DNA of 64,000 bases from contig NZ_JANFNG010000005.1 of NCBI RefSeq assembly GCF_024436035.1, positions 186,001 through 250,000 of the forward strand, in the 5' to 3' direction. Origin of the DNA: Streptomyces humicola. GTDB taxonomy: Bacteria; Actinomycetota; Actinomycetes; Streptomycetales; Streptomycetaceae. A program made the translations under genes and the position numbers. Shown here one piece after another: positions 1-64,000 of the stretch; position 1 is the first letter of the stretch, and each line of letters starts with the position of its first letter. Below the pieces are notes generated by a model, which did not search any database, was not told the DNA's origin, and saw only the letters and a list, made by a program, of their open reading frames with translations.

Positions 1-108
1 GCATGACCGCAGCGTCGCCGGGCGTCGCGCAGCACGACGGCGCGTGAGCAAGTGCTTCCTGAGTCGGAAGCCACCCTTGCCTGCGGGTTGAGGCGCTGCT
101 ACGGTCGT

Positions 109-120
109 GAAAACGCTTTC
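109..120. promoter_or_regulatory. possible LacI-type operator upstream of the GMC operon
   Basis: GAAAACGCTTTC is a near-perfect palindrome with the central CG typical of LacI/GalR-family operators, about 220 bp upstream of the first gene. The rest of positions 1-336 shows no convincing gene. Regulation by any particular protein is inference; a LacI-family gene lies 4 kb downstream but a different palindrome precedes it. Confidence 0.25.
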
Positions 121-336
121 TGGATCTACTGGGCACGAACCCGCTCAGGTCGCCCCGTGTCGGTCGCACGTGGTCGTGACCGCGGCTGGAAGAAGCCCCG
201 AAGGCGATGGCCGCGCCCGCCTCCGTGCCGCGCCGCCCGCCGGACAGCCAAGCCCCAACTACCGAATTCGAGTCACACCGGTTCGGCACCCGTATGCCGA
301 ACGAGTGAATACGTCGAACAATCGAGGAAGTGTTCC

Positions 337-1950
337 ATGGCACAGCAGGGTGACACGTTCGATTATGTCATCGCAGGCGGGGGGACGGCGGGATGTGTCC
401 TGGCCAGCCGCCTCAGCGCGGATCCCTCCGTGCGGGTTCTGCTCCTTGAAGCGGGGCGCTCCGACTGGCATCCCTTCATTCACGTGCCAGCCGGATTCGC
501 CAAGCTCACGGCCGGGCCCTATCAGTGGGGGTTCGTCAGTCTGCCTCAAGAGCACTGCGGAGGGCGGGAGATCCCTCTGGCGCAGGGCAAGGTCCTCGGC
601 GGTGGTGGTTCGATCAACGCGCAGGTCTTCACCCGGGGCGTCGCCCAGGACTACGACGAGTGGGCCGGTGCATACGACTGCGAAGGGTGGACCGCCAAGG
701 AGATACAGAAGTACTTCGTGCGGTCCGAAGGCAACGAGCGGCTGTCCGGACCGCTGCACGGCTCCACTGGCCCCCTCGCGGTCTCCGACCTGGTCAACCC
801 GCACCCGCTGTCCAAGGCCTTCGTCCGCGCCGGCCAGGAGTTCGGGCTGCCCTACAACAGCGACTTCAACGGCGAGCGGCAGCACGGCATCGGGTTCTAC
901 CAGACCACCACCAGGAACTCGCGCCGCTGCAGCGCCGCGGTCGGCTACCTCCGCCCCGCTCGCCACCGGAAGAACCTCACGATCAAGACGGGGCCGCTGG
1001 TCAGGCGAGTGATCCTGGACAAGGACCGCGCCGTCGGGGTGGAAGTCATCGAGGCAGGCACGGTGCGCCAGTACACCGCCCAGCGGGAGGTGATCGTGGC
1101 ATCGGGCGCTTTCGGCTCGCCGAAGATCCTGCAGCTGTCCGGCATCGGCGATCCCGCCGACCTCAAGCAGGCGGGGATCGCGACCGTGCACGCGCTGCCC
1201 GGCGTGGGCAAGAACCTGCAGGACCACTGCGACCTGGACATCGTCTACGAGCTGACCTCGTACCAGAGCATGGACCGCTACCAGCGGCCGCTGCCCGCCA
1301 CCGCGGCCGCCGCCCTGCAGTACGCCGCCTTCCGCCGCGGACCGCTGGCGTCGACCGTCGTGGAGGCCGGCGGCTTCGGCTGCGGCAACGCAGAGGACTC
1401 CAGCCCGGACCTGCAGTTCCATTTCCTCCCGGCCGCCGGCGTGGAGGCGGGCATCGCAGCCGTGCGCCCCGGCTACGGGTGCACCCTCAACTCCTACTTC
1501 CTGCGGCCGCGCAGCCGCGGCACGGTACGGGTGGCCAGCGCTGACCCGCTTCAGGCGCCGCTCATCGACCCCAACTACCTCGCCGACGACTACGACCTGG
1601 AGATGGCAATCGAGGGCGTACGGCAGAGCCGCCAGATCATGGAGCAGCCGTCGATGGCACCCCACATCAAGGCCGAGCATCTTGCTGGTGGCCAGGCAGT
1701 GGAGACCAAGGACGACTACATCGCCTTCGTGCGCCGGCATGGGCGGACCGCTTACCACCCAGTGGGCACCTGTGCCATGGGGACCTCGGACCAGGCGGTG
1801 GTCTCCCCGCGCCTGCAGGTGCACGGACTGCGCGGCCTGCGGGTGGTGGACGCCTCGATCATGCCGCGCATCGTCAGCTCCAACACCCAGGCGCCGACCG
1901 TGATGATCGCAGAGAAGGCCGCGGACCTGATCCTCGAGGACGCCCGCTGA
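337..1950 (+). CDS. GMC-family FAD oxidoreductase (choline/alcohol dehydrogenase type)
   Basis: A 537-aa flavoprotein of the glucose-methanol-choline oxidoreductase family, oxidising an alcohol to the aldehyde; the substrate is not readable. The N terminus has the Rossmann motif GGGTAGCVLA for FAD (about residues 11-20), followed by the family signature around GKVLGGGGSINAQ. The C terminus has the active-site stretch HGRTAYHPVGTCAMG with the catalytic His, and the closing NTQAPTVMIAEKAADL segment. The ATG at 337 is chosen because homology begins there and GAGGAAG lies just upstream; the longer reading frame from position 52 encodes low-complexity Arg/Pro sequence. It is first in a tight operon with the UPF0303 protein (30-nt gap) and an SDR (25-nt gap), suggesting a small catabolic oxidation unit. 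Confidence 0.9.
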   Translation: MAQQGDTFDYVIAGGGTAGCVLASRLSADPSVRVLLLEAGRSDWHPFIHVPAGFAKLTAGPYQWGFVSLPQEHCGGREIPLAQGKVLGGGGSINAQVFTRGVAQDYDEWAGAYDCEGWTAKEIQKYFVRSEGNERLSGPLHGSTGPLAVSDLVNPHPLSKAFVRAGQEFGLPYNSDFNGERQHGIGFYQTTTRNSRRCSAAVGYLRPARHRKNLTIKTGPLVRRVILDKDRAVGVEVIEAGTVRQYTAQREVIVASGAFGSPKILQLSGIGDPADLKQAGIATVHALPGVGKNLQDHCDLDIVYELTSYQSMDRYQRPLPATAAAALQYAAFRRGPLASTVVEAGGFGCGNAEDSSPDLQFHFLPAAGVEAGIAAVRPGYGCTLNSYFLRPRSRGTVRVASADPLQAPLIDPNYLADDYDLEMAIEGVRQSRQIMEQPSMAPHIKAEHLAGGQAVETKDDYIAFVRRHGRTAYHPVGTCAMGTSDQAVVSPRLQVHGLRGLRVVDASIMPRIVSSNTQAPTVMIAEKAADLILEDAR

Positions 1951-1980
1951 ACACGCCCCGTCGGCACAGGAGGAGACCGC

Positions 1981-2472
1981 ATGCCTGCAGACCCACGTGA
2001 ACAGCTCCTCGCCGAGCTCAAGGCCCAGGAAGATCAGCTGTGGTTCGACGCCTTCGACAACGAGACGGCCTGGGAGCTCGGCGTCAGGCTCGTCGAAGCC
2101 GCCCGTCAACGCAACCACGCCCTCACCATCGATGTCCGGCGCGGTTCGCAGCAGCTCTTCCACGCCGCGCTTCCCGGGACATCAACCGACAACGACCTCT
2201 GGGTCGAGCGCAAGTCCCTTGCAGCCGCGCGATTTGACTGCTCGTCGTACCGCCTCGCCGTGGAGGCGGAAGCTGGTGGCTACGCGTTCTCATCGAAATT
2301 CGGCGCCGACCCCGCCCGGTACGCCGCCGCCGGAGGATCATTCCCTGTCCGCGTTCGCAGAGTCGGCCTGGTCGGCACGGTGACGGTGTCCGGCCTGCCC
2401 GACGCGGAGGACCACGCCTTCATCATCGACGTCCTTCGCGACTTCTTGCAGCGCAGTGCGGCAACACGCTGA
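1981..2472 (+). CDS. UPF0303 / heme-degrading-domain family protein
   Basis: A 163-aa cytosolic protein of the UPF0303 family (GlcG/HbpS-related, often named heme-degrading domain protein). Family hallmarks are visible: an N-terminal helix, then AWELGVRLVEAARQRN, the strand HALTIDVRRG, the NDLWVERK segment, and the C-terminal GLVGTVTVSGLPDAEDH. The start is well supported by AGGAGG eight nucleotides upstream of the ATG. Members commonly sit beside GMC oxidoreductases and SDRs, as here. The biochemical role is not settled for the family; heme or small-ligand binding is a family-level statement only. Confidence 0.85.
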   Translation: MPADPREQLLAELKAQEDQLWFDAFDNETAWELGVRLVEAARQRNHALTIDVRRGSQQLFHAALPGTSTDNDLWVERKSLAAARFDCSSYRLAVEAEAGGYAFSSKFGADPARYAAAGGSFPVRVRRVGLVGTVTVSGLPDAEDHAFIIDVLRDFLQRSAATR

Positions 2473-2497
2473 TCAAGGTCCAACCAAGGAGATCCCT

Positions 2498-3292
2498 GTG
2501 CACATCGACTTCACCGGCCGTACTGTCCTGGTCACCGGCTCCACGATGGGCATTGGCCTGGCCACCGCGACGGCGTTCGCCCGCACCGGCGCCCGCACGG
2601 TTCTCAACGGCCGCGACGAAGAGCGCCTGAAGGCCGCCGCCGACAGTGTCCGCGCCGCCGCACCCGATGCCGAGGTGCTCGCCGTAGCCGCCGACGTGGC
2701 CACCGCCGAGGGCGCCGACGTCGTGTTCGAGGCGGTGCCGGAGGTTGACGTCCTCGTCAACAACGCCGGCATCTTCGCCTCTGCCCCGGTCCTGGAGATC
2801 GAGGACGCCGAATGGCGGCGGTTCTTCGAGGTCAATGTCCTCAGCGGGGTGCGGCTGGCCCGCCTCTACATGCCCGGCATGATGGCCCGCCGTCACGGCC
2901 GCGTGGTCTTCGTCAGCAGCGAGACCGCCATCGACACCCCACTGGACATGGTCCACTACGGCACCACCAAGACCGCCCAGCTCTCCGTAGCACTCGGCCT
3001 GGCCAAGGCCGCGGCCGGCACCGGCGTGACAGTCAACTCCGTCCTGCCCGGCCCCACCCACACCGAGGGGAGCGAGAAGTACATCGCCGCCCTGATTCCC
3101 GAGGCGGAGTCCTTCGACGCCGCGCAGCGCGAGTTCATCGCCCGCTTCCGCCCCACCTCGCTGCTCCGGCGAATGATCGAGCCGGAAGAGGTCGCCAACC
3201 TCATTCTCTACACCAGCTCCGACCTGGCCTCCGCCACCACCGGTGCAGCCCTGAAGGTCGAAGGCGGCACCGTCACCTCACTCGTCCCCTAA
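2498..3292 (+). CDS. SDR-family NAD(P)-dependent oxidoreductase
   Basis: A 264-aa classical short-chain dehydrogenase. The cofactor motif TGSTMGIG follows the first strand, NNAG lies mid-protein, and the catalytic Ser/Tyr/Lys are in SSETAID followed by YGTTK. The GTG start at 2498 is chosen because AAGGAG lies six nucleotides upstream and homology starts with HIDFTGRTVLVTG; an upstream ATG at 2456 overlaps the previous gene and adds no conserved sequence. Third gene of the GMC operon, probably handling the carbonyl/alcohol partner of the same pathway; substrate unknown. Confidence 0.9.
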   Translation: MHIDFTGRTVLVTGSTMGIGLATATAFARTGARTVLNGRDEERLKAAADSVRAAAPDAEVLAVAADVATAEGADVVFEAVPEVDVLVNNAGIFASAPVLEIEDAEWRRFFEVNVLSGVRLARLYMPGMMARRHGRVVFVSSETAIDTPLDMVHYGTTKTAQLSVALGLAKAAAGTGVTVNSVLPGPTHTEGSEKYIAALIPEAESFDAAQREFIARFRPTSLLRRMIEPEEVANLILYTSSDLASATTGAALKVEGGTVTSLVP

Positions 3293-3335
3293 CCAGCCCG
3301 CCTGGCTGTGGTGGGCCCGAGCCCCAAGCCCCCGC

Positions 3336-3990
3336 TCACCGCCCGGGCCCGGGCGTGAGGTGATCGGTGATGTCGACCACGTCGTCCATCGCCCGAACCC
3401 TGGCCATGAGCCCAGGACTTCGGTCGGGACTCAGCCAGCCGGTGAGGGTCTCCCCGACCGTTCACCACCTCAGCCCTGACCTGCTCCCGGCCGAACCCGA
3501 AGTCCTCCTTCAGAACCCGAGTCTCGATCTCGCGACGGATCGCGGCGTCGTCGCGTACCAGGGCGCGCAGCAGGTCGGTCCGGCGCACGATCCCCACCAA
3601 CCGACCGTGGCGGTCGATCACCGGCATCCGCTTCAGGCATGCACGCGCGGCCTTGACCGCCGCGTCGGAGACGAGGGTGGCGGGAATGCACGCGGATGGC
3701 CGGAGAGCTCATCAACTCCCGTGCCGTCCCCCCTGTGCTCCACTTACCGTGCGCCCGCAGGGAGCCGAGCCGGTGGACCGCACGATGACGGTTCCGCGCA
3801 CCGGCCGCCCTGGCCAGCAGCTCGGTCTCCGAGACGATCCCGATCACCTCGTCGTCGCCGGTGCCCACTGGGACAGCACTGAGCGGCTCCTGTGTGAAGG
3901 CCCGCGCCATGTCGAGGAACGCCGCGCCCGCGGGAAAGGCCGTGGGCGGCCGGAGCGTGATGCCCCGGGCCGGCTTCGCCGCCCAGTCCC
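3336..3990 (-). pseudogene. CBS-BON domain protein, broken by frameshifts
   Basis: Three successive reading frames on the minus strand together spell one CBS-domain protein. The 5' part reads PLSAVPVGTGDDEVIGIVSE and then TARELMSSPAIRV (first CBS domain and start of the second). The middle, in another frame, reads CLKRMPVIDRHGRLVGIVRR. The last part, in a third frame, reads GETLTGWL followed by DDVVDITDHLT, a BON-like tail ending at the stop near 3336. At least two frameshifts are needed, so the gene is dead or the sequence has errors. Intact relatives are about 220-230 aa cytosolic adenosine-ligand sensors. It lies convergent to the SDR. Confidence 0.7.
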
Positions 3991-4215
3991 GCGGCCGGCT
4001 GCGCGGCGTCACGGGCGCCGACCTGAACCGCCCCATGGAAGCGGTACGGGAACTGCGGCGGGCCATTGAGGAACTGAGATTCGTGGCACTACGCATCGTG
4101 CCGTGGCTGTGTGTCAAGCCCCGGGTTTCGCGGAGCTGGTGTTGACGCGCGACGGGATGACATGCCGCACCGCTGTTGTCACCAACCTGTTACCTGCGTC
4201 AGGTCTTGACCCCTT

Positions 4216-4225
4216 GCGTTAACGC
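4216..4225. promoter_or_regulatory. perfect 10-bp palindrome in the lacI promoter region
   Basis: GCGTTAACGC is a perfect palindrome 51 bp upstream of the LacI-family gene, adjacent to the stronger operator candidate at 4240. It may be a second binding site; function is inferred from position and symmetry only. Confidence 0.3.
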
Positions 4226-4239
4226 GGGTGTAATGCCTG

Positions 4240-4260
4240 AACCGCTTTATTAAACCGGTT
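4240..4260. promoter_or_regulatory. probable LacI-family operator (autoregulatory)
   Basis: A 21-bp imperfect palindrome with half-sites AACCGCTTTA and TAAACCGGTT (one mismatched pair around the centre) ends directly before the GAGGAGG ribosome-binding site of the LacI-family gene. Position and symmetry fit autoregulation. I did not find a second good copy in the short gap before the solute-binding-protein gene at 5390. Confidence 0.5.
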
Positions 4261-4275
4261 GAGGAGGCGGGAGTC

Positions 4276-5313
4276 GTGGCCCAGGGTCGTGTCACCATCG
4301 TGGATGTCGCCTCCCGTGCCGGGGTGTCCAAGAGTGCCGTCTCCTTTGCACTCAACGGGCGCCCCGGTCTCGCGGAGGAGACGCGGCAGCGGATCCTTGA
4401 TGTCGCTCGCGAGATGGGGTGGTCGCCCAGCCAGCGAGGGCGTTCCCTGGCGGTGTCGCGAGCCTTCGCCGTTGGCTTGATCCTCGCTCGGGCGCCTGAG
4501 TTGATCGGTTCTGATCCGTTTTATCCGTCATTCATTGCTGGTGCTGAGGCGGTGCTTTCGAAGTCAGGGTATTCGTTGCTCCTGCAGGTTCTCGACGATC
4601 CCGCACGGGAGGCTGATGCCTACCACCGGCTTGCCACCGAGGGTCGCGTGGACGGCGTCTTCCTCTCCGACATGCGACACGGCGACCCGCGTATCGCGAT
4701 GCTGACGGAGCTCGGCCTGCCGGCCGTCACTTTGAACCGGTCGAACATCTCCTCGCCGTTTCCCGCCGTGTGCCTGGACGACAACGCGCCCGGCATCACC
4801 GTGGCGACGAGACACCTGATTGAGCTGGGTCATAGACGCATCGCGCACGTCACCGGGCCTGTGGAGTTCATGCACGCGGTGCGTCGCCGCGACGCCTGGG
4901 GCGCCGCGCTGGCAGACGCGGGGGTGCCGGAGGGGCCGGTAGTGGTCTCCGACTTCACGGCCTCAGGCGGGGCCGCTGCGACCAGGGAGCTGCTCAGTCT
5001 CGAGGAGCCGCCGACCGCCATCGTCTACGCCAACGACCTGATGGCCATGGCCGGCATGGTCGTCGCCCAGGACCTCGGCTTCCCGGTGCCCCAGCGGCTC
5101 TCCGTGACCGGATTCGACGACACCGAGCTCGCCGCTTACGTGTCTCCCGCCCTGACCACCGTGCGCACCAGCCCGTTTGCCTGGGGGCAACACGCCGCGC
5201 AGACCTTGCTCCAGTTCATCGACGCAGGATCGGCTCCCGATGTCGAGCTGGACTCCCCCGAGTTGGTTATCCGCACATCGACGGCGCGTCCCCTCGAGCC
5301 GCCCCTGACATGA
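4276..5313 (+). CDS. LacI/GalR-family transcriptional regulator of the sugar locus
   Basis: A 345-aa DNA-binding regulator. Residues about 5-24 form the LacI helix-turn-helix (VTIVDVASRAGVSKSAVS, then the hinge FALNGRPG), followed by a periplasmic-binding-protein-like effector domain including VTGFDDTELAAYVSPALTTV near the C terminus, the classic sugar-binding LacI ending. The GTG start is preceded by GAGGAGG at a good distance. It stands immediately upstream of and codirectional with the ABC transporter and GH130 genes, so it most likely represses them in the absence of the transported sugar or its breakdown product. The palindrome at 4240-4260 is its likely operator. Confidence 0.92.
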   Translation: MAQGRVTIVDVASRAGVSKSAVSFALNGRPGLAEETRQRILDVAREMGWSPSQRGRSLAVSRAFAVGLILARAPELIGSDPFYPSFIAGAEAVLSKSGYSLLLQVLDDPAREADAYHRLATEGRVDGVFLSDMRHGDPRIAMLTELGLPAVTLNRSNISSPFPAVCLDDNAPGITVATRHLIELGHRRIAHVTGPVEFMHAVRRRDAWGAALADAGVPEGPVVVSDFTASGGAAATRELLSLEEPPTAIVYANDLMAMAGMVVAQDLGFPVPQRLSVTGFDDTELAAYVSPALTTVRTSPFAWGQHAAQTLLQFIDAGSAPDVELDSPELVIRTSTARPLEPPLT

Positions 5314-5389
5314 CCGCCGGCGTCGAGCCGGTCACGCCTCGACGCATTCAACAACCAGTCACAACAGATCCATCGAAGTAGGAGCCGCA

Positions 5390-6676
5390 ATGAAACGTGT
5401 CTACTCGTCTGCCATTGCCGTCGGCCTGAGTCTTACGGCCCTCGCCGGATGTGGCTCCTCCGGATCGACGAGCAGTGCGACGAACGCCCATGGGCCCATC
5501 AAGATCTGGTACTCGAACAACCCGCAGGAGATCGCCTGGGGCGAGCAGATGGTCGCTGCGTGGAACAAGGCGCATCCCACGGAGAAGGTCAGTGCCGAAC
5601 AGGTCCCCACTGGCAAGTCGTCGGAGGAGGTCATCGGTGCAGCGATCACGGCGGGCACCGAGCCATGTCTGATCTTCAACACCTCTCCTGCGTCCGTTCC
5701 GCAGTTCCAGCAGCAAGGCGGACTGGTGCCGCTGAACAAGTTCCCCGGTGCCGTCAGCTACATCCAGTCGCGCTCCGGCGCCACGGCAGAGCAATACAAG
5801 TCGTCCGACGGCAACTACTACCAGCTGCCGTGGAAGTCGAATCCGGTGATGATCTTCTACAACAAGAAGATCTTCCAGAAGGCCGGCATCAACCCGGACA
5901 ACCCGCCGCTGAACACCTACGCGCAGTTCCTCGCGACGGCGAAGAAGGTCGTGGCCTCCGGCGCTGCCAAGTACGCCATCTACCCTGCACCCACCAGCGA
6001 GTTCTACCAGCCGTGGTTCGACTTCTACCCGTTGTTCGCGGCGGAGAGCGGCGGCAAGGAACTCATGGAAAACGGCAAGTCCCAGTTCAACTCGCCCGCA
6101 GGTCAGCAGGCTACCGACTTCTGGCGCACGCTGTACGCGAACAACCTGGCCGGTAAGGACGCCTACAACGGCGACTCCTTCGCCGACGGCACCGCTGCGA
6201 TGGCCATCGTCGGCCCCTGGGCGATTTCGACCTACGACAACAAGGTCGACTGGGGCGAGGTACCGGTCCCCACCTCGCAGGGCATACCGGCCGCCCAGAC
6301 TCACACCTACAGCGACGCCAAGAACGTGGCGATGTACTCCTCGTGCAAAAACCAGGGCACCGCCTGGGACGTGCTGAAGTTCGCCACCAGCCAGGAGCAG
6401 GACGGGCAGCTGCTCAACATGACCGGGCAGATGCCCATGCGAACGAATCTGCAGCAGACCTACGCAAACTACTTCGCGAAGAACCCGGCCTACAACGACT
6501 TCGCCTCCGCCGCCTCCCGCACCATCGGGGTCCCGCAGCTGAGCGAGTCGATCTCGATCTGGCAGGACTTCCGCAACGGCTGGGAGAAGTCGGTGATCAG
6601 CGGCCAGAACAGCACCCAGCAGTTCCTCTCCCAGACAGCGGCACAGGCCGACAAGCTCGCAGCCCAGCCGCAGTGA
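5390..6676 (+). CDS. ABC transporter extracellular sugar-binding lipoprotein
   Basis: A 428-aa family-1 extracellular solute-binding protein. The N terminus is a lipoprotein signal: Lys/Arg, a hydrophobic stretch and the lipobox LAGC with Cys21, so it should be anchored outside the membrane. The mature part has the usual SBP landmarks, IKIWYSNNPQE at the first strand, YQLPWKSNPVMIFYNKKIF, the Trp-rich WFDFYPLFAAESGG, and AIVGPWAIS. AGGAGC precedes the ATG. It is the first transport gene after lacI and is followed by two permease genes (15-nt gap, then 1-nt overlap). No ATPase gene is present, so a shared MsiK-type ATPase is the likely energiser, as is common for such importers in Streptomyces (family knowledge). 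Confidence 0.93.
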   Translation: MKRVYSSAIAVGLSLTALAGCGSSGSTSSATNAHGPIKIWYSNNPQEIAWGEQMVAAWNKAHPTEKVSAEQVPTGKSSEEVIGAAITAGTEPCLIFNTSPASVPQFQQQGGLVPLNKFPGAVSYIQSRSGATAEQYKSSDGNYYQLPWKSNPVMIFYNKKIFQKAGINPDNPPLNTYAQFLATAKKVVASGAAKYAIYPAPTSEFYQPWFDFYPLFAAESGGKELMENGKSQFNSPAGQQATDFWRTLYANNLAGKDAYNGDSFADGTAAMAIVGPWAISTYDNKVDWGEVPVPTSQGIPAAQTHTYSDAKNVAMYSSCKNQGTAWDVLKFATSQEQDGQLLNMTGQMPMRTNLQQTYANYFAKNPAYNDFASAASRTIGVPQLSESISIWQDFRNGWEKSVISGQNSTQQFLSQTAAQADKLAAQPQ

Positions 6677-6691
6677 TCTGAGGAAAGCATC

Positions 6692-7612
6692 GTGAATCAG
6701 GTCACTGTCCCCAAGCCGCCTGGACGCGCACGCCGGTTGGCGGCCCTGGTGGGCCGCCAACCGGTCGGCATGGTGTTCTCCGCGCCGTACGCTGTCTTCC
6801 TTGCGGTCGTGTTCGCCTATCCTCTCGGGCTGGCGGTGTGGATCTCCTTCCACCGGTACTTCTTCGCGGCCCCCGGCGCGACCGTCAACCGGCCCTTCGT
6901 CGGTCTGTCGAACTACACCGAGGTCCTCAGCGACCCAGCCGTGCGACAGGCCTTCGGCAACATCGTCGTCTTTCTTCTCGTCAATGTGCCGCTGACGGTG
7001 CTGCTGTCTTTGGTTCTCGCCACTGCGCTCAACGCGGCGATCCCGTTCCGCAGGTTCTTCCGCATCAGCTACTACGTGCCCTACGTCACGGCGAGCGTCG
7101 CCGTGGTCGGGGTGTGGCTGTTCCTGTTCAACTCCACCGGACTGGTCGACCATGTGCTCGGCCCCCTGGCACCGAAGCCGTCCTGGCTGGTCAACTCTCA
7201 CCTGGCAATGCCGTCCATCGCTGTGTTCGTGACCTGGAAACAGCTCGGCTTCTACATCCTGCTCTACCTGGCGGCGCTGCAGAACGTCCCCAAGGAGTTG
7301 TACGAGTCGGCCGCTGTCGACGGCGCCTCGCGGTGGCGTTCGTTCTGGTCGGTCACCGTACCGGGGGTGCGGCCCGCGACGACACTTGTCGTGCTGCTCT
7401 CGCTGGTCACCGGGGCGAACCTGTTCACTGAGCCGTACCTGCTCACCGGCGGTGGCGGGCCGGCGGGAGCCTCCACCTCCCCGGTGCTGCTGATGTACCA
7501 GCAGGGCATTGAGCAGAACCATCCGGACATCGCCTCGGCACTCGGCGTCCTGCTGATCATCGGGGTGCTCATCATCGCTCTGATCAACCGCCGTTTCCTG
7601 GAGCGTGACTGA
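6692..7612 (+). CDS. carbohydrate ABC transporter permease (MalF type)
   Basis: A 306-aa inner-membrane permease with six predicted hydrophobic segments. The EAA loop that docks the ATPase is visible as LYESAAVDGASRWRSFWSVTVPG at about residue 200-220. GTG start with AGGAAAG upstream; the stop overlaps the next ATG by one base (TGATG), indicating translational coupling with the second permease. It forms the heterodimeric channel of the sugar importer together with the following gene. Confidence 0.93.
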   Translation: MNQVTVPKPPGRARRLAALVGRQPVGMVFSAPYAVFLAVVFAYPLGLAVWISFHRYFFAAPGATVNRPFVGLSNYTEVLSDPAVRQAFGNIVVFLLVNVPLTVLLSLVLATALNAAIPFRRFFRISYYVPYVTASVAVVGVWLFLFNSTGLVDHVLGPLAPKPSWLVNSHLAMPSIAVFVTWKQLGFYILLYLAALQNVPKELYESAAVDGASRWRSFWSVTVPGVRPATTLVVLLSLVTGANLFTEPYLLTGGGGPAGASTSPVLLMYQQGIEQNHPDIASALGVLLIIGVLIIALINRRFLERD

Positions 7613-8514
7613 TGGCGCACGTCGAGACCCGCGCAGCGGCCCGGCAGCCGCAATCCCAGACGCAACGATCCGTACTGCGCCTGCCTCGTCGCAGGCCGAG
7701 CTGGCGACTGCTTGTCCTGCTCGCGGGCGCGCTGGTGTTCCTCTTCCCCTTCTACTACATGGTCGTCGGCTCGCTGCAGACCCGCGATAACACCGGCCTG
7801 TCCGGCGTGCTGCCCAACCCGGGCAACCTGACGCTGGCGAACTACCAGCACATCGACCAGGCCATCGACCTGGGCCGCTCCCTGGTGAACTCCGGCATCT
7901 TTACCGGCGGCGTCATCTTCGGCACCATCGTGTTCGGCTCGCTGGCCGGTTACGCTCTGGCCCAGCTGCACTTCCGGGGCAAGGGTCTGCTGTTCAACAC
8001 GATGCTGCTGGTGCAGATCGTGCCGTTCCAGTTGCTGACGATCCCGTTGTACGTACTGATCGTGCGCGACTACGGGCTTGCCGACTCCTACCTCGGGATG
8101 ATCCTGCCGTTCGCGATCAACTCGACCGCGGTGTTCGTGTTCCGGCAGTACTTTCTGCAAATCCCTCGGGAGCTGTTCGAAGCCGCCAGGATCGACGGCG
8201 CCAACGAATTGCAGATTGTCGTTCGTGTGGCGCTGCCGCTGATCCGGCCCGCTCTGCTCACCGCAGGTCTGCTGACCTTCATCGGTCCCTGGAACGAATT
8301 CCTCTGGCCGTTCCTGGTCACCAAGCAGCAGAGTATGGAACCGCTCGCGGTTTCCCTGTCCAACTACATCACCACGGTCTCCGCGCAGGCCGCGAACCCA
8401 TCCGGCGCGATCCTGGCCGGCGCCTGTGTGCTCGCCGCTCCGGCCGTCGGATTGTTCCTGCTGTTCCAGCGTCACTTCGTCTCCACCAACCTCGGCTCCG
8501 GCGTGAAGGGCTAG
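7612..8514 (+). CDS. carbohydrate ABC transporter permease (MalG type)
   Basis: A 300-aa permease with six hydrophobic segments. The EAA motif is LFEAARIDGANELQIVVRVALPL. It starts on the last base of the upstream permease stop. Its last 37 or so codons plus the first bases of the following gene are duplicated at 9660-9780 (see the permease remnant), so its 3' end marks the left edge of a local tandem duplication. Confidence 0.93.
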   Translation: MAHVETRAAARQPQSQTQRSVLRLPRRRPSWRLLVLLAGALVFLFPFYYMVVGSLQTRDNTGLSGVLPNPGNLTLANYQHIDQAIDLGRSLVNSGIFTGGVIFGTIVFGSLAGYALAQLHFRGKGLLFNTMLLVQIVPFQLLTIPLYVLIVRDYGLADSYLGMILPFAINSTAVFVFRQYFLQIPRELFEAARIDGANELQIVVRVALPLIRPALLTAGLLTFIGPWNEFLWPFLVTKQQSMEPLAVSLSNYITTVSAQAANPSGAILAGACVLAAPAVGLFLLFQRHFVSTNLGSGVKG

Positions 8515-8517
8515 ATC

Positions 8518-9636
8518 TTGACCACCGTTTCTTCCTCCGTTTCGTCCGCCATCCCGTTTACGCTGACCAGGCTCGGCGTGGTGATGTCACCACTCACCGG
8601 TGAGCCGAACGAGGCCGAGGGCGTCCTCAACCCGGCCAGCGGCCGCACCCCGGATGGACGGCTGCACCTGCTGCCGCGCCTGGTGGCCGAGGGCAATGTC
8701 TCCCGTGTCGGCCTCGCCGAAGTGACCATCGAGAACGGCGTTCCCACGGGCGTTGAGCGCCGTGGCGTCGTGCTCGCCCCCGATGCAGGCTGGGAGCGCG
8801 GCAAGAACAACGCCGGAGTCGAGGACCCGCGCACCACGTGGATCCCGGCCCTGGGGCAGTACGTGATGTCGTATGTCGCCTACGGGCCGCTGGGCCCCAA
8901 GCCTGCCCTCGCCGTGTCGAAGAACCTCACCGACTGGCATCGCCTGGGCCCCATCCAGTTCACCTATCAGCACGACCTCGACACGGATCTGAATCTCTTT
9001 CCCAACAAGGACGTGGTGCACTTTCCCGAACCGGTGCCCGGCCCTGACGGGACGCCGTGCTATGCCATGCTGCACCGCCCGATGTGGGACCTGGGTTGGT
9101 TCCGGCCCGGCGAAGGCATCCACTTGCCGGCAGGGCTGGAGGACGAGCGCCCCGGCATCTGGATCTCCTACGTTCCCGTCGCCGAGGCCGAGCGGGACAT
9201 CACGGCCCTGACGCGGCCGCGTGACCACAAGCTGGTGGCACTCAGCGCCTACGAGTGGGAGGCGTTGAAGATCGGAGCCGGCCCGGCACCGATCCGCGTC
9301 GAGGAAGGCTGGCTCCTCATCCACCACGGCGTTTCCGGCTCCATCGAGGACCCGTTCCAGCAGAATCAGCGCGTCAGCTACGCCGCTGGTGCGATGATCC
9401 TGGATGCGGCCGACCCGTCCCGCGTCCTGGCTCGCACGGCCAAGCCGCTGATGGCCCCGGAGACCGAGGAGGAGCGTTCCGGCACGGTGCCGAACGTCGT
9501 TTTCCCCACCGCGATCGAGGAGATCGACGGCGTGCGGTACGTCTTCTATGGCATGGCCGACGCCCACATCGGCGTCGCCCGCCTCGACCGGGATGGAGAG
9601 ACTGGTCGCGGCGTTGTCCAGGGGCAGTCGGCATGA
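8518..9636 (+). CDS. GH130-family glycoside phosphorylase-like protein, copy 1
   Basis: A 372-aa five-bladed beta-propeller enzyme of glycoside hydrolase family 130, which mostly cleaves beta-mannosides by phosphorolysis. The core motif GVEDPR supplies the proton-donor Asp of the family. Other conserved parts are VLNPASGRTPDGRLHLLPR near the N terminus, NLFPNKDVVHFPEP, and LLIHHGVSG. No signal peptide, so it acts in the cytosol on imported sugar. The start is TTG, three bases after the permease stop; the GAAGGG inside the permease end serves as ribosome-binding site. It is about 85-90 percent identical by eye to the copy at 9777. The exact substrate (mannosyl-glucose, mannobiose or another beta-linked sugar) cannot be read from sequence. 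Confidence 0.88.
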   Translation: MTTVSSSVSSAIPFTLTRLGVVMSPLTGEPNEAEGVLNPASGRTPDGRLHLLPRLVAEGNVSRVGLAEVTIENGVPTGVERRGVVLAPDAGWERGKNNAGVEDPRTTWIPALGQYVMSYVAYGPLGPKPALAVSKNLTDWHRLGPIQFTYQHDLDTDLNLFPNKDVVHFPEPVPGPDGTPCYAMLHRPMWDLGWFRPGEGIHLPAGLEDERPGIWISYVPVAEAERDITALTRPRDHKLVALSAYEWEALKIGAGPAPIRVEEGWLLIHHGVSGSIEDPFQQNQRVSYAAGAMILDAADPSRVLARTAKPLMAPETEEERSGTVPNVVFPTAIEEIDGVRYVFYGMADAHIGVARLDRDGETGRGVVQGQSA

Positions 9637-9773
9637 CGCGGATTTCCTCGGATCCGGCAGTGCCCGGTGTGATCCTGGCCGGTGCCTGCGTGCCCGCCGC
9701 GCCGGCCGTCGTCCTGTTCCCGCTGTTCCAGCGATTCGCCTTCACCAACCTCGGCTCCGGCGTGAGGGGTTAG
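9633..9773 (+). pseudogene. remnant of the MalG-type permease C terminus left by duplication
   Basis: A 46-codon reading frame starting at an ATG that overlaps the stop of GH130 copy 1 (ATGA). From about residue 13 it reads GVILAGACVPAAPAVVLFPL and ends NLGSGVRG, a clear match to the real permease ending (GAILAGACVLAAPAVGLFLL, NLGSGVKG). It is therefore the 3' stub of the upstream permease gene carried along when the permease end plus GH130 gene were duplicated in tandem. Whether the stub is translated is unknown; it still supplies the ribosome-binding site and TTG context for GH130 copy 2. Confidence 0.75.
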
Positions 9774-9776
9774 ATC

Positions 9777-10868
9777 TTGACCACCATCGTTTCCTCCATC
9801 GTCCCTTACCGCCTCACCCGGCTCGGCGTGGTGATGGCACCCCTGGCCGGCGAGCCGTTCGAGGCCGAGGGTGTCCTCAACCCGGCCAGCGGCCGTACAC
9901 CGGATGGGCGGCTGCACCTGCTGCCACGTCTGGTGGCCAAGGGCAATGTCTCCCGTGTCGGCCTCGCCGAAGTCGTCTTCGAGGACGGCGTGCCCCGGGG
10001 CGTCGAGCGCCGGGGAGTCGTCCTGGAACCCGATGCGGGCTGGGAGCGCGGCAAGAACGGCGCTGGGGTTGAGGACCCGCGCGTCACGTGGATCGCGAGC
10101 CTGGGCCAGTACGTGATGTCGTACGTGGCCCACGGCCCGCTGGGCCCCAAGCCTGCCCTCGCAGTGTCGAAGAACCTCACCGACTGGCATCGCCTGGGCC
10201 CCATCCAGTTCACCTACCGGCACGACCTCGACACGGATTTGAACCTCTTCCCCAACAAGGACGTGGTGCACTTCCCCGAGCCGGTTCCCGGCCCTGACGG
10301 GACGCCGTGCTATGCCATGCTGCACCGTCCGATGTGGGACCTGGACTGGTTGCGCCCGGGCGAGGGCGTCCACCTGCCGGCTGGTGTGGACGACGAGCGG
10401 CCCGGCATCTGGATCTCCTACGTTCCGGTCGCGGAGGCCGAGCGGGACATCACCGCGCTGACGCGGCCGCGTGACCACAAGCTGGTGGCGCTCAGCGCCT
10501 ACGAGTGGGAGGCGCTGAAGATCGGCGCCGGCCCGGCACCGATCCGCGTTGATGAAGGGTGGCTGCTCATCCACCACGGGGTTTCCGGCTCCATCGAGGA
10601 TCCGTTCCAGCAAAACCAGCGCGTCAGGTACCGCGTGGGAGCGATGATCCTCGATGCGGCGGACCCGTCCCGCGTGATCGCCCGGTCAGCCGAGTCGCTG
10701 ATGGCCCCGGAGACCGAGGAGGAGCGCTCGGGCACGGTGCCGAACGTCGTCTTCCCCACCGCGATCGAGGAGATCGACGGCGTGCGCTACGTCTTCTACG
10801 GCATGGCCGACGCCCACATCGGCGTCGCCCGACTCGACCACAACGAGGTACGAGGGCAGCAGGTATGA
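9777..10868 (+). CDS. GH130-family glycoside phosphorylase-like protein, copy 2
   Basis: A 363-aa paralogue of the protein at 8518 with the same TTG start context (stop, ATC, TTG) and the same GVEDPR catalytic motif, NLFPNKDVVHFPEP and LLIHHGVSG. Differences are scattered (for example DWLRPGEGVHLPAGVDDERPG against GWFRPGEGIHLPAGLEDERPG), so the copies have diverged and both remain open. The stop overlaps the ATG of the dehydrogenase gene (ATGA). Retention of both copies suggests dosage or slightly different chain-length specificity; that is inference. Confidence 0.87.
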   Translation: MTTIVSSIVPYRLTRLGVVMAPLAGEPFEAEGVLNPASGRTPDGRLHLLPRLVAKGNVSRVGLAEVVFEDGVPRGVERRGVVLEPDAGWERGKNGAGVEDPRVTWIASLGQYVMSYVAHGPLGPKPALAVSKNLTDWHRLGPIQFTYRHDLDTDLNLFPNKDVVHFPEPVPGPDGTPCYAMLHRPMWDLDWLRPGEGVHLPAGVDDERPGIWISYVPVAEAERDITALTRPRDHKLVALSAYEWEALKIGAGPAPIRVDEGWLLIHHGVSGSIEDPFQQNQRVRYRVGAMILDAADPSRVIARSAESLMAPETEEERSGTVPNVVFPTAIEEIDGVRYVFYGMADAHIGVARLDHNEVRGQQV

Positions 10869-12076
10869 CGGATGGATTTGAGCCGACGCCAATCGGCCTG
10901 GGGCTGGTCGGCTGCGGCGCGTTCGGCGCGTACGTACTTGACGCCGTCGCCGACCTACCCGGCATACGGATCGCCGCCGTCGCCGATCCCGACGCGACAC
11001 GCCGAGACAGGCTCGCCCTCGCACACGGCGCCGCCGCGTGCGACGGAATCGAGGCGCTGTTGGCGAGGAACGATGTCGACGCGGTGGCCATCACCACCCC
11101 GCCCGCAACCCACGCGGCGATGGCCATCTCAGCGCTACGCGCGGGTAAGCACGTCTTCTGCGAGAAGCCCCTCGCTGTCACGGCAGCCCAGGCAGCCGAG
11201 GTACGAGCGGTGGCCGACGGTTCACCGGGGGTCCTCGTCGTCGACCATGTACTGCGCTACAACCCCATCCTGCGCATGCTGGAAAGACTGCGCGACGAAG
11301 GTCTGCTCGATGCCCCGCGCCGCTTCGCGTTCGAAAACGACGCATCGGACGAGGATCTCGGCCCAGACCACTGGTTTTGGGACCCTGCCCACAGCGGCGG
11401 CATCTTCCTTGAGCACGGAGTCCACTTCTTCGACGCCGCGCGGGCGCTGATGGGCAGCGAGCCGCAATCGGTCCAGGCCACAGCCGTGCGCCGGACTCCT
11501 GACGGGCCGGTGGACATCGTTGTCGCCACTGCGGTGCACCCCGGCGGGACGGTCGCCACCCACACCCACTCCTTCGCCCACGCGCACCGCTGCGAACGGC
11601 AGTTGATGCGCATCGACTACGGATTCGCAGAGGCCCGGGTGACCGGCTGGATCCCGACCTACGCGACCGTGACCGCATGGACCGATGACGCGGGAGCCGA
11701 CCGCTGGCAGCAGCTGCCCTCCCGCGCCGCCGAACTGCTGCACGTACCAGGACTCAACCCCCACGGCGAAGAACGCATCTGCGTCACGGTCCACCGGGAC
11801 GCCGGCACACCGCAGCCGTGTCGCGGGCGCGGTGTGGAGCGCATCGCCCCGCACCTGGTGGAGGCCGTCCTTGACCTCGGCGGGGAAGCGAGCAAGCAGC
11901 ACGTCTACGCAGGCAGCGTACGCGCCGCCTTCACGGACCTGTTGCTCTGCGCCCGCGACGGCAACACGCCGGTGGCCGACGCCTACGCCGGGCTGACTGC
12001 TGTGGCCGTCGCAGAGGCCGCAACCGAGGCGGTGGAAAGAGGGGCCGCGTTGCCCGTGGTCGTGCCGTCCGCATAG
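10865..12076 (+). CDS. Gfo/Idh/MocA-family NAD(P)-dependent sugar dehydrogenase
   Basis: A 403-aa oxidoreductase. The N-terminal Rossmann fold shows GLVGCGAFGAYVLDA and a nucleotide-binding Asp in VADPD; the catalytic EKPLAVT motif (Glu-Lys-Pro) is at about residue 100; the C-terminal half is the alpha/beta substrate domain. The ATG overlaps the GH130 copy 2 stop (ATGA), so it is translationally coupled to it. In a sugar-import locus it would oxidise or epimerise a sugar, or a sugar acid released by the GH130 enzymes; the substrate is unknown. The family is usually 330-390 aa, so this one is slightly long. Confidence 0.9.
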   Translation: MTDGFEPTPIGLGLVGCGAFGAYVLDAVADLPGIRIAAVADPDATRRDRLALAHGAAACDGIEALLARNDVDAVAITTPPATHAAMAISALRAGKHVFCEKPLAVTAAQAAEVRAVADGSPGVLVVDHVLRYNPILRMLERLRDEGLLDAPRRFAFENDASDEDLGPDHWFWDPAHSGGIFLEHGVHFFDAARALMGSEPQSVQATAVRRTPDGPVDIVVATAVHPGGTVATHTHSFAHAHRCERQLMRIDYGFAEARVTGWIPTYATVTAWTDDAGADRWQQLPSRAAELLHVPGLNPHGEERICVTVHRDAGTPQPCRGRGVERIAPHLVEAVLDLGGEASKQHVYAGSVRAAFTDLLLCARDGNTPVADAYAGLTAVAVAEAATEAVERGAALPVVVPSA

Positions 12077-12116
12077 GCCCACCCACTCACCTGCAGTCGG
12101 TTCCTCCTCGCCCCAT

Positions 12117-12144
12117 GGCCGGGCGGTCCCGGTACCGCCCGGCC
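12117..12144 (+). terminator. GC-rich hairpin after the sugar operon
   Basis: An 11-bp perfect inverted repeat (GGCCGGGCGGT and its complement) with a 6-nt loop, 41 bp after the dehydrogenase stop. There is no T tract, which is usual for actinomycete terminators. It probably closes the transporter/GH130 operon and separates it from the secreted enzyme gene. Confidence 0.6.
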
Positions 12145-12298
12145 ACCAGGCACTGCGGCGCGATACGTACGACGCACCGATCCCTGTCTGCAGCTCCAGT
12201 GAGCACACGTACAGCAAGGCACCAACCGGGCGTGGACCGCGCGGTCACCGCCTGGCCACGACCGTTCACATCGCAATCCACTCCACCAGGAGGTTGCC

Positions 12299-14335
12299 TT
12301 GAAACGCCCCAATCTCGCGCTGGCCGCAGGCGTCGCCGTGGCCGGTCTTCTGGCCCCGCTGAGCGTCGCCACTGCGGCGACTCCGTCGCCTGCTGCAAGC
12401 GCATCGCGCCAGGCCCCGCTGACCAACCTCGACCACCTTGACTTCCTGACCACACAGGTGGCGCCACCGTCCCAACCGGGCCACACCACCTACCAACTCG
12501 CCGGCCACCCCGACATCGGCGTGCTGTGGGTCTACGCCAACCACCAATCGAACGGCGGCTACCAGCGCACCGGCGGTGGCACCTACGATGCCTCCACCGA
12601 CACCTACGGCCAAGGAGCCTACGACGCCGACGACATCGCCAGAGCGGCGGTCGTCTACCTACGCCACTGGCAACAGTGGCAGGACACGCACAGCCGTGAC
12701 GAGGCCGAGGCGCTCCTGCGCGGACTGACCTACCTGCAGACATCCACTGGCCCCAACGCGGGCAACATCGTGTTGTGGATGCAGCCCGACGGTCGCCTCA
12801 ACCCCACCCCCACGCCCCCGGACAGCCCCAACCCCTCCGACACAGGACCGTCCTACTGGCTGGCTCGCACCATATGGGCGCTAGGCGAGGGATATAGCGA
12901 CTTCCGGAAGAGCGATCCCGGCTTCGCGAACTTCCTAGCTGGGCGACTGAACCTGGCCGTCGACGCACTCAACCGACAGGACCTCACCCACTACGGCAAG
13001 TACCAGACCGTCAACGGCGTCCGGCTGCCCGCGTGGCTGATCTCCGACGGTGCCGATGCCTCCTCAGAAGCCGTACTCGGGCTGACGGCTTACGTGGCCG
13101 CAGGCGGTAGCTCACCAGCCCGTACGGCACTTGTGCAATTGGCCGACGGCATCGCGGCAATGGGCGCCGGCAACGCCCGGACCTGGCCCTACGGCGCACT
13201 GCTGCCCTGGAGTCTGTCACCCTCGCAATGGCATGCCTGGGGCGATGAGATGGCTACCGCGCTCGCGCAGGCCTCCGGTGTCCTGCGCGATCCGGCATTG
13301 TTGCGGCCCGCGGTGGCCGATGCGGCGGTGTTCGCCCCCCACCTCCTCACCGCAACCGGACCCGACAACGGCTGGAGCCCCACCCCGGTCGACGGCTCCC
13401 AAATCGCCTACGGTGCAGACTCGGTCGTGCGCTCGCTGCTCGCTGTAGCCAACGCCACCCACAGCTCGGGGCTGCGCCAACTCGCGGGGGTTGCGGCCGG
13501 CTGGTTCTTCGGACAGAACCCGGCCGGAGTCCCGATGTACGACCCGGCCACCGGCGTGACCTTCGACGGCGTGGCATCCAACGCCACGGTGAATCAGAAC
13601 TCGGGAGCCGAATCCACCATCCACGGCCTGCTCACCATGGAGGCCCTGGACGCAGCACCCGACGTAGCCAACACAGCCCGCTCCGCCGCGCACATCGCAC
13701 GGCGAGAAGGGCAGCAGACCATCGAGGCGAACCAGGCGACACTCTCAGGTGGAGCACGGGCGGTCGAACCCCCCTCGCCCTGGACGGGCGAGGCCCAGTG
13801 GAGCAGCACCACGTACGTGAGCTCTCCGGCCGGAAGCCGGCTCACCTGGCAGGTCCCCGCCTCTGACCAACCCAGGATGGTGCAGCCCGTCGCGTATCTG
13901 GTCGACGGCGGCGCGGCACAGACGGTATTCACCTCCAGCAACACCCGCCTCGGCACCCTCCACTACGGGTCGGGTGGCGCCCAAGGTGCCTCGGCCGCGC
14001 CCGGTGCGCTCCTGCCCGTCACCTTGCCGGCACCGTTGCCCGCCAGTGCCAGGTCCATCACCGGCATGACAGCGGGCGGAACGGGGCTGCTCGACTCACT
14101 GCTTCTGACGCCGCTGGTCTCGCAACTGATAACCACCGGGGACGGCCACACCGTCGCCCTGCTGAGCAGCGTGGCTACCACGCGCCGCACGTGCGACATC
14201 GCCGTTCCGGGAACAGGTCAAGCCGTCGCTGTCAGCTATGACCAGTACGGCATCGCCCGCGAGAGGAGCGTGACCTCCTTCGGCCGGGCAAACGCCACGA
14301 TCCTTCCTGGCGGCTTCACTCTCGTCACGCGCTGA
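12299..14335 (+). CDS. secreted (alpha/alpha)6-barrel glycosidase-like protein
   Basis: A 678-aa exported protein. TTG start with an AGGAGG ribosome-binding site; Sec signal peptide MKRPNLALAAGVAVAGLLAP followed by an Ala-rich cleavage region ending near ATA. The first 400 or so residues are rich in Trp, Asp and Gly/Asn motifs (GVLWVYANHQSNGGYQRTGG, YDADDIARAAVVYLRHW, WFFGQNPAGVPMYDPATG, NQNSGAESTIHGLLTM) that suggest a six-hairpin glycosidase fold; the last 200 or so residues look beta-rich, like a C-terminal accessory domain. I cannot assign a GH family. Its position between sugar-import genes and another GH130-like gene suggests extracellular release of the oligosaccharide that the ABC importer takes up. 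Confidence 0.8.
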   Translation: MKRPNLALAAGVAVAGLLAPLSVATAATPSPAASASRQAPLTNLDHLDFLTTQVAPPSQPGHTTYQLAGHPDIGVLWVYANHQSNGGYQRTGGGTYDASTDTYGQGAYDADDIARAAVVYLRHWQQWQDTHSRDEAEALLRGLTYLQTSTGPNAGNIVLWMQPDGRLNPTPTPPDSPNPSDTGPSYWLARTIWALGEGYSDFRKSDPGFANFLAGRLNLAVDALNRQDLTHYGKYQTVNGVRLPAWLISDGADASSEAVLGLTAYVAAGGSSPARTALVQLADGIAAMGAGNARTWPYGALLPWSLSPSQWHAWGDEMATALAQASGVLRDPALLRPAVADAAVFAPHLLTATGPDNGWSPTPVDGSQIAYGADSVVRSLLAVANATHSSGLRQLAGVAAGWFFGQNPAGVPMYDPATGVTFDGVASNATVNQNSGAESTIHGLLTMEALDAAPDVANTARSAAHIARREGQQTIEANQATLSGGARAVEPPSPWTGEAQWSSTTYVSSPAGSRLTWQVPASDQPRMVQPVAYLVDGGAAQTVFTSSNTRLGTLHYGSGGAQGASAAPGALLPVTLPAPLPASARSITGMTAGGTGLLDSLLLTPLVSQLITTGDGHTVALLSSVATTRRTCDIAVPGTGQAVAVSYDQYGIARERSVTSFGRANATILPGGFTLVTR

Positions 14336-14453
14336 CAGCGAAGACACCAGCCAGGTCTATACGACCGTGCGGTCCACAGCCCCGCCGCGCCACGGACCGC
14401 ACGGCGCAACCTTCGCCGACCGACACCCGGCGTCTCACAGGATCGAGAAGATC

Positions 14454-15509
14454 GTGATACCCCTTACCCGCGGTGAGCTCGCCGCCGACTATCACAAAGC
14501 AGTCACCCTCAACAAACGTCACCACCCCCAGGACTACTTCTCGGCCACCTACGAACAGACCCCCGACTGGAGCATCGGACCGTTCCGACGAGACGCCTCG
14601 CTGACGTTCACTCCCGGCAGGCCATGGCCCGATCCGACCAACATCGGGTGGACGGCTTCGGCAATCTTCAACCCATCGTTGATCGAACACAACGGCCGGC
14701 TCGTGGTGTTCTACCGGGCGACGCCGAGCATGGAATCCACCGCGAGCCGGATCGGGATGGCTGTGCACGATCCAGTCACAGGCTGGACCGACAGCCCGGA
14801 CAACCCCCTCATCTACCCCACCCAGAACAACGAACTGTACGGCTGTGAAGACCCGAAGATCTATCGTGCGGACGGACGGTATTTCCTCTTCTACAACGCT
14901 GTCTTTCCTATAGATCCCGACGACGCCAGCCGCTTCCCCTCCCCCAACTATCAGATCGAGGACGTCGGGTGCGATATCAACGTGGCGATTTCCGATGACT
15001 TGGTCAGCTGGACAAAACTCGGGCCGATCGTCCCGCACGACGTGTCCAGGTTGTGGTGCAAGGGTGCGGTCATCCCTCGCGACCCGAACGGCAACGCTGT
15101 CCGCATCGGTGGCGAATTCCTCATGTATGTGTCCGAGGGATGCAACGGAATCCAACACGTCGGCCGATCAGACGACCTGATCCACTGGAGATTCGAAGAA
15201 CACTCCTACCTGGACCTCAGCCAGCTCGAGGGAACCCTGTACGAGGTGGCATGCGCTGCGGCGGCCTTCGACGACCAAGAGCACATCGTCCTCGACCTCT
15301 TCTACAACGCAAGCGCGGAAAAAAGAGCCGCAGCCCAGGCCCTCTACCACCAAGACAGCCCGTACACGCAAATCGCCCTGAACAAAGGCGGGACTCTGTC
15401 TTGGGGCGGTCTACTCCAACACCGCGGAACATGGCTCTTCGCCCAGGGGTGGGATGCACCCAACGGAACTCGAGAACTCTCCTTCTATCGCAGCGCACCG
15501 TGTCGTTAG
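14454..15509 (+). CDS. GH130-like beta-propeller glycosidase/phosphorylase
   Basis: A protein of about 351 aa distantly related to the two upstream GH130 proteins. It has the equivalent acid motif YGCEDPK, an N-terminal blade with AIFNPSLIEHNGRLVVFYRA, and SDDLVSWTKLGPI. No signal peptide. The start is uncertain: GTG at 14454 begins where plausible protein starts (IPLTRGELAADYHKA); a GTG at 14367 would add 29 Pro/His/Arg-rich residues. It follows the secreted enzyme by about 118 nt and probably belongs to the same sugar pathway. The exact activity cannot be named. Confidence 0.8.
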   Translation: MIPLTRGELAADYHKAVTLNKRHHPQDYFSATYEQTPDWSIGPFRRDASLTFTPGRPWPDPTNIGWTASAIFNPSLIEHNGRLVVFYRATPSMESTASRIGMAVHDPVTGWTDSPDNPLIYPTQNNELYGCEDPKIYRADGRYFLFYNAVFPIDPDDASRFPSPNYQIEDVGCDINVAISDDLVSWTKLGPIVPHDVSRLWCKGAVIPRDPNGNAVRIGGEFLMYVSEGCNGIQHVGRSDDLIHWRFEEHSYLDLSQLEGTLYEVACAAAAFDDQEHIVLDLFYNASAEKRAAAQALYHQDSPYTQIALNKGGTLSWGGLLQHRGTWLFAQGWDAPNGTRELSFYRSAPCR

Positions 15510-15670
15510 AGGAGAGCGCCAACTCGCCAAGAGCAGGGCGTGGTTCACCCTGAGCAACCGGGCATCCCCAGAAGGAGTTGGGCTGAAGTCGTGCCCGATT
15601 GAGTACACCACCCTCCGGCTCTCCCGCCGCGGACAGAAACCAAAACCGGCACGGAAGGCAGACAACCCTG

Positions 15671-16678
15671 ATGAAACTCCGCACCCCCTACCAGCCCGGT
15701 GACGACCGCTATGAGTCGATGGAATACCGCCGGGCGGGACGCAGCGGCCTGAAGCTCCCGGCCCTTTCGCTGGGATTGTGGCACAACTTCGGCGACGACC
15801 GACCGTTGGAGACGCAGCGCGCCATCCTGCGCCGCGCCTTCGACCTGGGCATCACCCACTTCGACCTCGCCAACAATTACGGCCCGCCCTACGGGGCCGC
15901 GGAGGCCAACTTCGGGGTCCTGCTGGACCAGGATTTCCGCCCTTACCGGGACGAGCTGGTGATCTCCACCAAGGCCGGCTACGACATGTGGCCCGGCCCG
16001 TACGGCGAGTGGGGATCACGCAAATACCTGCTGGCCAGCCTGGATCAGTCGCTGCGCCGGATGGGCCTGGAGTACGTGGACATCTTCTACTCACACCGCT
16101 TCGACCCCCACACCCCCCTGGAGGAGACGATGGGGGCACTCGCCACCATCGTCCAGCAGGGCAAGGCGCTATATGTGGGCCTCTCCTCCTACACCGCCGA
16201 GCAGACACGGCAGGCGGCCAAGTTGCTACGCCAAATGGGAGTGCCAGCGCTGATTCACCAGCCGTCGTACTCGATGTTGAACCGGTGGATCGAGGACGAC
16301 GGCCTGCTCGACGTCCTCGAGGCCGAGGGCATGGGGTGCATCGCGTTCTCCCCACTCGCGCAGGGGCTACTCACCGACCGCTACCTGGGCGGTATCCCGG
16401 GCGGCTCCCGGGCAGCACGGGGTACCTCACTCGACCCCAAGCAGCTCACCGACGAGATGCTGACCCGGCTGCGCGGCCTGGATGCGATAGCGCGTCGCCG
16501 AGGCCAGACGCTCGCCCAGTTGGCACTCGTCTGGGTGCTGCGCGATCCGCGGATGACCGCCGCGCTGATCGGCGCCTCCAGCGTCGCCCAGCTGGAGGCG
16601 AACGTCGCGGCCATCGGTGGTCTGCCGCTCAGCGAGGACGAGCTGATCGAGATCGACGTCTTCGTCACGCCGCGGTGA
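15671..16678 (+). CDS. aldo/keto reductase (L-glyceraldehyde 3-phosphate reductase, YghZ type)
   Basis: A 335-aa TIM-barrel NADPH-dependent reductase. The catalytic tetrad region is visible: FDLANNYGPPYG (Asp, Tyr), VISTKAGY (Lys) and DIFYSHRFDP (His). The length and the N-terminal YRRAGRSGLKLPALSLGLW fit the YghZ/Gpr subgroup. ATG at 15671 is chosen because homology begins there; the frame stays open to 15599. The 161-bp gap upstream (15510-15670) shows no other gene. It may detoxify or reduce an aldehyde from the sugar pathway; this link rests on position only. Confidence 0.9.
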   Translation: MKLRTPYQPGDDRYESMEYRRAGRSGLKLPALSLGLWHNFGDDRPLETQRAILRRAFDLGITHFDLANNYGPPYGAAEANFGVLLDQDFRPYRDELVISTKAGYDMWPGPYGEWGSRKYLLASLDQSLRRMGLEYVDIFYSHRFDPHTPLEETMGALATIVQQGKALYVGLSSYTAEQTRQAAKLLRQMGVPALIHQPSYSMLNRWIEDDGLLDVLEAEGMGCIAFSPLAQGLLTDRYLGGIPGGSRAARGTSLDPKQLTDEMLTRLRGLDAIARRRGQTLAQLALVWVLRDPRMTAALIGASSVAQLEANVAAIGGLPLSEDELIEIDVFVTPR

Positions 16679-16971
16679 GCCGGCAGCTCACGGCGCCCTT
16701 ACCCATCCGCCCTCATGTCCTCGCCCCGCCCTCCGCCTCGCCCCCCAATTAGCGATGGGCGGCAGTAACACGGCGATCGAGTCTGAGTTGTGTATGAGCG
16801 TGTCGCCGCGCACCGGGTCGTCGTCGCTGTGATCTTCTGCGTACCAATCCGAGCAGTCAGGACCGGTTACAGACAGTTTCCAATCTTGCGGGTCCATGGC
16901 ACGACATGCAACCGGAATTGATCGTTCGCATGCGGCCTCGTGCAGTGCAACGGCTCTGGGTCACCAGAGGC
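16679..16971. other. gap with no confident gene
   Basis: A minus-strand frame at 16688-16897 (69 codons, beginning MDPQDWKLSVTGPDC) has protein-like composition, but no ribosome-binding site and no recognised family. I would not annotate it as a gene. Confidence 0.3.
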
Positions 16972-17270
16972 TCAGCGGGCGGTGTGGCCGCCCTCGATGA
17001 CGATGTCGGTTCCGGTGATGGCGGCGGCGTGGGGCGAGCATAGAAAGGCGACGGTCTCGGCGACCTCTTCCGGCTCGACCAGTCGCTTGACTGCCGTGCC
17101 CTCCAGCATCACGGTGGCCAGGACTTGATCCTCGCTGATGCCGTGGGCGCGGGCCTGGTCGGCGATCTGGCCCCCGACGAGCGGGGTGCGCACGTAGCCG
17201 GGGTTGACGCAGTTGGAGGTCACCCCGTGCGGCCCGCATTCCAGGGCGACGACCTTCGACAGTGCGGGTG
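16972..17270 (-). pseudogene. 3-hydroxybutyrate-dehydrogenase-like SDR, N-terminal half missing
   Basis: About 100 codons of the C-terminal half of an SDR: SKVVALECGPHGVTSNCVNP, GYVRTPLVGGQIADQARAHG, KRLVEPEEVAETVAFLCSP, and ITGTDIVIEGGHTAR ending at the normal stop. The pattern matches D-3-hydroxybutyrate dehydrogenases. The Rossmann half and the catalytic Tyr-Lys are absent; homology stops near 17270 where sequence leading into a transposase remnant begins. The gene was decapitated by a mobile element. Confidence 0.75.
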
Positions 17271-17381
17271 CCGATAAATCATCCGGCCAGGTGAGAGTCT
17301 TGATCGTCGATCTTGGGTGGTATTCGCCGCCCGCCCTGCTATCTTCACCTGCGCACCGTGAGGACGGCATGATGACCGGTT

Positions 17382-17700
17382 GTGCTGATGCGCTTCGCCT
17401 ACCTCGCCGCGACAACCACCGTCTCGCTCCTGCGCCTGTTGCCGATGAGTGACCGAGACAAGGACCTCGAGATCATTGCGCTGCGGCACCAGCTGATGGT
17501 CTTGCAACGCCAGGTCGGCAAGCCCGCGTTCACTGGTACCGACCGCCTCATCCTCGCCGGCCTGCTCCACCATCTCCCGAGAGAGAAGCTGCGCAACCTC
17601 CTGCTGCTGGTCCGCCCCGGAAACGGGCGTGCGCTGGCACCGCGATCTGCTCGTGCAGCGACACGCCGCGACCTGCGTGCCGAAGCGTCGCGGACGCCCG
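17382..17700 (+). pseudogene. integrase-type transposase, N-terminal remnant with frameshift
   Basis: Starts MLMRFAYLAATTTVSLLRLL followed by PMSDRDKDLEIIALRHQLMV, the standard beginning of actinobacterial IS3/IS481-like integrase transposases. After LLLLVRP the frame shifts; the expected continuation (ETGVRWHRDLLVQRHAATC, then VPKRRGRP) is in the next frame and ends at a stop. The DDE catalytic domain is missing. The 110 bp before it (17271-17381) probably is the left end of the same element. Confidence 0.75.
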
Positions 17701-17911
17701 TGACGATTGCCAGCACCTGGGACCTACCCCAGGTACCGACGGGGGCGGAGGACCCGCCCCTCATCGCATCAATCCACGTCCGGCCGGCGAGACCGCTCCG
17801 GAGCGACACCCGCCTGCAGCTACCCCCGTTATGTTCTTCGCGGTCCTGCAAGAGGGCCGCTGGCCTCCGGGCCCGGCATGACTGTTCCCCCCTGTCGAAC
17901 GCATGACCTGG

Positions 17912-18089
17912 GGGGTGGTGTCACCGGGCCCGAGGGGCGCCGTTGGAGACGCTGATGAGAGGTCTGACTACCGCCCCGCCGAGCGCAATGCCCGGCATCT
18001 CGCGGGCGGCAGGTCTGCATAACGTGGATGCGCGTGTACGGCGCCATCGCCCTGGCCAGCACCGCACGAGCCCTGTTCGGGAGGACGGG
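17912..18089 (+). ncRNA. probable IS110 bridge-RNA region (left end)
   Basis: The 178 nt between the left core repeat and the transposase start contain no convincing gene. In IS110-group elements such as IS621 this position and length encode the bridge RNA that selects target and donor DNA (established for the family). The call rests on position and size; I did not fold it. Confidence 0.4.
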
Positions 18090-19292
18090 TTGTACGACAT
18101 CGACGACGTGGGCGTCTTCCTCGGCCTGGACGTCGGCAAGAGCGCCCATCACGGGCACGGGCTCACCCCGGCCGGCAAGAAGGTCTTCGACAAGCAGCTG
18201 CCCAACAGTGAGCCGAAGTTGCGGGCCGTCTTCGACAAGCTCGCGGCGAAGTTCGGAACTGTCCTGGTGATCGTGGACCAGCCTGCCTCCATCGGCGCCC
18301 TCCCGCTCACGGTCGCCCGACACGCGGGCTGCAAGGTCGCCTACCTGCCGGGTCTGGCCATGCGGCGGATCGCCGACCTGTATCCGGACGAGGCCAAGAC
18401 CGACGCGAAGGACGCCGCGGTGATCGCGGACGCAGCCCGCACCATGCCGCACACCCTGCGCTCGCTGGAGCTCACCGACGAGATCACCGCCGAGCTGACC
18501 GTTCTGGTGGGCTTCGACCAAGACCTCGCGGCCGAAGCCACCCGCACCTCCAACCGGATACGCGGCCTGCTCACCCAGTTCCACCCCAGCCTTGAGCGCG
18601 TCCTCGGGCCGCGTCTGGACCACCAGGCCATCACCTGGCTGCTGGAACGTTACAGTTCCCCGGCCGCGCTGCGAAAGGCCGGTCGTCACAGGCTCGTTGA
18701 ACTGATACGGCCCAAAGCCCCGCGCATGGCACAACGGCTGATCAACGACGTCTTCGACGCGCTCGACGAACAGACCGTCGTGGTCCCGGGCACCGGCACC
18801 CTCGACATCGTGATCCCGTCCCTGGCCCGCTCGCTCGCCGCCGTTCACAAACAGCGCCGGGCCTTGGAGGCCCAGATCGAGGCCCTGCTGGAGACACACC
18901 CTCTTTCGAAGGTCCTGACCTCGATGCCGGGGGTCGCGGTCAGGACCGCCGCCACCTTGCTGGTCACCGTCGGCGACGGCACCAGCTTCCCCACCGCCGC
19001 CCACCTGGCCTCCTACGCCGGCCTCGCCCCGACGACGAAGTCGTCGGGGACCTCGATCCACGGAGAGCACGCGCCCAGAGGCGGCAACCGGCAACTCAAA
19101 CGGGCGATGTTCCTCTCCGCGTTCGCCGCCCTGCACGATCCCGCCTCCCGCACCTACTACGACCGCCAGAGAGCCCGCGGGAAGACACATACGCAGGCTC
19201 TTCTCCGCCTGGCCCGCCACCACATCAGCGTGCTGTTCGCGATGCTCCGCGACGGCACCTTCTATGAAGCCAGAACCCCTCGCCTCGCTTGA
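18090..19292 (+). CDS. IS110-family transposase (DEDD type)
   Basis: A 400-aa transposase. The RuvC-like N-terminal domain shows LGLDVGKSAHHGHGL (first Asp), VIVDQPASIGALP, and EAKTDAKDAAVIADAARTMP (the Asp pair). The C-terminal Tnp domain shows LTSMPGVAVRTAATLL and LASYAGLAPTTKSSGTS, with the catalytic Ser expected in this part, then GNRQLKRAMFLSAFAAL. The TTG at 18090 is chosen because the family starts with YDIDDVGVFLGLDVG and GGGAGG lies seven nucleotides upstream; the frame stays open back to 17943 in the bridge-RNA region. The protein looks full length, so the element may be active. Confidence 0.9.
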   Translation: MYDIDDVGVFLGLDVGKSAHHGHGLTPAGKKVFDKQLPNSEPKLRAVFDKLAAKFGTVLVIVDQPASIGALPLTVARHAGCKVAYLPGLAMRRIADLYPDEAKTDAKDAAVIADAARTMPHTLRSLELTDEITAELTVLVGFDQDLAAEATRTSNRIRGLLTQFHPSLERVLGPRLDHQAITWLLERYSSPAALRKAGRHRLVELIRPKAPRMAQRLINDVFDALDEQTVVVPGTGTLDIVIPSLARSLAAVHKQRRALEAQIEALLETHPLSKVLTSMPGVAVRTAATLLVTVGDGTSFPTAAHLASYAGLAPTTKSSGTSIHGEHAPRGGNRQLKRAMFLSAFAALHDPASRTYYDRQRARGKTHTQALLRLARHHISVLFAMLRDGTFYEARTPRLA

Positions 19293-19322
19293 CGAAAGAC
19301 ATAGAGGCACGTTATGACCTGG

Positions 19323-19793
19323 CCCTCCAGGTTCCATCTCGGCCTGTGGAAGGCTCCTTGACGCCCCCGCAGGCCGCAACCACACTGATGTACACGGTCA
19401 CGATCGTCAGCGCCCACCTCACGGGACACCGCATTGGTGGGTCACCGGCCCCGGCCTGCTGACAGGCAACCCTTCCGCCGCGACGGGGTGCCCCGGGTGA
19501 CGACCGGGTCCCGCCGGTGCGGCGGGGCAAGCGCGGTCTCGCATCTCGCGAGCCCCGAGGATGGGACCGGTGGAGATGTCCAGGACCCTGACGAGAAGAT
19601 TGCACATCGATCTGCTGCGCGTGTGCAGCGCCTACGGTCCGGCCCACTGAACCCGGTCCCCGCGCAGCCCCCGCGCATCGCCGTCATCGATCCAGGGCCG
19701 GGTGTGCCGCCACACGCCCGGCCTTTCCATCTCCTCCGTTCTGCCACGGCGCCCCGCACAGGCCGCCGGGCTCCGTCGCCGTCTTGGAGAGCC
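19323..19793. other. 470-bp gap with no confident gene
   Basis: Overlapping frames on both strands exist, but none shows a recognisable motif or ribosome-binding site. Treated as non-coding flank of the insertion sequence. Confidence 0.3.
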
Positions 19794-20711
19794 ATGTCCC
19801 GGACCATCCCGAGCTGTTCGACAACGCTTCCCGGCACCCAGCCAGTCCTGACTCACCATCAGGTAACCCAAGCTGCCGCCCCGTCTCACCGCTTCCGCGG
19901 GCGCATCGGCGCCGACCTCGCCGGCGGCTTCTACCCGGCACCCCATCGCTACCACATCCATGTCTCCAGAGGGTGTCCGCTCTCGCTGCGCGTGTCGATC
20001 ACCCTCGACCTGCTCGGCCTCGAGGACTCGGTCACCACCACAGTGATCACGCCCCCAGCCGCCACGCCTGGCGCCCTCGCCCCGCTACGCAGCGCCTACG
20101 AAGCAACCCGGCACCACTACACCGGCCCGCTCACGATGCCCGCGCTGTGCGACCGCTGGAGCGGACGCATCGTCAGCAACCACACACCCGACATCCTCCG
20201 CGACCTCGCCGACCATCTCAGCGGCCACGACACGGACGTCCGACACCGCCTGCGTCCCCCGGCCCTCGCCGCGCAGATCGACGACCTCGGCGAACTCCTC
20301 GACGAGCGGGTCACCGAGGCCGCGCAGCGAGCCGGAGCGGCCCCGGCCCCCCACCGGCAAGGAGAAGCGTTGGAGACGCTGCTCACGGCGCTGGCCCTGA
20401 TCGAGCGCCGACTGGCATCGCAACCGTATGCGCTGGGCGGCGAGTTGACGGCCGCGGACGTCGACCTGTGGGTGACCCTCGTCCACCTGGACGCCGTCCA
20501 CCGCCTCCACCTGGACGCCGACGCCGTGCACACCATCGCCGAGTACGACCGCCTGTGGGCCTACGTACGCCGTCTCCATGCCCACTCGGCCTTCCACGGC
20601 GCCTTCCACGCGGACCACATGGCCCGGTCCCATCGCAGCACCTGCCGCGGCCCGCAATCCTCCGGCGCCGCGATCCCACTTCCCGGAGTCCTCGCCAACG
20701 CGACGGCCTGA
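19794..20711 (+). CDS. glutathione S-transferase / glutathionyl-hydroquinone-reductase-like protein
   Basis: About 305 aa, related to the ECM4/YqjG/PcpF group. The N-terminal thioredoxin-like domain reads FRGRIGADLAGGFYPAPHRY followed by HIHVSRGCPLSLRVSITLDL, where the Cys is the expected active-site residue. The C-terminal helical domain has TADVDLWVTLVHLDAVHRLH and YDRLWAYVRRLH. The start is uncertain; ATG 19794 has GGAGA three bases upstream. Sequence before residue 40 looks unlike the family, and the frame upstream is probably not coding. Actinomycetes lack glutathione, so the thiol partner is unclear (mycothiol is possible, inference). Confidence 0.65.
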   Translation: MSRTIPSCSTTLPGTQPVLTHHQVTQAAAPSHRFRGRIGADLAGGFYPAPHRYHIHVSRGCPLSLRVSITLDLLGLEDSVTTTVITPPAATPGALAPLRSAYEATRHHYTGPLTMPALCDRWSGRIVSNHTPDILRDLADHLSGHDTDVRHRLRPPALAAQIDDLGELLDERVTEAAQRAGAAPAPHRQGEALETLLTALALIERRLASQPYALGGELTAADVDLWVTLVHLDAVHRLHLDADAVHTIAEYDRLWAYVRRLHAHSAFHGAFHADHMARSHRSTCRGPQSSGAAIPLPGVLANATA

Positions 20712-20754
20712 CGTTCCCTGTCCTGTCCCCTACCACTGTCGGGTCGTCGGCGAG

Positions 20755-21576
20755 TCATTCATGGCAGCCCGAAGAGTCCGGGGTGACTGCTCTCTGAGCG
20801 GCGACTTCTCCATCTCGATCAGTAAGCCGATCACCGTTGTCCGCCCGCACCACGGCCACCAGCATCCGAGACCGCGCAGCCCCGATACGGAGTCGTTTGC
20901 GTAGCGTCTCGGCCGAGATAGGCCGTTGATACGTCCTCCAGTGCCACGCGTCTTCTCGACGGGCGCTTTCCAGCAGATCGTCTTGTGGCACCGATTCCGG
21001 GCCGGGCCGCTCCGCGTGTTCCTGAACGAGCAAGCCCGCTTCCACGACCTCCGGATCGCTTGCGCCAACCCAGGGGGATGCCGTCTCAGCCGCCGCCTGC
21101 TCAACGGAAGGTGCCGCCACGGTCCGGACGCCGCTGATGGCTTGAAGCAAACCAGGGCCGACCTCTGCCCATCCGATCAGCAGCAGCGGCCCGACCGCGT
21201 CGAACGCGGCCTTGCCCACCTGGTCGGTGATCAGCGGGTCCGCCACGTTCAACGCCAACGTCATCACGCTGGAGAAGACCAGAAGCTGACGCGCGGGGCG
21301 CAGTTGCTCGCGACTCGCTCCATGAAGCGCCAGGTACCGCGTGCCCAGCAGCAGTCCCAACACCGACAGGTCCACGGCCGGGGCCACCAAAGGCGCCACC
21401 CAGGTGGGCACCCCGAGCCGCAGCGCCAGAATCCAAACGTTCCCGAACCCGAACAGGAACGTGAGCCCGACCACCACAGCCATGATCACCGTAACCGCAC
21501 GCAGAGTAATCGCCTGCTCGAACACCGCACCGGCGTCACGGACAGTGTCCGCGTCCGTCCCGGAAGGCGCCATCAC
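20755..21576 (-). CDS. DUF2637 (SpdB-like) membrane protein
   Basis: A 273-aa protein with four hydrophobic segments in the N-terminal half (VTVIMAVVVGLTFLFGFGNV; VAPAVDLSVLGLLLG; SSVMTLALNVADPL; AVGPLLLIGWAEVGPGLL) and a C-terminal helix-turn-helix-like part (TYQRPISAETLRKRLRIGAA). This is the DUF2637 architecture of SpdB proteins, which in Streptomyces are associated with conjugative and integrative elements (plasmid spread). No tra, int or rep genes are beside it, so it is probably a leftover of an integrated element. It is convergent with the GST-like gene. Confidence 0.8.
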   Translation of the reverse strand: MMAPSGTDADTVRDAGAVFEQAITLRAVTVIMAVVVGLTFLFGFGNVWILALRLGVPTWVAPLVAPAVDLSVLGLLLGTRYLALHGASREQLRPARQLLVFSSVMTLALNVADPLITDQVGKAAFDAVGPLLLIGWAEVGPGLLQAISGVRTVAAPSVEQAAAETASPWVGASDPEVVEAGLLVQEHAERPGPESVPQDDLLESARREDAWHWRTYQRPISAETLRKRLRIGAARSRMLVAVVRADNGDRLTDRDGEVAAQRAVTPDSSGCHE

Positions 21577-21639
21577 AGGACCCCGTCCCGCGTCGTGGGC
21601 CGGAAAGACCCCTCCACCACGAGCCGTCCAGGAGGAAAT

Positions 21640-21834
21640 CGCAGGTCAGGCCTGCATCCTTCTGCATGTAGTCCCGCCGGGGGCACCAACCTGTGGTCAG
21701 CCTCGCCCGGGGATCGCCGCAGGTCAGCCGCATGTTTTGCCAGTCGGCTCCTCTCCCGTCTTATGTGCCCCTGGGGACCGCCAAAAGGGCAAACCGTGCA
21801 AATCATGCTGATGCCGAGGAGAATCCGCAGGTCA
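21640..21834 (+). repeat. cluster of three short intergenic repeats (CGCAGGTCA core)
   Basis: CGCAGGTCA occurs at 21640-21648, 21718-21726 and 21826-21834. The first is followed by GCCGGGGGCAC at 21676-21686, a tRNA 3'-end-like string also seen after the copy at 55333. The second is followed by CATGTTTTGCCAGTCGGCTCC-like sequence resembling the stretch at 55362-55377. They are members of a family scattered in gaps of this window. Confidence 0.55.
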
Positions 21835-21903
21835 CGGCCACTGATCCTTGGAACGGCATGTGGACCGGAAGCCACCGGTTCGAGTCCTACGTGGGGCACA
21901 CAG
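21767..21903 (+). other. tRNA-like acceptor/T-loop remnant
   Basis: GTGCCCC near 21765 can pair with GGGGCAC near 21895-21902, and the latter is preceded by GGTTCGAGTCC, a typical T-loop string. The T stem does not pair properly and the spacing (about 135 nt) is too long for a tRNA, so this is not a working gene. It resembles the 3' half of a tRNA used as an attachment site. Apart from this and the short repeats, 21577-22398 shows no convincing gene. Confidence 0.35.
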
Positions 21904-22398
21904 AACATGGCTGGTCTCCCGTCAGTAGCCAAGGGGATCCAGCGGCCGTCAGTCGGCACCGAAGATCTCTCAGCAGCAGCACGTGGAGCGGGCGGGCGGG
22001 ATGACATCGCTCGGGCGCCGCGTACCTCCAGCAGGGGTTGCTCGGCGGCCATGAAGTCGAGTTCGTCCAGCGCAACGCAGAAGTCGGCACCGAAGGAAGA
22101 CCGGATCCGGTCAAGCTTGGGCGCGGTGGGCGGGAGCGGCTGGGCTCGCGCGGGATTCCCGGGGAGGTCACGGGGTGCGGAGAACTGCCGGATCTTGCCG
22201 GTCCGATGGAGTACGTCCCGGGTCGGTAAGAAACGGAACGTCACGGAGCCTACGCCGAGGTGGGTGTCCGGGTTTCGCCGAGGCCGTGTGGCCGGCTGGT
22301 AGCTTGACGGCGACGCACCAGTAGCAACGCCGACCTCACCATCTGGGGTCCGTGATCCTGCCACGACTGCATACCCAAGACCGAGCACGGGGGGTTTT

Positions 22399-24885
22399 AT
22401 GTCGGCAGAGCTTGTGGGGCGAAGCCGCGAACTCAGTCGTATCGCTGTGTTATTGGGGGGAATGATAGCCGATGAGATAACGCGAAGCAGTGGAACTCTC
22501 CTTGTCGAGGGAATGCACGGGTCCGGGAAGAGCCGGCTGCTGCGGCATGTCGCAGCGGAGGCCGAGAAGAGCGGAATCCCCACCATCGCGATGAGGGGCG
22601 CGGCGAGCGGCGACCTGCGGATGGCCGAAGGGGCAGCCGTCTCGTTCCCGGCCGCGACACGGCAGTGGCGGGAAGCAGGCCTCATCACGGTCGACGACAT
22701 GCACGCCGTCACATCAGGATCCGGTATGGATTTCCTCCAGGAGATCTTGCAGTTCAGCGGAGGCGTATGCGTGGGCTCGCTGCGCTCCGGCGTCGTCAAT
22801 GTCGAATTGGACCAGTCGCTCGCATTGAACGACGAAGTGGTGAGGATACCCTTGAATCCGCTCGCCTCCAGTGCCGTGACCGCGATGGCGGCTGCGCTTC
22901 TGGATGCGGATCTTGATTCCGGACTCCTCGCGCTGTGCGGTCAGGCGGGTGGGAACCCGCTGCTGGTGAGCGAGCTTCTTTCGGGGTTGCGCGAGGAGTC
23001 CGCCCTGGCAATCAGCCAGCGTCTGGCGCGGCTTTCCAGCGAGCGTATCCCCCGGCGCATTCACGACGTCGCGAAACGCTGGCTCGCCGAGCTGTCCGGG
23101 GAAGCCCGGCACCTCGTCCAGGTGGCCGCCGCCCTAGGCAGTTCGTTCAGCGTCGGCGACATCGCACGGATGCAGCGCGGGACGACGGCGCAGCTGCTGC
23201 CCGCGCTGAACGAGGCCCTGGACTCCGGGGTGCTGGTCTGTGCCGGTACGCGCACCGTCTTCCAGCACGAGCTCATCCGGCGGGCCGTAGCCCAGTCGAT
23301 CCCCGTGTCGGTACGGGAGACCCTCCAGCGCGAGGCGGCCTCGGTCCGGGGCCTTGCTGCCGTGCCCGACCCCGGATCCGCCGTCGCCGCCGGAGGTGGT
23401 CCGCAGGACCCCGCCCCCTTCCCGGCCCCGGTCTCGCGCCTGATCCCGGCTGTCTTCCTGGCGCGCAGCAGCCTTCCCCGGCCGCTCGCGCCCGAACTCG
23501 CCGACGAGCTATTCGGGGTGGCCGTCCGCTCGCTGGAGAGGACGAAGCTGCCGCAGGCCAGGATCCCGGAGGTGGCGCGGCGCATCCTCGACCTGTTCGC
23601 CGACGACGAGCACCGGGCACGAAGCCGGGCGCGGGTGATACTGGCCGAGGCGGAGCGGTCGAGCGATGCCGATTCCTTCGCCGCTCTCGCCGTGCTGTCC
23701 AATCTGGAGTGGGCCGCGGGCAACCTCGCGGAGGGGCTGCGCTGGGGCTGGGAGGCCGTCCACGGCATCAGTGGCGCGGTCCCCGTCGAGTGGCGGCCCT
23801 ATCCAAGGCTCGCCCTTGCGGCGAAGCTGGCCGACGCGGCCGAGTTCGACGAGGCGGAGCACCAGCTCGCCCTGGCACGCGAGGACATCGCGCGGCTCGG
23901 TCTGACCCAGCACGCCGCCGCGCCCGCCGTGGTACGGGCCAGGATCCTGCTGCAGGCCGGCAGACTCGCCGAGGCTCGGGAAGAGGCCGCCGCGGGAGTG
24001 GACCTCGCGTCCCAGCAGCACAGCCGCTGGGTCATGCCGTTCGGCCGCGTGGTGTATGGGATGGTCGCGCTGCGCATGGGGGATGTGCGCGCAGCGGCCG
24101 ATCAGGTCTGGCGTTGCCGGGCGGAGGCGACGGCGCACGAGACGGTGTTCCGCTCCGCGCGGTTCGCCTGGGCGGAGTTCCAGGTGTCCGCGGCGCAACT
24201 GGGATACCAGCGGGCCGCGAAGCTGCTCGCCACGGAGCACGCCGACCTGCTGTCGCAGCGGTCCCTGTTCATCGAGGAGGCGGGGGCCGCGGCCGAGTTG
24301 GTGCGTACGGCCCTGGCAGCCGCCGACGTCTCGCTGGCCACGACCGTGACCGCGGTCGCGGACGAGCTCGCCGAGGCCAACCCCGCCTTCCCGACCCTGG
24401 CCGTCTCCGCGGCTCACGCACGAGGACTTCTCACCCAGGACGCCGACGCCCTGCGGCGTGTGGCCGAGGAGCACCGCGATCCGTGGGCCGCGGCCCTGGC
24501 GAAGGAGGACCTCGCCCGCGTGCTCGGCGCACACAGCTCCGACCGGAGCGAGACGGCGGCACGGGGCCTGCGTGCCGCGCTGCAGCGGTTCGAGGAGATC
24601 GGGGCGACGGCGGACGCGTCGCGGGTGCGCCGTGAACTCGAGCGGGACGACGTCGGTGCTCCCGGCCTGAGACGGGATCGCGTGGCAATCGATGGGTGGC
24701 AGAGCCTGTCCGACGCCGAACGAAGGGTGGCCCGCCTGGCCGGCGAGGGGCTGACCAACCGACAGATCGCACGCAGAGTGAGTATTTCGCCGCACACCGT
24801 CAACTACCATCTGCGCGGAGTGTTCCGGAAACTCGGTATCGCCTCACGCGTGGAGCTGGCCCGCTACCTGACGGACGGCGCCTGA
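22399..24885 (+). CDS. LAL-type LuxR-family regulator of the biosynthetic cluster (TTA codon)
   Basis: An 828-aa large ATP-binding regulator. Walker A is GMHGSGKS at residues 38-45; the middle is helical, TPR-like, Ala/Glu-rich sequence; the C-terminal 60 residues are a LuxR helix-turn-helix (LSDAERRVARLAGEGLTNRQ, then IARRVSISPHTVNYHLRGVF). The ATG is preceded by GGGGGG. Codon 18 (22450-22452) is TTA, read by the bldA tRNA in Streptomyces, which ties expression to development (established for the genus; applied here by inference). The first 500 bases are more AT-rich than the rest. Position at the edge of the type II PKS-like cluster makes it the likely pathway activator. Confidence 0.9.
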   Translation: MSAELVGRSRELSRIAVLLGGMIADEITRSSGTLLVEGMHGSGKSRLLRHVAAEAEKSGIPTIAMRGAASGDLRMAEGAAVSFPAATRQWREAGLITVDDMHAVTSGSGMDFLQEILQFSGGVCVGSLRSGVVNVELDQSLALNDEVVRIPLNPLASSAVTAMAAALLDADLDSGLLALCGQAGGNPLLVSELLSGLREESALAISQRLARLSSERIPRRIHDVAKRWLAELSGEARHLVQVAAALGSSFSVGDIARMQRGTTAQLLPALNEALDSGVLVCAGTRTVFQHELIRRAVAQSIPVSVRETLQREAASVRGLAAVPDPGSAVAAGGGPQDPAPFPAPVSRLIPAVFLARSSLPRPLAPELADELFGVAVRSLERTKLPQARIPEVARRILDLFADDEHRARSRARVILAEAERSSDADSFAALAVLSNLEWAAGNLAEGLRWGWEAVHGISGAVPVEWRPYPRLALAAKLADAAEFDEAEHQLALAREDIARLGLTQHAAAPAVVRARILLQAGRLAEAREEAAAGVDLASQQHSRWVMPFGRVVYGMVALRMGDVRAAADQVWRCRAEATAHETVFRSARFAWAEFQVSAAQLGYQRAAKLLATEHADLLSQRSLFIEEAGAAAELVRTALAAADVSLATTVTAVADELAEANPAFPTLAVSAAHARGLLTQDADALRRVAEEHRDPWAAALAKEDLARVLGAHSSDRSETAARGLRAALQRFEEIGATADASRVRRELERDDVGAPGLRRDRVAIDGWQSLSDAERRVARLAGEGLTNRQIARRVSISPHTVNYHLRGVFRKLGIASRVELARYLTDGA

Positions 24886-24925
24886 CAGGTAGCACTTTTC
24901 CTGTTCATTCTCCGAAAGGACCACA

Positions 24926-25357
24926 ATGGCCGAGCCGTTCACCGTAAGGATCACCGTCCGCGGGTACGAGACCGACGCACAGGGACACCTCAACGGGAAC
25001 GTCTATCTGCAGTACGCGGAACACGCCCGCTGGTCGCTGCTCCAGGCGGCGGGGCTGAAGCAGAACGATCTGCTGGCCAAGGGCGTCGGACCGGTCAACC
25101 TCGAGACCACCATCCGCTACCACCGGGAGCTGGTCGCCGGGGACGACGTGGATGTCACCTGCACCTTCGTGTGGGGCGAGGGCAAGTCGTTCCGGGTCGA
25201 GCAGACCTTCCGTACCGTCGACGGCGATCTCGTGGCCGAGGTGTTCAACGTCGGCGGCTTGCTCGACCTGAAGGAACGACGGCTGGTGCGCAACCCGGCC
25301 GAATACTTCCGTGCTCTGGCCTTGCACCCGCAACTTCTCGGGGCTCAGGCGTCGTAG
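24926..25357 (+). CDS. hotdog-fold acyl-CoA/ACP thioesterase (4HBT family)
   Basis: A 143-aa single-hotdog protein. YETDAQGHLNGNVYLQYAEH carries the 4HBT active-site Asp (residue 17) before the long helix, and later VNLETTIRYHRELVAGDDV gives the central strand pair. AAAGGA precedes the ATG. It follows the regulator by 40 nt and converges on the methyltransferase end of the operon. In this cluster it could release the finished acyl chain from the ACP or edit stalled chains. Because no dedicated dehydratase gene is visible, a dehydratase role for this hotdog protein should not be excluded, although the motif favours a thioesterase. Confidence 0.88.
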   Translation: MAEPFTVRITVRGYETDAQGHLNGNVYLQYAEHARWSLLQAAGLKQNDLLAKGVGPVNLETTIRYHRELVAGDDVDVTCTFVWGEGKSFRVEQTFRTVDGDLVAEVFNVGGLLDLKERRLVRNPAEYFRALALHPQLLGAQAS

Positions 25358-25379
25358 CGGACGGCCGGAACCGGACGCC

Positions 25380-26054
25380 TCAGACCCGTCGTACGGACGC
25401 GAACCACGCGGGCAGCGGCACGAGCTCCGTGCCGCTGCCCGGCAGCCGGGTGAGCATCGACGACTCCTCGAGCGACTCCACAACCCAGTCTCTGGCGAAC
25501 GCTTTACGCAGGTCCTTCTCCGTGAGGCGGGGCAGCAGCGTCATCACCGCCTCGGGTACTCCCAGTTCGACGAAGCGCCGCTGAACCTGTGCCGCGGCGT
25601 TCTCGCTGAGTTCCAGGAGAAAGACCTGCGCTCCCGGACGGCAGGCACGGTGAAGTGCGTGCACGTACCGGTCACGCATCGGTTCGGTGCAGGAGTCGAA
25701 GAGCCCGCAGTCCAGGACGGTGTCGAAGCGGTCCTGCCAGCTGTTCAGTTCGGTGGCGTCCGCCACGGCGAATTCGGCGGACAGGCCGCGCTCCTCGGCC
25801 TTGCGCCGCGCCTGCTCGATCGCCGCGGGCGAGATGTCCACACCGGTGGTCCGAAACCCGTGCGAGGCGATCAGAAGGGCATGCTCTCCGGTGCCGCACC
25901 CGACGTCGAGCACCTCACCGCGCAAGCGGCCCGAGGCGGCGAGGGAGCCGAGCGCGGGCTGCGGTTCCCCGATGTCCCAGGGGGCACGTCGGCCCAGTGG
26001 GGACCGTCCCCGGTAGATGGCTTCGAAGTCGAAGGGGCTGCTCGATGGCGTCAT
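25380..26054 (-). CDS. class I SAM-dependent methyltransferase
   Basis: A 224-aa Rossmann-type methyltransferase. Motif I is EVLDVGCGTGEHALLIASHG, followed by TTGVDISPAAIEQARRKAEE and the acidic post-I loop; FDTVLDCGLFDS corresponds to motif IV. Last gene of the 16-gene minus-strand operon; its ATG overlaps the stop of the FAD oxidoreductase gene (ATGA). Probable O- or C-methylation of the cluster product, or methyl-ester capping of a carboxyl group; the site cannot be told from sequence. Confidence 0.9.
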   Translation of the reverse strand: MTPSSSPFDFEAIYRGRSPLGRRAPWDIGEPQPALGSLAASGRLRGEVLDVGCGTGEHALLIASHGFRTTGVDISPAAIEQARRKAEERGLSAEFAVADATELNSWQDRFDTVLDCGLFDSCTEPMRDRYVHALHRACRPGAQVFLLELSENAAAQVQRRFVELGVPEAVMTLLPRLTEKDLRKAFARDWVVESLEESSMLTRLPGSGTELVPLPAWFASVRRV

Positions 26055-27286
26055 ATGCTGCTGCTCCTTTGCTCCATGCACTGCTGCTGCGGATGCCCGG
26101 CGGAACGCAGGCGTGCCAGCACGTCGGGGGTCATCAGCTCGGAGCTGCGGCTGGCACCGGCCGCGGTGGCGAAGAAGCGCTCGGTGAGCACGGGGTCGGC
26201 GGACAGCACGCGTAGCACGTCCAGCCTGCGCTCGGGACGCAGCTTGGCCACGGACAGTGTGTCCTGGTAGCCGTCCATCACCAGCGCGTCGCGCCGGCGG
26301 GCGTACTCCCGCAGTGCCCTGCGCAGCCGAGGCTCGTCCAGCAGGCTGTCTCCCACGACCTCCACCAGGACGGCGGCCTGCTGGAAGGCATCGGTGATCC
26401 CGCGCGCCGTGATGGAATCCTTGTGGTGGCCCGCGTCCCCCACCAGCGCCCAACCGGGCCCGACAGCCTGTCGAAGGTAGTTGCGCTGTTCGCCGCTGCC
26501 GTAGAGCCGGTCCGCTCGGGTGCCTGCGGCCACGCGGGCGTAAAGGTCCGGAGCGACTGTCCGCACCGCCTCCAGATGAGCCGACTGCGCGTCGGCACGC
26601 ACCGTGTCGAACTCCGACTGCGGGAAGTAGGCCGCTACGAGGGTCAGACCGTCGTTCGTGGGGACGCAGCCCGTCCAGCGGCCGGGCGCACCGTACGCCT
26701 CGAAACCGGCCGGAACGTCCTCCCAGAACGAGTAGTAGACGCACGTCATCAACGGATGCCCGGTGATGACCGGAGCGCCCGCGCAGGCGGCGACTCGGGA
26801 ACGCATGCCGTCGGCCCCGACCACCAGGCGCGCGTGTTCCTGAAACGTGCGCCATGTTGCGCCGGTGCGGCAACGCACTCCGACCACCCGGTCGCCGTCG
26901 AGGACCAGGTCCTCCAACGTGTGCCCCTCGCGGAACTCCACCCCGGCCGCGACCGCCGCCCGCACGAGGATCCCGTCCAGCAGGTGGCGGCGCGGCGCGT
27001 AGGCCGCCCGCACCCCGTCCACCGGCCAGCTGCAGCCCTCCAGCCGCACGTCCCCTACCTGATGCACCGCGTGCTCGATGGGAGGACAGCCGGTGGCCGC
27101 GACCGCGTCGAGCAGACCCCATCGATGCAACAGCGCGACGCCCGGCTGGTGGATGTAGAGGGTCGACAGGGTGTCCCGGGGGAACCTCGCCCGATCCACC
27201 ATCAGCACCCGGTAGCCCCGTCTGGCGAACAGCATGGCGGTCGGGGCGCCGGCGCATCGCGCTCCGACGACGATGACGTCGTACAC
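26051..27286 (-). CDS. FAD-dependent oxidoreductase/monooxygenase (geranylgeranyl-reductase/halogenase-like fold)
   Basis: About 411 aa. The FAD motif is DVIVVGARCAGAPTAMLFAR at the N terminus; the second FAD contact is GWALVGDAGHHKDSITARGI. This GARCAG/GDAGxHKD pair defines a subgroup of group A-like flavoproteins. No halogenase WxWxIP motif was seen. Start: GTG at 27286, because conserved sequence begins YDVIVVGARCAG; the frame is open to 27703 but overlaps the LLM gene. It is 43 nt after the LLM oxidoreductase. Likely a tailoring hydroxylase or desaturase of the cluster product. Confidence 0.87.
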   Translation of the reverse strand: MYDVIVVGARCAGAPTAMLFARRGYRVLMVDRARFPRDTLSTLYIHQPGVALLHRWGLLDAVAATGCPPIEHAVHQVGDVRLEGCSWPVDGVRAAYAPRRHLLDGILVRAAVAAGVEFREGHTLEDLVLDGDRVVGVRCRTGATWRTFQEHARLVVGADGMRSRVAACAGAPVITGHPLMTCVYYSFWEDVPAGFEAYGAPGRWTGCVPTNDGLTLVAAYFPQSEFDTVRADAQSAHLEAVRTVAPDLYARVAAGTRADRLYGSGEQRNYLRQAVGPGWALVGDAGHHKDSITARGITDAFQQAAVLVEVVGDSLLDEPRLRRALREYARRRDALVMDGYQDTLSVAKLRPERRLDVLRVLSADPVLTERFFATAAGASRSSELMTPDVLARLRSAGHPQQQCMEQRSSSI

Positions 27287-27329
27287 CTCAGCGAGTCCCT
27301 TCCTCGGTACGGTGGCGGTATGGCGGCGT

Positions 27330-28391
27330 TCAGTCGCCTGCGCCGGACTTGGCGAGCGCGTCCGCAAGCAGCCGCAAGGTGCGGATGCCGTCTTCGGTGT
27401 CCCGTGGGAAGACCATGGCGGACAACGTCGTGACGCCTGCCTCCTGGTAGGCGCGCAGCCGGTCGGCGACCTGGCTGACCGGGCCGAGCAGACAGGTCTG
27501 TTCGAGGAACCGCCGGGGGACCGCCGCCGCGGCCGCTCGGATCCGGCCGTCCAGGTAGAGTCGCTGCACCTCCTGGGCGGCGTCGGCATGACCGGTGCGG
27601 GCTGCCTGGCGGGTGTAGAAGTTGTGCAGCTTCGATCCCATCCCGCCGAGATAGTGGGCGGTGAACAGCCGCACTCGGTCGGCACAAGCGCCGGTGTCGT
27701 CACCGATCACCACTGGTACGGCGGCGACCACGTCGAACCCTTCGAGGGTGAGCCCTTGTGCCTTCCGGCCCGCCTGCGCCTGCGTCAACTGGTCCGAGCT
27801 CGCCTCCGGTTGGAAGAAGACCGACAGCCATCCGTCCGCGATCTCCCCGGCGAGCCGGGTGTTGGCGGGGCCGACCGCCGCCAGGTAGACCGGGAGGTCC
27901 TTGCGCCGGGGATGCATCCCGAGCCGGAGCGGCTTCCCTTCGCCGCCGGGAAGGGGCAGCGGATAGTACGTCCCGTCGTGCACCACCTTCTGCTCGGCCA
28001 GCACCTGACGGACGATCGCGATGTACTCGCGGGTCCGCACCAGCGGCCGCTCGAACCGTACCCCGTGCCACCCCTCGGAGACCTGCGGTCCGGAGACGCC
28101 CAGGCCGAGCCGGAACCGTCCCCCGGACAGCAGGTCGAGACTCGCCGCCGTCATCGCCGTCATCGCCGGTGTGCGCGCCGGGATCTGCATCGCCGCGGTG
28201 CCCAGCTCGATGCGCTCGGTTCGAGCGGCCAGCCAGGCGAGCACCGAGACGGCGTCGGAGCTGAATACCTCCGCGCTCCACACCACGCAGTAGCCGAGCC
28301 GCTCTGCTTCCTGGACGTACGCCAGCGACTCCTCGGGCGGCGGCGCTGCGGCGAGCCTGCCGAGATAGCGGAGGTTCAGGCCCAGTCGCAT
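27330..28391 (-). CDS. LLM-class F420-dependent oxidoreductase
   Basis: A 353-aa luciferase-like TIM-barrel oxidoreductase. Landmarks: MRLGLNLRYLG start, LGTAAMQIPARTPAMTAMTA, GRFRLGLGVSGPQVSEGWHG and REYIAIVRQVLA, a pattern typical of actinobacterial F420-dependent members. One-base overlap with the upstream hydrolase stop. In the cluster it may reduce a double bond or imine, or oxidise an alcohol. F420 rather than FMN use is family inference. Confidence 0.9.
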   Translation of the reverse strand: MRLGLNLRYLGRLAAAPPPEESLAYVQEAERLGYCVVWSAEVFSSDAVSVLAWLAARTERIELGTAAMQIPARTPAMTAMTAASLDLLSGGRFRLGLGVSGPQVSEGWHGVRFERPLVRTREYIAIVRQVLAEQKVVHDGTYYPLPLPGGEGKPLRLGMHPRRKDLPVYLAAVGPANTRLAGEIADGWLSVFFQPEASSDQLTQAQAGRKAQGLTLEGFDVVAAVPVVIGDDTGACADRVRLFTAHYLGGMGSKLHNFYTRQAARTGHADAAQEVQRLYLDGRIRAAAAAVPRRFLEQTCLLGPVSQVADRLRAYQEAGVTTLSAMVFPRDTEDGIRTLRLLADALAKSGAGD

Positions 28392-29359
28392 CAGCGCGGG
28401 GCTCCTTCCAGTGTGTGGAGTGAGTGGTGCAGGAAGTCCAGGACGGTGCGGGTATAGGTCTCCCGGTCAAGCGCCAGGGTCTGCAGGTGGTCTGCCCTCG
28501 GGACGGTGAGCGTGCGGGCCGTGGGGTAGTGGGCCGCCACACGCCGGGTCTCCTCGGGATGGATGATGCGGTCCTCGGCGCCCGTCACGAAGAGCATGGG
28601 TGTGCCGCCGGCCCCGCCGCGTTCCGGAGGCGGCGGCCAGGGCCGGTGCCCGCCCAGCGTCATGCGAGTGAAGAAGGCGAGCGCGGCCTCGACGGCGTCG
28701 CGGGCCGGCGGCCGCCGCACGCCCCGCGGCAAGGACAGCACACCGGCGCGCAGCAGCCGCCCGGGGATCAGCGACGGGTCCGGGCTCGGGCCACCGTCGA
28801 AGACGGCGGCGTCAACGGCGAGTTCGGGAAGGAACATCGCCCGCAGCATGGCGAAGGTGGCCAGCGAGAAGCCGTACAGCACCAGCTGGCATCCGGCGTA
28901 CTCCGGCAGGCGGCGGACGTGACGGATCACCTGGACCACGTCGTCGACGAAGCGGAGGTAGTAGCCAGTGAGCCCCCGGTCACGGAAGCTGTCGCCGTGG
29001 TTGCGGAAGTCGAACAACAGCACCGTGAACCCGGCCCGGTGCAGGAACCTGGCGTGGGGGAGCACGCTGGTCTTGTCCCGTCCCAGCCCGTGGCCGAGCA
29101 CTACGACGCGGCGCGGGTCGCCCCGGCACAGCCATGCGCTCAGCTCGCCCGCACCGGGGAGCGGAATGCGCAGGTCCTCGGGGTACAAGCCGAAGCGGGC
29201 CGCGGTGTGCCGCCGCTCCGGCAGGGGAGGGTGGAACAGCGCATGCACCAACTGCCAAGCGGCCAGGGGCGCGACCGGCAGGCCGAGCACTCCCGCGAGC
29301 AGCGAGGCAGTGGCCCTGGGCCTGGGCCTGAGGAATGGCCGGATCGTCTCGTCAGACAA
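28391..29359 (-). CDS. alpha/beta-hydrolase
   Basis: About 322 aa. The nucleophile elbow is LVLYGFSLATFAML (Ser in GFSLA, with Ala instead of the usual Gly after the elbow), the oxyanion region is VVLGHGLGRDKTS, and the late Asp and His are in VTGAEDRIIHPEE and RADHLQTLALD. One hydrophobic segment near the N terminus (ATASLLAGVLGLPVAPLAAW) suggests membrane association. TTG at 29359 is chosen: GGAGG lies five nucleotides upstream and it overlaps the FabG stop by eight bases; an ATG at 29419 would overlap FabG by 68. It could be a release or editing hydrolase of the pathway. Confidence 0.82.
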   Translation of the reverse strand: MSDETIRPFLRPRPRATASLLAGVLGLPVAPLAAWQLVHALFHPPLPERRHTAARFGLYPEDLRIPLPGAGELSAWLCRGDPRRVVVLGHGLGRDKTSVLPHARFLHRAGFTVLLFDFRNHGDSFRDRGLTGYYLRFVDDVVQVIRHVRRLPEYAGCQLVLYGFSLATFAMLRAMFLPELAVDAAVFDGGPSPDPSLIPGRLLRAGVLSLPRGVRRPPARDAVEAALAFFTRMTLGGHRPWPPPPERGGAGGTPMLFVTGAEDRIIHPEETRRVAAHYPTARTLTVPRADHLQTLALDRETYTRTVLDFLHHSLHTLEGAPR

Positions 29360-30092
29360 CCAGGCCTCCGTCCACTCCCAGCACCTGGCCGGTGACGTAC
29401 CCGGCCTGCGGGGAGACAAGGAAGGACACCACGGCCGCGACCTCCTCCGGGGCGCCGGATCGCCCGAGCGGGACGCGTTCCAGGATGCCGTCTCTTACCC
29501 TGGCGGCCAGGGGCTCGGTCATGTCGGTGTCGATGAGTCCGGGGGCCACTGTGTTGGCGCGGATACCGTACTTCCCGCACTCCCTGGCCAGGGACTTGGT
29601 GAAGCCGATGATTCCCGCCTTGGAAGCCGCGTAATTGCTCTGAGTGGCGCTGCCGTGGACGCCGGCGACCGACGACATTGTCACCACGCAGCCGGAGCGT
29701 CGCTTCATGAATGAGAAAACGCAGGCTCGGCAGATGTTGTAGGTGCCGTCCAGATTCGTCGTCAGGACCTCGTCCCAGTCCTCCTGGGTCATCCGCAGCA
29801 GCGGGTTGTCCCTGATCACCCCGGCCGAGGTCACGAGGACGTCCAGCGGACCGAGCTCGTCCTCGGCCTCGGTCACGAAGGCGCGGGCTTGCGCAGGGTC
29901 CGCCACGTCGGCCTGGCGGGCGATGACCCGGGCCCCGGCGGCGGAAGCCGACGTCACCACTTCCTCGGCCGCCGCGGCGTCCGACCGGTAGCAGAACGCC
30001 ACATCGAACCCGTCGCCCGTCAGGCGTTCCACGACGGCGCGGCCGATGCCCCGGGAACCGCCGGAGACCAGGGCCACCCTGCGCCCGGACAC
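29352..30092 (-). CDS. 3-oxoacyl-ACP reductase (FabG-like ketoreductase)
   Basis: A 246-aa SDR with the usual FabG length. Cofactor motif SGGSRGIGRAVVERL; catalytic SSVAGVHGSATQSNYAASKA (Ser, Tyr, Lys); C-terminal YVTGQVLGVDGGLVV. GTG at 30092 is chosen because conserved sequence starts there and AGGAGAAAGG lies upstream; a GTG overlapping the ACP stop (30122) is possible. Directly after ACP-1 in the operon: it would reduce the beta-keto group of the ACP-bound chain. Confidence 0.92.
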   Translation of the reverse strand: MSGRRVALVSGGSRGIGRAVVERLTGDGFDVAFCYRSDAAAAEEVVTSASAAGARVIARQADVADPAQARAFVTEAEDELGPLDVLVTSAGVIRDNPLLRMTQEDWDEVLTTNLDGTYNICRACVFSFMKRRSGCVVTMSSVAGVHGSATQSNYAASKAGIIGFTKSLARECGKYGIRANTVAPGLIDTDMTEPLAARVRDGILERVPLGRSGAPEEVAAVVSFLVSPQAGYVTGQVLGVDGGLVV

Positions 30093-30118
30093 CTCCCCGC
30101 CTTTCTCCTGACGTGTTG

Positions 30119-30382
30119 TCACGAGCTGGCCGCCAACTTGGCCGAGACCAGATCGACGACCTGGGCGAGCGAGGTGACCTGCTTGAAGTCCGACTCCTCC
30201 ATCTTGACCCCGTACCGCTTCTCGAGGTTGACCACGATCTCCAGCGCCATCAGGGAGTCGACCTCGAGGTCCTCGACGAGATGGGTGTGGTCGTCGATCT
30301 CCTTCACGGGCAGTTCGAGGGCGTCGGCGATGAGGGAGCGCAGCTCCTCCTTGTCGACGGTGACCTGGCTGCTGTCGGACAT
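30119..30382 (-). CDS. acyl carrier protein (ACP-1)
   Basis: An 87-aa four-helix carrier protein with the canonical phosphopantetheine site LEVDSLMALEI and acidic helices typical of ACPs. AAAGGAAG precedes the ATG. Located between the enoyl-reductase-like SDR and the ketoreductase, so probably the extension carrier of the type II system. Confidence 0.93.
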   Translation of the reverse strand: MSDSSQVTVDKEELRSLIADALELPVKEIDDHTHLVEDLEVDSLMALEIVVNLEKRYGVKMEESDFKQVTSLAQVVDLVSAKLAASS

Positions 30383-30421
30383 GGGGCTTCCTTTCGCTGA
30401 GTTTGTGTACTGGTGCGGTGG

Positions 30422-31228
30422 TCAGGCGGTGAGGCTTTCGCCGCCGTCGACGCCGATCACGTTCCCGGTGAGCCAGGAGGAGTCGGGCGTCGCGAGCAGG
30501 GTGACGATCTCGGCGACGTCCTCCGGTTCGGTCAGCCGGCCGTGCGGGTTGCGGCCGAGGGACGCCTCGGCGTACCTGTCCGCACCGGGGATCTTGCGCA
30601 GGGCCGGAGTGAGGGTGGTGCCTGCACGCAGGGCGTTCACCGCGATGCCCCGTGGGGCGAGTTCCACGGCCAATTGGCGCACGTGCGATTCCAGAGCGGC
30701 CTTGGCAGCCGAGACGGGCCCGTAGTCGCCAAGGACGCGGGTGCTCCCGGCGCTGGTCATCGCGAAGATCTTTGCACCAGACGGCAGCTGGCCGGCGGCG
30801 AGTAGGTCCTGCACCCAATAGACCAGGCTGTGCGCCATGACGTCCACGGTCATGGCCATCTGACGCGGTGAGACGGTCTCCGTCCCGGCGGAGGCATCCG
30901 TCGGGGGCACGAACGGCATCAGCGAGCCGAATGCAAGCGAGTGCAGCAGCACGCGCAGCCCGTTGCCGTCGGTAAGTTCCGCGATCTGGGACACGACCTC
31001 GGAGCGGGTCGCCGGGCTGGCCGCGTTGAGATTGAAGAAGTGGGCGCGGACCCCTGTGGCGTGCAGGTCGTCCGCCAGTTTGGTGGCGCTCTCCTGGCCC
31101 TCGGCCGTGTCGAAGTGGACGCCCACGATGTTGCCTCCCTCGGCGGCCACGGCTCGTGCGGTGGCACGGCCGAAACCGCTGGAGACGCCCAACACCAGGG
31201 ACCAGGATCCTTGCAGGGACGTTCTCAT
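30422..31228 (-). CDS. enoyl-ACP-reductase-like SDR (FabI/FabL type)
   Basis: A 268-aa SDR. The cofactor loop is LVLGVSSGFGRATARAVAAE; the active-site line is GDYGPVSAAKAALESHVRQL, where Tyr and Lys are separated by six residues (Y-x6-K) as in FabI/FabL, rather than the Y-x3-K of ketoreductases. GVHFDTAEGQ and LRAGTTLTPALRKIPG also fit the enoyl-reductase branch. The start has GAGGAG upstream, two bases after the previous stop. It suggests that at least one double bond of the chain is saturated. A ketoreductase function is the main alternative. Confidence 0.8.
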   Translation of the reverse strand: MRTSLQGSWSLVLGVSSGFGRATARAVAAEGGNIVGVHFDTAEGQESATKLADDLHATGVRAHFFNLNAASPATRSEVVSQIAELTDGNGLRVLLHSLAFGSLMPFVPPTDASAGTETVSPRQMAMTVDVMAHSLVYWVQDLLAAGQLPSGAKIFAMTSAGSTRVLGDYGPVSAAKAALESHVRQLAVELAPRGIAVNALRAGTTLTPALRKIPGADRYAEASLGRNPHGRLTEPEDVAEIVTLLATPDSSWLTGNVIGVDGGESLTA

Positions 31229-31230
31229 GG

Positions 31231-32214
31231 TCAACTCCTCGCGCTCATGGTCCGGTGACTGATCGTCTGCTCCCCGGCATGCCGGGCGGGCCTCACCCGG
31301 GCCATCGTGACCGCCCCCTCGGCTGCCGCAGTGATCACGACGCGCTCCGGGCCGCCTCCGGCGAGCGCGCCGACGACATGGCGCATGGGGGTGAGGCACC
31401 CGGCTCCGGCGCGGACCATACGCGTCTCGACGGGCCGCCGGGCCAGCCATGACGCCACCGCGCCGCCAATGGCGGAGTCGTCGAGCACGGCGTCGACGAG
31501 CACCGGGCCCGGCGCCCCAGCGCATACCACGTTCCAGGCCCGCGTCAGCGCCGGGTCGGGCTCGCCTCCCGGCTCCAGGAAGACATCGCCGATCCGGCAG
31601 TCTCCGTAGGCGGTTTCCGCTGCTGTGGACGCGGCAGGGCCGCAGACCAGTACGGCGGCTCCGCAGTCACTGTGCGAGCTGCCCGGTTCGCTCTCGGGGA
31701 GGCGTTCCTCCGTGACGCCGACGAGCAGCAGGTCCGCCCGCCCGCATGCCAGTGCCCGCCCCGCGAGCCGCAGCGCCTGAAGGCCCGCGGTCCGCGGCGA
31801 GTTGGCGGTGAGGCAAAACCCACGCACGCCGTGTTCCGTGGCGAGGCGCGAGGCGAACAGGCTCAGCACGAAGAACGGCGCGGTGAGCGGGCCGATCTCG
31901 TCGGCGCTGGAGGCGAGGATCACGCCATCCTGATGTTCGGTCAGCTCCATGGCGGCGTTGTTGGTGGCGACGACCAGCCCGCGTCGTTCATCGGGCACGC
32001 CGTCGAACGGGGCGTCCGCGTCGGCCAGTGCGTTCCGGGCCGCGGCGAGCAGGTACTGGCAGGCGGCCGGCAGCCGTTTGTATCCCCGTCCGGGCAGGGC
32101 ACAGGAGACGTCGAACCATCCGGGCGACGGTTCCTGACGGGGCGCGGCGGCATCCGAAGGCTTGGCCACCCCGGGGCAGGTGATCCCCAGACCGGTCACC
32201 ACGAGCTCGCTCAT
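31231..32214 (-). CDS. ketosynthase-like protein without catalytic Cys (CLF-like 3)
   Basis: A 327-aa degenerate thiolase-fold protein. The N-terminal MSELVVTGLGITCPG is KS-like, but the active-site loop reads FCLTANSPRTAGLQALRLAG: the nucleophilic Cys position is lost, and the HGTGT and GHxxGxxG motifs are not recognisable. Its ATG overlaps the stop of the intact KS at 32211 (ATGA), so the two are translated as a pair, like KS-alpha and chain-length factor. The frame is open upstream to 32484 but that is antisense-free overlap with the KS gene and is not used. Confidence 0.82.
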   Translation of the reverse strand: MSELVVTGLGITCPGVAKPSDAAAPRQEPSPGWFDVSCALPGRGYKRLPAACQYLLAAARNALADADAPFDGVPDERRGLVVATNNAAMELTEHQDGVILASSADEIGPLTAPFFVLSLFASRLATEHGVRGFCLTANSPRTAGLQALRLAGRALACGRADLLLVGVTEERLPESEPGSSHSDCGAAVLVCGPAASTAAETAYGDCRIGDVFLEPGGEPDPALTRAWNVVCAGAPGPVLVDAVLDDSAIGGAVASWLARRPVETRMVRAGAGCLTPMRHVVGALAGGGPERVVITAAAEGAVTMARVRPARHAGEQTISHRTMSARS

Positions 32215-33410
32215 GCCGCCTCCTGCGCTTCGGTGACGACGAGCGAGACGTTGGTGCCTCCGAAGGCATAAGCGTTGACCAGGACCGACGCCGGGGCGAG
32301 CGGCACCGGGTGGTCCTGCGGGATCCAGACCGGGCACTCGGGATCGGGATCCTGCAGAGCCGGGCTCGCCGGCATCGAGCGGTGCCGGATGAGCAGCGCG
32401 GCGGCGAGGCAGCCGAACGCGCCGGCGGCACCGGCGGTGTGCCCGATCATCGCCTTGAGGTTCAGCAGCGGCAGCCGATCGCACCGTTCGCCGAACACCT
32501 CGCGCAGCGCATAGCTCTCCACCGCGTCGTTGAGCGGGGTGCCGGTGCCGTGCGGGATGACGCCCCCGATCCGGTCGGCATCCGTGCCGGCGTCGGTGAG
32601 CGCGTCCCGTATCGCGCGGACGGCCTGTACGGCGGATGGCTCCGGCGCGGTCAGATGGTGGGCATCGCAGCTCCAGGCGAAGCCGGCCAGTTCGGCGTAC
32701 GGCACCGCACCGCGCCGGTCGGCATGTTCGGCCGACTCCAAAACCAGCATCGCCGAGCCGTCACCGAAGACCGTGCCCTTGCGGTGGCGGTCGAACGGAC
32801 GGCAGGCCTCCGGATCGGCCGCGCCCAGCCGGTTGAAGACGCCGAGGCCGACGCGCGTGGGCCCCTCGGCGCCGCCGGCGAGGACGATCTCGGCCTCGCC
32901 TTCGCGGATCATGTCCGCAGCGACGGACACGGCGTAACCGCTCGCGGCACACGCGTTGCCGACGCTGACGTTGCTGCCCCGTGCCCTGACCGCGGTAGCG
33001 GCGGCCGAAGCCGTGACGGTCAGCGGATTCCACGGGCCGTCGGGATCCGCGGGCGTGCCGGCCGCGCGTCGTGCCTCGTGCATAGCCGCGTTCCCCATCT
33101 CCACGCCCATGACCACCGGCATGGCGGAACAGAACTGCGGGCCGAGCGCCGCATCGGCGACCGCCTCACGGGCCGCAGCGACCGCCATCCGCGGGCCGGG
33201 GCCGAGCGGCACATGACCGTGGTGAGCGGGGGCCACCGGGACGGCATCCCCCGGTACCAGGTACATCAGAGGCGACCGCATATGCGCCCGCGGATCCGGC
33301 AACGGCACAGGACGCGCCCCGCCGACCAGCAGGCCCTGCCAGAACCGCGCGACGCCGGACCCCAGAGGGGAGACGGCCCCCAAACCCGTGATGAGAACCC
33401 GCCGGCTCAT
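32211..33410 (-). CDS. beta-ketoacyl synthase (KS-3, catalytic)
   Basis: A 399-aa KS with a complete triad: Cys154 in VGNACAASGYA, His287 in PHGTGTPLND, His324 in KAMIGHTAGAAGA. The closing NAYAFGGTNVSLVV is the normal KS C terminus. ATGA-type overlaps on both sides (with the dead KS genes at 33407 and 32214). It should catalyse decarboxylative Claisen elongation on ACP-bound chains, paired with the following CLF-like protein. Confidence 0.93.
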   Translation of the reverse strand: MSRRVLITGLGAVSPLGSGVARFWQGLLVGGARPVPLPDPRAHMRSPLMYLVPGDAVPVAPAHHGHVPLGPGPRMAVAAAREAVADAALGPQFCSAMPVVMGVEMGNAAMHEARRAAGTPADPDGPWNPLTVTASAAATAVRARGSNVSVGNACAASGYAVSVAADMIREGEAEIVLAGGAEGPTRVGLGVFNRLGAADPEACRPFDRHRKGTVFGDGSAMLVLESAEHADRRGAVPYAELAGFAWSCDAHHLTAPEPSAVQAVRAIRDALTDAGTDADRIGGVIPHGTGTPLNDAVESYALREVFGERCDRLPLLNLKAMIGHTAGAAGAFGCLAAALLIRHRSMPASPALQDPDPECPVWIPQDHPVPLAPASVLVNAYAFGGTNVSLVVTEAQEAA

Positions 33411-34372
33411 GAGACGCCTGCCGCGGCGGTGAGCAGCAACGCCGCTGCCGCGTCGTCACGGGGCTCACCGCCGGCCACGGCGAGGACGGCCCCAACGCTG
33501 TCCTCGCGCAGGTGGCTGACCCCGGCTGCGCCTTGCAGCACGCCCAGCGCTCCCGAACAGTGGCCGAGCCGAGCGGTGAGATCGAGGACACGCCCGTCAC
33601 CGGGAAGAGGGCCACCATCTCGGGCCAGCAGGAGGCTGATCGGCCCGGGGGCGGTCGCCCGGACGCGGGCCAACGCCTCGTCGGAGCGCGGCGATCGTGC
33701 GTATCCGCGCAGTTGGGCTAGGGCGGGCACGCCGCGGCGCGTCGCGTGGCCCACGGCCTCCACGACCAGCGCGGCGGCCCCGTCCAGCCGCGGCCTCCCG
33801 GTCCCGTCGTCGAGCAGCCGCGCGACCGGCTCGGTGTCCGGTTCCACGCCGACGACGAGCACCACCTCGGCACGCCGGGCGGCGATCAGGTTGGCCGCCC
33901 AGTGCAGCGCGTCAAGACCGCTCGTCGCGCCGTTGCACAGCGTCACGTTGGGGCCGCGCATCCGGTAGCGGATGGCCAGCCAGCCGGCGATCTCGTTGGT
34001 GGACGTCTGAGGAAGTCCGAGCGGGCTCAGCCCGGTGACGGTGTGTTCAGCGATGGTGTCCGCGAACTGGCACACGCTGTCGAGGTTTCCCAGATTGCAA
34101 CTGACAACGACGGCGGTGGCGTGCTCCGGGCCGGTGTACCGCTCGCCGTCGGACAGGCCCGCCTCGTTCAGCGCCGGTTCGGCGGCCCGCAGCGCGAAGC
34201 GCGAGGCCCGGTCCCTGTGGCGCAGGTCGCGACCGCGCAGCCCGGTCTCCGGGTCGAAGCCCGCTGCGGACGCTGCCCGGCCCGCCGCCAGCAGGTCCCC
34301 AGGCCCGGCGACGCCCGAGACGGCGATGCCGCACCCGGTCACCACCGCGTCCTTCAGTTCCGGCCTCATCAT
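33407..34372 (-). CDS. ketosynthase-like protein without catalytic Cys (CLF-like 2)
   Basis: A 321-aa KS fold. The nucleophile loop is LCNGATSGLDAL; aligned with NACAASG the Cys position is Gly, and the HGTGT motif is gone, while a GHCSGALGVLQGA segment is retained. It begins MMRPELKDAVVTGCGIAVSG. ATGA overlap with the upstream intact KS (34369). Interpreted as chain-length-factor-like partner of KS-2. Confidence 0.85.
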   Translation of the reverse strand: MMRPELKDAVVTGCGIAVSGVAGPGDLLAAGRAASAAGFDPETGLRGRDLRHRDRASRFALRAAEPALNEAGLSDGERYTGPEHATAVVVSCNLGNLDSVCQFADTIAEHTVTGLSPLGLPQTSTNEIAGWLAIRYRMRGPNVTLCNGATSGLDALHWAANLIAARRAEVVLVVGVEPDTEPVARLLDDGTGRPRLDGAAALVVEAVGHATRRGVPALAQLRGYARSPRSDEALARVRATAPGPISLLLARDGGPLPGDGRVLDLTARLGHCSGALGVLQGAAGVSHLREDSVGAVLAVAGGEPRDDAAAALLLTAAAGVS

Positions 34373-35505
34373 GCCCCCTTCTCCAGGACCGCCACCGCGT
34401 TGATCCCGCCGAAACCGAACGCGTTCACTTGCGCGACGGCGAGATCGGCCGTGGCCGCCATCCCGCGTACCAGCCGCAGTGAACGAGCCTGTTCGATTGG
34501 GTCGTTCAGCCCCAGGACCGGAGCAACCACCCCCTTCTGCAGCGACAGGGCGGCCATGACCAGGCTGAGCAGACCGGAACCGCCCAGCGTGTGGCCGGTC
34601 ATCGACTTGATGGCGGTGAGCAGCGGCCCCTCGACGGCATCACCGAGCACCTGGCACATCGCCGCCGCCTCGACCTCGTCGTTCAGCTGGGTACCGCTCC
34701 CGTGCAGCATCACCAGGTCGATGTCGCGGGCCGTCACACCCGCCCGCCGATAAGCGTCCTGTACCGCCCAGACGATGCCCTCGGGGTCCGGTGCGGTCGG
34801 ATGGTGGGCGTCGCAACTCATGCTCACGCCGCGGACCACGGCGTGCACCCGGCCGGCCGTCGCCGTGCCCGAGCGCTGCACCACGGCAGCCACCGCGCCC
34901 TCCCCCATCAGCATTCCGCTGCGTTCCCTGTCGAACGGCCGCAGGGCCTCGGGCGTGCGGTTCTGCACCCGGTCCAGGGAGCCGAAGGCGCTCTCGGTGA
35001 TGGAATCCGTGCCGGCCACCACGACCGTGTCGGCCTGGCCCAGCTCGATCATGTCGGTGGCCATGCCGAGCGCGTACAGTGCGGCGGCACAGGCGTTGGC
35101 GAACGTGTAGCTGTACGGCGTGCCAAACTCGTTCCGCAACGTGGGACCGAAGTGCAGATCGCAGGAGGAGAACTCGGTGCCCTGACGCCACCACAGCTCG
35201 GCCGAGCGCTGCTCGCGCAAAGTCGTGCCGACGAGCACGGGGCGGGACCCGATTCCCTCGAGTCCGGCGTCCGCCAGGGCCTGGCCGACGGCGGCGCGCA
35301 GCCAGCGTGACGCGCGGAAGGGCTCGTCGGGTTCCGGCCCGGCGCGGTCGTCGATCTCATAGGCACAGCGGGCCCGGTACTTCGCGGCATCGAAGGCGCG
35401 CAGCGGACCCAGCCCGCTGCACCCCGCGCACAGGCCGTCGAAGATCTCGTAGGGGTTGGATCCGAGCGCCGACACCGCTCCGATTCCCGTGATGTCCCAG
35501 CTCAT
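34369..35505 (-). CDS. beta-ketoacyl synthase (KS-2, catalytic)
   Basis: A 378-aa KS with Cys139 in FANACAAALYAL, His268 in LHGSGTQLND and His305 in KSMTGHTLGGSG. Slightly unusual HGSGT in place of HGTGT. ATGA overlaps with the CoA-ligase gene upstream and the CLF-like gene downstream. Its place right after the aryl-CoA ligase makes it a candidate for the first condensation on the aromatic starter (inference). Confidence 0.93.
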   Translation of the reverse strand: MSWDITGIGAVSALGSNPYEIFDGLCAGCSGLGPLRAFDAAKYRARCAYEIDDRAGPEPDEPFRASRWLRAAVGQALADAGLEGIGSRPVLVGTTLREQRSAELWWRQGTEFSSCDLHFGPTLRNEFGTPYSYTFANACAAALYALGMATDMIELGQADTVVVAGTDSITESAFGSLDRVQNRTPEALRPFDRERSGMLMGEGAVAAVVQRSGTATAGRVHAVVRGVSMSCDAHHPTAPDPEGIVWAVQDAYRRAGVTARDIDLVMLHGSGTQLNDEVEAAAMCQVLGDAVEGPLLTAIKSMTGHTLGGSGLLSLVMAALSLQKGVVAPVLGLNDPIEQARSLRLVRGMAATADLAVAQVNAFGFGGINAVAVLEKGA

Positions 35506-37040
35506 CGTCGCGCCGCCGCCTCTCGGTCACGCAGCTGGAACCGGGCCAGCTTGCCCGTGGACGTGGTGGGCAGAGCGTCCAGCACCTCCACCCGCGCCGG
35601 CCGTTTGAACGGCGGCAGCTGGGTGCGGACAGCCACCAGGACAGCCCGTCGTAGCTTGTCGCGTGGAGTTCCCGGCACCGGGACGGCATAGGCCACCGCC
35701 TGCTGCAGCCCGTCCGCGTCGGTGGCGCCGACGACGGTGCACTCCGCGACCCCGGGAGCGGTTCGGATCACGTTTTCGATCTCGCTGGGCGCGACCTTGT
35801 AGCCGCCGAGGTTCAGCAGGTCGTCGGCACGGCAGACGTAGCGTATGTCGCCATCCTCGGTCCGTCGCACGATGTCACCGGTGAACGCGCCGCGGTGGGC
35901 GAAAGTCCGGGCGGTCGCATCCGGGCGGTTGAGATAGCCGAGGGCGACCGAGGGGCCCGCAATGTGCAACCGGCCCTCGATGCCGTCGGGGACCGGATCT
36001 CCGTCCTCGTCGCGAACGGTCACGGTCACTCCGCGCACCGGCTGGCCGGTCGAACCCGGCAGGGGCCGGGCCGCACTGGTGGCGACGCAGATGTGCAGCA
36101 GCTCCGTCGCACCCAGACCGTTCACCAGCGGCGCCCCGAGCACCGCCGGAACGCGTTCGGCGAGGTGTGCCGGGCAGTGTTCGCCAGCCGTCACCGCCAG
36201 CCGGAGGGAGCCGATCCCGGAGATGGTGCCACTGTCGGCCATGGCCAGCAGCGCCGCGTACATGCGTGGTACCGAGAACAGCACGGTCGGGTGGTAGCGC
36301 CGCAAGGCGGCGGCGGCGATCTGAGCGTCCACCGGCCCGCGCAGCAGTGTCACGCGGGCCCCCGCAGCCAGGGGGAACAGCACCGAGTTGCCGAAGCCGA
36401 AACCGAAGGACAACTTCGCGGTGGACAGCACGACATCGTCCGTACGCAGCGCCAACACACTGCCGAATCCGCCGAGTACCCCGTCGATCCCGGCGGCCGA
36501 GTGCAGCACGCCCTTGGGATGGCCGGTGCTGCCAGAGGTGTACTGGACCAGGACCGGGTCGGCGTCGGGCCACACCGCAGGCGCGGCCGCCTGCTCCGGG
36601 CGATGCGCCGGTCCCTCGCGTCCGGTCCTGACCGACTCCCGGACCTCGCCACCGCTGGTGCGTGGCAGCGAGTCGAACAGGGCCTCCAGGGAGGCCTGCC
36701 TGGCGGGCGACATGGCGTCAACGTGGACCACACCGGCCCCGCAGTCCTCAGCGAGGAATCGGATCTCCTCGTCGGAGAGCGCGGGGCTGACCGGAACCGG
36801 CACGCATCCGTGCCACCACATGCCGAGCACCGCAACAACGGTCGCCACCGAGTCGTCTGCGATCACCAAGCCGCGCGTGCCCGGCACGAGCCGAGCTGCA
36901 CGCAGCGCACCGGCGTACCCCCGGGCCGCCGTATGCAGCCGGGCGTACGTCACCTCACCCAGGTCCGGATCGAGGTAACTCACCCGGTCACCGCCGCCGC
37001 GGTCCAGGTGGACTCCCACCAGGCGTTCCAACAGGTTCAT
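35502..37040 (-). CDS. AMP-dependent acid-CoA/ACP ligase, benzoate-CoA ligase-like
   Basis: A 512-aa ANL-superfamily enzyme. Motifs: P-loop QYTSGSTGHPKG, KLSFGFGFGNSVLFPLAAGA (typical of benzoate/hydroxybenzoate-CoA ligases), NGLGATELLH, TGDIVRR, and the C-terminal Lys in PTTSTGKLARF. ATG at 37040 chosen: homology starts MNLLERLVG and it overlaps the previous stop (ATGA). With the DAHP synthase and PhzE-like genes in the same cluster it most likely activates a chorismate-derived aromatic acid (anthranilate or another aminobenzoate) as the starter unit and passes it to an ACP. Substrate is inference. Confidence 0.9.
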   Translation of the reverse strand: MNLLERLVGVHLDRGGGDRVSYLDPDLGEVTYARLHTAARGYAGALRAARLVPGTRGLVIADDSVATVVAVLGMWWHGCVPVPVSPALSDEEIRFLAEDCGAGVVHVDAMSPARQASLEALFDSLPRTSGGEVRESVRTGREGPAHRPEQAAAPAVWPDADPVLVQYTSGSTGHPKGVLHSAAGIDGVLGGFGSVLALRTDDVVLSTAKLSFGFGFGNSVLFPLAAGARVTLLRGPVDAQIAAAALRRYHPTVLFSVPRMYAALLAMADSGTISGIGSLRLAVTAGEHCPAHLAERVPAVLGAPLVNGLGATELLHICVATSAARPLPGSTGQPVRGVTVTVRDEDGDPVPDGIEGRLHIAGPSVALGYLNRPDATARTFAHRGAFTGDIVRRTEDGDIRYVCRADDLLNLGGYKVAPSEIENVIRTAPGVAECTVVGATDADGLQQAVAYAVPVPGTPRDKLRRAVLVAVRTQLPPFKRPARVEVLDALPTTSTGKLARFQLRDREAAARR

Positions 37041-38092
37041 AACCGACCTCGTTTCGCGGATATCACTTCGATGCCGGCCGCGCCACCGGCGCCGACCGCC
37101 AGGACCAGCGAGCGCACCGGAAGCCCCGGTTCGGCAGACGCTGCAGCGCACGCGGCGAGCGCCGCGGCCCCGCCCGCAGCACCGAGATCACCAGCGACCT
37201 CCTCGATCCGGTGGCACGGGACGCCGCACACGCGGCTGACGACAGCCGCCACGGCGCCGCCCCCGGCTCCCGTGGACAACGCGACCATCTCCGGCGGCCG
37301 TTCCATGGCCGCCAGACAACTGCGCAGAAAGGACTCCAGCGCAGCATCACTGCCTGACGCGACGTCGGCGGAGCGAATCAGGGGCCGTATCCGGGCCACT
37401 TCGTTCCCCACCGTGTCAGCCCCGCCGAGGACGAGACAGACCGCGCCCTCGGAGTGCCCTGCCGCCGCGCGATCCGCCGCAAGGCGCCATCCGGAAACAC
37501 CCGCGGACGCACCCACCACAGCTCGAGCAGCCTCTCCTCTCACCAGCAACCGTGCGGCCTCGAACAGTGCGTGCGCCCCCGCGTCCCGGTCTCCGGCGAG
37601 ATTGAGGTAGGGACCCTCCAACGAGAGCGCCACCGACAGCGCCGTCGCACATCCGGTGAACGCCGAGCGGGCCGCGCGCAACGGCGAGACTGGCCCAGCG
37701 CCCGCCGACGCCAGCTCCGAGCACAGCGCTGCGTACTCCTCCAGACCTGCCGTGGACGTCGCCCAGACGGTCGCTGTCCGTCCGGCCACCGCGCCGCCAC
37801 CGCGGCCAGCCGCCTCCAGCGCCGCTCGGGCCGCGGCCAGCGCATGCGTCACCTCACCGCCTCCACCCGGTGCGGCAGCGCCCGCGGTCCGGCCGCGACC
37901 GGGCGCCGCCGGAGCCGAACAGAGCCCGACCTGTCCGTCGGCGACGGCCGTCCGCGCACCAGGAAGGGCGAACCGCCGGTGAACAAGACGTACCTCGCGC
38001 CGCAGGGCGAGACGGGCCGCGAGCTGTCCGGCGTCTGCGGCGCAGGGCAGCCGCACACCCACCCCCGCTACGCCGACCGACTCACCGTTCAT
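37037..38092 (-). CDS. ketosynthase-like protein without catalytic Cys (CLF-like 1)
   Basis: A 351-aa strongly diverged KS-like protein, Ala/Gly-rich. The nucleophile loop reads LNLAGDRDAGAHALFEAARL, with Asp at the Cys position; no HGTGT. It begins MNGESVGVAGVGVRLPC, with GGAGGTGG directly upstream, and overlaps the intact KS stop by 11 nt. The third of three dead-KS partners in the operon. Confidence 0.75.
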   Translation of the reverse strand: MNGESVGVAGVGVRLPCAADAGQLAARLALRREVRLVHRRFALPGARTAVADGQVGLCSAPAAPGRGRTAGAAAPGGGGEVTHALAAARAALEAAGRGGGAVAGRTATVWATSTAGLEEYAALCSELASAGAGPVSPLRAARSAFTGCATALSVALSLEGPYLNLAGDRDAGAHALFEAARLLVRGEAARAVVGASAGVSGWRLAADRAAAGHSEGAVCLVLGGADTVGNEVARIRPLIRSADVASGSDAALESFLRSCLAAMERPPEMVALSTGAGGGAVAAVVSRVCGVPCHRIEEVAGDLGAAGGAAALAACAAASAEPGLPVRSLVLAVGAGGAAGIEVISAKRGRL

Positions 38093-39320
38093 GACCACCT
38101 CCCGCACGCGACAGCAGCAGCGCGCAGACCCCGCCGCCCATGCCGAAGGCCAGGCTCGTGACCAGGGCCACCCGCCCGGCACGCCCCTCGGGAGGCACCA
38201 GGTCGATCCCCGAGCAGGCGGGGTCGGGCCGCCGCAGCCCACCGTTCCCCGGCATCCGTCCGACACACAGCGCCTGCACGGCCACCACCGCCTCCAGGGC
38301 CGCGGCCGCACCCAACGCATGGCCGAGGACCCCCTTGAGCGAGGACACGGACGGCGGGCGCCGGCCGGCGCCCCGCAGCCCGGTGGCGATCGCCCGGGCC
38401 TCGATCCCGTCGCTCGCCGGAGTGCCGGTCCCGTGTGCGCAAACCCAGTCGACCTCCTCCGGACGGCGCCCGGCATCCCGCAGCGACCGGCGCAGGACGT
38501 CAATGACCGCGTCCCCGGAGGGCCGCGGGCGGGTCAGGTGATAGGCGTCGGCGGCACACGCCCCGGCGAGGAGCAGCGCATGCGGCACTCCGCCTCGCTC
38601 GGCGCAGTGCCGGGCGCTTTCCAGGACCACGACACCAGCGCCTTCGGCGAGGCGGGTGCCGTCGCGGTCGGCGTCGAACGGCCGCACCGCCCCCCGCGCG
38701 AGCGCCCGCATGCCCGTGAACATGGCGAAGACTTCCTCGGACAGCTCCTCCGCACCGCCGCAGATGGCCAGATCGACCTCGCCGCAGGCGATCGCGGCGG
38801 CCCCGCGGACGATGGCGTCGCCACCCACCGAGCACCCGGACGCCAGCACGACACTCGGCCCGTTCACTCCCACCACGCCGGGCATCAGATCCAGCAGACG
38901 CTCCGGCTGTGCCCATGCGCCACCGGCAGCGAAGGAGAGCGGGCCGCCGCCCCGAATCCCGCGGTCCAGTACGGGCCGTGTACCCATGACCGTTCCGACG
39001 AACAGGCCGACGCGGGAGCCAGGCGCCGGCGGGCCGGCGTCGCGCAGCGCCTCCACGGCGGCGGCGGCCAGGAACCGCGCCGCGAGGGATTCATGCGCCG
39101 CCACAAGGCCGTCGAGCGCCACGAGCGCAGCCGGCGGCACCTCCCCAACCTCATCGGTGGGATATCCCGAGGCGTCGAAGCGGGTGACGCGCCCGCTCGC
39201 AGGCTTGCCGTCGCGGACCGCCGCCCACAGCGCGCCCCGCCCCAGGCCGGCCGCGGACACCGCACCGAGGCCGGTGACCACGGGAACCGCCCCGAACCGT
39301 CGCGGCACATGCTCGGCCAT
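38082..39320 (-). CDS. beta-ketoacyl synthase (KS-1, catalytic)
   Basis: A 412-aa KS with Cys163 in VLASGCSVGGDAI, His296 in AHGTGTPASD and His334 in KGVLGHALGAAAA. The loop GCSVGG differs from the usual ACASG. One-base overlap with the ACP-2 stop (TGATG). Probably partners with CLF-like 1, translated immediately after it. Confidence 0.92.
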   Translation of the reverse strand: MAEHVPRRFGAVPVVTGLGAVSAAGLGRGALWAAVRDGKPASGRVTRFDASGYPTDEVGEVPPAALVALDGLVAAHESLAARFLAAAAVEALRDAGPPAPGSRVGLFVGTVMGTRPVLDRGIRGGGPLSFAAGGAWAQPERLLDLMPGVVGVNGPSVVLASGCSVGGDAIVRGAAAIACGEVDLAICGGAEELSEEVFAMFTGMRALARGAVRPFDADRDGTRLAEGAGVVVLESARHCAERGGVPHALLLAGACAADAYHLTRPRPSGDAVIDVLRRSLRDAGRRPEEVDWVCAHGTGTPASDGIEARAIATGLRGAGRRPPSVSSLKGVLGHALGAAAALEAVVAVQALCVGRMPGNGGLRRPDPACSGIDLVPPEGRAGRVALVTSLAFGMGGGVCALLLSRAGGGHER

Positions 39321-39577
39321 CAGACCACCACGCCCTTGCGCCGCAGGAGATCGAGCGCGTCCGCGATGCTGCGTACGCCCGTCATCTCCTCCGGCGCCAG
39401 CGAGACGGCGAACTCACGCTCCAGCCGAACGGATATCTCGACCTTCTCCAGGGAGCTGACCGAGAGCTCTTCGTAAAAGGACGCACTCAGGCTTATGTCG
39501 TCCGCGTCCATCTCGAGGACCGTCGCCACGATCCCGCGCAGTCGCTCACCGGCTTCCTGTTGCGCTACGGCAGCCAT
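39320..39577 (-). CDS. acyl carrier protein (ACP-2) with SSL in place of DSL
   Basis: An 85-aa carrier protein beginning MAAVAQQEAGERLRG. The phosphopantetheine site reads ELSVSSLEKVEI, so the conserved Asp before Ser-Leu is replaced by Ser; the modified Ser and hydrophobic helix II are kept. ATG 39577 has GGAAGG about 14 nt upstream; an alternative ATG at 39604 adds nine residues. First carrier after the DAHP synthase and adjacent to KS-1; it may hold the aromatic starter while ACP-1 carries the growing chain (inference). Confidence 0.85.
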   Translation of the reverse strand: MAAVAQQEAGERLRGIVATVLEMDADDISLSASFYEELSVSSLEKVEISVRLEREFAVSLAPEEMTGVRSIADALDLLRRKGVVV

Positions 39578-39626
39578 GGGAAGACCGTGCCTTCCGTCAT
39601 CCACGCTTCGTCGCCTCTTCGCTTCG

Positions 39627-40835
39627 TCAGCTGGTCCAGGCAGCGGCTGTGGCCAACGCCTGTTGGGGATTGAGCCGCGGATCGCACAGCGTCGTGTAGC
39701 GTTCGCCCACCCGGTCGATGGGACATTCCGCGGAGACGCACTCGGTCACCGGATCCGCGGTGGCCTCCAAGTGCAGTCCGCCCGGGACGGCCTGCGCCTC
39801 GCCGAGGGCCTCCTGGAAGGCGCACACCTCACGGATCACCGCCTCCAGCATGCGCGTCTTGCGACCGTCCGGGGCCTGGACCGTGTTGGCGTGCAGGGGA
39901 TCGCAGAGCCAGATGACCGGATGGCCCTCGTCCCGCACCCGGGAGGCGAGTCGTGGCAGCCGCTCGGCCACCCTGGTGGTACCCATGCGGACGATGAGGG
40001 TGAGTCTTCCCGGCTCCCGGCAGGGGTCGAGACGCTCGCACAGGCCCAGCAGTTCGTCTTCGTCCATTCCCGGCCCGACCTTGCAGGCAACCGGGTTGGC
40101 CACAACAGACAACAGCCGTACGTGAGCACCATCCAGTTGGCGGGTGCGGTCGCCGATCCAAGGCCAGTGCGTCGAGGCCAGTAGCAGCCGTCCGTCGACG
40201 TCACGCCGGAGCAAAGGAAGCTCGTAGTCGAGGAGGAGGGCTTCGTGGCTTGTCCAGACGCGGTCCTCGGCGCTACGCAGGAATGCCATCGCACGGGCGG
40301 CGGCTTCGTAGCACAGGGTCAGCCGCAGCGGATCGGGGCACCGGGACTGCACGGTGGCATCCGGCCCGTTCACCAAGTGACCTCGGTAGACCGGAAGTTC
40401 AACTCCACCTACCCACTCGCTGGAGGCGGAACGCGGCTTGGCGAACTGGCCGGCGATGCGGCCTGCGCGCACGACCGGCAGTCCCGATCCCATTCGCATG
40501 ACGCCCGCGATGGCCTGCAGCAGCCCGAGCTTGCGCGTGACGTGTTCCGGGGCGCATTCTGCGGGGTCTTCGGCGCAGTCACCCGCCTGTATCACCCGCA
40601 TCCGGCCCGCGGCCGCTTCGGCGAGCAGCGAGCGCAGGACGTCGATCTCGGCTCCGGTGACCAGCCCCGGCAGGCGCGCCAGGTCCTTCCTGACCTCCCC
40701 GACCAACCACTCATCCCCCCAGGAGGGCTGCTGAGCCGCGGAAAGACAGAGCCACGAGCGCATTTCCTCCAAGGAGAGCGAGAATTGCGGATCCATGGGA
40801 CCTGACCAGGTCATTCCTAGCCTTCCGCCGTCCAT
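39627..40835 (-). CDS. class II 3-deoxy-7-phosphoheptulonate (DAHP) synthase
   Basis: About 402 aa. It carries the type II (plant/PhzC-like) hallmarks: VIQAGDCAEDP near residue 100, VVRAGRIAGQFAKPRS, THEALLLDYE, HWPWIGDRTR, NPVACKVGPGM and VIWLCDPLHANTV. Starts at 40835, 40814 and 40796 are all possible; AGGAAGG lies upstream of the first. First gene of the 16-gene operon. An extra, cluster-borne DAHP synthase raises shikimate flux to chorismate for a pathway that consumes an aromatic acid, as in phenazine and anthramycin-type clusters (family knowledge). Confidence 0.93.
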   Translation of the reverse strand: MDGGRLGMTWSGPMDPQFSLSLEEMRSWLCLSAAQQPSWGDEWLVGEVRKDLARLPGLVTGAEIDVLRSLLAEAAAGRMRVIQAGDCAEDPAECAPEHVTRKLGLLQAIAGVMRMGSGLPVVRAGRIAGQFAKPRSASSEWVGGVELPVYRGHLVNGPDATVQSRCPDPLRLTLCYEAAARAMAFLRSAEDRVWTSHEALLLDYELPLLRRDVDGRLLLASTHWPWIGDRTRQLDGAHVRLLSVVANPVACKVGPGMDEDELLGLCERLDPCREPGRLTLIVRMGTTRVAERLPRLASRVRDEGHPVIWLCDPLHANTVQAPDGRKTRMLEAVIREVCAFQEALGEAQAVPGGLHLEATADPVTECVSAECPIDRVGERYTTLCDPRLNPQQALATAAAWTS

Positions 40836-40897
40836 GCCATCCTTCCTCGTCCTGACGCCTCGTACGGAGTCCGTCGAGATCCGCCGGTCTCGTGTCA

Positions 40898-41010
40898 GTC
40901 GGCAACTCTAGGCATGCGGCCGAACGCGCCCAACTACTCATGTGAGTGGGCAGGAGTGCTTGACACGCAACCGCACCCGCGCGCTCCAACCCATACGAGT
41001 AGTTGCCGAC
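40898..41010. promoter_or_regulatory. divergent promoter region with nested inverted repeats
   Basis: The 320-bp gap between the DAHP synthase and PhzE-like genes must hold both promoters. GTCGGCAACT at 40898-40907 and its complement AGTTGCCGAC at 41001-41010 form a 10-bp inverted repeat; overlapping arms CAACTACTC (40931) and GAGTAGTTG (40997) form a second. ACTCATGTGAGT at 40936-40947 is a short palindrome between them. A likely target for the LAL regulator at 22399, by position only. Confidence 0.4.
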
Positions 41011-41155
41011 CTTCAGGCCTCTTGAAAGTCTCGGGAACCGCGAAGGAGCGGTATTCGCATCCATCGATCCAGATCACCGAAACGGATACGTGGATCCGCA
41101 GGGGTTCCACCGAAGCGGACCGACGCAGAAAGAAACGACAACGACGGGTGAACCA

Positions 41156-43096
41156 GTGTGCAACGACGACCTGCGCCGTGAGGGCACCGCCCGGCCCGAT
41201 ATTCTCTCCTGGATTCTCCGACGGCCCGAACCGCCTCCGTTCGCGCTGCTCCACCGCGGAACGTCCACACCAGGCGCCGAGGTGGAGATTCTCGTCGGTG
41301 AGACGGCGACTGTCGGCAGTCTGAGCGAACTTCCGTTGCGCGACACCAAGGAGTGCCGCGGGCGGCCGAAGCACGACCTGCTGGTGCTGGTGCCATACCG
41401 CCAGATCACCGAGCGCGGCTTCGACTGCCACGACGACGGCACACCGCTTACCGCCCTGAGTATTCAGGCCCAGAGCGCCGTACCGGTCGACACGGTGTTT
41501 CGGGCTCTCCCCGACCGGCCCGTCCGGCTCGCTGCCGACGCCGGCTTCGACACCGAGGACGCAGAATACGCCGCCACCGTGCAGCAGATCGTCTCGGAGG
41601 AGATCGGAAACGGCGAGGGGGCGAATTTCGTGATCCGCCGCTCCTTCGCGGGTACCGTAGCGGGACGACCGATCGACGCTGCGCTCACGGTATTCCGCCG
41701 GTTACTGGCCACCGAGACCGACGCCTACTGGACCTTTCTCATCTTCACCGGTTCCCGCATCCTGGTCGGCGCCTCACCGGAAGGGCATGTGACGCTCGAC
41801 GCCGGAAACGTGCTGATGAACCCGATCAGCGGCACCCTTCGCCACTCCCCCAGCGGCGTCACCCTACCCACGGTCCTGGAATTCCTCACAGACCGAAAGG
41901 AGATCGACGAGCTCTACATGGTCGTTGACGAGGAACTGAAGATGATGTCCCGGTTCTGCGAACCGGGCGTGCAGGTCATCGGTCCCGGGCTGAAGGAGAT
42001 GTCGCGCCTCACGCACACCGAATACACGCTGACCGGCCGCAGTCGGCGCGATGTCCGGGAAATCCTGCGCGAGACCATGTTCGTCCCCACCGTGACCGGC
42101 AGCCCACTGGAGAACGCCTGCCGAGTGATCAAACGGTACGAACCGAACGGCCGGGGCTACTACAGCGGCGTGCTCGCCCTCATCGGCCAGGACGGCGAGG
42201 GCCTGCCCACGCTCGACTCCACCGTCTTGATCCGTACCGCGGAACTCGACGGCGCCGGCGCCCTGCGGGTGGGCGTCGGAGCAACGCTGGTCCGTCACTC
42301 GAACCCCGCCTCGGAGGTGGCGGAAACGCGGGCGAAGGCGGCCGCCGTCGTAGGCGCCCTGACTAATGACGTCGCATCACCTGCGGTGGAGCCGAGGCGG
42401 CCTGAAGCGCCGTCGCCGCCACTGGCCGGTCATCCGGACGTCCGCAAGCTGCTCGAACGCCGGAACCAGGCCCTCTCCCGCTTCTGGCTCCAACCCCCCG
42501 GACCGCGCGTCTACACCCGTCCCGAACTGGCCGGACGCTCCGCACTGGTCCTCGACAGCGCGGACACCTTCACCGCCATGCTGGGCCACCAGCTCGCCGC
42601 GCTGGGAACCGATGTCGTCGTCCGACGGTATGACGAGCCCTTCGAGACCGCGGGCTTCGACGTCGTCATCGTCGGCCCGGGGCCCGGAGATCCACGTCAG
42701 AGCAAGCATCCGAAGATGCACGTGCTTCGCAGCACCGTCCGCAGGCTGCTGGACGAGAACCGTCCCTTCCTGGCGGTCTGCCTCGGGCACCAGATCCTCT
42801 GCGACGTGCTGGGGCTGCCGATCGTGCGCAAGGCCGCCCCCAACCAAGGCCTCCAGCTGGACATCCCCTTCCTCGGGGTGCGGACGCGGGTCGGGTTCTA
42901 CAACACCTTCGTCGCCCTGTCGCAGACCGACCGCCTCCCCGACGACGTGATCGTGGTCCGCGACCCGGCCACGTGCGAGGTGCACGCCTTGCACGGCCGC
43001 CGGTTCTCCTCCACCCAGTTCCACCCGGAATCCGTACTGACCGAGCACGGAGTGGACATCCTCGGCGATCTCCTCACCCTCGCCCTGAAGCCATAG
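41156..43096 (+). CDS. PhzE-type fused chorismate amination enzyme (anthranilate/ADIC synthase), TTA codon
   Basis: A 646-aa fusion. The N-terminal two thirds are a chorismate-utilising TrpE-like domain: NGEGANFVIRRSF, GASPEGHVTLDAGN, VLMNPISGTLRH, TGSPLENACRVIKRYEPNGR. The C-terminal third is a class I glutamine amidotransferase: AVCLGHQILCDVLG (Cys nucleophile) and FSSTQFHPESVL (His, Glu). This order and length match PhzE and related anthranilate synthases. It makes 2-amino-2-deoxyisochorismate or, with pyruvate loss, anthranilate. No PhzD-like isochorismatase gene is in the cluster, which favours anthranilate (inference). GTG at 41156 is chosen by homology; codon 183 (41702-41704) is TTA. 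Divergent from the main operon. Confidence 0.9.
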   Translation: MCNDDLRREGTARPDILSWILRRPEPPPFALLHRGTSTPGAEVEILVGETATVGSLSELPLRDTKECRGRPKHDLLVLVPYRQITERGFDCHDDGTPLTALSIQAQSAVPVDTVFRALPDRPVRLAADAGFDTEDAEYAATVQQIVSEEIGNGEGANFVIRRSFAGTVAGRPIDAALTVFRRLLATETDAYWTFLIFTGSRILVGASPEGHVTLDAGNVLMNPISGTLRHSPSGVTLPTVLEFLTDRKEIDELYMVVDEELKMMSRFCEPGVQVIGPGLKEMSRLTHTEYTLTGRSRRDVREILRETMFVPTVTGSPLENACRVIKRYEPNGRGYYSGVLALIGQDGEGLPTLDSTVLIRTAELDGAGALRVGVGATLVRHSNPASEVAETRAKAAAVVGALTNDVASPAVEPRRPEAPSPPLAGHPDVRKLLERRNQALSRFWLQPPGPRVYTRPELAGRSALVLDSADTFTAMLGHQLAALGTDVVVRRYDEPFETAGFDVVIVGPGPGDPRQSKHPKMHVLRSTVRRLLDENRPFLAVCLGHQILCDVLGLPIVRKAAPNQGLQLDIPFLGVRTRVGFYNTFVALSQTDRLPDDVIVVRDPATCEVHALHGRRFSSTQFHPESVLTEHGVDILGDLLTLALKP

Positions 43097-43529
43097 GCCC
43101 GGTCGGGCGCGGAGTGTCCGTCATGGGTCCGCCGTGAATGCTCCTACCGCACCACGCCACGAGTCACCCACTCGGCGGAAGCGGCACCAGCCGCGTCCGG
43201 CCCTCCACGCTCAACCAGGCACGAATCCGCAGGTCAGCAACGCGGCGCACCTTCGGTGCGCGCCGGGGGCGTGGTAAATCCCGTGGCGCGCGCCGGGGGT
43301 GCTTCTGTCCGCCCTGACGTGGGCTGATACCGGTCCGGAACGCTGGAGGAGTTCGTTCCGGCCGAAACCGAGGTCTCTGTGATGCCAGCGAGCTCGCAGG
43401 TCAGCATGGTGCCGAGGGCCGTCCACGGGAACCGTGGAGTGTTGCTATGAGCACGTGCGTCAGAATCCTGATTCACCCTGGCCCTCCCGGAACGGCGTAC
43501 TGCTCGGCCGTTGAGGGAGGGACCAGGGC
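43097..43529. other. gap with repeats, no gene
   Basis: Apart from the ~80-bp repeat at 43151-43236 and another CGCAGGTCA at 43395-43403 no feature is convincing. Several GC-rich inverted stretches near 43250-43310 (GCGCGCCGGGGG) could form hairpins. Confidence 0.35.
43151..43236 (+). repeat. ~80-bp direct repeat, copy A
   Basis: Matches 55261-55341 in the same orientation. The best-conserved blocks are ACCACGC at the left end, ACCAGCCGCGTCCG in the middle, and an 18-bp identical block beginning GCACGAATCCGCAGG at the right end (43219-43236). One 5-bp indel. Ends in the CGCAGGTCA core common to several gaps of the window. The two copies bracket the CHAT/AAA segment. Confidence 0.7.
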
Positions 43530-43785
43530 ATGGACGTACTACACGAACGCTGCGCGGGACTGGACATCAGCAAGAAGGACGCCAAAGCGTGCGTCCGCAC
43601 ACCGAGCACGAAACGCCGGGGCTCGTTCACGAACGAGACCACCACGTGGGGATCAACGACGAACGCGGTCCTTGCCCTGCGCGAACACCTACTGGCCGCG
43701 AACGTCACCCTGGTGGTCATCGAGGCGACCTCGAACTACTGGAAGCCCTACTACTACGTGCTGGCCGAGGACCTGAACAATGAGG
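43530..43785 (+). pseudogene. IS110-family transposase, N-terminal fragment
   Basis: Begins MDVLHERCAGLDISKKDAKA (first catalytic Asp in GLDISKKD), continues TTTWGSTTNAVLALREHLLA and VTLVVIEATSNYWKPYYYVL, then homology stops at LAEDLNN. About 85 of roughly 400 codons remain. It belongs to a different IS110 subgroup from the complete element at 17908. Its broken end abuts the UPF0158 pseudogene. Confidence 0.8.
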
Positions 43786-43789
43786 GCAC

Positions 43790-44299
43790 GCGGGTCACTA
43801 GCCGCCAGTGGTGCGGGGTGGTAGCCGTCGTCGGCAAGCCAGGCCCTGGCCCGCCCGTACTGCCGTTCCGCCGAGAACAACCAGTACTGCTGCAGCTGGG
43901 CTGGTGAGGCGACCAGCGTGTTCTTGAAGCGGCGAAACGCCCCCGGATCCTGGATCGCGATTCTCAGGAACCGGGCGAGATCCGGCTCGTCGACCGACGT
44001 GATGAAGTCCTCCATGTCGCGGTAGGCATCACGCGATCCCGCGCACGGGACGTCCAGCCACCGCTCGACATCCCCATCCTCCGGCTCGCCCCGGTCCACG
44101 AGGCATCGGCGCCGACGGCAACGGGCCAGCACTCGCCAGTCGTCACCAATATGCGGCCACCGCCCCAGGCCGGATTGCCTTCCAGCAAACCGGACAGCTC
44201 CTCCAGGTCCACCAGCAGCGGCCGCAGCACGGACTCGCCCCCGTCGGCCACGGCCTCGAGCTGTTCGGAGAGAACCACATCGCCCGACCAGCTCCGCAC
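43790..44299 (-). pseudogene. UPF0158-family gene, frameshifted
   Basis: The 5' part reads PLLVDLEELSGLLEGNPAWG and ILVTTGECWPVAVGADASW. Around 44100 the frame shifts, and the rest, in the neighbouring frame, reads GEPEDGDVERWLDVP, RDMEDFITSVDEPDLARFLR, GAFRRFKNTLVASP and ERQYGRARAWLADDGYHPAP. Together they form one UPF0158 protein of about 165 aa. The normal stop has been replaced at the IS110 junction near 43785. Function of the family is unknown. Confidence 0.7.
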
Positions 44300-44622
44300 G
44301 AGGAGCGCACCCGCCCACGGCCGTCATCTCTCGCGCCCCGGGCCCGAGACACCGCCACGGTGACTACTCCAGCACGCCACCGCGCTCATGCACGCGTAGA
44401 CGGGCAAGCAGACGCGGTCCGTCCCCGGCGTGGCAGGCCGCGCGGAGCGCCCCCAGCGGGTGGTCGGTCCATGCCTCGATCATGCCCGCAAGGCTACGCC
44501 CAAGCCCAGGCCGAGAGCCATCGTCACCGCTGCGACAATGGCGTCGGCGAGCACAGCGGACAAGGCCAACCGCGAGCGTTGGCCGCGGACATACGCCACG
44601 GTCGATGCCGGGGCCGAACCGG
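44300..44622. other. gap, possibly holding a 39-codon minus-strand frame
   Basis: A short minus-strand frame at 44364-44483 reads MIEAWTDHPLGALRAACHAG and ends VHERGGVLE. The composition is protein-like but the piece is short, has no clear ribosome-binding site and is not recognised. It could be a gene fragment in this decayed stretch. Confidence 0.25.
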
Positions 44623-44860
44623 GTTGGGTGCAGATCCTCTGAGGGTTGATCAGAGTCCCGTGACCAGTGAGTTTGTCATTGTTGCGCGATCGGGGAGGAC
44701 CCGCGTCGTGGCCTTTCGCGCTGGATTAGTCGAGCTGCGGCCTCGGGCTTCGCTGACCAGCGCGGATGCCGACTGCGCGAAGCGGCCGTCGCGTAGGCCA
44801 AAGCGTGAAAGCGCAGGTCAGCCAGGACGGACAGGCACCCTCAGAGGATCTGCACCCAAC
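44623..44860. mobile_element. MITE-like element with 24-bp perfect terminal inverted repeats
   Basis: The 24 bp at 44623-44646 (starting GTTGGGTGCAGATCC) are exactly repeated as the reverse complement at 44837-44860. The 190 bp between them contain no convincing gene but include one CGCAGGTCA copy (44812-44820). Outside the arms a few more bases match (GAAnnGnGTT). Long, perfect, terminal repeats around about 190 bp of non-coding DNA is the pattern of a non-autonomous transposon. No target-site duplication was evident. Confidence 0.55.
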
Positions 44861-45029
44861 TCTATTCAGCGGGCGGTTCAGAACTGGCAAGGCATGGGCG
44901 ATCTTGACGGGGTCAGGGCGGCGGTGCCGACCGTGGTCAGGCCGTTCTCCGCGAGCGTCCGTTTGGAAGGACGGAGTTGGGGTGGATGGGGCATGCTAGG
45001 GCGGAGCGTGTGGGAGGGCGGGGAGCCGG

Positions 45030-45701
45030 ATGGTGCCGGGGACGGTTCAGCAGGTGACGATTCTGTTGGTCCTCGTGCTTCCCGGGGTCTTCTACCAGGC
45101 CGTGCGGGAGCGGTTGAGTGGTGTGCTCGCCGCCGAGCAGGAACCGCAGAACCGGCTTGTGCGAGCTATCGCCGCGGGTGCGTTGCTTGATGCGGTGTAC
45201 GCCGTGGCTGCCGGACCGTGGCTGGTGCAGCTGGTGGCCGGCAGCGGGGACGGGCCGGTCGCAGGAGTGCTGAGGCATCCACGGCAGGCGGGGTTCGCCG
45301 GGCTGCTCCTGGTGGTCGTCGTGCCGTCCGCGGTGGCTTGGGCAGAGGCCTGGTGGTTGGGTCGGCGCGCACGGGCGCGGTACGAGCCGACGCCGACCGC
45401 TTGGGACGCGCTGTTCCACGAGCGCGGGTCCTGTTTCGTGCGGATGCGGCTCAAGAGCGGTTTGTGGGTGGGTGGTTGGCTCGGCTCGCGCTCGGCCGTG
45501 TCGGCGTACCCGCAGCCGGGTGATCTCTATTTGCAGGCACAGTACCGGATGGCGCCCGACGGCAGCTTCGTCGGGCGGGTGCCCGGCACCGCAGGGGTGT
45601 ACGTGCGGGCTGCGGACATAGAGGTGCTGGAAGTGCTGCTGCCGCCAGCGACGGCGGAGGCCAGGACAGGGGAGGGAGTTACTGATGGCTGGGCGTCATG
45701 A
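45030..45701 (+). CDS. DUF6338-family membrane protein
   Basis: A 223-aa protein. Hydrophobic segments lie at about residues 8-22 (ILLVLVLPGVFYQAV), 45-65 and 90-110 (AGFAGLLLVVVVPSAVAWAE); the C-terminal half is a small beta-rich soluble part (RMRLKSGLWVGGWLGSRSAV, AQYRMAPDGSFVGRVPGT). The LPGVFYQA start and KSGxWVGG core fit DUF6338. GGGGAG precedes the ATG. The next gene overlaps it by 17 nt. Function unknown; it lies convergent to the CHAT gene with 12 nt between the stop of its partner and that of CHAT. Confidence 0.8.
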   Translation: MVPGTVQQVTILLVLVLPGVFYQAVRERLSGVLAAEQEPQNRLVRAIAAGALLDAVYAVAAGPWLVQLVAGSGDGPVAGVLRHPRQAGFAGLLLVVVVPSAVAWAEAWWLGRRARARYEPTPTAWDALFHERGSCFVRMRLKSGLWVGGWLGSRSAVSAYPQPGDLYLQAQYRMAPDGSFVGRVPGTAGVYVRAADIEVLEVLLPPATAEARTGEGVTDGWAS

Positions 45702-45870
45702 AGACATGTCAGATGAGGACTTGGAGGCGCTCGTCGAGCGGTTCTCGCAACGGCGCACCTACCGGCCGACCGATGAGCGGGACGAGCCTGACGAGGTGCC
45801 GCAGGGACCGTCGGGTACGTCGGCGAACGCTTCGGGTGCCTCCGGCGGGGACGGGCCGCAGGCATCCTGA
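45685..45870 (+). CDS. 61-aa hydrophilic protein, partner of the DUF6338 gene
   Basis: Begins MAGRHEDMSDEDLEALVERF, then SQRRTYRPTDERDEPDEVPQ and a Ser/Gly/Ala tail; acidic, without membrane segment or Cys. GGGGAGGGAG lies upstream of the ATG, inside the end of the DUF6338 gene, and the 17-nt overlap indicates coupled translation. Not recognised; likely an accessory subunit or disordered tail protein. Confidence 0.65.
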   Translation: MAGRHEDMSDEDLEALVERFSQRRTYRPTDERDEPDEVPQGPSGTSANASGASGGDGPQAS

Positions 45871-45881
45871 GAGCGGATTCG

Positions 45882-48800
45882 TCACGGACCGGTGTGGATG
45901 TGCGCCGCCCACAGGTGCGGCGCCTTGGCGTAGCGGTCTCGCAGGGCTCTGACCGGGTGGTGCAGGGCCGTGGCCGGGTCGATCGGGCGGCCCCGGGAAA
46001 GGTCCTCGGCGAGCACAGCGTAGAACTCTTCGGCCAGGGCCGTCGCCAGCTCGTCGGGTACGGTCCACAACGTACCGATGACGTGCGGATATCCGGCGAG
46101 TTGGAAGGATGAAGCAAGCTGCACTGCCTCGTCGGGAAGGGCGAGGCCGCCCTGGGATGTGGAGCACGCGGACAGCACGGCGAGCTGCGGTCGGGCCGGA
46201 CGCTCGACGGCGATGTCGAGGGCGGTGAGCCGACCGTCGTACAGAAGGAGCCCGCTCGCCGACGGGTTCAGCATGTCGCTGACGCCGTGACAGCTGAAGT
46301 GGACCCAGGAGTGCGCGGGCAGCGCCCTGCGCACCGCCGCCACCGTGGCGTCGGCGCCCGTCAGCAGGCGCGCGCCGGGGAAGAGCTCTGCGAGGACGGC
46401 CGCCTCGTGCTCGGAGCCCGGCAGCGGCTCTGCGCCCGGGACTTCGTTGAGCGCGACCACCAGCGGCGCCGGACCGGGCGGTGCTTGCGAGACCCGGTCC
46501 AGCTGTCGGCGGGCTCGTACCAGCGCGCGCAGCGTCGGGGTGTACGAGGAGACCGCGCGGTCGACGACCCACCTCCCGGAGTCCGGCGCACCACGTCCTG
46601 CCGCGTGCAGCGGCAGGAACGACAGCCAGCCGGTCGGGCACCACCACAGCCTGGTCCACGGCTCGTCATCAATCGGGACACCGCGCAGGCCCAGCCGGTC
46701 GAGCACAGGAGCGGTGACGGTGTCCCACAGCCACCGCAGCGTCTGGGTCAGCACGCCCATCGCGGCGACGGCGTGTTGCACTCCCTCCGAGCCGTATGCC
46801 CGGTCGACGCACTCGAGGAAGACAGCCACCCGCGAGAGGACGGCGGTGGGGGAAAGGCCGGGCAGCGGGACCACCTCGATACCGGCGTCGGCGGTCACGA
46901 CGAGGGCGTCGGAGCGGTAGGTGCTGACATTGACCACGACGACCGGTCCCTCGGCTGCGGCGGTGAGCAGCTCCGGCAGGTCCGGTGGGCGTAGGAAGTC
47001 GCTGAGGCCGGGCAGGGCACGGATCTCCTCGATGAGCTGGTCCCAGCGCCGGGCGAGCGCGTGCCGCACCTCGGTGGCGAGACCGGGCGCACCGGCGAGC
47101 GGGCCGGGGCTGCCCGGGTCCGTCACCAGCGCCGCAGCAGGCTGCGGCGCCACGCTCAACTGGTCACGGATCCGCTCGAATTCGCCGGCCAGGGCGGGGG
47201 CGAGGTCCCGCAGCCGGGACACCTCGCCATGGTTGTCGAGGCCCTGGGCGAGCAGGACGCCCCGGCCCTCTTCGAGGAGGGCGAGCGCACGGCCGGGGTC
47301 ACCGGCGCGCAGCGCCATCGCGGCGGCGTCGCTCGCCAGGCCGGAGCTTGCCTGCAGCCGCTCCTCCTGGTCTGCGCGGCCGAGACCTCGCGGGGCTGTG
47401 CGGGGCAGCAGACCGACCGCGTAGGCGTATCCCTCGAGGGCGTCGGCGTTCCGGCCGGCTTTCGCCGCGGCCTCGCCCCAGGCTCGGGCGGCAAGCAGAC
47501 GGGTCATCACCGGGGTGACCGGGCTCTGCGCCGCCCGCCGGGCGAGGCGAGCCGTCTCCGCCAGGTCGACCGGCTCGCCGAGCTCCGCCCGCCGTACCTG
47601 TGCCTCGGCGAGGATCCACAGCGTGCTGGGCTGGTCCGGGGAGTCCTCGGGCATGCGGGTGAGGGCTTCCCTAGCGGCCGTGACCGCCCGGTGCAATGCC
47701 TCGCGGGCGGCCGGTCCGGTCTTGTCGTCGGCGAGCTGTACGCAGCCCAGGCAGGCGATGGCGAGGTTGGACAGGCCGAAGGCGCGTCGGGGGTGCCCGT
47801 CGCCGAGCGTGGCCAGCGCCTCCTCCAGGACACGCCGGGCCTCCGCCGCGCCCTGTGGGTCCTGGTCCGTCACCGCGCGGCTGTACAGCAGGACGCCGAG
47901 GTTGAGTTCAGCCAGCTCGGGGCCGATGTGCTCGCCGCCCTGTATCGAGGAAGCCTCGCGCAGCAGTGCGGCCGCCTCGTCGGCGGCTGCCGGGTCTTCG
48001 CTGATGGCGTACCAACCGCGCAGTGCCGCGGCGAGGTTGCTCAAGCGCGTTGCCCGTTCGAAGGAGGTCCGCGGGGTCTCGGCCAGGGCGCGGCGCAGCA
48101 CGGCCACGGCCTCGGCCTGCCAGGTGCGGTCGCCGCTGAGCTGCGAGCGCTCCATGAGCGCCATGGCCAGGTTGGTGAGCGCCATGCCGTGACCCACGTG
48201 CTCCGAGGCCACGGCGGCAGCGGCGTCGCGGAGGGTGGCGAGGGCTTCGTCCATGAGGGTGTCGAGCCCTGAGTCGCGGGCGCGGCCCCACTCGAGGTGA
48301 CCGAGGCTGGTGAGGACGGCGCTTTTGTCGTCTGAGCCGTCCGGGACGGCCGCGCGGGCAGCATGGAGCAGTTCCACAGCCTCGTCCCGCAGGCGGGCCT
48401 CGCGGGTGTGCTGGTAGCGGTCCGAGAGGCTGTTGGCGAGTCCGACGAGCGCCCTGGGCGGCGGTGCCGCGGGGAACGCGGCGACCGCCTTGCGGTGGAC
48501 TCGGACGGCCTCCTCCAGCGGCGCCGGATCGCCGGTGAAGCGGCTCAGCGAGCGCAGCGCGTGGCCGAGGCGGGTGAGGCAGTCGGCCCGGCCGGGGGTG
48601 TTCGCGGCGGACGCCGACACCGCCTCGCGCAGCGCCGTGATGGCCTCTTCGAGCAGGCTGGGGTCGGAAAGGATCTCGGCGAGGTTCTGCAGGGCGTCGC
48701 CGAGGTTGCCCAGGCGGTGCACGCGGTAGTGGTCCTCGGCCGGAGTCATGGTGACGGCGTCGCGGTGTGCCTGCACCGCCTCGGCCAGCAGGCCGGCGTC

Positions 48801-50798
48801 GCCGGTGCGGCGGGCGACGGTCGCCAGAGTGGCGCCGAGGTTCGACCGGCGCACGGCACCCTCCGACGGACTGCCGGCCGGCACGCACGCCGCTGCCTCC
48901 CTGCACAGGCGCACGGCCTCCTCGTGCAGGGCGATGTCACCGGTGGTCGTGGCGCGCCGCGAGCAGATGGCGGCGAAATCGGAGAGATACTCGGAACGCC
49001 GCGAGTCGTCGGCGTCGAGCAGCGCGAGACCCTGGCGCATCTGGTCCGTCGCCTGCCGCCACGCGGCCTGGTCGCCGGAACGGGCGCGGCGGGTGAGTGC
49101 CGTCCCGAAGGCGAAGCGCACCTCGGCTTCGAATCCGCCCTGCGGGAGCGGCAGCGCAAGACATTCCCGGAACCGGTCGATCGCCTCGTCCGCTTCCCCA
49201 TGCGCACCGCCGCCCGGCCCGGCACCGTCATCCGCTGCGAAGCCGTCTCCCGCGACAGCGCTGGCGTCACCGCCCCGCCCGGCGTGCTCCAGACAGCGCG
49301 CGAGCGCGAACAGGACGCGGGCCCGCTCGGCGGAAGGCTCCGCAAGCTCCTGTTCGAGGCCGCGCAACAGGGCCAATGGTTCATCGAGCGCGCCGGGGGT
49401 GCCCGCCGCCAGGGCGTACAGCCGCTGCAGATCGGCGAGTTCGGTGCCGCGGGCGGCCCGCTGGCTGAGGTCCCGCGCCGGTGTGGCGTCCAGCGCCTGC
49501 CGGGCGAGGGCAACGGCCTCCGCCATGTCGGCGAGGCGGCCGCTCGCCACATGGCGCGCGCGCAGCACACCGGACAGGACGAAGACGGCCTTCGTGAGCG
49601 TCGGGTGGCCGGGTGGGAGCGCGGCGACGGCGGCGCGTACGGCCTCCTCCGCGTCGTCCAGGGCGCCGGGGTCACCGCTGCGCGTCCAGTGGCTCCTCAG
49701 AACCAGGCCGAGATTGGTGAGGTACATGGCGCGCTCGACCGGGTTGGGCGCCGCGTCGGCGGCCCGGCGGCAGGTCTCGACGCCCTCGCCGTACAGCTCG
49801 GGCCGGTTGTCCGCGAGGGCGAGCATGACCAGGGCGGTGCCCAGGTCGGCGAGGTGGGATGCGTGCGGCGGCCCGGCGGGGTCCGAGGCCGCGACGGACT
49901 GGCGCAGCAGGTCGACGGCCTCGGGCAGCAGGTCCGCGTCATCGAGTCGGGCGGCGGCGTGGGAGAGGGCCGAGCCCAACGTGCCGAGGAACACGGTGTG
50001 GTGGGGGTCCTCCGGGGTGCTCAGCCGCATCGCAAGCCGTAGCTCCGACAGACTCTCCCTCGTCGCAGCAGTGTCCGAGGTCGCCTCTGCCCAGTGCCGG
50101 AGGACCAAGCCCAAGTTGCCGCGTCTGCGGGACTGTTCGGCCTGTGGGCCGGGCGCAGCGGCCACGGCCGCACGGCTGTGCTCGACGGCCTCGGCGAGCG
50201 CTTTGTACCCTGCCCCCTCCTGGAAGGCATAGAGCCGGACGAGCCCCAGGTTGGACAGGCAGGTGCCCTGGTCGGTGCTGGCCACTGGGAAGCCGGCGAC
50301 CGCATGGCGCAGCAGCCGCTCGGCGGCGACGAGGATCGGGGTGTGGCGGCGCGCCTGGTAGAGCGTCATCAGCCCGACGGCTGCCTCGTAGGCATGGCCG
50401 GGATCGGTGCCGGCGCCGTCGGGCTCGTCGTAGAGCGTGGCGAGGACGGGCCGCAGGGCGGGCGGCACCTCCTCGGGAGCGTTCTCGTGGATGCCGCTGA
50501 AGCACAGCAGCGCATCGCCGAGCGCCGCCGGGTCGTTGGCGTCTGCGGCGAGATAACGGCACCAGTGGTGGTACGCGAGCGCGTAGACCGCGGGTGCCCG
50601 TGCGCGCCCGTCGGGCAGCATGACGCCGGCGCGCACCTCGTCGGCGGCCGCGGCCGCCTCCGGGCCGAGGAACCATCCGAGGACGCCGGGGTTTGCGTCC
50701 ACCCGCCCTACCTGCTCCAGGATGGCGCGCTCGGCCGGTGTCGCGACATCCTGCGCATTTCCTGGACCTTCGGGCTTCTCGGCGTCCTCGGCCGTCAT
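45882..50798 (-). CDS. TPR-CHAT protein (caspase-like protease domain)
   Basis: A 1638-aa protein. Residues from about 60 to 1250 are a long run of tetratricopeptide-like helical repeats (for example RRSNLGATLATVARRTGDAG, LTRLGHALRSLSRFTGDPAP, each with ANLG/TRLG-type helix A). The C-terminal 350 residues are a CHAT domain: His1504 in WVHFSCHGVSD and Cys1545 in AVLSACSTSQGG form the expected caspase-like dyad, followed by GTLWTVPDELA. Both catalytic residues are present, so it should be an active protease. The ATG shares one base with the AAA gene stop, so the two proteins are made together. CHAT-TPR proteins are known proteolytic effectors (for example Csx29 with type III-E CRISPR); partner and trigger here are unknown. 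Confidence 0.93.
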   Translation of the reverse strand: MTAEDAEKPEGPGNAQDVATPAERAILEQVGRVDANPGVLGWFLGPEAAAAADEVRAGVMLPDGRARAPAVYALAYHHWCRYLAADANDPAALGDALLCFSGIHENAPEEVPPALRPVLATLYDEPDGAGTDPGHAYEAAVGLMTLYQARRHTPILVAAERLLRHAVAGFPVASTDQGTCLSNLGLVRLYAFQEGAGYKALAEAVEHSRAAVAAAPGPQAEQSRRRGNLGLVLRHWAEATSDTAATRESLSELRLAMRLSTPEDPHHTVFLGTLGSALSHAAARLDDADLLPEAVDLLRQSVAASDPAGPPHASHLADLGTALVMLALADNRPELYGEGVETCRRAADAAPNPVERAMYLTNLGLVLRSHWTRSGDPGALDDAEEAVRAAVAALPPGHPTLTKAVFVLSGVLRARHVASGRLADMAEAVALARQALDATPARDLSQRAARGTELADLQRLYALAAGTPGALDEPLALLRGLEQELAEPSAERARVLFALARCLEHAGRGGDASAVAGDGFAADDGAGPGGGAHGEADEAIDRFRECLALPLPQGGFEAEVRFAFGTALTRRARSGDQAAWRQATDQMRQGLALLDADDSRRSEYLSDFAAICSRRATTTGDIALHEEAVRLCREAAACVPAGSPSEGAVRRSNLGATLATVARRTGDAGLLAEAVQAHRDAVTMTPAEDHYRVHRLGNLGDALQNLAEILSDPSLLEEAITALREAVSASAANTPGRADCLTRLGHALRSLSRFTGDPAPLEEAVRVHRKAVAAFPAAPPPRALVGLANSLSDRYQHTREARLRDEAVELLHAARAAVPDGSDDKSAVLTSLGHLEWGRARDSGLDTLMDEALATLRDAAAAVASEHVGHGMALTNLAMALMERSQLSGDRTWQAEAVAVLRRALAETPRTSFERATRLSNLAAALRGWYAISEDPAAADEAAALLREASSIQGGEHIGPELAELNLGVLLYSRAVTDQDPQGAAEARRVLEEALATLGDGHPRRAFGLSNLAIACLGCVQLADDKTGPAAREALHRAVTAAREALTRMPEDSPDQPSTLWILAEAQVRRAELGEPVDLAETARLARRAAQSPVTPVMTRLLAARAWGEAAAKAGRNADALEGYAYAVGLLPRTAPRGLGRADQEERLQASSGLASDAAAMALRAGDPGRALALLEEGRGVLLAQGLDNHGEVSRLRDLAPALAGEFERIRDQLSVAPQPAAALVTDPGSPGPLAGAPGLATEVRHALARRWDQLIEEIRALPGLSDFLRPPDLPELLTAAAEGPVVVVNVSTYRSDALVVTADAGIEVVPLPGLSPTAVLSRVAVFLECVDRAYGSEGVQHAVAAMGVLTQTLRWLWDTVTAPVLDRLGLRGVPIDDEPWTRLWWCPTGWLSFLPLHAAGRGAPDSGRWVVDRAVSSYTPTLRALVRARRQLDRVSQAPPGPAPLVVALNEVPGAEPLPGSEHEAAVLAELFPGARLLTGADATVAAVRRALPAHSWVHFSCHGVSDMLNPSASGLLLYDGRLTALDIAVERPARPQLAVLSACSTSQGGLALPDEAVQLASSFQLAGYPHVIGTLWTVPDELATALAEEFYAVLAEDLSRGRPIDPATALHHPVRALRDRYAKAPHLWAAHIHTGP

Positions 50799-53700
50799 CA
50801 GGCATCCGCTCCGGGAAGGTCGTCGGCGATCAGCAGGACGAGATCGTCCCGGGTCGGTGCGCTGCCTCCGGCGAGGCGGGCCGCCTGGCGTTCCACCATG
50901 GCCTCCAGCAGATTGCGGGCGTCCCGCGCGTTGGCGGCGTCACCCCTGCGCTGCCGCTTCCCGAAGCGCTCGGTGAGCAGCGGTACGACCTCCGGGGCGA
51001 GACGGTAGGCGTGTCTGCCTGCCTGGAGCCGGACGATCTCGGTCAGTTCGGCCGCGTCGTACGCGCGGAACTCCAGGGTGCGTGAGAAGCGGGAGCGCAG
51101 GCCCGGGTTGGACTCAAGGAAGGTGCGCATCTCCTCGGTGTAGCCCGCCGCGATCACGACGACGTCCTCGCGATGGTCCTCCATCAGCTTGGTCAGTACG
51201 TCGATGGCCTCCTGCCCGAAGTCCGAGCCGACTCCGAACCGCCGCGCGAGGCTGTACGCCTCGTCGATGAACAGCACGCCGCCGCGGGCCCGGGCGAAGA
51301 CCTTCTGGGTCTTCTGGGCGGTGTGCCCGAGGTACTCGCCGACCAGGTCACCACGGGCGACCTCGACGACATGACCGTTCTTCAACGCTCCGAGCGCGGC
51401 GAGAATCTGCCCGTAGAGCCGGGCGACGGTCGTCTTGCCGGTCCCCGGCGGCCCGGAGAAGACGAGATGCCGGGCGGTCGGCGGTGCCGGGAGATCGACC
51501 TCCGCACGCCACCGGGCCAGCCTGAGCAGGTCGACCTGGACGGCGACCTGCCGCTTGGCGGACTCCAGGCCGATCATGCCGTGTAGTTCCGCGAGCGGCC
51601 CCGCCTCGGGCTCGCGCGCGTCCTCGGCCGTCGCGCCGGTGCGGACGTCCGTCATCACCACCCGGTCGTTCCCGGCGACCGCCTCGCCCTGGTAGGCGGT
51701 CACCTCGCAGTCCTCGAAGCGGCCGACCACCGACGGGTCGAGGCGTATGCCATCGTTCTCGCCGCCGCGCAGCCGCGCGCGCGAGACGGTCAGGCGGCTG
51801 GTGTCCCGGCCGACGACGCCGGACCCCCGGGAGTCGGAGACGGTCAGCAGGTCGGCCTCCACGACGGCGCCCTTGACGGTGAGCATACCGGCCTCGCCCG
51901 CCTCGGTCACCACGCACTCACGGACCGTCAGATGGCTATCGTCACGGCAGTTGAAGCCGAAGAGCCTGGCCCGCTCAACGGTGATGCGCTCCGCTGTCAC
52001 CCGCGCCGTGTTCTCCAGCGCCACCCCCGAGTTGGCCACGTCCGTGACCGTGACGTCGGCGAGCTGGATGGTCACTCCACTGCCGCGCGCCACCAGCCCG
52101 CTGTCACACTGCCCCAGGCGCGCGCCGCGCAGCTGTACCGACGACTCCTCGCGGACCAGGACAGCGTTGGCGGACTGGCCACGGACCTCCAGATCGGTGA
52201 AGGTGCCACGGGACTTGTGCACCATGACTCCGTTGCGGCCGCCCACGACCCGGCAGCCGTGCAGCGTGGGGCCCGCACCGTCGGCAAGGCTGACGCCGGT
52301 CTCCCCGGCCTCTTCCACATGGCAGTCCTCCAGTCGTCCCAGCCCCTGCCCCTCGATGCTGACCCCGGTGGCCCGGCAGCCCTCGAACCGGCAGTCGCGG
52401 ACCACCGGATCGGCGCCCCGGGCGATGTACGCACCGTCCCTCGCACCGGTGACGGTGGTGTCCTGTACGGTGCCGCGCGCCTGGTCGTAGTAGGAAACCC
52501 CGGTGGTGTGGCTCTCGACGACGGTGCAGCGCAGCACATCGGCCTCGGAGTGGTCGCCGATGGCGAGCGACGCCCGACCGGTCCGGCGCAGTTCGCATCC
52601 CTCGATCCGCGCGGTCGAGGCGAGCACACGGATGCCGTGGCCACGGCTCTCAATCACCGTGCACTCCGTGATGCCGGCGTGGGCGCGCTCCTTGAGGAGG
52701 ACCGCATCCTCCTTGGCGTCCCGGAAACGGCTGCGCTCCAACGTCCCGCGAGCGCCGGTCAGTTCGACGCGGCCCGCGCGGACCTCGCACTGGCTCATGC
52801 TCACCTCGGCGCCGCGCAGCGCCCGCACCGCGAACTCGCCCAGCGCATCGAGGGTGCAGCCGCGCAACTCAAGGCTGCCGGTGGCGCTCACGGCAGCCGA
52901 GCCGTGGTTGACGATGCGCAGGGCGTCGAGGGTGACCTGTCCGGTGCACTCGAGGGTCACCTGCTCCGTCGTCTCGATAACGGCCGTGTCCGGCCCCTGC
53001 GCCGCGCACAGCTCGACCGTGCCGGAGAGGGTGAGCGCCTCCGCGTAGCGGCCAGGTTCGATCAGCACCCGGACCGGCCGACCGCCCGGTGCGGCCCGCA
53101 GCGCCGACGCGACGGTGCGGTGGACCGACCCGGGGGCCTGGGACACCCGCAGTGTCACGGCCTCCGCCGCCACGCTCCCGTCCCGCGCCGGGGCCGGTCG
53201 CTCGTGCTCGAACCTGCCCAGCGCGTCCGCAACTTGCTCCGCGTAGGCGAACAGGCCGTGCCGGTACTCGCGGTGCGGCGTGTGCAGCGGCACGACCTCG
53301 ATGGTCCGTTGCGCCTCCTGGTACGGGAAGCGACGGTACGGCAGCGGGGCGGGCCGGCCTGCGCCGGGCGCGAGGCGCGCGAGGACCGCCGTGGCCCGCT
53401 TCTGCTCCGGGACGGGCACGAAGGGGTTGCGCCCGACCTCGACCGCGGCCACCTCGGTGCGCGACAGGACGCGTTCGGCTCCGCCGACGGTCAGACGCAG
53501 ACCCCGCGCGTCGACGGAGAGCGCGCAGGGATGGGCGAGGCGCTTACTCAACCATGACCCGCCGGTCACGCCGACGACGATTCCGGCGGCAGCCGTACCG
53601 AGCGTGGTCGCGACGCCGCGGTCGTAGCCGCCGGAGCACCCGGAGACGATCACGGCACCGGCGACCGCGAGCACCGGCCTGAGCTTGAACAGCGCGAGCG

Positions 53701-54343
53701 CCGGCCAGGACTGCAGTTCGCCGATCACGGTCACGCTGCCCGTGCCTTCGGCGGGCAGGCGCGCCGCACGGCACCAACGCCCATGCGTGTGACGCACCAT
53801 GAGCTCGTCGAGGCGTTCGGCGGTGAGGTCCAGCGGGCGCAGATCGAACATGACGCCCCGCCACTGCGCCGACCAGCGCAGGCCGCCGCGGCTCCGTATC
53901 CTGTCCGGGCAGCCGGCGTACGTCCGCACCAGCAGCAGGCTCGGCCGGCGCGGTGCGGACCTACTGGGCACGGCGCGCGGCACCGGCAGCAGGCACAGTG
54001 CCTCCACTGCGTCCCACGGCAGGCGTAAGCGCCGCACCCCGTGGCGCAGTTCGAGGCCCTCCGTCCCCACGGCCAGGGCGACCGGGACCAGCATCCGCCG
54101 CACCGCCCACGCGAGCACCACCGTCCACACCGCCACCGCACCCGCGGCGAGCGCTCCCTGCACCGGCGTACTGGCGCGGAACTCGACGGCGGCCAGATAA
54201 GCGCACGCGGCGAGCGCACCGCCCGCGGGCACCACGACGAGCCCGCCCTCCACACGTCCCGCACTCGCCCGCCCGACTCGCCCCGGCCCAGCCCCCGCAC
54301 CGCTGCCCGCACCCCGGACACCGGTCCCGACCGTCTGCGTCAT
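50798..54343 (-). CDS. parallel beta-helix / CbxX-type AAA+ ATPase fusion
   Basis: A 1181-aa multidomain protein. Residues 1-100: Gly/Ala-rich start, then two hydrophobic segments (GGALAACAYLAAVEF; GALAAGAVAVWTVVLAW). Residues about 100-400: PH-like beta segments with another hydrophobic hairpin near 225-265. Residues about 420-930: a right-handed parallel beta-helix of many 22-24-residue coils (for example VRDCRFEGCRATGVSIEGQG, LEDCHVEEAGETGVSLADGA, with repeated C.V..A..GV). Residues about 935-1181: AAA+ domain of the CbxX/CfqX (also EccA) type, with Walker A GPPGTGKTTVA from 964 and Walker B VLFIDEA near 1023. It is membrane-anchored by prediction. Overlaps the CHAT gene by one base. The beta-helix may bind a polymer or surface ligand and the ATPase may signal to the CHAT protein (inference). 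Confidence 0.92.
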   Translation of the reverse strand: MTQTVGTGVRGAGSGAGAGPGRVGRASAGRVEGGLVVVPAGGALAACAYLAAVEFRASTPVQGALAAGAVAVWTVVLAWAVRRMLVPVALAVGTEGLELRHGVRRLRLPWDAVEALCLLPVPRAVPSRSAPRRPSLLLVRTYAGCPDRIRSRGGLRWSAQWRGVMFDLRPLDLTAERLDELMVRHTHGRWCRAARLPAEGTGSVTVIGELQSWPALALFKLRPVLAVAGAVIVSGCSGGYDRGVATTLGTAAAGIVVGVTGGSWLSKRLAHPCALSVDARGLRLTVGGAERVLSRTEVAAVEVGRNPFVPVPEQKRATAVLARLAPGAGRPAPLPYRRFPYQEAQRTIEVVPLHTPHREYRHGLFAYAEQVADALGRFEHERPAPARDGSVAAEAVTLRVSQAPGSVHRTVASALRAAPGGRPVRVLIEPGRYAEALTLSGTVELCAAQGPDTAVIETTEQVTLECTGQVTLDALRIVNHGSAAVSATGSLELRGCTLDALGEFAVRALRGAEVSMSQCEVRAGRVELTGARGTLERSRFRDAKEDAVLLKERAHAGITECTVIESRGHGIRVLASTARIEGCELRRTGRASLAIGDHSEADVLRCTVVESHTTGVSYYDQARGTVQDTTVTGARDGAYIARGADPVVRDCRFEGCRATGVSIEGQGLGRLEDCHVEEAGETGVSLADGAGPTLHGCRVVGGRNGVMVHKSRGTFTDLEVRGQSANAVLVREESSVQLRGARLGQCDSGLVARGSGVTIQLADVTVTDVANSGVALENTARVTAERITVERARLFGFNCRDDSHLTVRECVVTEAGEAGMLTVKGAVVEADLLTVSDSRGSGVVGRDTSRLTVSRARLRGGENDGIRLDPSVVGRFEDCEVTAYQGEAVAGNDRVVMTDVRTGATAEDAREPEAGPLAELHGMIGLESAKRQVAVQVDLLRLARWRAEVDLPAPPTARHLVFSGPPGTGKTTVARLYGQILAALGALKNGHVVEVARGDLVGEYLGHTAQKTQKVFARARGGVLFIDEAYSLARRFGVGSDFGQEAIDVLTKLMEDHREDVVVIAAGYTEEMRTFLESNPGLRSRFSRTLEFRAYDAAELTEIVRLQAGRHAYRLAPEVVPLLTERFGKRQRRGDAANARDARNLLEAMVERQAARLAGGSAPTRDDLVLLIADDLPGADA

Positions 54344-54385
54344 GGCACCCCCGTCGGCCTCCAGCCCGCACCGTCGACTCTCCCT

Positions 54386-54643
54386 TCAACGTAGCGGAAA
54401 GGGCCAGGGGGCACGGTCAACTTCAGGACAGCGGCACGGGCGCGTTCGACGGCACAGTGTGGTGGCGAAGGTCGACGGTGCGTATGGGGCCGGGTGCCCG
54501 AGTGCTGCAGCGGCCTTCTCATCGATATAGGCGGGATGCATCTCGTCGATAGCCACAGCGTATTCTCGGACCTTCTCCCGGCTGACTTCATAGATATGGT
54601 CGGCCTTCCACGAACGGCTGATGAAGTCGCGATTGAACGGCAT
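54386..54643 (-). pseudogene. MaoC-like hydroxyacyl dehydratase, N-terminal fragment
   Basis: An 85-codon frame. Residues 1-62 (MPFNRDFISRSWKADHIYEV, then SREKVREYAVAIDEMHPAYI, GHPAPYAPSTFATT) match the N-terminal hotdog part of HadA-like (3R)-hydroxyacyl-ACP dehydratases. The last 23 residues are unrelated, and the active-site half is missing. AGAGG lies 10 nt before the ATG. It sits directly upstream of the AAA gene on the same strand. A truncated relic; it cannot by itself supply the dehydratase missing from the PKS cluster. Confidence 0.6.
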
Positions 54644-56110
54644 CCTTGTGTTTCCTCTTGCGATCGGAATGGCATCCTGGAGTTGCGTACATCAATGTGT
54701 GCAGTGACCGAACGAGTGCCGCCGGTTCCGACGGCACGGCGATCAGCCCGCCCGTCGGCATGTCAGCGGTGTTGTCCTTGCGGACCCTGCAGAAGTGCAT
54801 GCGCACTACGATCGCTTCCGTGTCCGATGCCAACGTCATGACCGGGATCGGTCTGCCCGTCACGATCGTGAATGCGTGTCAGCGTGAAGGTCGCGGTGGC
54901 AGTCCGACCGCCGTACTGGACGAGACGCCGCTGAGCTTCGATGAACGCTGCAGTGTGCCCGTTCTGATGGGAACGTCGCATCCCGCAGCACGACCCGAGC
55001 TCCGCCCCGCGGGGATGCACGCCCCACGCCACGGCATGTGCACGCTCGGCATCGACCTCGGCCACTGGGCTCCCAATAGTGAAGCCGCGCGGATCTGCAG
55101 AACCGTCTACGGATCGCGACCAAACGTGTGCTGGCGCCAACCCGCTACCGCCTCAATCGGACACCCGCCCGAATGACCAGCCCGCGCCCCCGCTGACAAT
55201 GCGGTTTTGCGGATTCCCATGTTCTGGGTTCCCCGCCGGGGATTCGAGCCCGCGCGCCGCACCACGCATTACCCGTTTGGCTGAAGCGGTACCAGCCGCG
55301 TCCGTCCCGCCACGCCCACCCGCGCACGAATCCGCAGGTCAACGCCGCGTGCACGACCAGCCATGTTTTCTGGCTCCTGCCGGGGGCACAACGATTACTG
55401 ACCGTGTTTCCACAGGTCAGAGCGGCCGTCTGAACTACCGGCGCCCCTACCGATGAGTGCGATGAGCTGCAGAGTCCGCTTTGAAGATCAATGCGCGCCG
55501 AAACGCATTACCGCAGGTGGGAGAGCAGATCAGGGGGCATTCCTGCCTTCTGCGGCCGCCGCAGGTTCGAGTCATAGGGGTAACTGGGGCTTGCACCGGG
55601 GCCACACTCTGTGATAATCCCTGATCACACGGATCCACCATCCGGTCGGTGCGAACACGGCGCTTGGCAGTCGGCTTCTCGGGATGCCGAGCTAGCCTCA
55701 TCCCCCGCACGCGCCTCTGGCGCAGCTGCCCGCCCCGAATGCTCTGCGACCCAGAGAAGCACATCAGGGATCGCAGCGGCCTGCTGCCGGGCCAAAGCCT
55801 CCGCTTCCGCCCTGTCCTTCTGAGCCTCGACCACGCAGATCTCAAACCTCAAGGACAGCGGCCGACTTCCGGCAGCATCACCCGTGCCACCACATTGCCC
55901 GCCAGCGTCATCATGAGCACCCACAAGCGCCAGGCTCACAGAAAAACGTCATCGCCGACGGTGCATCAGAAAAGGGATGACACATACGGGTGACACCGGG
56001 TCCGCCCCATGAAGACCGGGAAATCAAGGCGACTGCACTTCGCCCATGTGCGGTGCCAAAAGTCACGCTCATGGCCCTGATCTGGCGCCTTGCAGCTCCA
56101 AGTCCTCATG
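54644..56110. other. 1.5-kb stretch of decayed, non-coding or unrecognised sequence
   Basis: Contains repeat copy B (55261-55341), GCCGGGGGCAC at 55379-55389 and a GGTTCGAGTC string near 55574 (tRNA 3'-end-like). Two minus-strand frames have protein-like composition but no recognised family: 54588-54863 (with MHFCRVRKDNTADMPTGGLI) and 55625-55939 (with LRFEICVVEAQKDRAEAEAL). GC content is lower than in the neighbouring genes. I would not call firm genes here. Confidence 0.35.
55261..55341 (+). repeat. ~80-bp direct repeat, copy B
   Basis: The partner of 43151-43236, same orientation, 12.1 kb away. The right-hand 18 bp (55324-55341) are identical in both. After the CGCAGGTCA core, copy B continues to CATGTTTTCTGGCTCC and GCCGGGGGCAC, which relate it to the cluster at 21640-21834. 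Confidence 0.7.
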
Positions 56111-56125
56111 ACACGCTCGGGCTCC

Positions 56126-56215
56126 ATGGCATTGCGCGTGGTCTACCTGGTCTTCGGATTCCTCGGGCTGCTCCTGCTGTTGCCACGGTCGGAAGCGGCC
56201 AAGGACGTCGAACTG
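56126..56215 (+). pseudogene. integrase-type transposase, first 30 codons only
   Basis: Reads MALRVVYLVFGFLGLLLLLP then RSEAAKDVELL, the usual start of IS3/IS481-like transposases (hydrophobic start, then RSEAAKDAELL), after which homology is lost. A tiny remnant. Confidence 0.5.
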
Positions 56216-56339
56216 CTCGGGTCGAACGACCCATGCATCTGCCCCCGATGGGCCTTACGGCCCCTCACGCCTCAGCCGCATCTCACGACCATTCCGCTGT
56301 GGTCCGTAATGAAACTAGCGACGTCGACCACTCGCCCGG

Positions 56340-56544
56340 TCCCTGCTCGTGTCCTGCTCGGTGCCGTAGTCGGCGCCCAGCTCGTCGCCACCTGCATCGC
56401 CGTCTACGGCGCGCTCATGACGCCGCTCGGCCGGACCTGGGCCGCGGCCGTCTGGGGTTATGCCTGATCTGGTTGCTCGTTGCGGATCGGGTCAAGCTCG
56501 CCGCCTACAGCTGGCTGAACGCACGTAGGCCGTCCGGCGGTTGA
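56340..56544 (+). pseudogene. C-terminal fragment of a cation-transporting P-type ATPase
   Basis: ARVLLGAVVGAQLVATCIAV then YGALMTPLGRTWAAAVWGYA in one frame, continued after a frameshift near 56462 by LIWLLVADRVKLAAYSWLNA. This corresponds to the last two membrane helices of H+/cation P-type ATPases. The rest of the gene is missing. Confidence 0.6.
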
Positions 56545-56557
56545 TCCCGCCGGGCGA

Positions 56558-57034
56558 TCAGCGCAGCCCGGAGGACATCAGCAGATCTGCTCGCCCCTGC
56601 TGGCGGATCTGGAGCGCGACGAGCCCGGCCAGCAGTACGATCCATCCCAGTCGTCCGGGGCGCAGCTGCACCACGAGCCAGTCGCCGGTCACGGCACCGT
56701 ACAGGTAGCGCAGCACGCCCGCTACGGCCAGCGCGGCCACCGGCAAGCCCAGGGGGTTGTAGCGCCATGCGGTGGCCCACTGCCCACGGAACGTCGACAC
56801 GACCGAGCGTGTCGCGCCGCACAACGGGTCCATGACTCCCATGTAGTGCAGCGGCCCGTGGATGTCCACCGGGAAGATGCCGAATACCGCCATCGCCGCG
56901 CCGACCGTCACCACGACCAGGCCCAGACCGCCCCACCACGCCTGCGGCCGGCCGCCGCGCTGCCGGGTCACCGACAGGCGCGGCGTCCAGTGCGTCGGCA
57001 GCCGACTGGCCCAGGTGGTGTGACTGTTCATCAC
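56558..57034 (-). CDS. DUF2752 membrane protein
   Basis: A 158-aa protein with three to four hydrophobic segments (WGGLGLVVVTVGAAMAVFGI; GLPVAALAVAGVLRYLYGAV; LGWIVLLAGLVALQ) and the DUF2752 signature DPLCGATRSVVSTFRGQWATAW, then RYNPLGLP. Function unknown in the family. It lies 22 nt downstream of the CLC gene end, same strand, possibly cotranscribed. Confidence 0.85.
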   Translation of the reverse strand: MMNSHTTWASRLPTHWTPRLSVTRQRGGRPQAWWGGLGLVVVTVGAAMAVFGIFPVDIHGPLHYMGVMDPLCGATRSVVSTFRGQWATAWRYNPLGLPVAALAVAGVLRYLYGAVTGDWLVVQLRPGRLGWIVLLAGLVALQIRQQGRADLLMSSGLR

Positions 57035-57056
57035 ATGCCTCGCGACGACATTGGGA

Positions 57057-59000
57057 TCATGCGGGTCGAAGGCACCGTACTACGCGAGGCGATACGTCGC
57101 CCGCGGTCGGCGCCGTACGGCCGTGACCGCGGCCGTCTGCCTCATCAGGAGGGCATCGACTGTGCTGTCCGCTTCGGCATTGTCTGCTTCCGCGGAGTGT
57201 GCTTCGCGCCGTTGTGGAGGGCTGTGAGAACGGACTGGTGGGTGATCCAGCCGAGGAGGCGGGTGCGGGCCTCGTCGAGGACGGGCAGCCCCGCGCCGTC
57301 GGCGCAGACGAGGGCGTCGAGCGCTTCGGAGACGCCCGTGCCGGTGGTGACGGGCTTGGGCAGGTGGGTGATGGTGGCCACGGTGGTGGTGTCGTGAGCG
57401 CCGTCGGCGAGGGTTTCGGCGGTGGTGCGTGCGGTGGCCGTGCCCAGGTAGGTGCCGTCGGTAGCGAGGACGGGCAGCACGCCGTGGGGTGAACGGGCCA
57501 GGGCGTCGGCCGCGTTGACGAGTGGGTCTCGGGCAGCGTTGCCGGGACCGGTTCCATCACCGCGCCCACCGTGATGCCGGCGAGCGGTGCGGTGGCGGGG
57601 GTGTGGTCGATGTCGATGCCGCGGCGGCGCAGCTTGAGGGTGTAGATGGTGTCGCGGGACAGGGTGCGGCTGATGCCGGTGGCGAGGACGATGGCGGTCA
57701 TCAGCGGCAGGATGATCGAGTATTCGCCGGTGAGCTCGAACATGATGATCACGGCGGTGATCGGGGCGCGGGCGGCTCCGGCGAAGACGGCGCCCATGCC
57801 GATCAGGGCGTATGCCCCGGGCTGCCCCGTAATGCCGGGCGCAAGGTCGTGGGCGGTGGCGCCGAAGGCGGAGCCGAGCATGGCGCCCATGAAGAGCGAG
57901 GGTGCGAAGACGCCGCCGGAGCCGCCGATGCCGATGGTCAGGCTGGTGGCGACGATCTTGCCGACGAGCAGGACGATCAGGAAGCCGATCACGTACTTGC
58001 CGGCGACGGCGTTCTCCAGCACGGGGTAGCCGACGCCGTACATCTGCGGCAGCACCAAGAGCAACCCGCCGAGCAGCAGTCCGCCGACGGCGGGGCGGGC
58101 CCATTCCGGCCAGCGCCAGGCGAAGTCGCAGGCGTCCTCGATCCAGTACAGGATGCGGGTGAAGGCGACACCGACGGCACCTGCGATCACGCCGAGGAGA
58201 GCGAAGAGCAGGTAGTCGGCGAGGTTGTGGACCGTGAAGGGCGGCAGGTGGAGGAAGGGGGTGTTGCCGAAGGCGGCCCGGCCGATCACGGACGCGGTGA
58301 CCGAGGCGAGGACGACCATGCCGAAGGATTCTGCGGTGAAGTCGCGCAGGATCAGCTCCATCGCGAAGAACACCCCGGCCAGTGGGGCGTTGAAGGTGGC
58401 CGCGATGCCGCCGGCGGCGCCGCAGGCGACGAGCACTCGCATCCGGTCCTCGGCCACCTTGACCACGCGGCCGAGCGTGGAGCCGAAGGCGGAGCCGATC
58501 TGCACGATCGGCCCCTCGCGACCGACCGATCCGCCGCCGCCGATGCACAGTGCGGAGGCGAGCGACTTGACGATCGCGACCTGCGGGGCGATCCGTCCGC
58601 CGCGCCGGGCGACCGCGTACATCACTTCGGGCACCCCGTGGCCGCGCGCCTCGCGGGCGAAACGCTGCACCAGCGGCCCGTACGCCAGCCCCGCCAGCAC
58701 GGGCGCCGCCAGCACGAACCAGGGGCCCAGCCAGGGCACGTGCCCATTGGCCGGATGCCCGCTCACCGCTGAGTAGTCAGCGTGACCGGACAGCAGGGAG
58801 GTGAAGGTCTTGATCAGCCAACGGAAGACGATCGCCCCGACGCCCGCGACGGCCCCGACGAGCAGGGCCATTGCCAGCAGGCCGCTCTTCGCCTCCCGCA
58901 GCGTGGCCAGGGCGGCGGGCAGGCCACGCCGCACGGCGGGCGCGGTGCCGGGTATGGAAGCAGTGGTGGGTTTGGTGGTCGATCCTGGTCGGCTCATCAT
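57057..59000 (-). CDS. CLC-family chloride channel/transporter with frameshifted CBS tail
   Basis: A membrane protein with the full CLC core in one frame (about residues 30-440): GGGGSVGREGPIVQIGSAFG (gating Glu in GREGP), GSGGVFAPSLFMGAMLGSAF (GxFxP), and GMGAVFAGAARAPITAVIIM. The cytosolic CBS pair begins at VGAVMEPVPATLPE and then the frame changes near 57535. The natural continuation (DPLVNAADALARSPHGVLPV, TITHLPKPVTTGTGVSEALD, LLGWITHQSVLTALHNGAKH) is in the next frame and stops at 57145. As written, the annotated frame runs on to 57057 with a low-complexity Ser/Pro tail. Either a real truncation of regulation or a sequencing error. Divergent from the MarR gene with shared operators. Confidence 0.8.
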   Translation of the reverse strand: MMSRPGSTTKPTTASIPGTAPAVRRGLPAALATLREAKSGLLAMALLVGAVAGVGAIVFRWLIKTFTSLLSGHADYSAVSGHPANGHVPWLGPWFVLAAPVLAGLAYGPLVQRFAREARGHGVPEVMYAVARRGGRIAPQVAIVKSLASALCIGGGGSVGREGPIVQIGSAFGSTLGRVVKVAEDRMRVLVACGAAGGIAATFNAPLAGVFFAMELILRDFTAESFGMVVLASVTASVIGRAAFGNTPFLHLPPFTVHNLADYLLFALLGVIAGAVGVAFTRILYWIEDACDFAWRWPEWARPAVGGLLLGGLLLVLPQMYGVGYPVLENAVAGKYVIGFLIVLLVGKIVATSLTIGIGGSGGVFAPSLFMGAMLGSAFGATAHDLAPGITGQPGAYALIGMGAVFAGAARAPITAVIIMFELTGEYSIILPLMTAIVLATGISRTLSRDTIYTLKLRRRGIDIDHTPATAPLAGITVGAVMEPVPATLPETHSSTRPTPWPVHPTACCPSSLPTAPTWARPPHAPPPKPSPTALTTPPPWPPSPTCPSPSPPARASPKRSTPSSAPTARGCPSSTRPAPASSAGSPTSPFSQPSTTARSTLRGSRQCRSGQHSRCPPDEADGRGHGRTAPTAGDVSPRVVRCLRPA

Positions 59001-59003
59001 ATT

Positions 59004-59016
59004 TTGCAGTATGCAA
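59004..59016. promoter_or_regulatory. MarR-type operator 1 (CLC/marR divergent promoter)
   Basis: TTGCA-GTA-TGCAA, a perfect palindrome four bases upstream of the CLC start codon and 90 bp before the MarR gene. It is the best copy of a motif found five times within 3 kb. Confidence 0.6.
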
Positions 59017-59025
59017 GACCTACTA

Positions 59026-59038
59026 TTGTCCTATGCAA
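59026..59038. promoter_or_regulatory. MarR-type operator 2 (CLC/marR divergent promoter)
   Basis: TTGTC-CTA-TGCAA, one intact and one degenerate half-site, exactly 22 bp (two helical turns) from operator 1. Confidence 0.45.
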
Positions 59039-59106
59039 GGGACGCTCACCATGTGAGACGCTGCGGCTCGCGGCCTGCGGCGAGGCTGTGGACAGGAGGT
59101 AGAAAG

Positions 59107-59637
59107 GTGCTCATGCCGAAGCGCCCACCCCTCACGACCCCCTCAACCCCCGATGAAGCCCGCTCCAGCCCCGCCGGTGCGGACGAGGTGGTCACCGCCG
59201 TCCTGACCGCATCCCGCCTGCTCGTGGCGGTCTCCGCGCGCTCTCTCGCGTCGGTCGAAGAGGCACTGACACTGCCGCAATTCCGCATGCTCGTCGTCCT
59301 CGACAGCCGCGGCGCGATGAACATCTCCCGGCTCGGCGAGCACCTCGACGTCATCCCGTCGACCGCCATGCGCATGGTCGACCGGCTCGTCGGCGCCGGA
59401 ATGCTGGCCCGCACGGCCAACCCGGCCAACCGGCGAGAGATCCTGATCGACCTCACCGATGCCGGACGACGCGTCGTCCACCAGGCCACCGAACACCGCC
59501 GGGACGAGATCGCCCGCATCGTCGCCGCCATGCCGTCCGACCAGCGCGCTGGCCTGATCGAAGCGCTCAACGCATTCACCCAAGCCGGCGGGGAGCCACC
59601 AGCGCACGTCAAACCCTCCCTCGACGTCGGCTGGTGA
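59107..59637 (+). CDS. MarR-family transcriptional regulator
   Basis: A 176-aa winged-helix regulator. The DNA-binding part reads LTLPQFRMLVVLDSRGAMNI, SRLGEHLDVIPSTAMRMVDR, LVGAGMLARTANPANRREIL; dimerisation helices flank it. GTG at 59107 is chosen because AGGAGG lies seven bases upstream; an ATG six bases later is the alternative. Divergent from the CLC gene. The palindromes at 59004 and 59026 suggest autoregulation and control of CLC; matching palindromes before the next three transcription units suggest a local regulon. Confidence 0.92.
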   Translation: MLMPKRPPLTTPSTPDEARSSPAGADEVVTAVLTASRLLVAVSARSLASVEEALTLPQFRMLVVLDSRGAMNISRLGEHLDVIPSTAMRMVDRLVGAGMLARTANPANRREILIDLTDAGRRVVHQATEHRRDEIARIVAAMPSDQRAGLIEALNAFTQAGGEPPAHVKPSLDVGW

Positions 59638-59709
59638 TCGCCGCCCGGCTTTCGCCGTCCCGGATGTGGCCGCATGGCAGGGGGTGGATGCAAGGCCGCC
59701 GATGCATAT

Positions 59710-59722
59710 TCGCATAATGCAA
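59710..59722. promoter_or_regulatory. MarR-type operator 3, abutting the lipoprotein start
   Basis: TCGCA-TAA-TGCAA, one mismatch from the consensus, ending two bases before the ATG at 59725. No ribosome-binding site is visible, so the gene may be leaderless with the operator over its promoter. Confidence 0.5.
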
Positions 59723-59724
59723 AG

Positions 59725-60249
59725 ATGATGTGCCACGGCATCCCCGCCCGAACCCTCCGCACCGCCGCCGTCTCGGCAACCCTCGCCGTACTCGCGGCTG
59801 CCTGCTCCGGCAACTCGAGCGAACCGACAGCACCGACCACGTCCACCGGCGGCTCCACGAGCGCCCCCACCACACCGGGACGCATCGACGCGACCGCGCC
59901 CGGAATCGACCTGCACATCACCGACGCGGTCGCGCACCTGGACGCCACCGGGACCGGCGAGGTGACCATGACCATCCGCAACGGCGGCGGCGTCCCCGAA
60001 CACCTGGACATGGTCGCCGCTCCTGGCGGAGCCAGGGCCACTCTCCAGGGCGGCAGCGCGGTCAACGGCTCCATGACCACCTCCGGGATCCTGCTGCAGC
60101 CCGCAAGCACCACCACCTTTGGCGGTCCGGGGCCGCGCATCCTGTTCCACCAGGTCCGGGGCATCACGGCCGACCACACACTGCCGCTCATCCTGCAATT
60201 CGGCGTGGCCGGGCTGGTCCATCTTCAAGCCCGCGTTTCCGACCACTGA
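59725..60249 (+). CDS. PCuAC/DUF461-like copper-chaperone lipoprotein
   Basis: A 174-aa exported protein. Lipoprotein signal with lipobox LAAAC (Cys27), then a Ser/Thr/Pro-rich linker and a cupredoxin-like domain: EVTMTIRNGGGVPEHLDMVA, and the closing LPLILQFGVAGLVHLQARVS. The His/Met ligands of true PCuAC proteins are only partly kept (HLDM present; the second His-x-Met not clear), so metal binding is uncertain. ATG 59725 is chosen because the signal sequence starts there. Under the same operator type as marR. Confidence 0.75.
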   Translation: MMCHGIPARTLRTAAVSATLAVLAAACSGNSSEPTAPTTSTGGSTSAPTTPGRIDATAPGIDLHITDAVAHLDATGTGEVTMTIRNGGGVPEHLDMVAAPGGARATLQGGSAVNGSMTTSGILLQPASTTTFGGPGPRILFHQVRGITADHTLPLILQFGVAGLVHLQARVSDH

Positions 60250-60350
60250 AGGCGGCCGTACTTCTCGTACAAGCGCACGGCCCTCGCGCTGCGTCGCACG
60301 GCGGCTCCACGCGTGGATCGGTCGGCTCGCCGACGGGCGAGTGACGTAGG

Positions 60351-60872
60351 TCACCAACGTCGCGGCAGGAGAGGCGTGATCTGCACGAAAGGGATGTGGT
60401 CGCGTCCGGCCTGGTAACAATCTGCGTGGCCCGCATCCGTGCGCCTGCCGCTGGCGCGCAACATCTGCAGGGCGGCCTGCGGGTGGCTGCGGGCATACGC
60501 GCGCATGGCGCGGCCGGACTGCTCGGGGGTGAGCGGCTGGGCGACGGCTGCGGCGCGGCGGCCACCGACTCGGATGGTGACGGCTGGGTCCTGCTGGACG
60601 TCGAGGTACCACGGCGTCGAGGTCCCTCGCCCGCAGGCCACCGTGTAGGTGTCCGACCGCGGGTCGTGTGCGGCGACTTCGAGGAGGGCATGCCGCCGTT
60701 GACCGTTCAGACGACTGATATGGGTGAGCAGCAGGAACCGCTCACCGAGCAGCCGGCCCAGGTGCCAGCGATACAGGCGGACCGGAGCCCGCATCAGCAC
60801 ACGACGCAGCCCTGACAACTCGACGTCGGTAGACACAGCGGACACAACCACCACCCCCTTCTGCGCAGACAT
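60351..60872 (-). CDS. deazaflavin (F420)-dependent nitroreductase-family protein
   Basis: About 173 aa, split-barrel fold. LMRAPVRLYRWHLGRLLGER, FLLLTHISRLNGQRRHALLE, YLDVQQDPAVTIRVGGR and PFVQITPLLPRRW are the family landmarks (Ddn/Rv3547-like). The start is uncertain: ATG 60872 (MSAQKGVVVVS) has no ribosome-binding site; GTG 60836 (beginning STDVELSGLRRV) is preceded by GGGGGTGG; ATG 60911 is also open. F420 use is family inference. Confidence 0.8.
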   Translation of the reverse strand: MSAQKGVVVVSAVSTDVELSGLRRVLMRAPVRLYRWHLGRLLGERFLLLTHISRLNGQRRHALLEVAAHDPRSDTYTVACGRGTSTPWYLDVQQDPAVTIRVGGRRAAAVAQPLTPEQSGRAMRAYARSHPQAALQMLRASGRRTDAGHADCYQAGRDHIPFVQITPLLPRRW

Positions 60873-61022
60873 CGCAGCGCCAGCGCGTCTCGAACCGGAC
60901 CCGGACGACATAGCGCGCGACGCGCACCAGACCGGCCACGGGAGGGTCCGATACTGGACACCCCGATGCCGACGCTGCTGAGGCCCGACGCAATCGCACC
61001 GACGTCCGCCTGGCGACTATTA

Positions 61023-61035
61023 TTGCCATAGGCAA
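61023..61035. promoter_or_regulatory. MarR-type operator 4 (variant)
   Basis: TTGCC-ATA-GGCAA, a perfect palindrome differing from the consensus at the fifth base of each half-site, between the divergent nitroreductase-like gene and the HPP-family gene. A further half-site, AGGCAAA, lies 12-18 bp to the right. Confidence 0.45.
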
Positions 61036-61113
61036 ACATGGCACAAGGCAAAACGTTGATTCGAGGGACCGTCGGTCACACCGCCGGATGCGCGGCCGAC
61101 CTGAACCGTCACC

Positions 61114-61743
61114 ATGAGCGCTGTCCACCGCAGGCAGAGCAACCCGCCGTGCCGGACGCCGGGACCGGGTGAAATCGGCCGCGCCCTGCGTCGATCTGCC
61201 GCCTCCGGGCATCCCGCCGGCCCGCAGGCTCTCAGTACACGCCTGTTGGTCGGTGGACGGCTACTGATTCTCTCCGCCGGGCTGCTCGCCGCCGCCGGCA
61301 TGATCGGCCACATCATCGGTCTGATCCTGCTGACCACCACGGTCGGCCCCACCGGGTATCTCTTGCTGGCGCACCCGGACACCGAAGCCGCCCAGGTACG
61401 CTGCGCCGCACTGGGCCACCTGGCGGCAACCGTCTGCGGACTGGCCTGCCTAGCCGCCTTCGGTCTGTGGAGCCGCCCCTCCATCGCTCAGCAGGGCGCC
61501 GACAGCCTGCCGCAGATCGGCGCCCAAGCTCTGGCCGTCGGCCTGACACTGCTCGCCCTCGTCGCCCTCAATGCCGACCACCCGCCGGCCGCCGCAACCG
61601 CCTTGATGATCACCTCCGGCATAGCCCGGCCAGGACCGCCGCTGTATGGCATGCTCATCGGCCTGGCCATCGTGATCACCACTGCAGCCGCACTCGCCAA
61701 GGTTCCATGGCTCCGCGAACGCACCCGCCGCACATTCCACTGA
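61114..61743 (+). CDS. HPP-family integral membrane protein
   Basis: A 209-aa protein with four hydrophobic segments. The family-defining part is ALNADHPPAAATALMITSGI (the HPP triplet), preceded by GPTGYLLLAHPDTEAAQVRC and GHLAATVCGLACLAAFGLW. HPP proteins are linked to nitrite/anion transport in some bacteria and plants (family knowledge). It lies downstream of operator 4 and near the CLC and SulP anion transporters. Confidence 0.85.
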   Translation: MSAVHRRQSNPPCRTPGPGEIGRALRRSAASGHPAGPQALSTRLLVGGRLLILSAGLLAAAGMIGHIIGLILLTTTVGPTGYLLLAHPDTEAAQVRCAALGHLAATVCGLACLAAFGLWSRPSIAQQGADSLPQIGAQALAVGLTLLALVALNADHPPAAATALMITSGIARPGPPLYGMLIGLAIVITTAAALAKVPWLRERTRRTFH

Positions 61744-61836
61744 CGCATGGAACCCGCAGGACATTTGGGATCATCGCCGGTGTTCCCCCACCCGCACCTG
61801 CAGGCCCGGCAGATCGGCGTGCCGAGGTCTTCACTT

Positions 61837-61849
61837 TTGCACGGTGCAA
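61837..61849. promoter_or_regulatory. MarR-type operator 5
   Basis: TTGCA-CGG-TGCAA, a perfect palindrome 57 bp upstream of the zinc-ribbon gene; same half-sites as operator 1. Confidence 0.55.
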
Positions 61850-61906
61850 TCGTAGGATGAGATTAGGAGGGCTCCACAGGCGAGGCCCGAGTTCAGGTGT
61901 GCCGGG

Positions 61907-62161
61907 GTGATGACCGTGACGGCTCAGAGTGTGCATGAGGCGTATTCCTTCGTATGCCTGCGGTGCGGGTTCGGATGGGAGCAGGAGTACGAAATCCGGC
62001 ACGCCACGAACCTGTCCGGACACCTGTGCGCCCAGTACTTCACCGACGGGCGACGCGTCCCCTCTCCGCTGACACAGGCCAAGTGCCCATCCTGCGACGG
62101 CCGACGGATCCGCACTCTGCGATCCGGGCGCGTCACCGCCGCACACCTCTTCCCGAGCTGA
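61907..62161 (+). CDS. small zinc-ribbon protein
   Basis: An 84-aa protein with two Cys pairs, CLRCGFGWEQEYEIR near the N terminus and CPSCDGRRIRTLRSGRV near the C terminus, forming a probable four-Cys zinc ribbon. GGGGTG precedes the ATG. Such proteins are common in streptomycetes but uncharacterised. It is the last member of the operator-linked group. Confidence 0.75.
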   Translation: MMTVTAQSVHEAYSFVCLRCGFGWEQEYEIRHATNLSGHLCAQYFTDGRRVPSPLTQAKCPSCDGRRIRTLRSGRVTAAHLFPS

Positions 62162-62986
62162 ACGCAACAGGCCGCCACCGTGCGCTGCAAGCGTCGGTAC
62201 ACCTCGGAGGCTCTACACCGCGCAGGATCGCAGACAATCGATATGTGCTTGACGCGAGGACGAGAGTCCGACACATCAACGGCAAGAGCCGTTGATCGAC
62301 TTCACGGGCCATCTCGCGAACAGCTTCTTCCGCTACGGCCAACCACCTCCGCAGCACGGTGATGGAGGGAACGACGAGCCCTGTTGCGGGACCGGGTCAT
62401 CGGCTACACGGATGCCGAGAAGGGATCACGGGGCGGGCCAGTCGTCGCTGACGCATGCGTACGCCGCGGGTCCAGCATGGAGGTCGCGTCCGGGTATTCG
62501 TGAACATCGGCAACCCGCGCCGTCAGCCGACAGCCGACAGCCGACAGCCGACAGGGAGAAGCCCGAGCCCCGCGTTCGCTGGTCCGAACCGGCCTGATCC
62601 CACGCTGCAGTCCGCGTGCCCGTCCCGCGTAAGGGACACCGCTGAGGGCCGATAATCGGAATACAACGGGCTGGTTGCGATGGGCATATGTGGTGTGCCA
62701 TCGTAAATTTTGGCGCGCAGCGCCCATGGCTTTCAAAGGACTCCTGTGGTCGAATCATCCTTTCGTCTGCGGGAGTTTGGATTCCGCGTACTCGGCTCCT
62801 TCTGGAGCGGCGCGGTGCCGCATCCTGGAGCGGCTGGGGAGGGCTTTGCGGTGTTCATATCTGCGACGGATCGTCTCGGACGCTGATTTTTTCCGGTCAT
62901 CTGACTGAGCCGTAGCTGTGCAGCGCTCGCGGTGTATCCGCGCGCTTCCTTTCCCCGCGCCCGGAGTTCGGAAGGGACGGCCATCA
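62162..62986. other. 825-bp gap with no confident gene; short tandem repeat
   Basis: CAGCCGA is repeated four times in tandem at 62524-62551. The last 300 bases (about 62680-62980) are less GC-rich than the surroundings and contain the promoter of the SulP gene. Frames on both strands lack motifs. Confidence 0.4.
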
Positions 62987-64000
62987 ATGAGTCGCTCCGG
63001 CCATGGAAACCCCTGCCCTGCGTGGCGAGTTGTCCGGCGGCTGGTGGCGGTCCGGCCTACGTGGCACGACCTCGCGTCGATGGGCTGCTCTCCGCGCAAG
63101 GACGTCATGGCCGGCGTTGTCGTGGCGATCGCGACGCTTCCCGCAGCCCTGGGCCTCGGTGTTGCTTCCGGGCTGGGGGCCTCTGCGGGAATCGTCAGTG
63201 CCGTGGTGGCTGGAGCCGTCGCGGCCGTGCTCGGGGGATCGAATCTGCAGGTCACCGGACCGACCGGGATCCTGTTGGTGGTCCTGGCGCCCGTCGTCCG
63301 CGCTGATGGCCCGCCAGCGGCCTTCAGTGTCGGACTGATGGCCGGTGTGCTGCTCATCGTTCTGGCCCTCAGCGGCGTGAGCCGCTTCATGCGCTACGTG
63401 CCGGTGTCGGTCGTCGAAGGGTTCACGGTGGGCTGTGCCATCGTGATCGTCCTGCGTCAGCTCCCCATGGCATTGGGCCAGACCGCCAGGCATGCTGATC
63501 TCGCCATCGTCACGGCGGTCAAGGCGATCGTGCACTTCGTCGCGCATCCGCATTGGCTCACGGTCGCCGTCGCAGGTGGCGCACTGCTCGTGCGACTGAT
63601 CGAGAGCCAGTTGCGACTGCCTGGACCGTTCACTGTCCTTGCCGTGGTCGCTACGACGGCGTTGGCTCAAACGGCACACCTCCCCTTGCAGCGCATCGGG
63701 CACGTCGCTGCCGGTCCGCCCGTCTTCTCCCCGCACTTCCTGAGGCTCTCTTCGCTACCGGATCTGTTGCCCTCGGCGGTCCTGCTGGCCGTGCTGGTGG
63801 CCTTCGAGTCACTCATGGCACTCTCCGCCGCAGAAGTAATCGGCGCGGACGAACACCCCGATAGTGACCGAGAGTTGTTCGGACAGGGCGTGGCCAATCT
63901 GACCGTGTCGCTCTTCGGGGGGTTGCCGGCCACCGGTGCCGTGATGCGCACCGCCGTCAACGCCCGCGTCGGGGCTACCTCGCGCCTGGCATCCTTGGTG
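62987..64000 (+). CDS. SulP-family anion transporter, cut by the window end
   Basis: The first 338 codons of a SulP (SLC26-like) transporter. After a short cytosolic start (MSRSGHGNPCPAWRVVRRLV) come ARPTWHDLASMG-like lead-in and membrane segments: DVMAGVVVAIATLPAALGLG, GIVSAVVAGAVAAVLGGSNL, QVTGPTGILLVVLAPVV, and LFGGLPATGAVMRTAVNARV, the conserved SulP substrate-site segments. GGAAGGGA is upstream of the ATG at 62987. The C-terminal part, possibly with STAS or carbonic-anhydrase domain, lies outside the window. Bicarbonate or sulfate are the usual substrates. Confidence 0.88.
   Translation, partial: MSRSGHGNPCPAWRVVRRLVAVRPTWHDLASMGCSPRKDVMAGVVVAIATLPAALGLGVASGLGASAGIVSAVVAGAVAAVLGGSNLQVTGPTGILLVVLAPVVRADGPPAAFSVGLMAGVLLIVLALSGVSRFMRYVPVSVVEGFTVGCAIVIVLRQLPMALGQTARHADLAIVTAVKAIVHFVAHPHWLTVAVAGGALLVRLIESQLRLPGPFTVLAVVATTALAQTAHLPLQRIGHVAAGPPVFSPHFLRLSSLPDLLPSAVLLAVLVAFESLMALSAAEVIGADEHPDSDRELFGQGVANLTVSLFGGLPATGAVMRTAVNARVGATSRLASLV

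Follow-up and report, generated by a model that had tools for sequence, protein, structure and literature searches.

The operon examined here, from Streptomyces humicola, encodes three ketosynthases (KS), each followed by a KS-like protein without the nucleophilic cysteine, which raises the question of whether these six proteins form three separate heterodimers, and what such a set would build and from which starter. The window, i.e. the whole stretch of 64,000 nucleotides that was analysed, comes from an actinobacterial genome of 7.07 Mb. Its compact minus-strand operon holds, in this order, a DAHP synthase, ACP1, KS1, CLF1, a benzoate-CoA-ligase-like enzyme, KS2, CLF2, KS3, and CLF3, followed by SDR1, ACP2, KR, a hydrolase, an F420-type LLM oxidoreductase, a FAD enzyme, and a methyltransferase; a divergent TrpEG/PhzE-like fusion lies at one edge, and the opposite edge carries genes for a hot-dog thioesterase and a LuxR regulator (Table 1). 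The original prediction of three consecutive pairs in one operon was right about the operon but not about a strict succession, as the ligase gene at 35502-37040 separates pairs 1 and 2. Large genes nearby, at 45882-54343, resembled NRPS genes at first sight, a reading that was dropped because they encode one protein with a CHAT domain and another of the AAA/beta-helix type; they were not counted in the cluster.

Table 1. Genes of the cluster and its edges, with positions in the window. L numbers denote loci of the comparison set; L089 lies in genome G214 and L109 in S. coacervatus.
Feature	Position	Strand	Basis or remark
TrpEG/PhzE-like fusion (chorismate-binding + glutamine amidotransferase)	41090..43096	+	Pfam Chorismate_bind + GATase
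Class II DAHP synthase	39627..40835	-	PF01474 E 7e-125
ACP1, starter carrier candidate	39320..39604	-	PP-binding E 2e-11
KS1, catalytic C163/H296/K329/H334	38082..39320	-	Residue alignment
CLF1, probable dead partner of KS1, Arg169 at Cys position	37037..38092	-	AF2/Foldseek; fused to KS1 as read in S. coacervatus
Aryl acid:CoA/ACP ligase, benzoate-CoA ligase family	35502..37040	-	AMP-binding E 1e-68
KS2, catalytic C139/H268/H305	34369..35505	-	Closest PDB chain ishigamide KS 6kxd_A
CLF2, probable dead partner of KS2, Ala149	33407..34372	-	ketoacyl-synt E 2e-15
KS3, catalytic C154/H287/H324	32211..33410	-	Residue alignment
CLF3, probable dead partner of KS3, Arg141	31231..32214	-	ketoacyl-synt E 4e-10 (scanned 31231-32217)
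SDR1, FabL/FabI-like reductase	30422..31228	-	Pfam enoyl-(ACP) reductase; NCBIfam FabL best, under cut-off
ACP2	30119..30382	-	PP-binding E 9e-17
KR, FabG-like ketoreductase	29352..30122	-	Domain + NCBIfam scan
Alpha/beta hydrolase	28391..29290	-	Also kept in L089, L109
LLM-class F420-dependent oxidoreductase	27330..28391	-	TIGR03559 over cut-off; kept in L089, partial at L109 edge
FAD-dependent monooxygenase-like, start uncertain	26051..27310	-	57-63% in L046, L089, L090
SAM methyltransferase	25380..26054	-	No counterpart found in ortholog L089
Hot-dog (4HBT_2) thioesterase-like protein	24926..25357	+	73% identical at same cluster edge in L089
LuxR-type (LAL) regulator	22399..24885	+	GerE domain; 43% homologue in L089

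Aligning 170 KS and CLF proteins, anchored on FabF, enabled a clear separation of catalytic and dead members. The Cys and two His residues originally assigned to KS1, KS2, and KS3 were exact, and all three also carry the catalytic Lys that completes a C-H-K-H set, which is kept in 87 of the 89 aligned KSs. The Cys is lost in each partner, as had been noticed, while the proposed replacements, Asp and Gly, are residues next to the true position: the place of the nucleophile is taken by Arg169 in CLF1 (AGD-R-DAG), Ala149 in CLF2 (CNG-A-TSG), and Arg141 in CLF3 (NSP-R-TAG), and the first His and the Lys are missing from all three as well. Cys was absent from every aligned partner (81/81) and none (0/81) retained both His and Lys. 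Sequencing errors were rejected as the source of these losses because they are conserved across genera; six other pair-1 loci, from other genera, have the same partner gene. CLF1 gave no Pfam match in a scan of 37037-38080, and its AF2 model (pLDDT 64, pTM 0.71) had the ishigamide CLF chain as its top Foldseek matches (E 6e-13) and aligned to many KS folds at Z ~29, so that CLF1 is, as modelled, a shortened KS fold.

The original prediction had pointed to translational coupling within each pair. The stop/start overlaps are real (11 bp for KS1/CLF1 and 4 bp for the others), but CLF1/ligase, ligase/KS2, and CLF2/KS3 overlap likewise; since every junction from KS1 to CLF3 does so, coupling by itself cannot name partners and was discarded as proof of pairing. 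Phylogeny, one of the checks named in the original prediction, was more telling: four KS clades (1, 2, 3, and a) were mirrored by four matching CLF clades, the main ones at SH-aLRT 99-100. The sets of KS and CLF clades were identical in 40 of 46 loci, the remaining loci having one CLF unrecovered, and adjacent KS and CLF neighbours fell into the same clade in all 62 scored cases. Pair 1 stands alone in three Phytohabitans genomes and one Micromonospora genome, and pair 2 in loci L039-L045 and L058, with no other partner within the stretch examined in either case. KS1 and CLF1 of S. coacervatus were read as a single ORF of 724 aa, although a one-base assembly error is possible there. Tree distances over the same 18 loci correlated more strongly for matched than for mismatched partners (0.95/0.94 vs 0.89/0.89; bootstrap difference 0.055, 95% 0.012-0.100). 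An AF2 model of the KS1-CLF1 fusion, with the alignment rows of CLF and KS misplaced between the halves, was of too low a quality to read an interface from (pLDDT 43, pTM 0.41). Taken together, matched clades, solo pairs, the apparent fusion, and the rate correlation strongly support three KS-CLF heterodimers, and each dead protein is very probably the partner of its adjoining KS.

Both trees place KS2/CLF2 and KS3/CLF3 as sister clades (FastTree 1.00; SH-aLRT 80 and 88), which suggests duplication of a whole pair, and one of the two pairs probably arose in this way. The KS1/CLF1 clades differ from the clades of the initiator KSa/CLFa, and the aromatic-type KS/CLF of the same genome (L006, L008) lie outside the clades of the window pairs. 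Among the sister loci, L091 reads KSa, KS2, CLF2, two genes, KS3, CLF3, SDR, and, further on, CLFa and ACP, and continues with two FabA-type dehydratases, a KR, and a DSBA-like isomerase; this agrees with the order GlaE, F-G, J-K, Q, R, S/T, U, V described for gla (PMC9381841). In L039-L045, KS2-CLF2 lies directly behind the ligase, with an ACP and without pair 1, while in Micromonosporaceae a cassette of ACP1-KS1-CLF1-ligase stands alone, its ligase fused to a thioesterase domain. In most loci of the aryl type, ACP1 lies beside either KS1 or the ligase.

An aryl-acid ligase and dedicated aromatic-acid supply genes, which the original prediction had passed over, form the new part of the cluster. 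The best PDB matches of the ligase were benzoate-CoA ligase, followed by gramicidin synthetase adenylation domains and the anthranilate-CoA ligase 4wv3, and its NCBIfam match (benz_CoA_lig, E 2e-95) stayed under the cut-off of that model; by similarity, it is a benzoate/anthranilate-type aromatic-acid ligase at the family level. The TrpEG/PhzE-like fusion is additional to the other chorismate enzymes of the genome, has anthranilate synthase as its best NCBIfam match under the equivalog cut-offs, and is retained at 60-62% in the orthologous clusters, and is likely a dedicated anthranilate/ADIC supply. With the DAHP synthase and the TrpEG/PhzE-like gene adjoining, the starter is inferred to be anthranilate or a close relative, anthranilate being the most likely candidate on the grounds of gene neighbourhood and family-level similarity.

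One KS-CLF pair had been called the norm for type II PKSs and three pairs exceptional, which overstated the case. Cinnamoyl-lipid clusters generally carry two or three pairs, the youssoufene and globisporamic-acid clusters have three each (PMC9381841), and the mbg o-dialkylbenzene cluster has four, whose specific pairing was proven experimentally (PMC13311259). In ysf, as summarised in PMC9381841 from Deng 2021, YsfB-C initiates, YsfD-E produces a C18 chain, and YsfJ-K extends it to C20-22; the third gla pair resembles YsfJ-YsfK, which acts on intermediates containing a benzene ring (PMC9381841). The window shares with ysf and gla the number of pairs. By clade and synteny, its pairs 2 and 3, SDR, ACP, and KR have counterparts in ysf/gla-like loci such as L091, which were recognised by their gene order; the SDR follows KS3-CLF3 in ysf/gla-like clusters as well. 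In contrast, the initiator pair, the two FabA-type dehydratases, the DSBA-like isomerase (none among the scanned cluster genes), and the P450 are missing, and the window instead has the ligase, ACP1, KS1-CLF1, the DAHP synthase, and TrpEG/PhzE.

Other systems resemble the starter side of the cluster. Aurachin synthesis is primed with anthranilate and uses one KS-CLF pair (PMC10295502), and the aua/rau/sau clusters, by description, share with the window an aromatic-acid ligase, ACP, KS, CLF, and a likely anthranilate starter, but have a single pair and a prenyltransferase, whereas the window has three pairs, a KR, and an SDR and no prenyltransferase among its Pfam-scanned cluster genes. In the cispentacin pathway, a dead partner belongs to a pair that performs one extension and cyclisation (PMC10698177); there, ACP, KS, dead partner, and adenylating enzyme (AmcB/F/G/H) are a working unit comparable to ACP1-KS1-CLF1-ligase, with the differences of a 2-oxoglutarate starter, a single pair, and a hot-dog decarboxylase. 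The mbg cluster (BGC0002441) is alike, by description, in having several KSs and CLFs in specific pairs, while canonical aromatic type II PKSs combine a single KS-CLF with an aromatase/cyclase, which was not found among the scanned genes of the three-pair window cluster.

These comparisons led me to favour, as reasonably probable, an aryl-acid-primed, reducing type II PKS core with three obligate KS-CLF heterodimers. The DAHP synthase and the TrpEG/PhzE-like synthase would supply an aromatic acid made from chorismate, with anthranilate as the likeliest candidate, and the benzoate-CoA-ligase-like enzyme would put this acid on ACP1. KS1-CLF1 would then carry out the first condensation or condensations on aryl-ACP, as the solo Micromonosporaceae cassette with its thioesterase-fused ligase suggests that pair 1 may suffice to extend an aryl starter. 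Following the ysf precedent, KS2-CLF2 and KS3-CLF3 would lengthen the aryl-bearing chain on ACP2 with the KR and perhaps SDR1, before finishing by the hydrolase/thioesterase, F420 enzyme, FAD enzyme, and methyltransferase. The cluster contained no dehydratase, the whole genome no FabA-type enzyme, and the window no MaoC match, which means that housekeeping MaoC-type enzymes would have to take part if the chain were fully reduced or a polyene. The division of labour originally proposed for the three pairs is plausible and precedented in ysf, and pairs 2 and 3 match by synteny the second and third pairs of ysf/gla-like clusters; the order of the pairs is, however, not fixed by the data, as the position of pair 2 directly behind the ligase in L039-L045 indicates that KS2-CLF2 may itself accept the aryl starter. 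A stricter version, in which the cluster is a discrete assembly line of fixed order, each pair performing one defined step on the aryl-primed chain and steps being gained or lost between clusters as whole KS-CLF cassettes, much like type I modules, is possible but tentative.

Alternatively, the pairs may not act in series: KS1-CLF1, ACP1, and the ligase would make one aryl ketide, and KS2, KS3, ACP2, and KR a second chain or alternatives, to be joined later. Two ACPs in one cluster, the solo life of pair 1 with a thioesterase domain on its ligase, and the occurrence of KS2-CLF2 with ligase and ACP but without KS1 would all fit, yet the cluster has a single ligase and a single evident starter supply, its genes from KS1 to CLF3 all overlap in one operon, and ysf, the nearest functional precedent, is serial as PMC9381841 summarises it, which together make separate chains unlikely.

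It is rather doubtful, too, that at least one dead partner is a cyclisation factor instead of a chain-length factor, serving a single extension with ring closure, for instance to a quinolone. The partners are short (351, 321, and 327 aa for CLF1, CLF2, and CLF3), AmcG of cispentacin, proposed to be such a cyclisation factor, lacks functional motifs and some of the CLF secondary structure and accompanies a single extension and cyclisation (PMC10698177), and ring closure of an anthraniloyl ketide would give a quinolone, as it does in aurachin (PMC10295502); nevertheless, short CLFs are found throughout the ysf/gla-like clades, and the modelled CLF1 matched the ishigamide CLF best, AmcG being known here by description only. 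The sister relationship of pairs 2 and 3, and the probable duplication behind it, could mean that one of the pairs contributes little as a redundant paralog, but this is highly improbable given that the active sites are intact in all three pairs and that the pairs are kept in three genomes at 46-75% identity.

Only three genomes, namely that of the window, G214, and S. coacervatus, were found to combine aryl priming with three pairs, and the entire cluster is conserved in the latter two. The cluster search consisted of a single genome scan, for which two patterns of eight residues were used, and of sampled genome searches and was of limited sensitivity; KS1 was detected in no other genome of a phylum-wide sample of 395 at E 1e-60, and a plasmid collection gave only distant KS matches of <60% identity. 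A literature search covering few subscription papers returned no anthranilate-primed multi-pair type II PKS and no such cluster. Three pairs are already known in the sister family, and what appears to be new is their joining to a different, aryl starting unit. Among relatives with the same ligase family, some carry just pair 1 and some just pair 2, whereas others have pairs 2 and 3 or all three. This natural deletion series makes it directly testable whether chain length and order in type II PKSs depend on the number and identity of the KS-CLF pairs, and the same relatives offer genome mining a new scaffold primed with an aryl unit.

Pair 3 (KS3 and its dead partner CLF3) occurs twice per cluster, in divergent orientation, in L101 and L102, both of which are without KS2. 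Two KS2-clade proteins carry Gln for the catalytic His and Glu for the Lys, and retain the Cys and the last His. The cassettes of Phytohabitans and Micromonospora (L110-L113) are minimal, consisting of ACP-KS1-CLF1-ligase; in L113, which has an MMPL transporter close by, a thioesterase domain is fused to the ligase and a PDAGLLAGPGLL-like tandem repeat is inserted in frame into CLF1, close to the C-terminal strands.

A transposase lies to the hydrolase side of the window's PKS cluster. The genes for a CHAT-domain protein and an adjoining beta-helix + AAA protein overlap, and this pair lies outside the cluster.

Coordinates of the features described
Feature	Locus	Position
KS2-clade protein	L092	13981-15111
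KS2-clade protein	L097	7125-8246
CLF1 with repeat	L113	11178-12329
IS110-family transposase	window	17955-19292
CHAT-domain protein (1638 aa), right-handed beta-helix + AAA protein (1181 aa)	window	45882-54343
KS1 + CLF1 ORF (724 aa)	L109	9995-12169

In S. coacervatus JCM 17138, a single ORF spans KS1 and CLF1, possibly a natural KS-CLF fusion.
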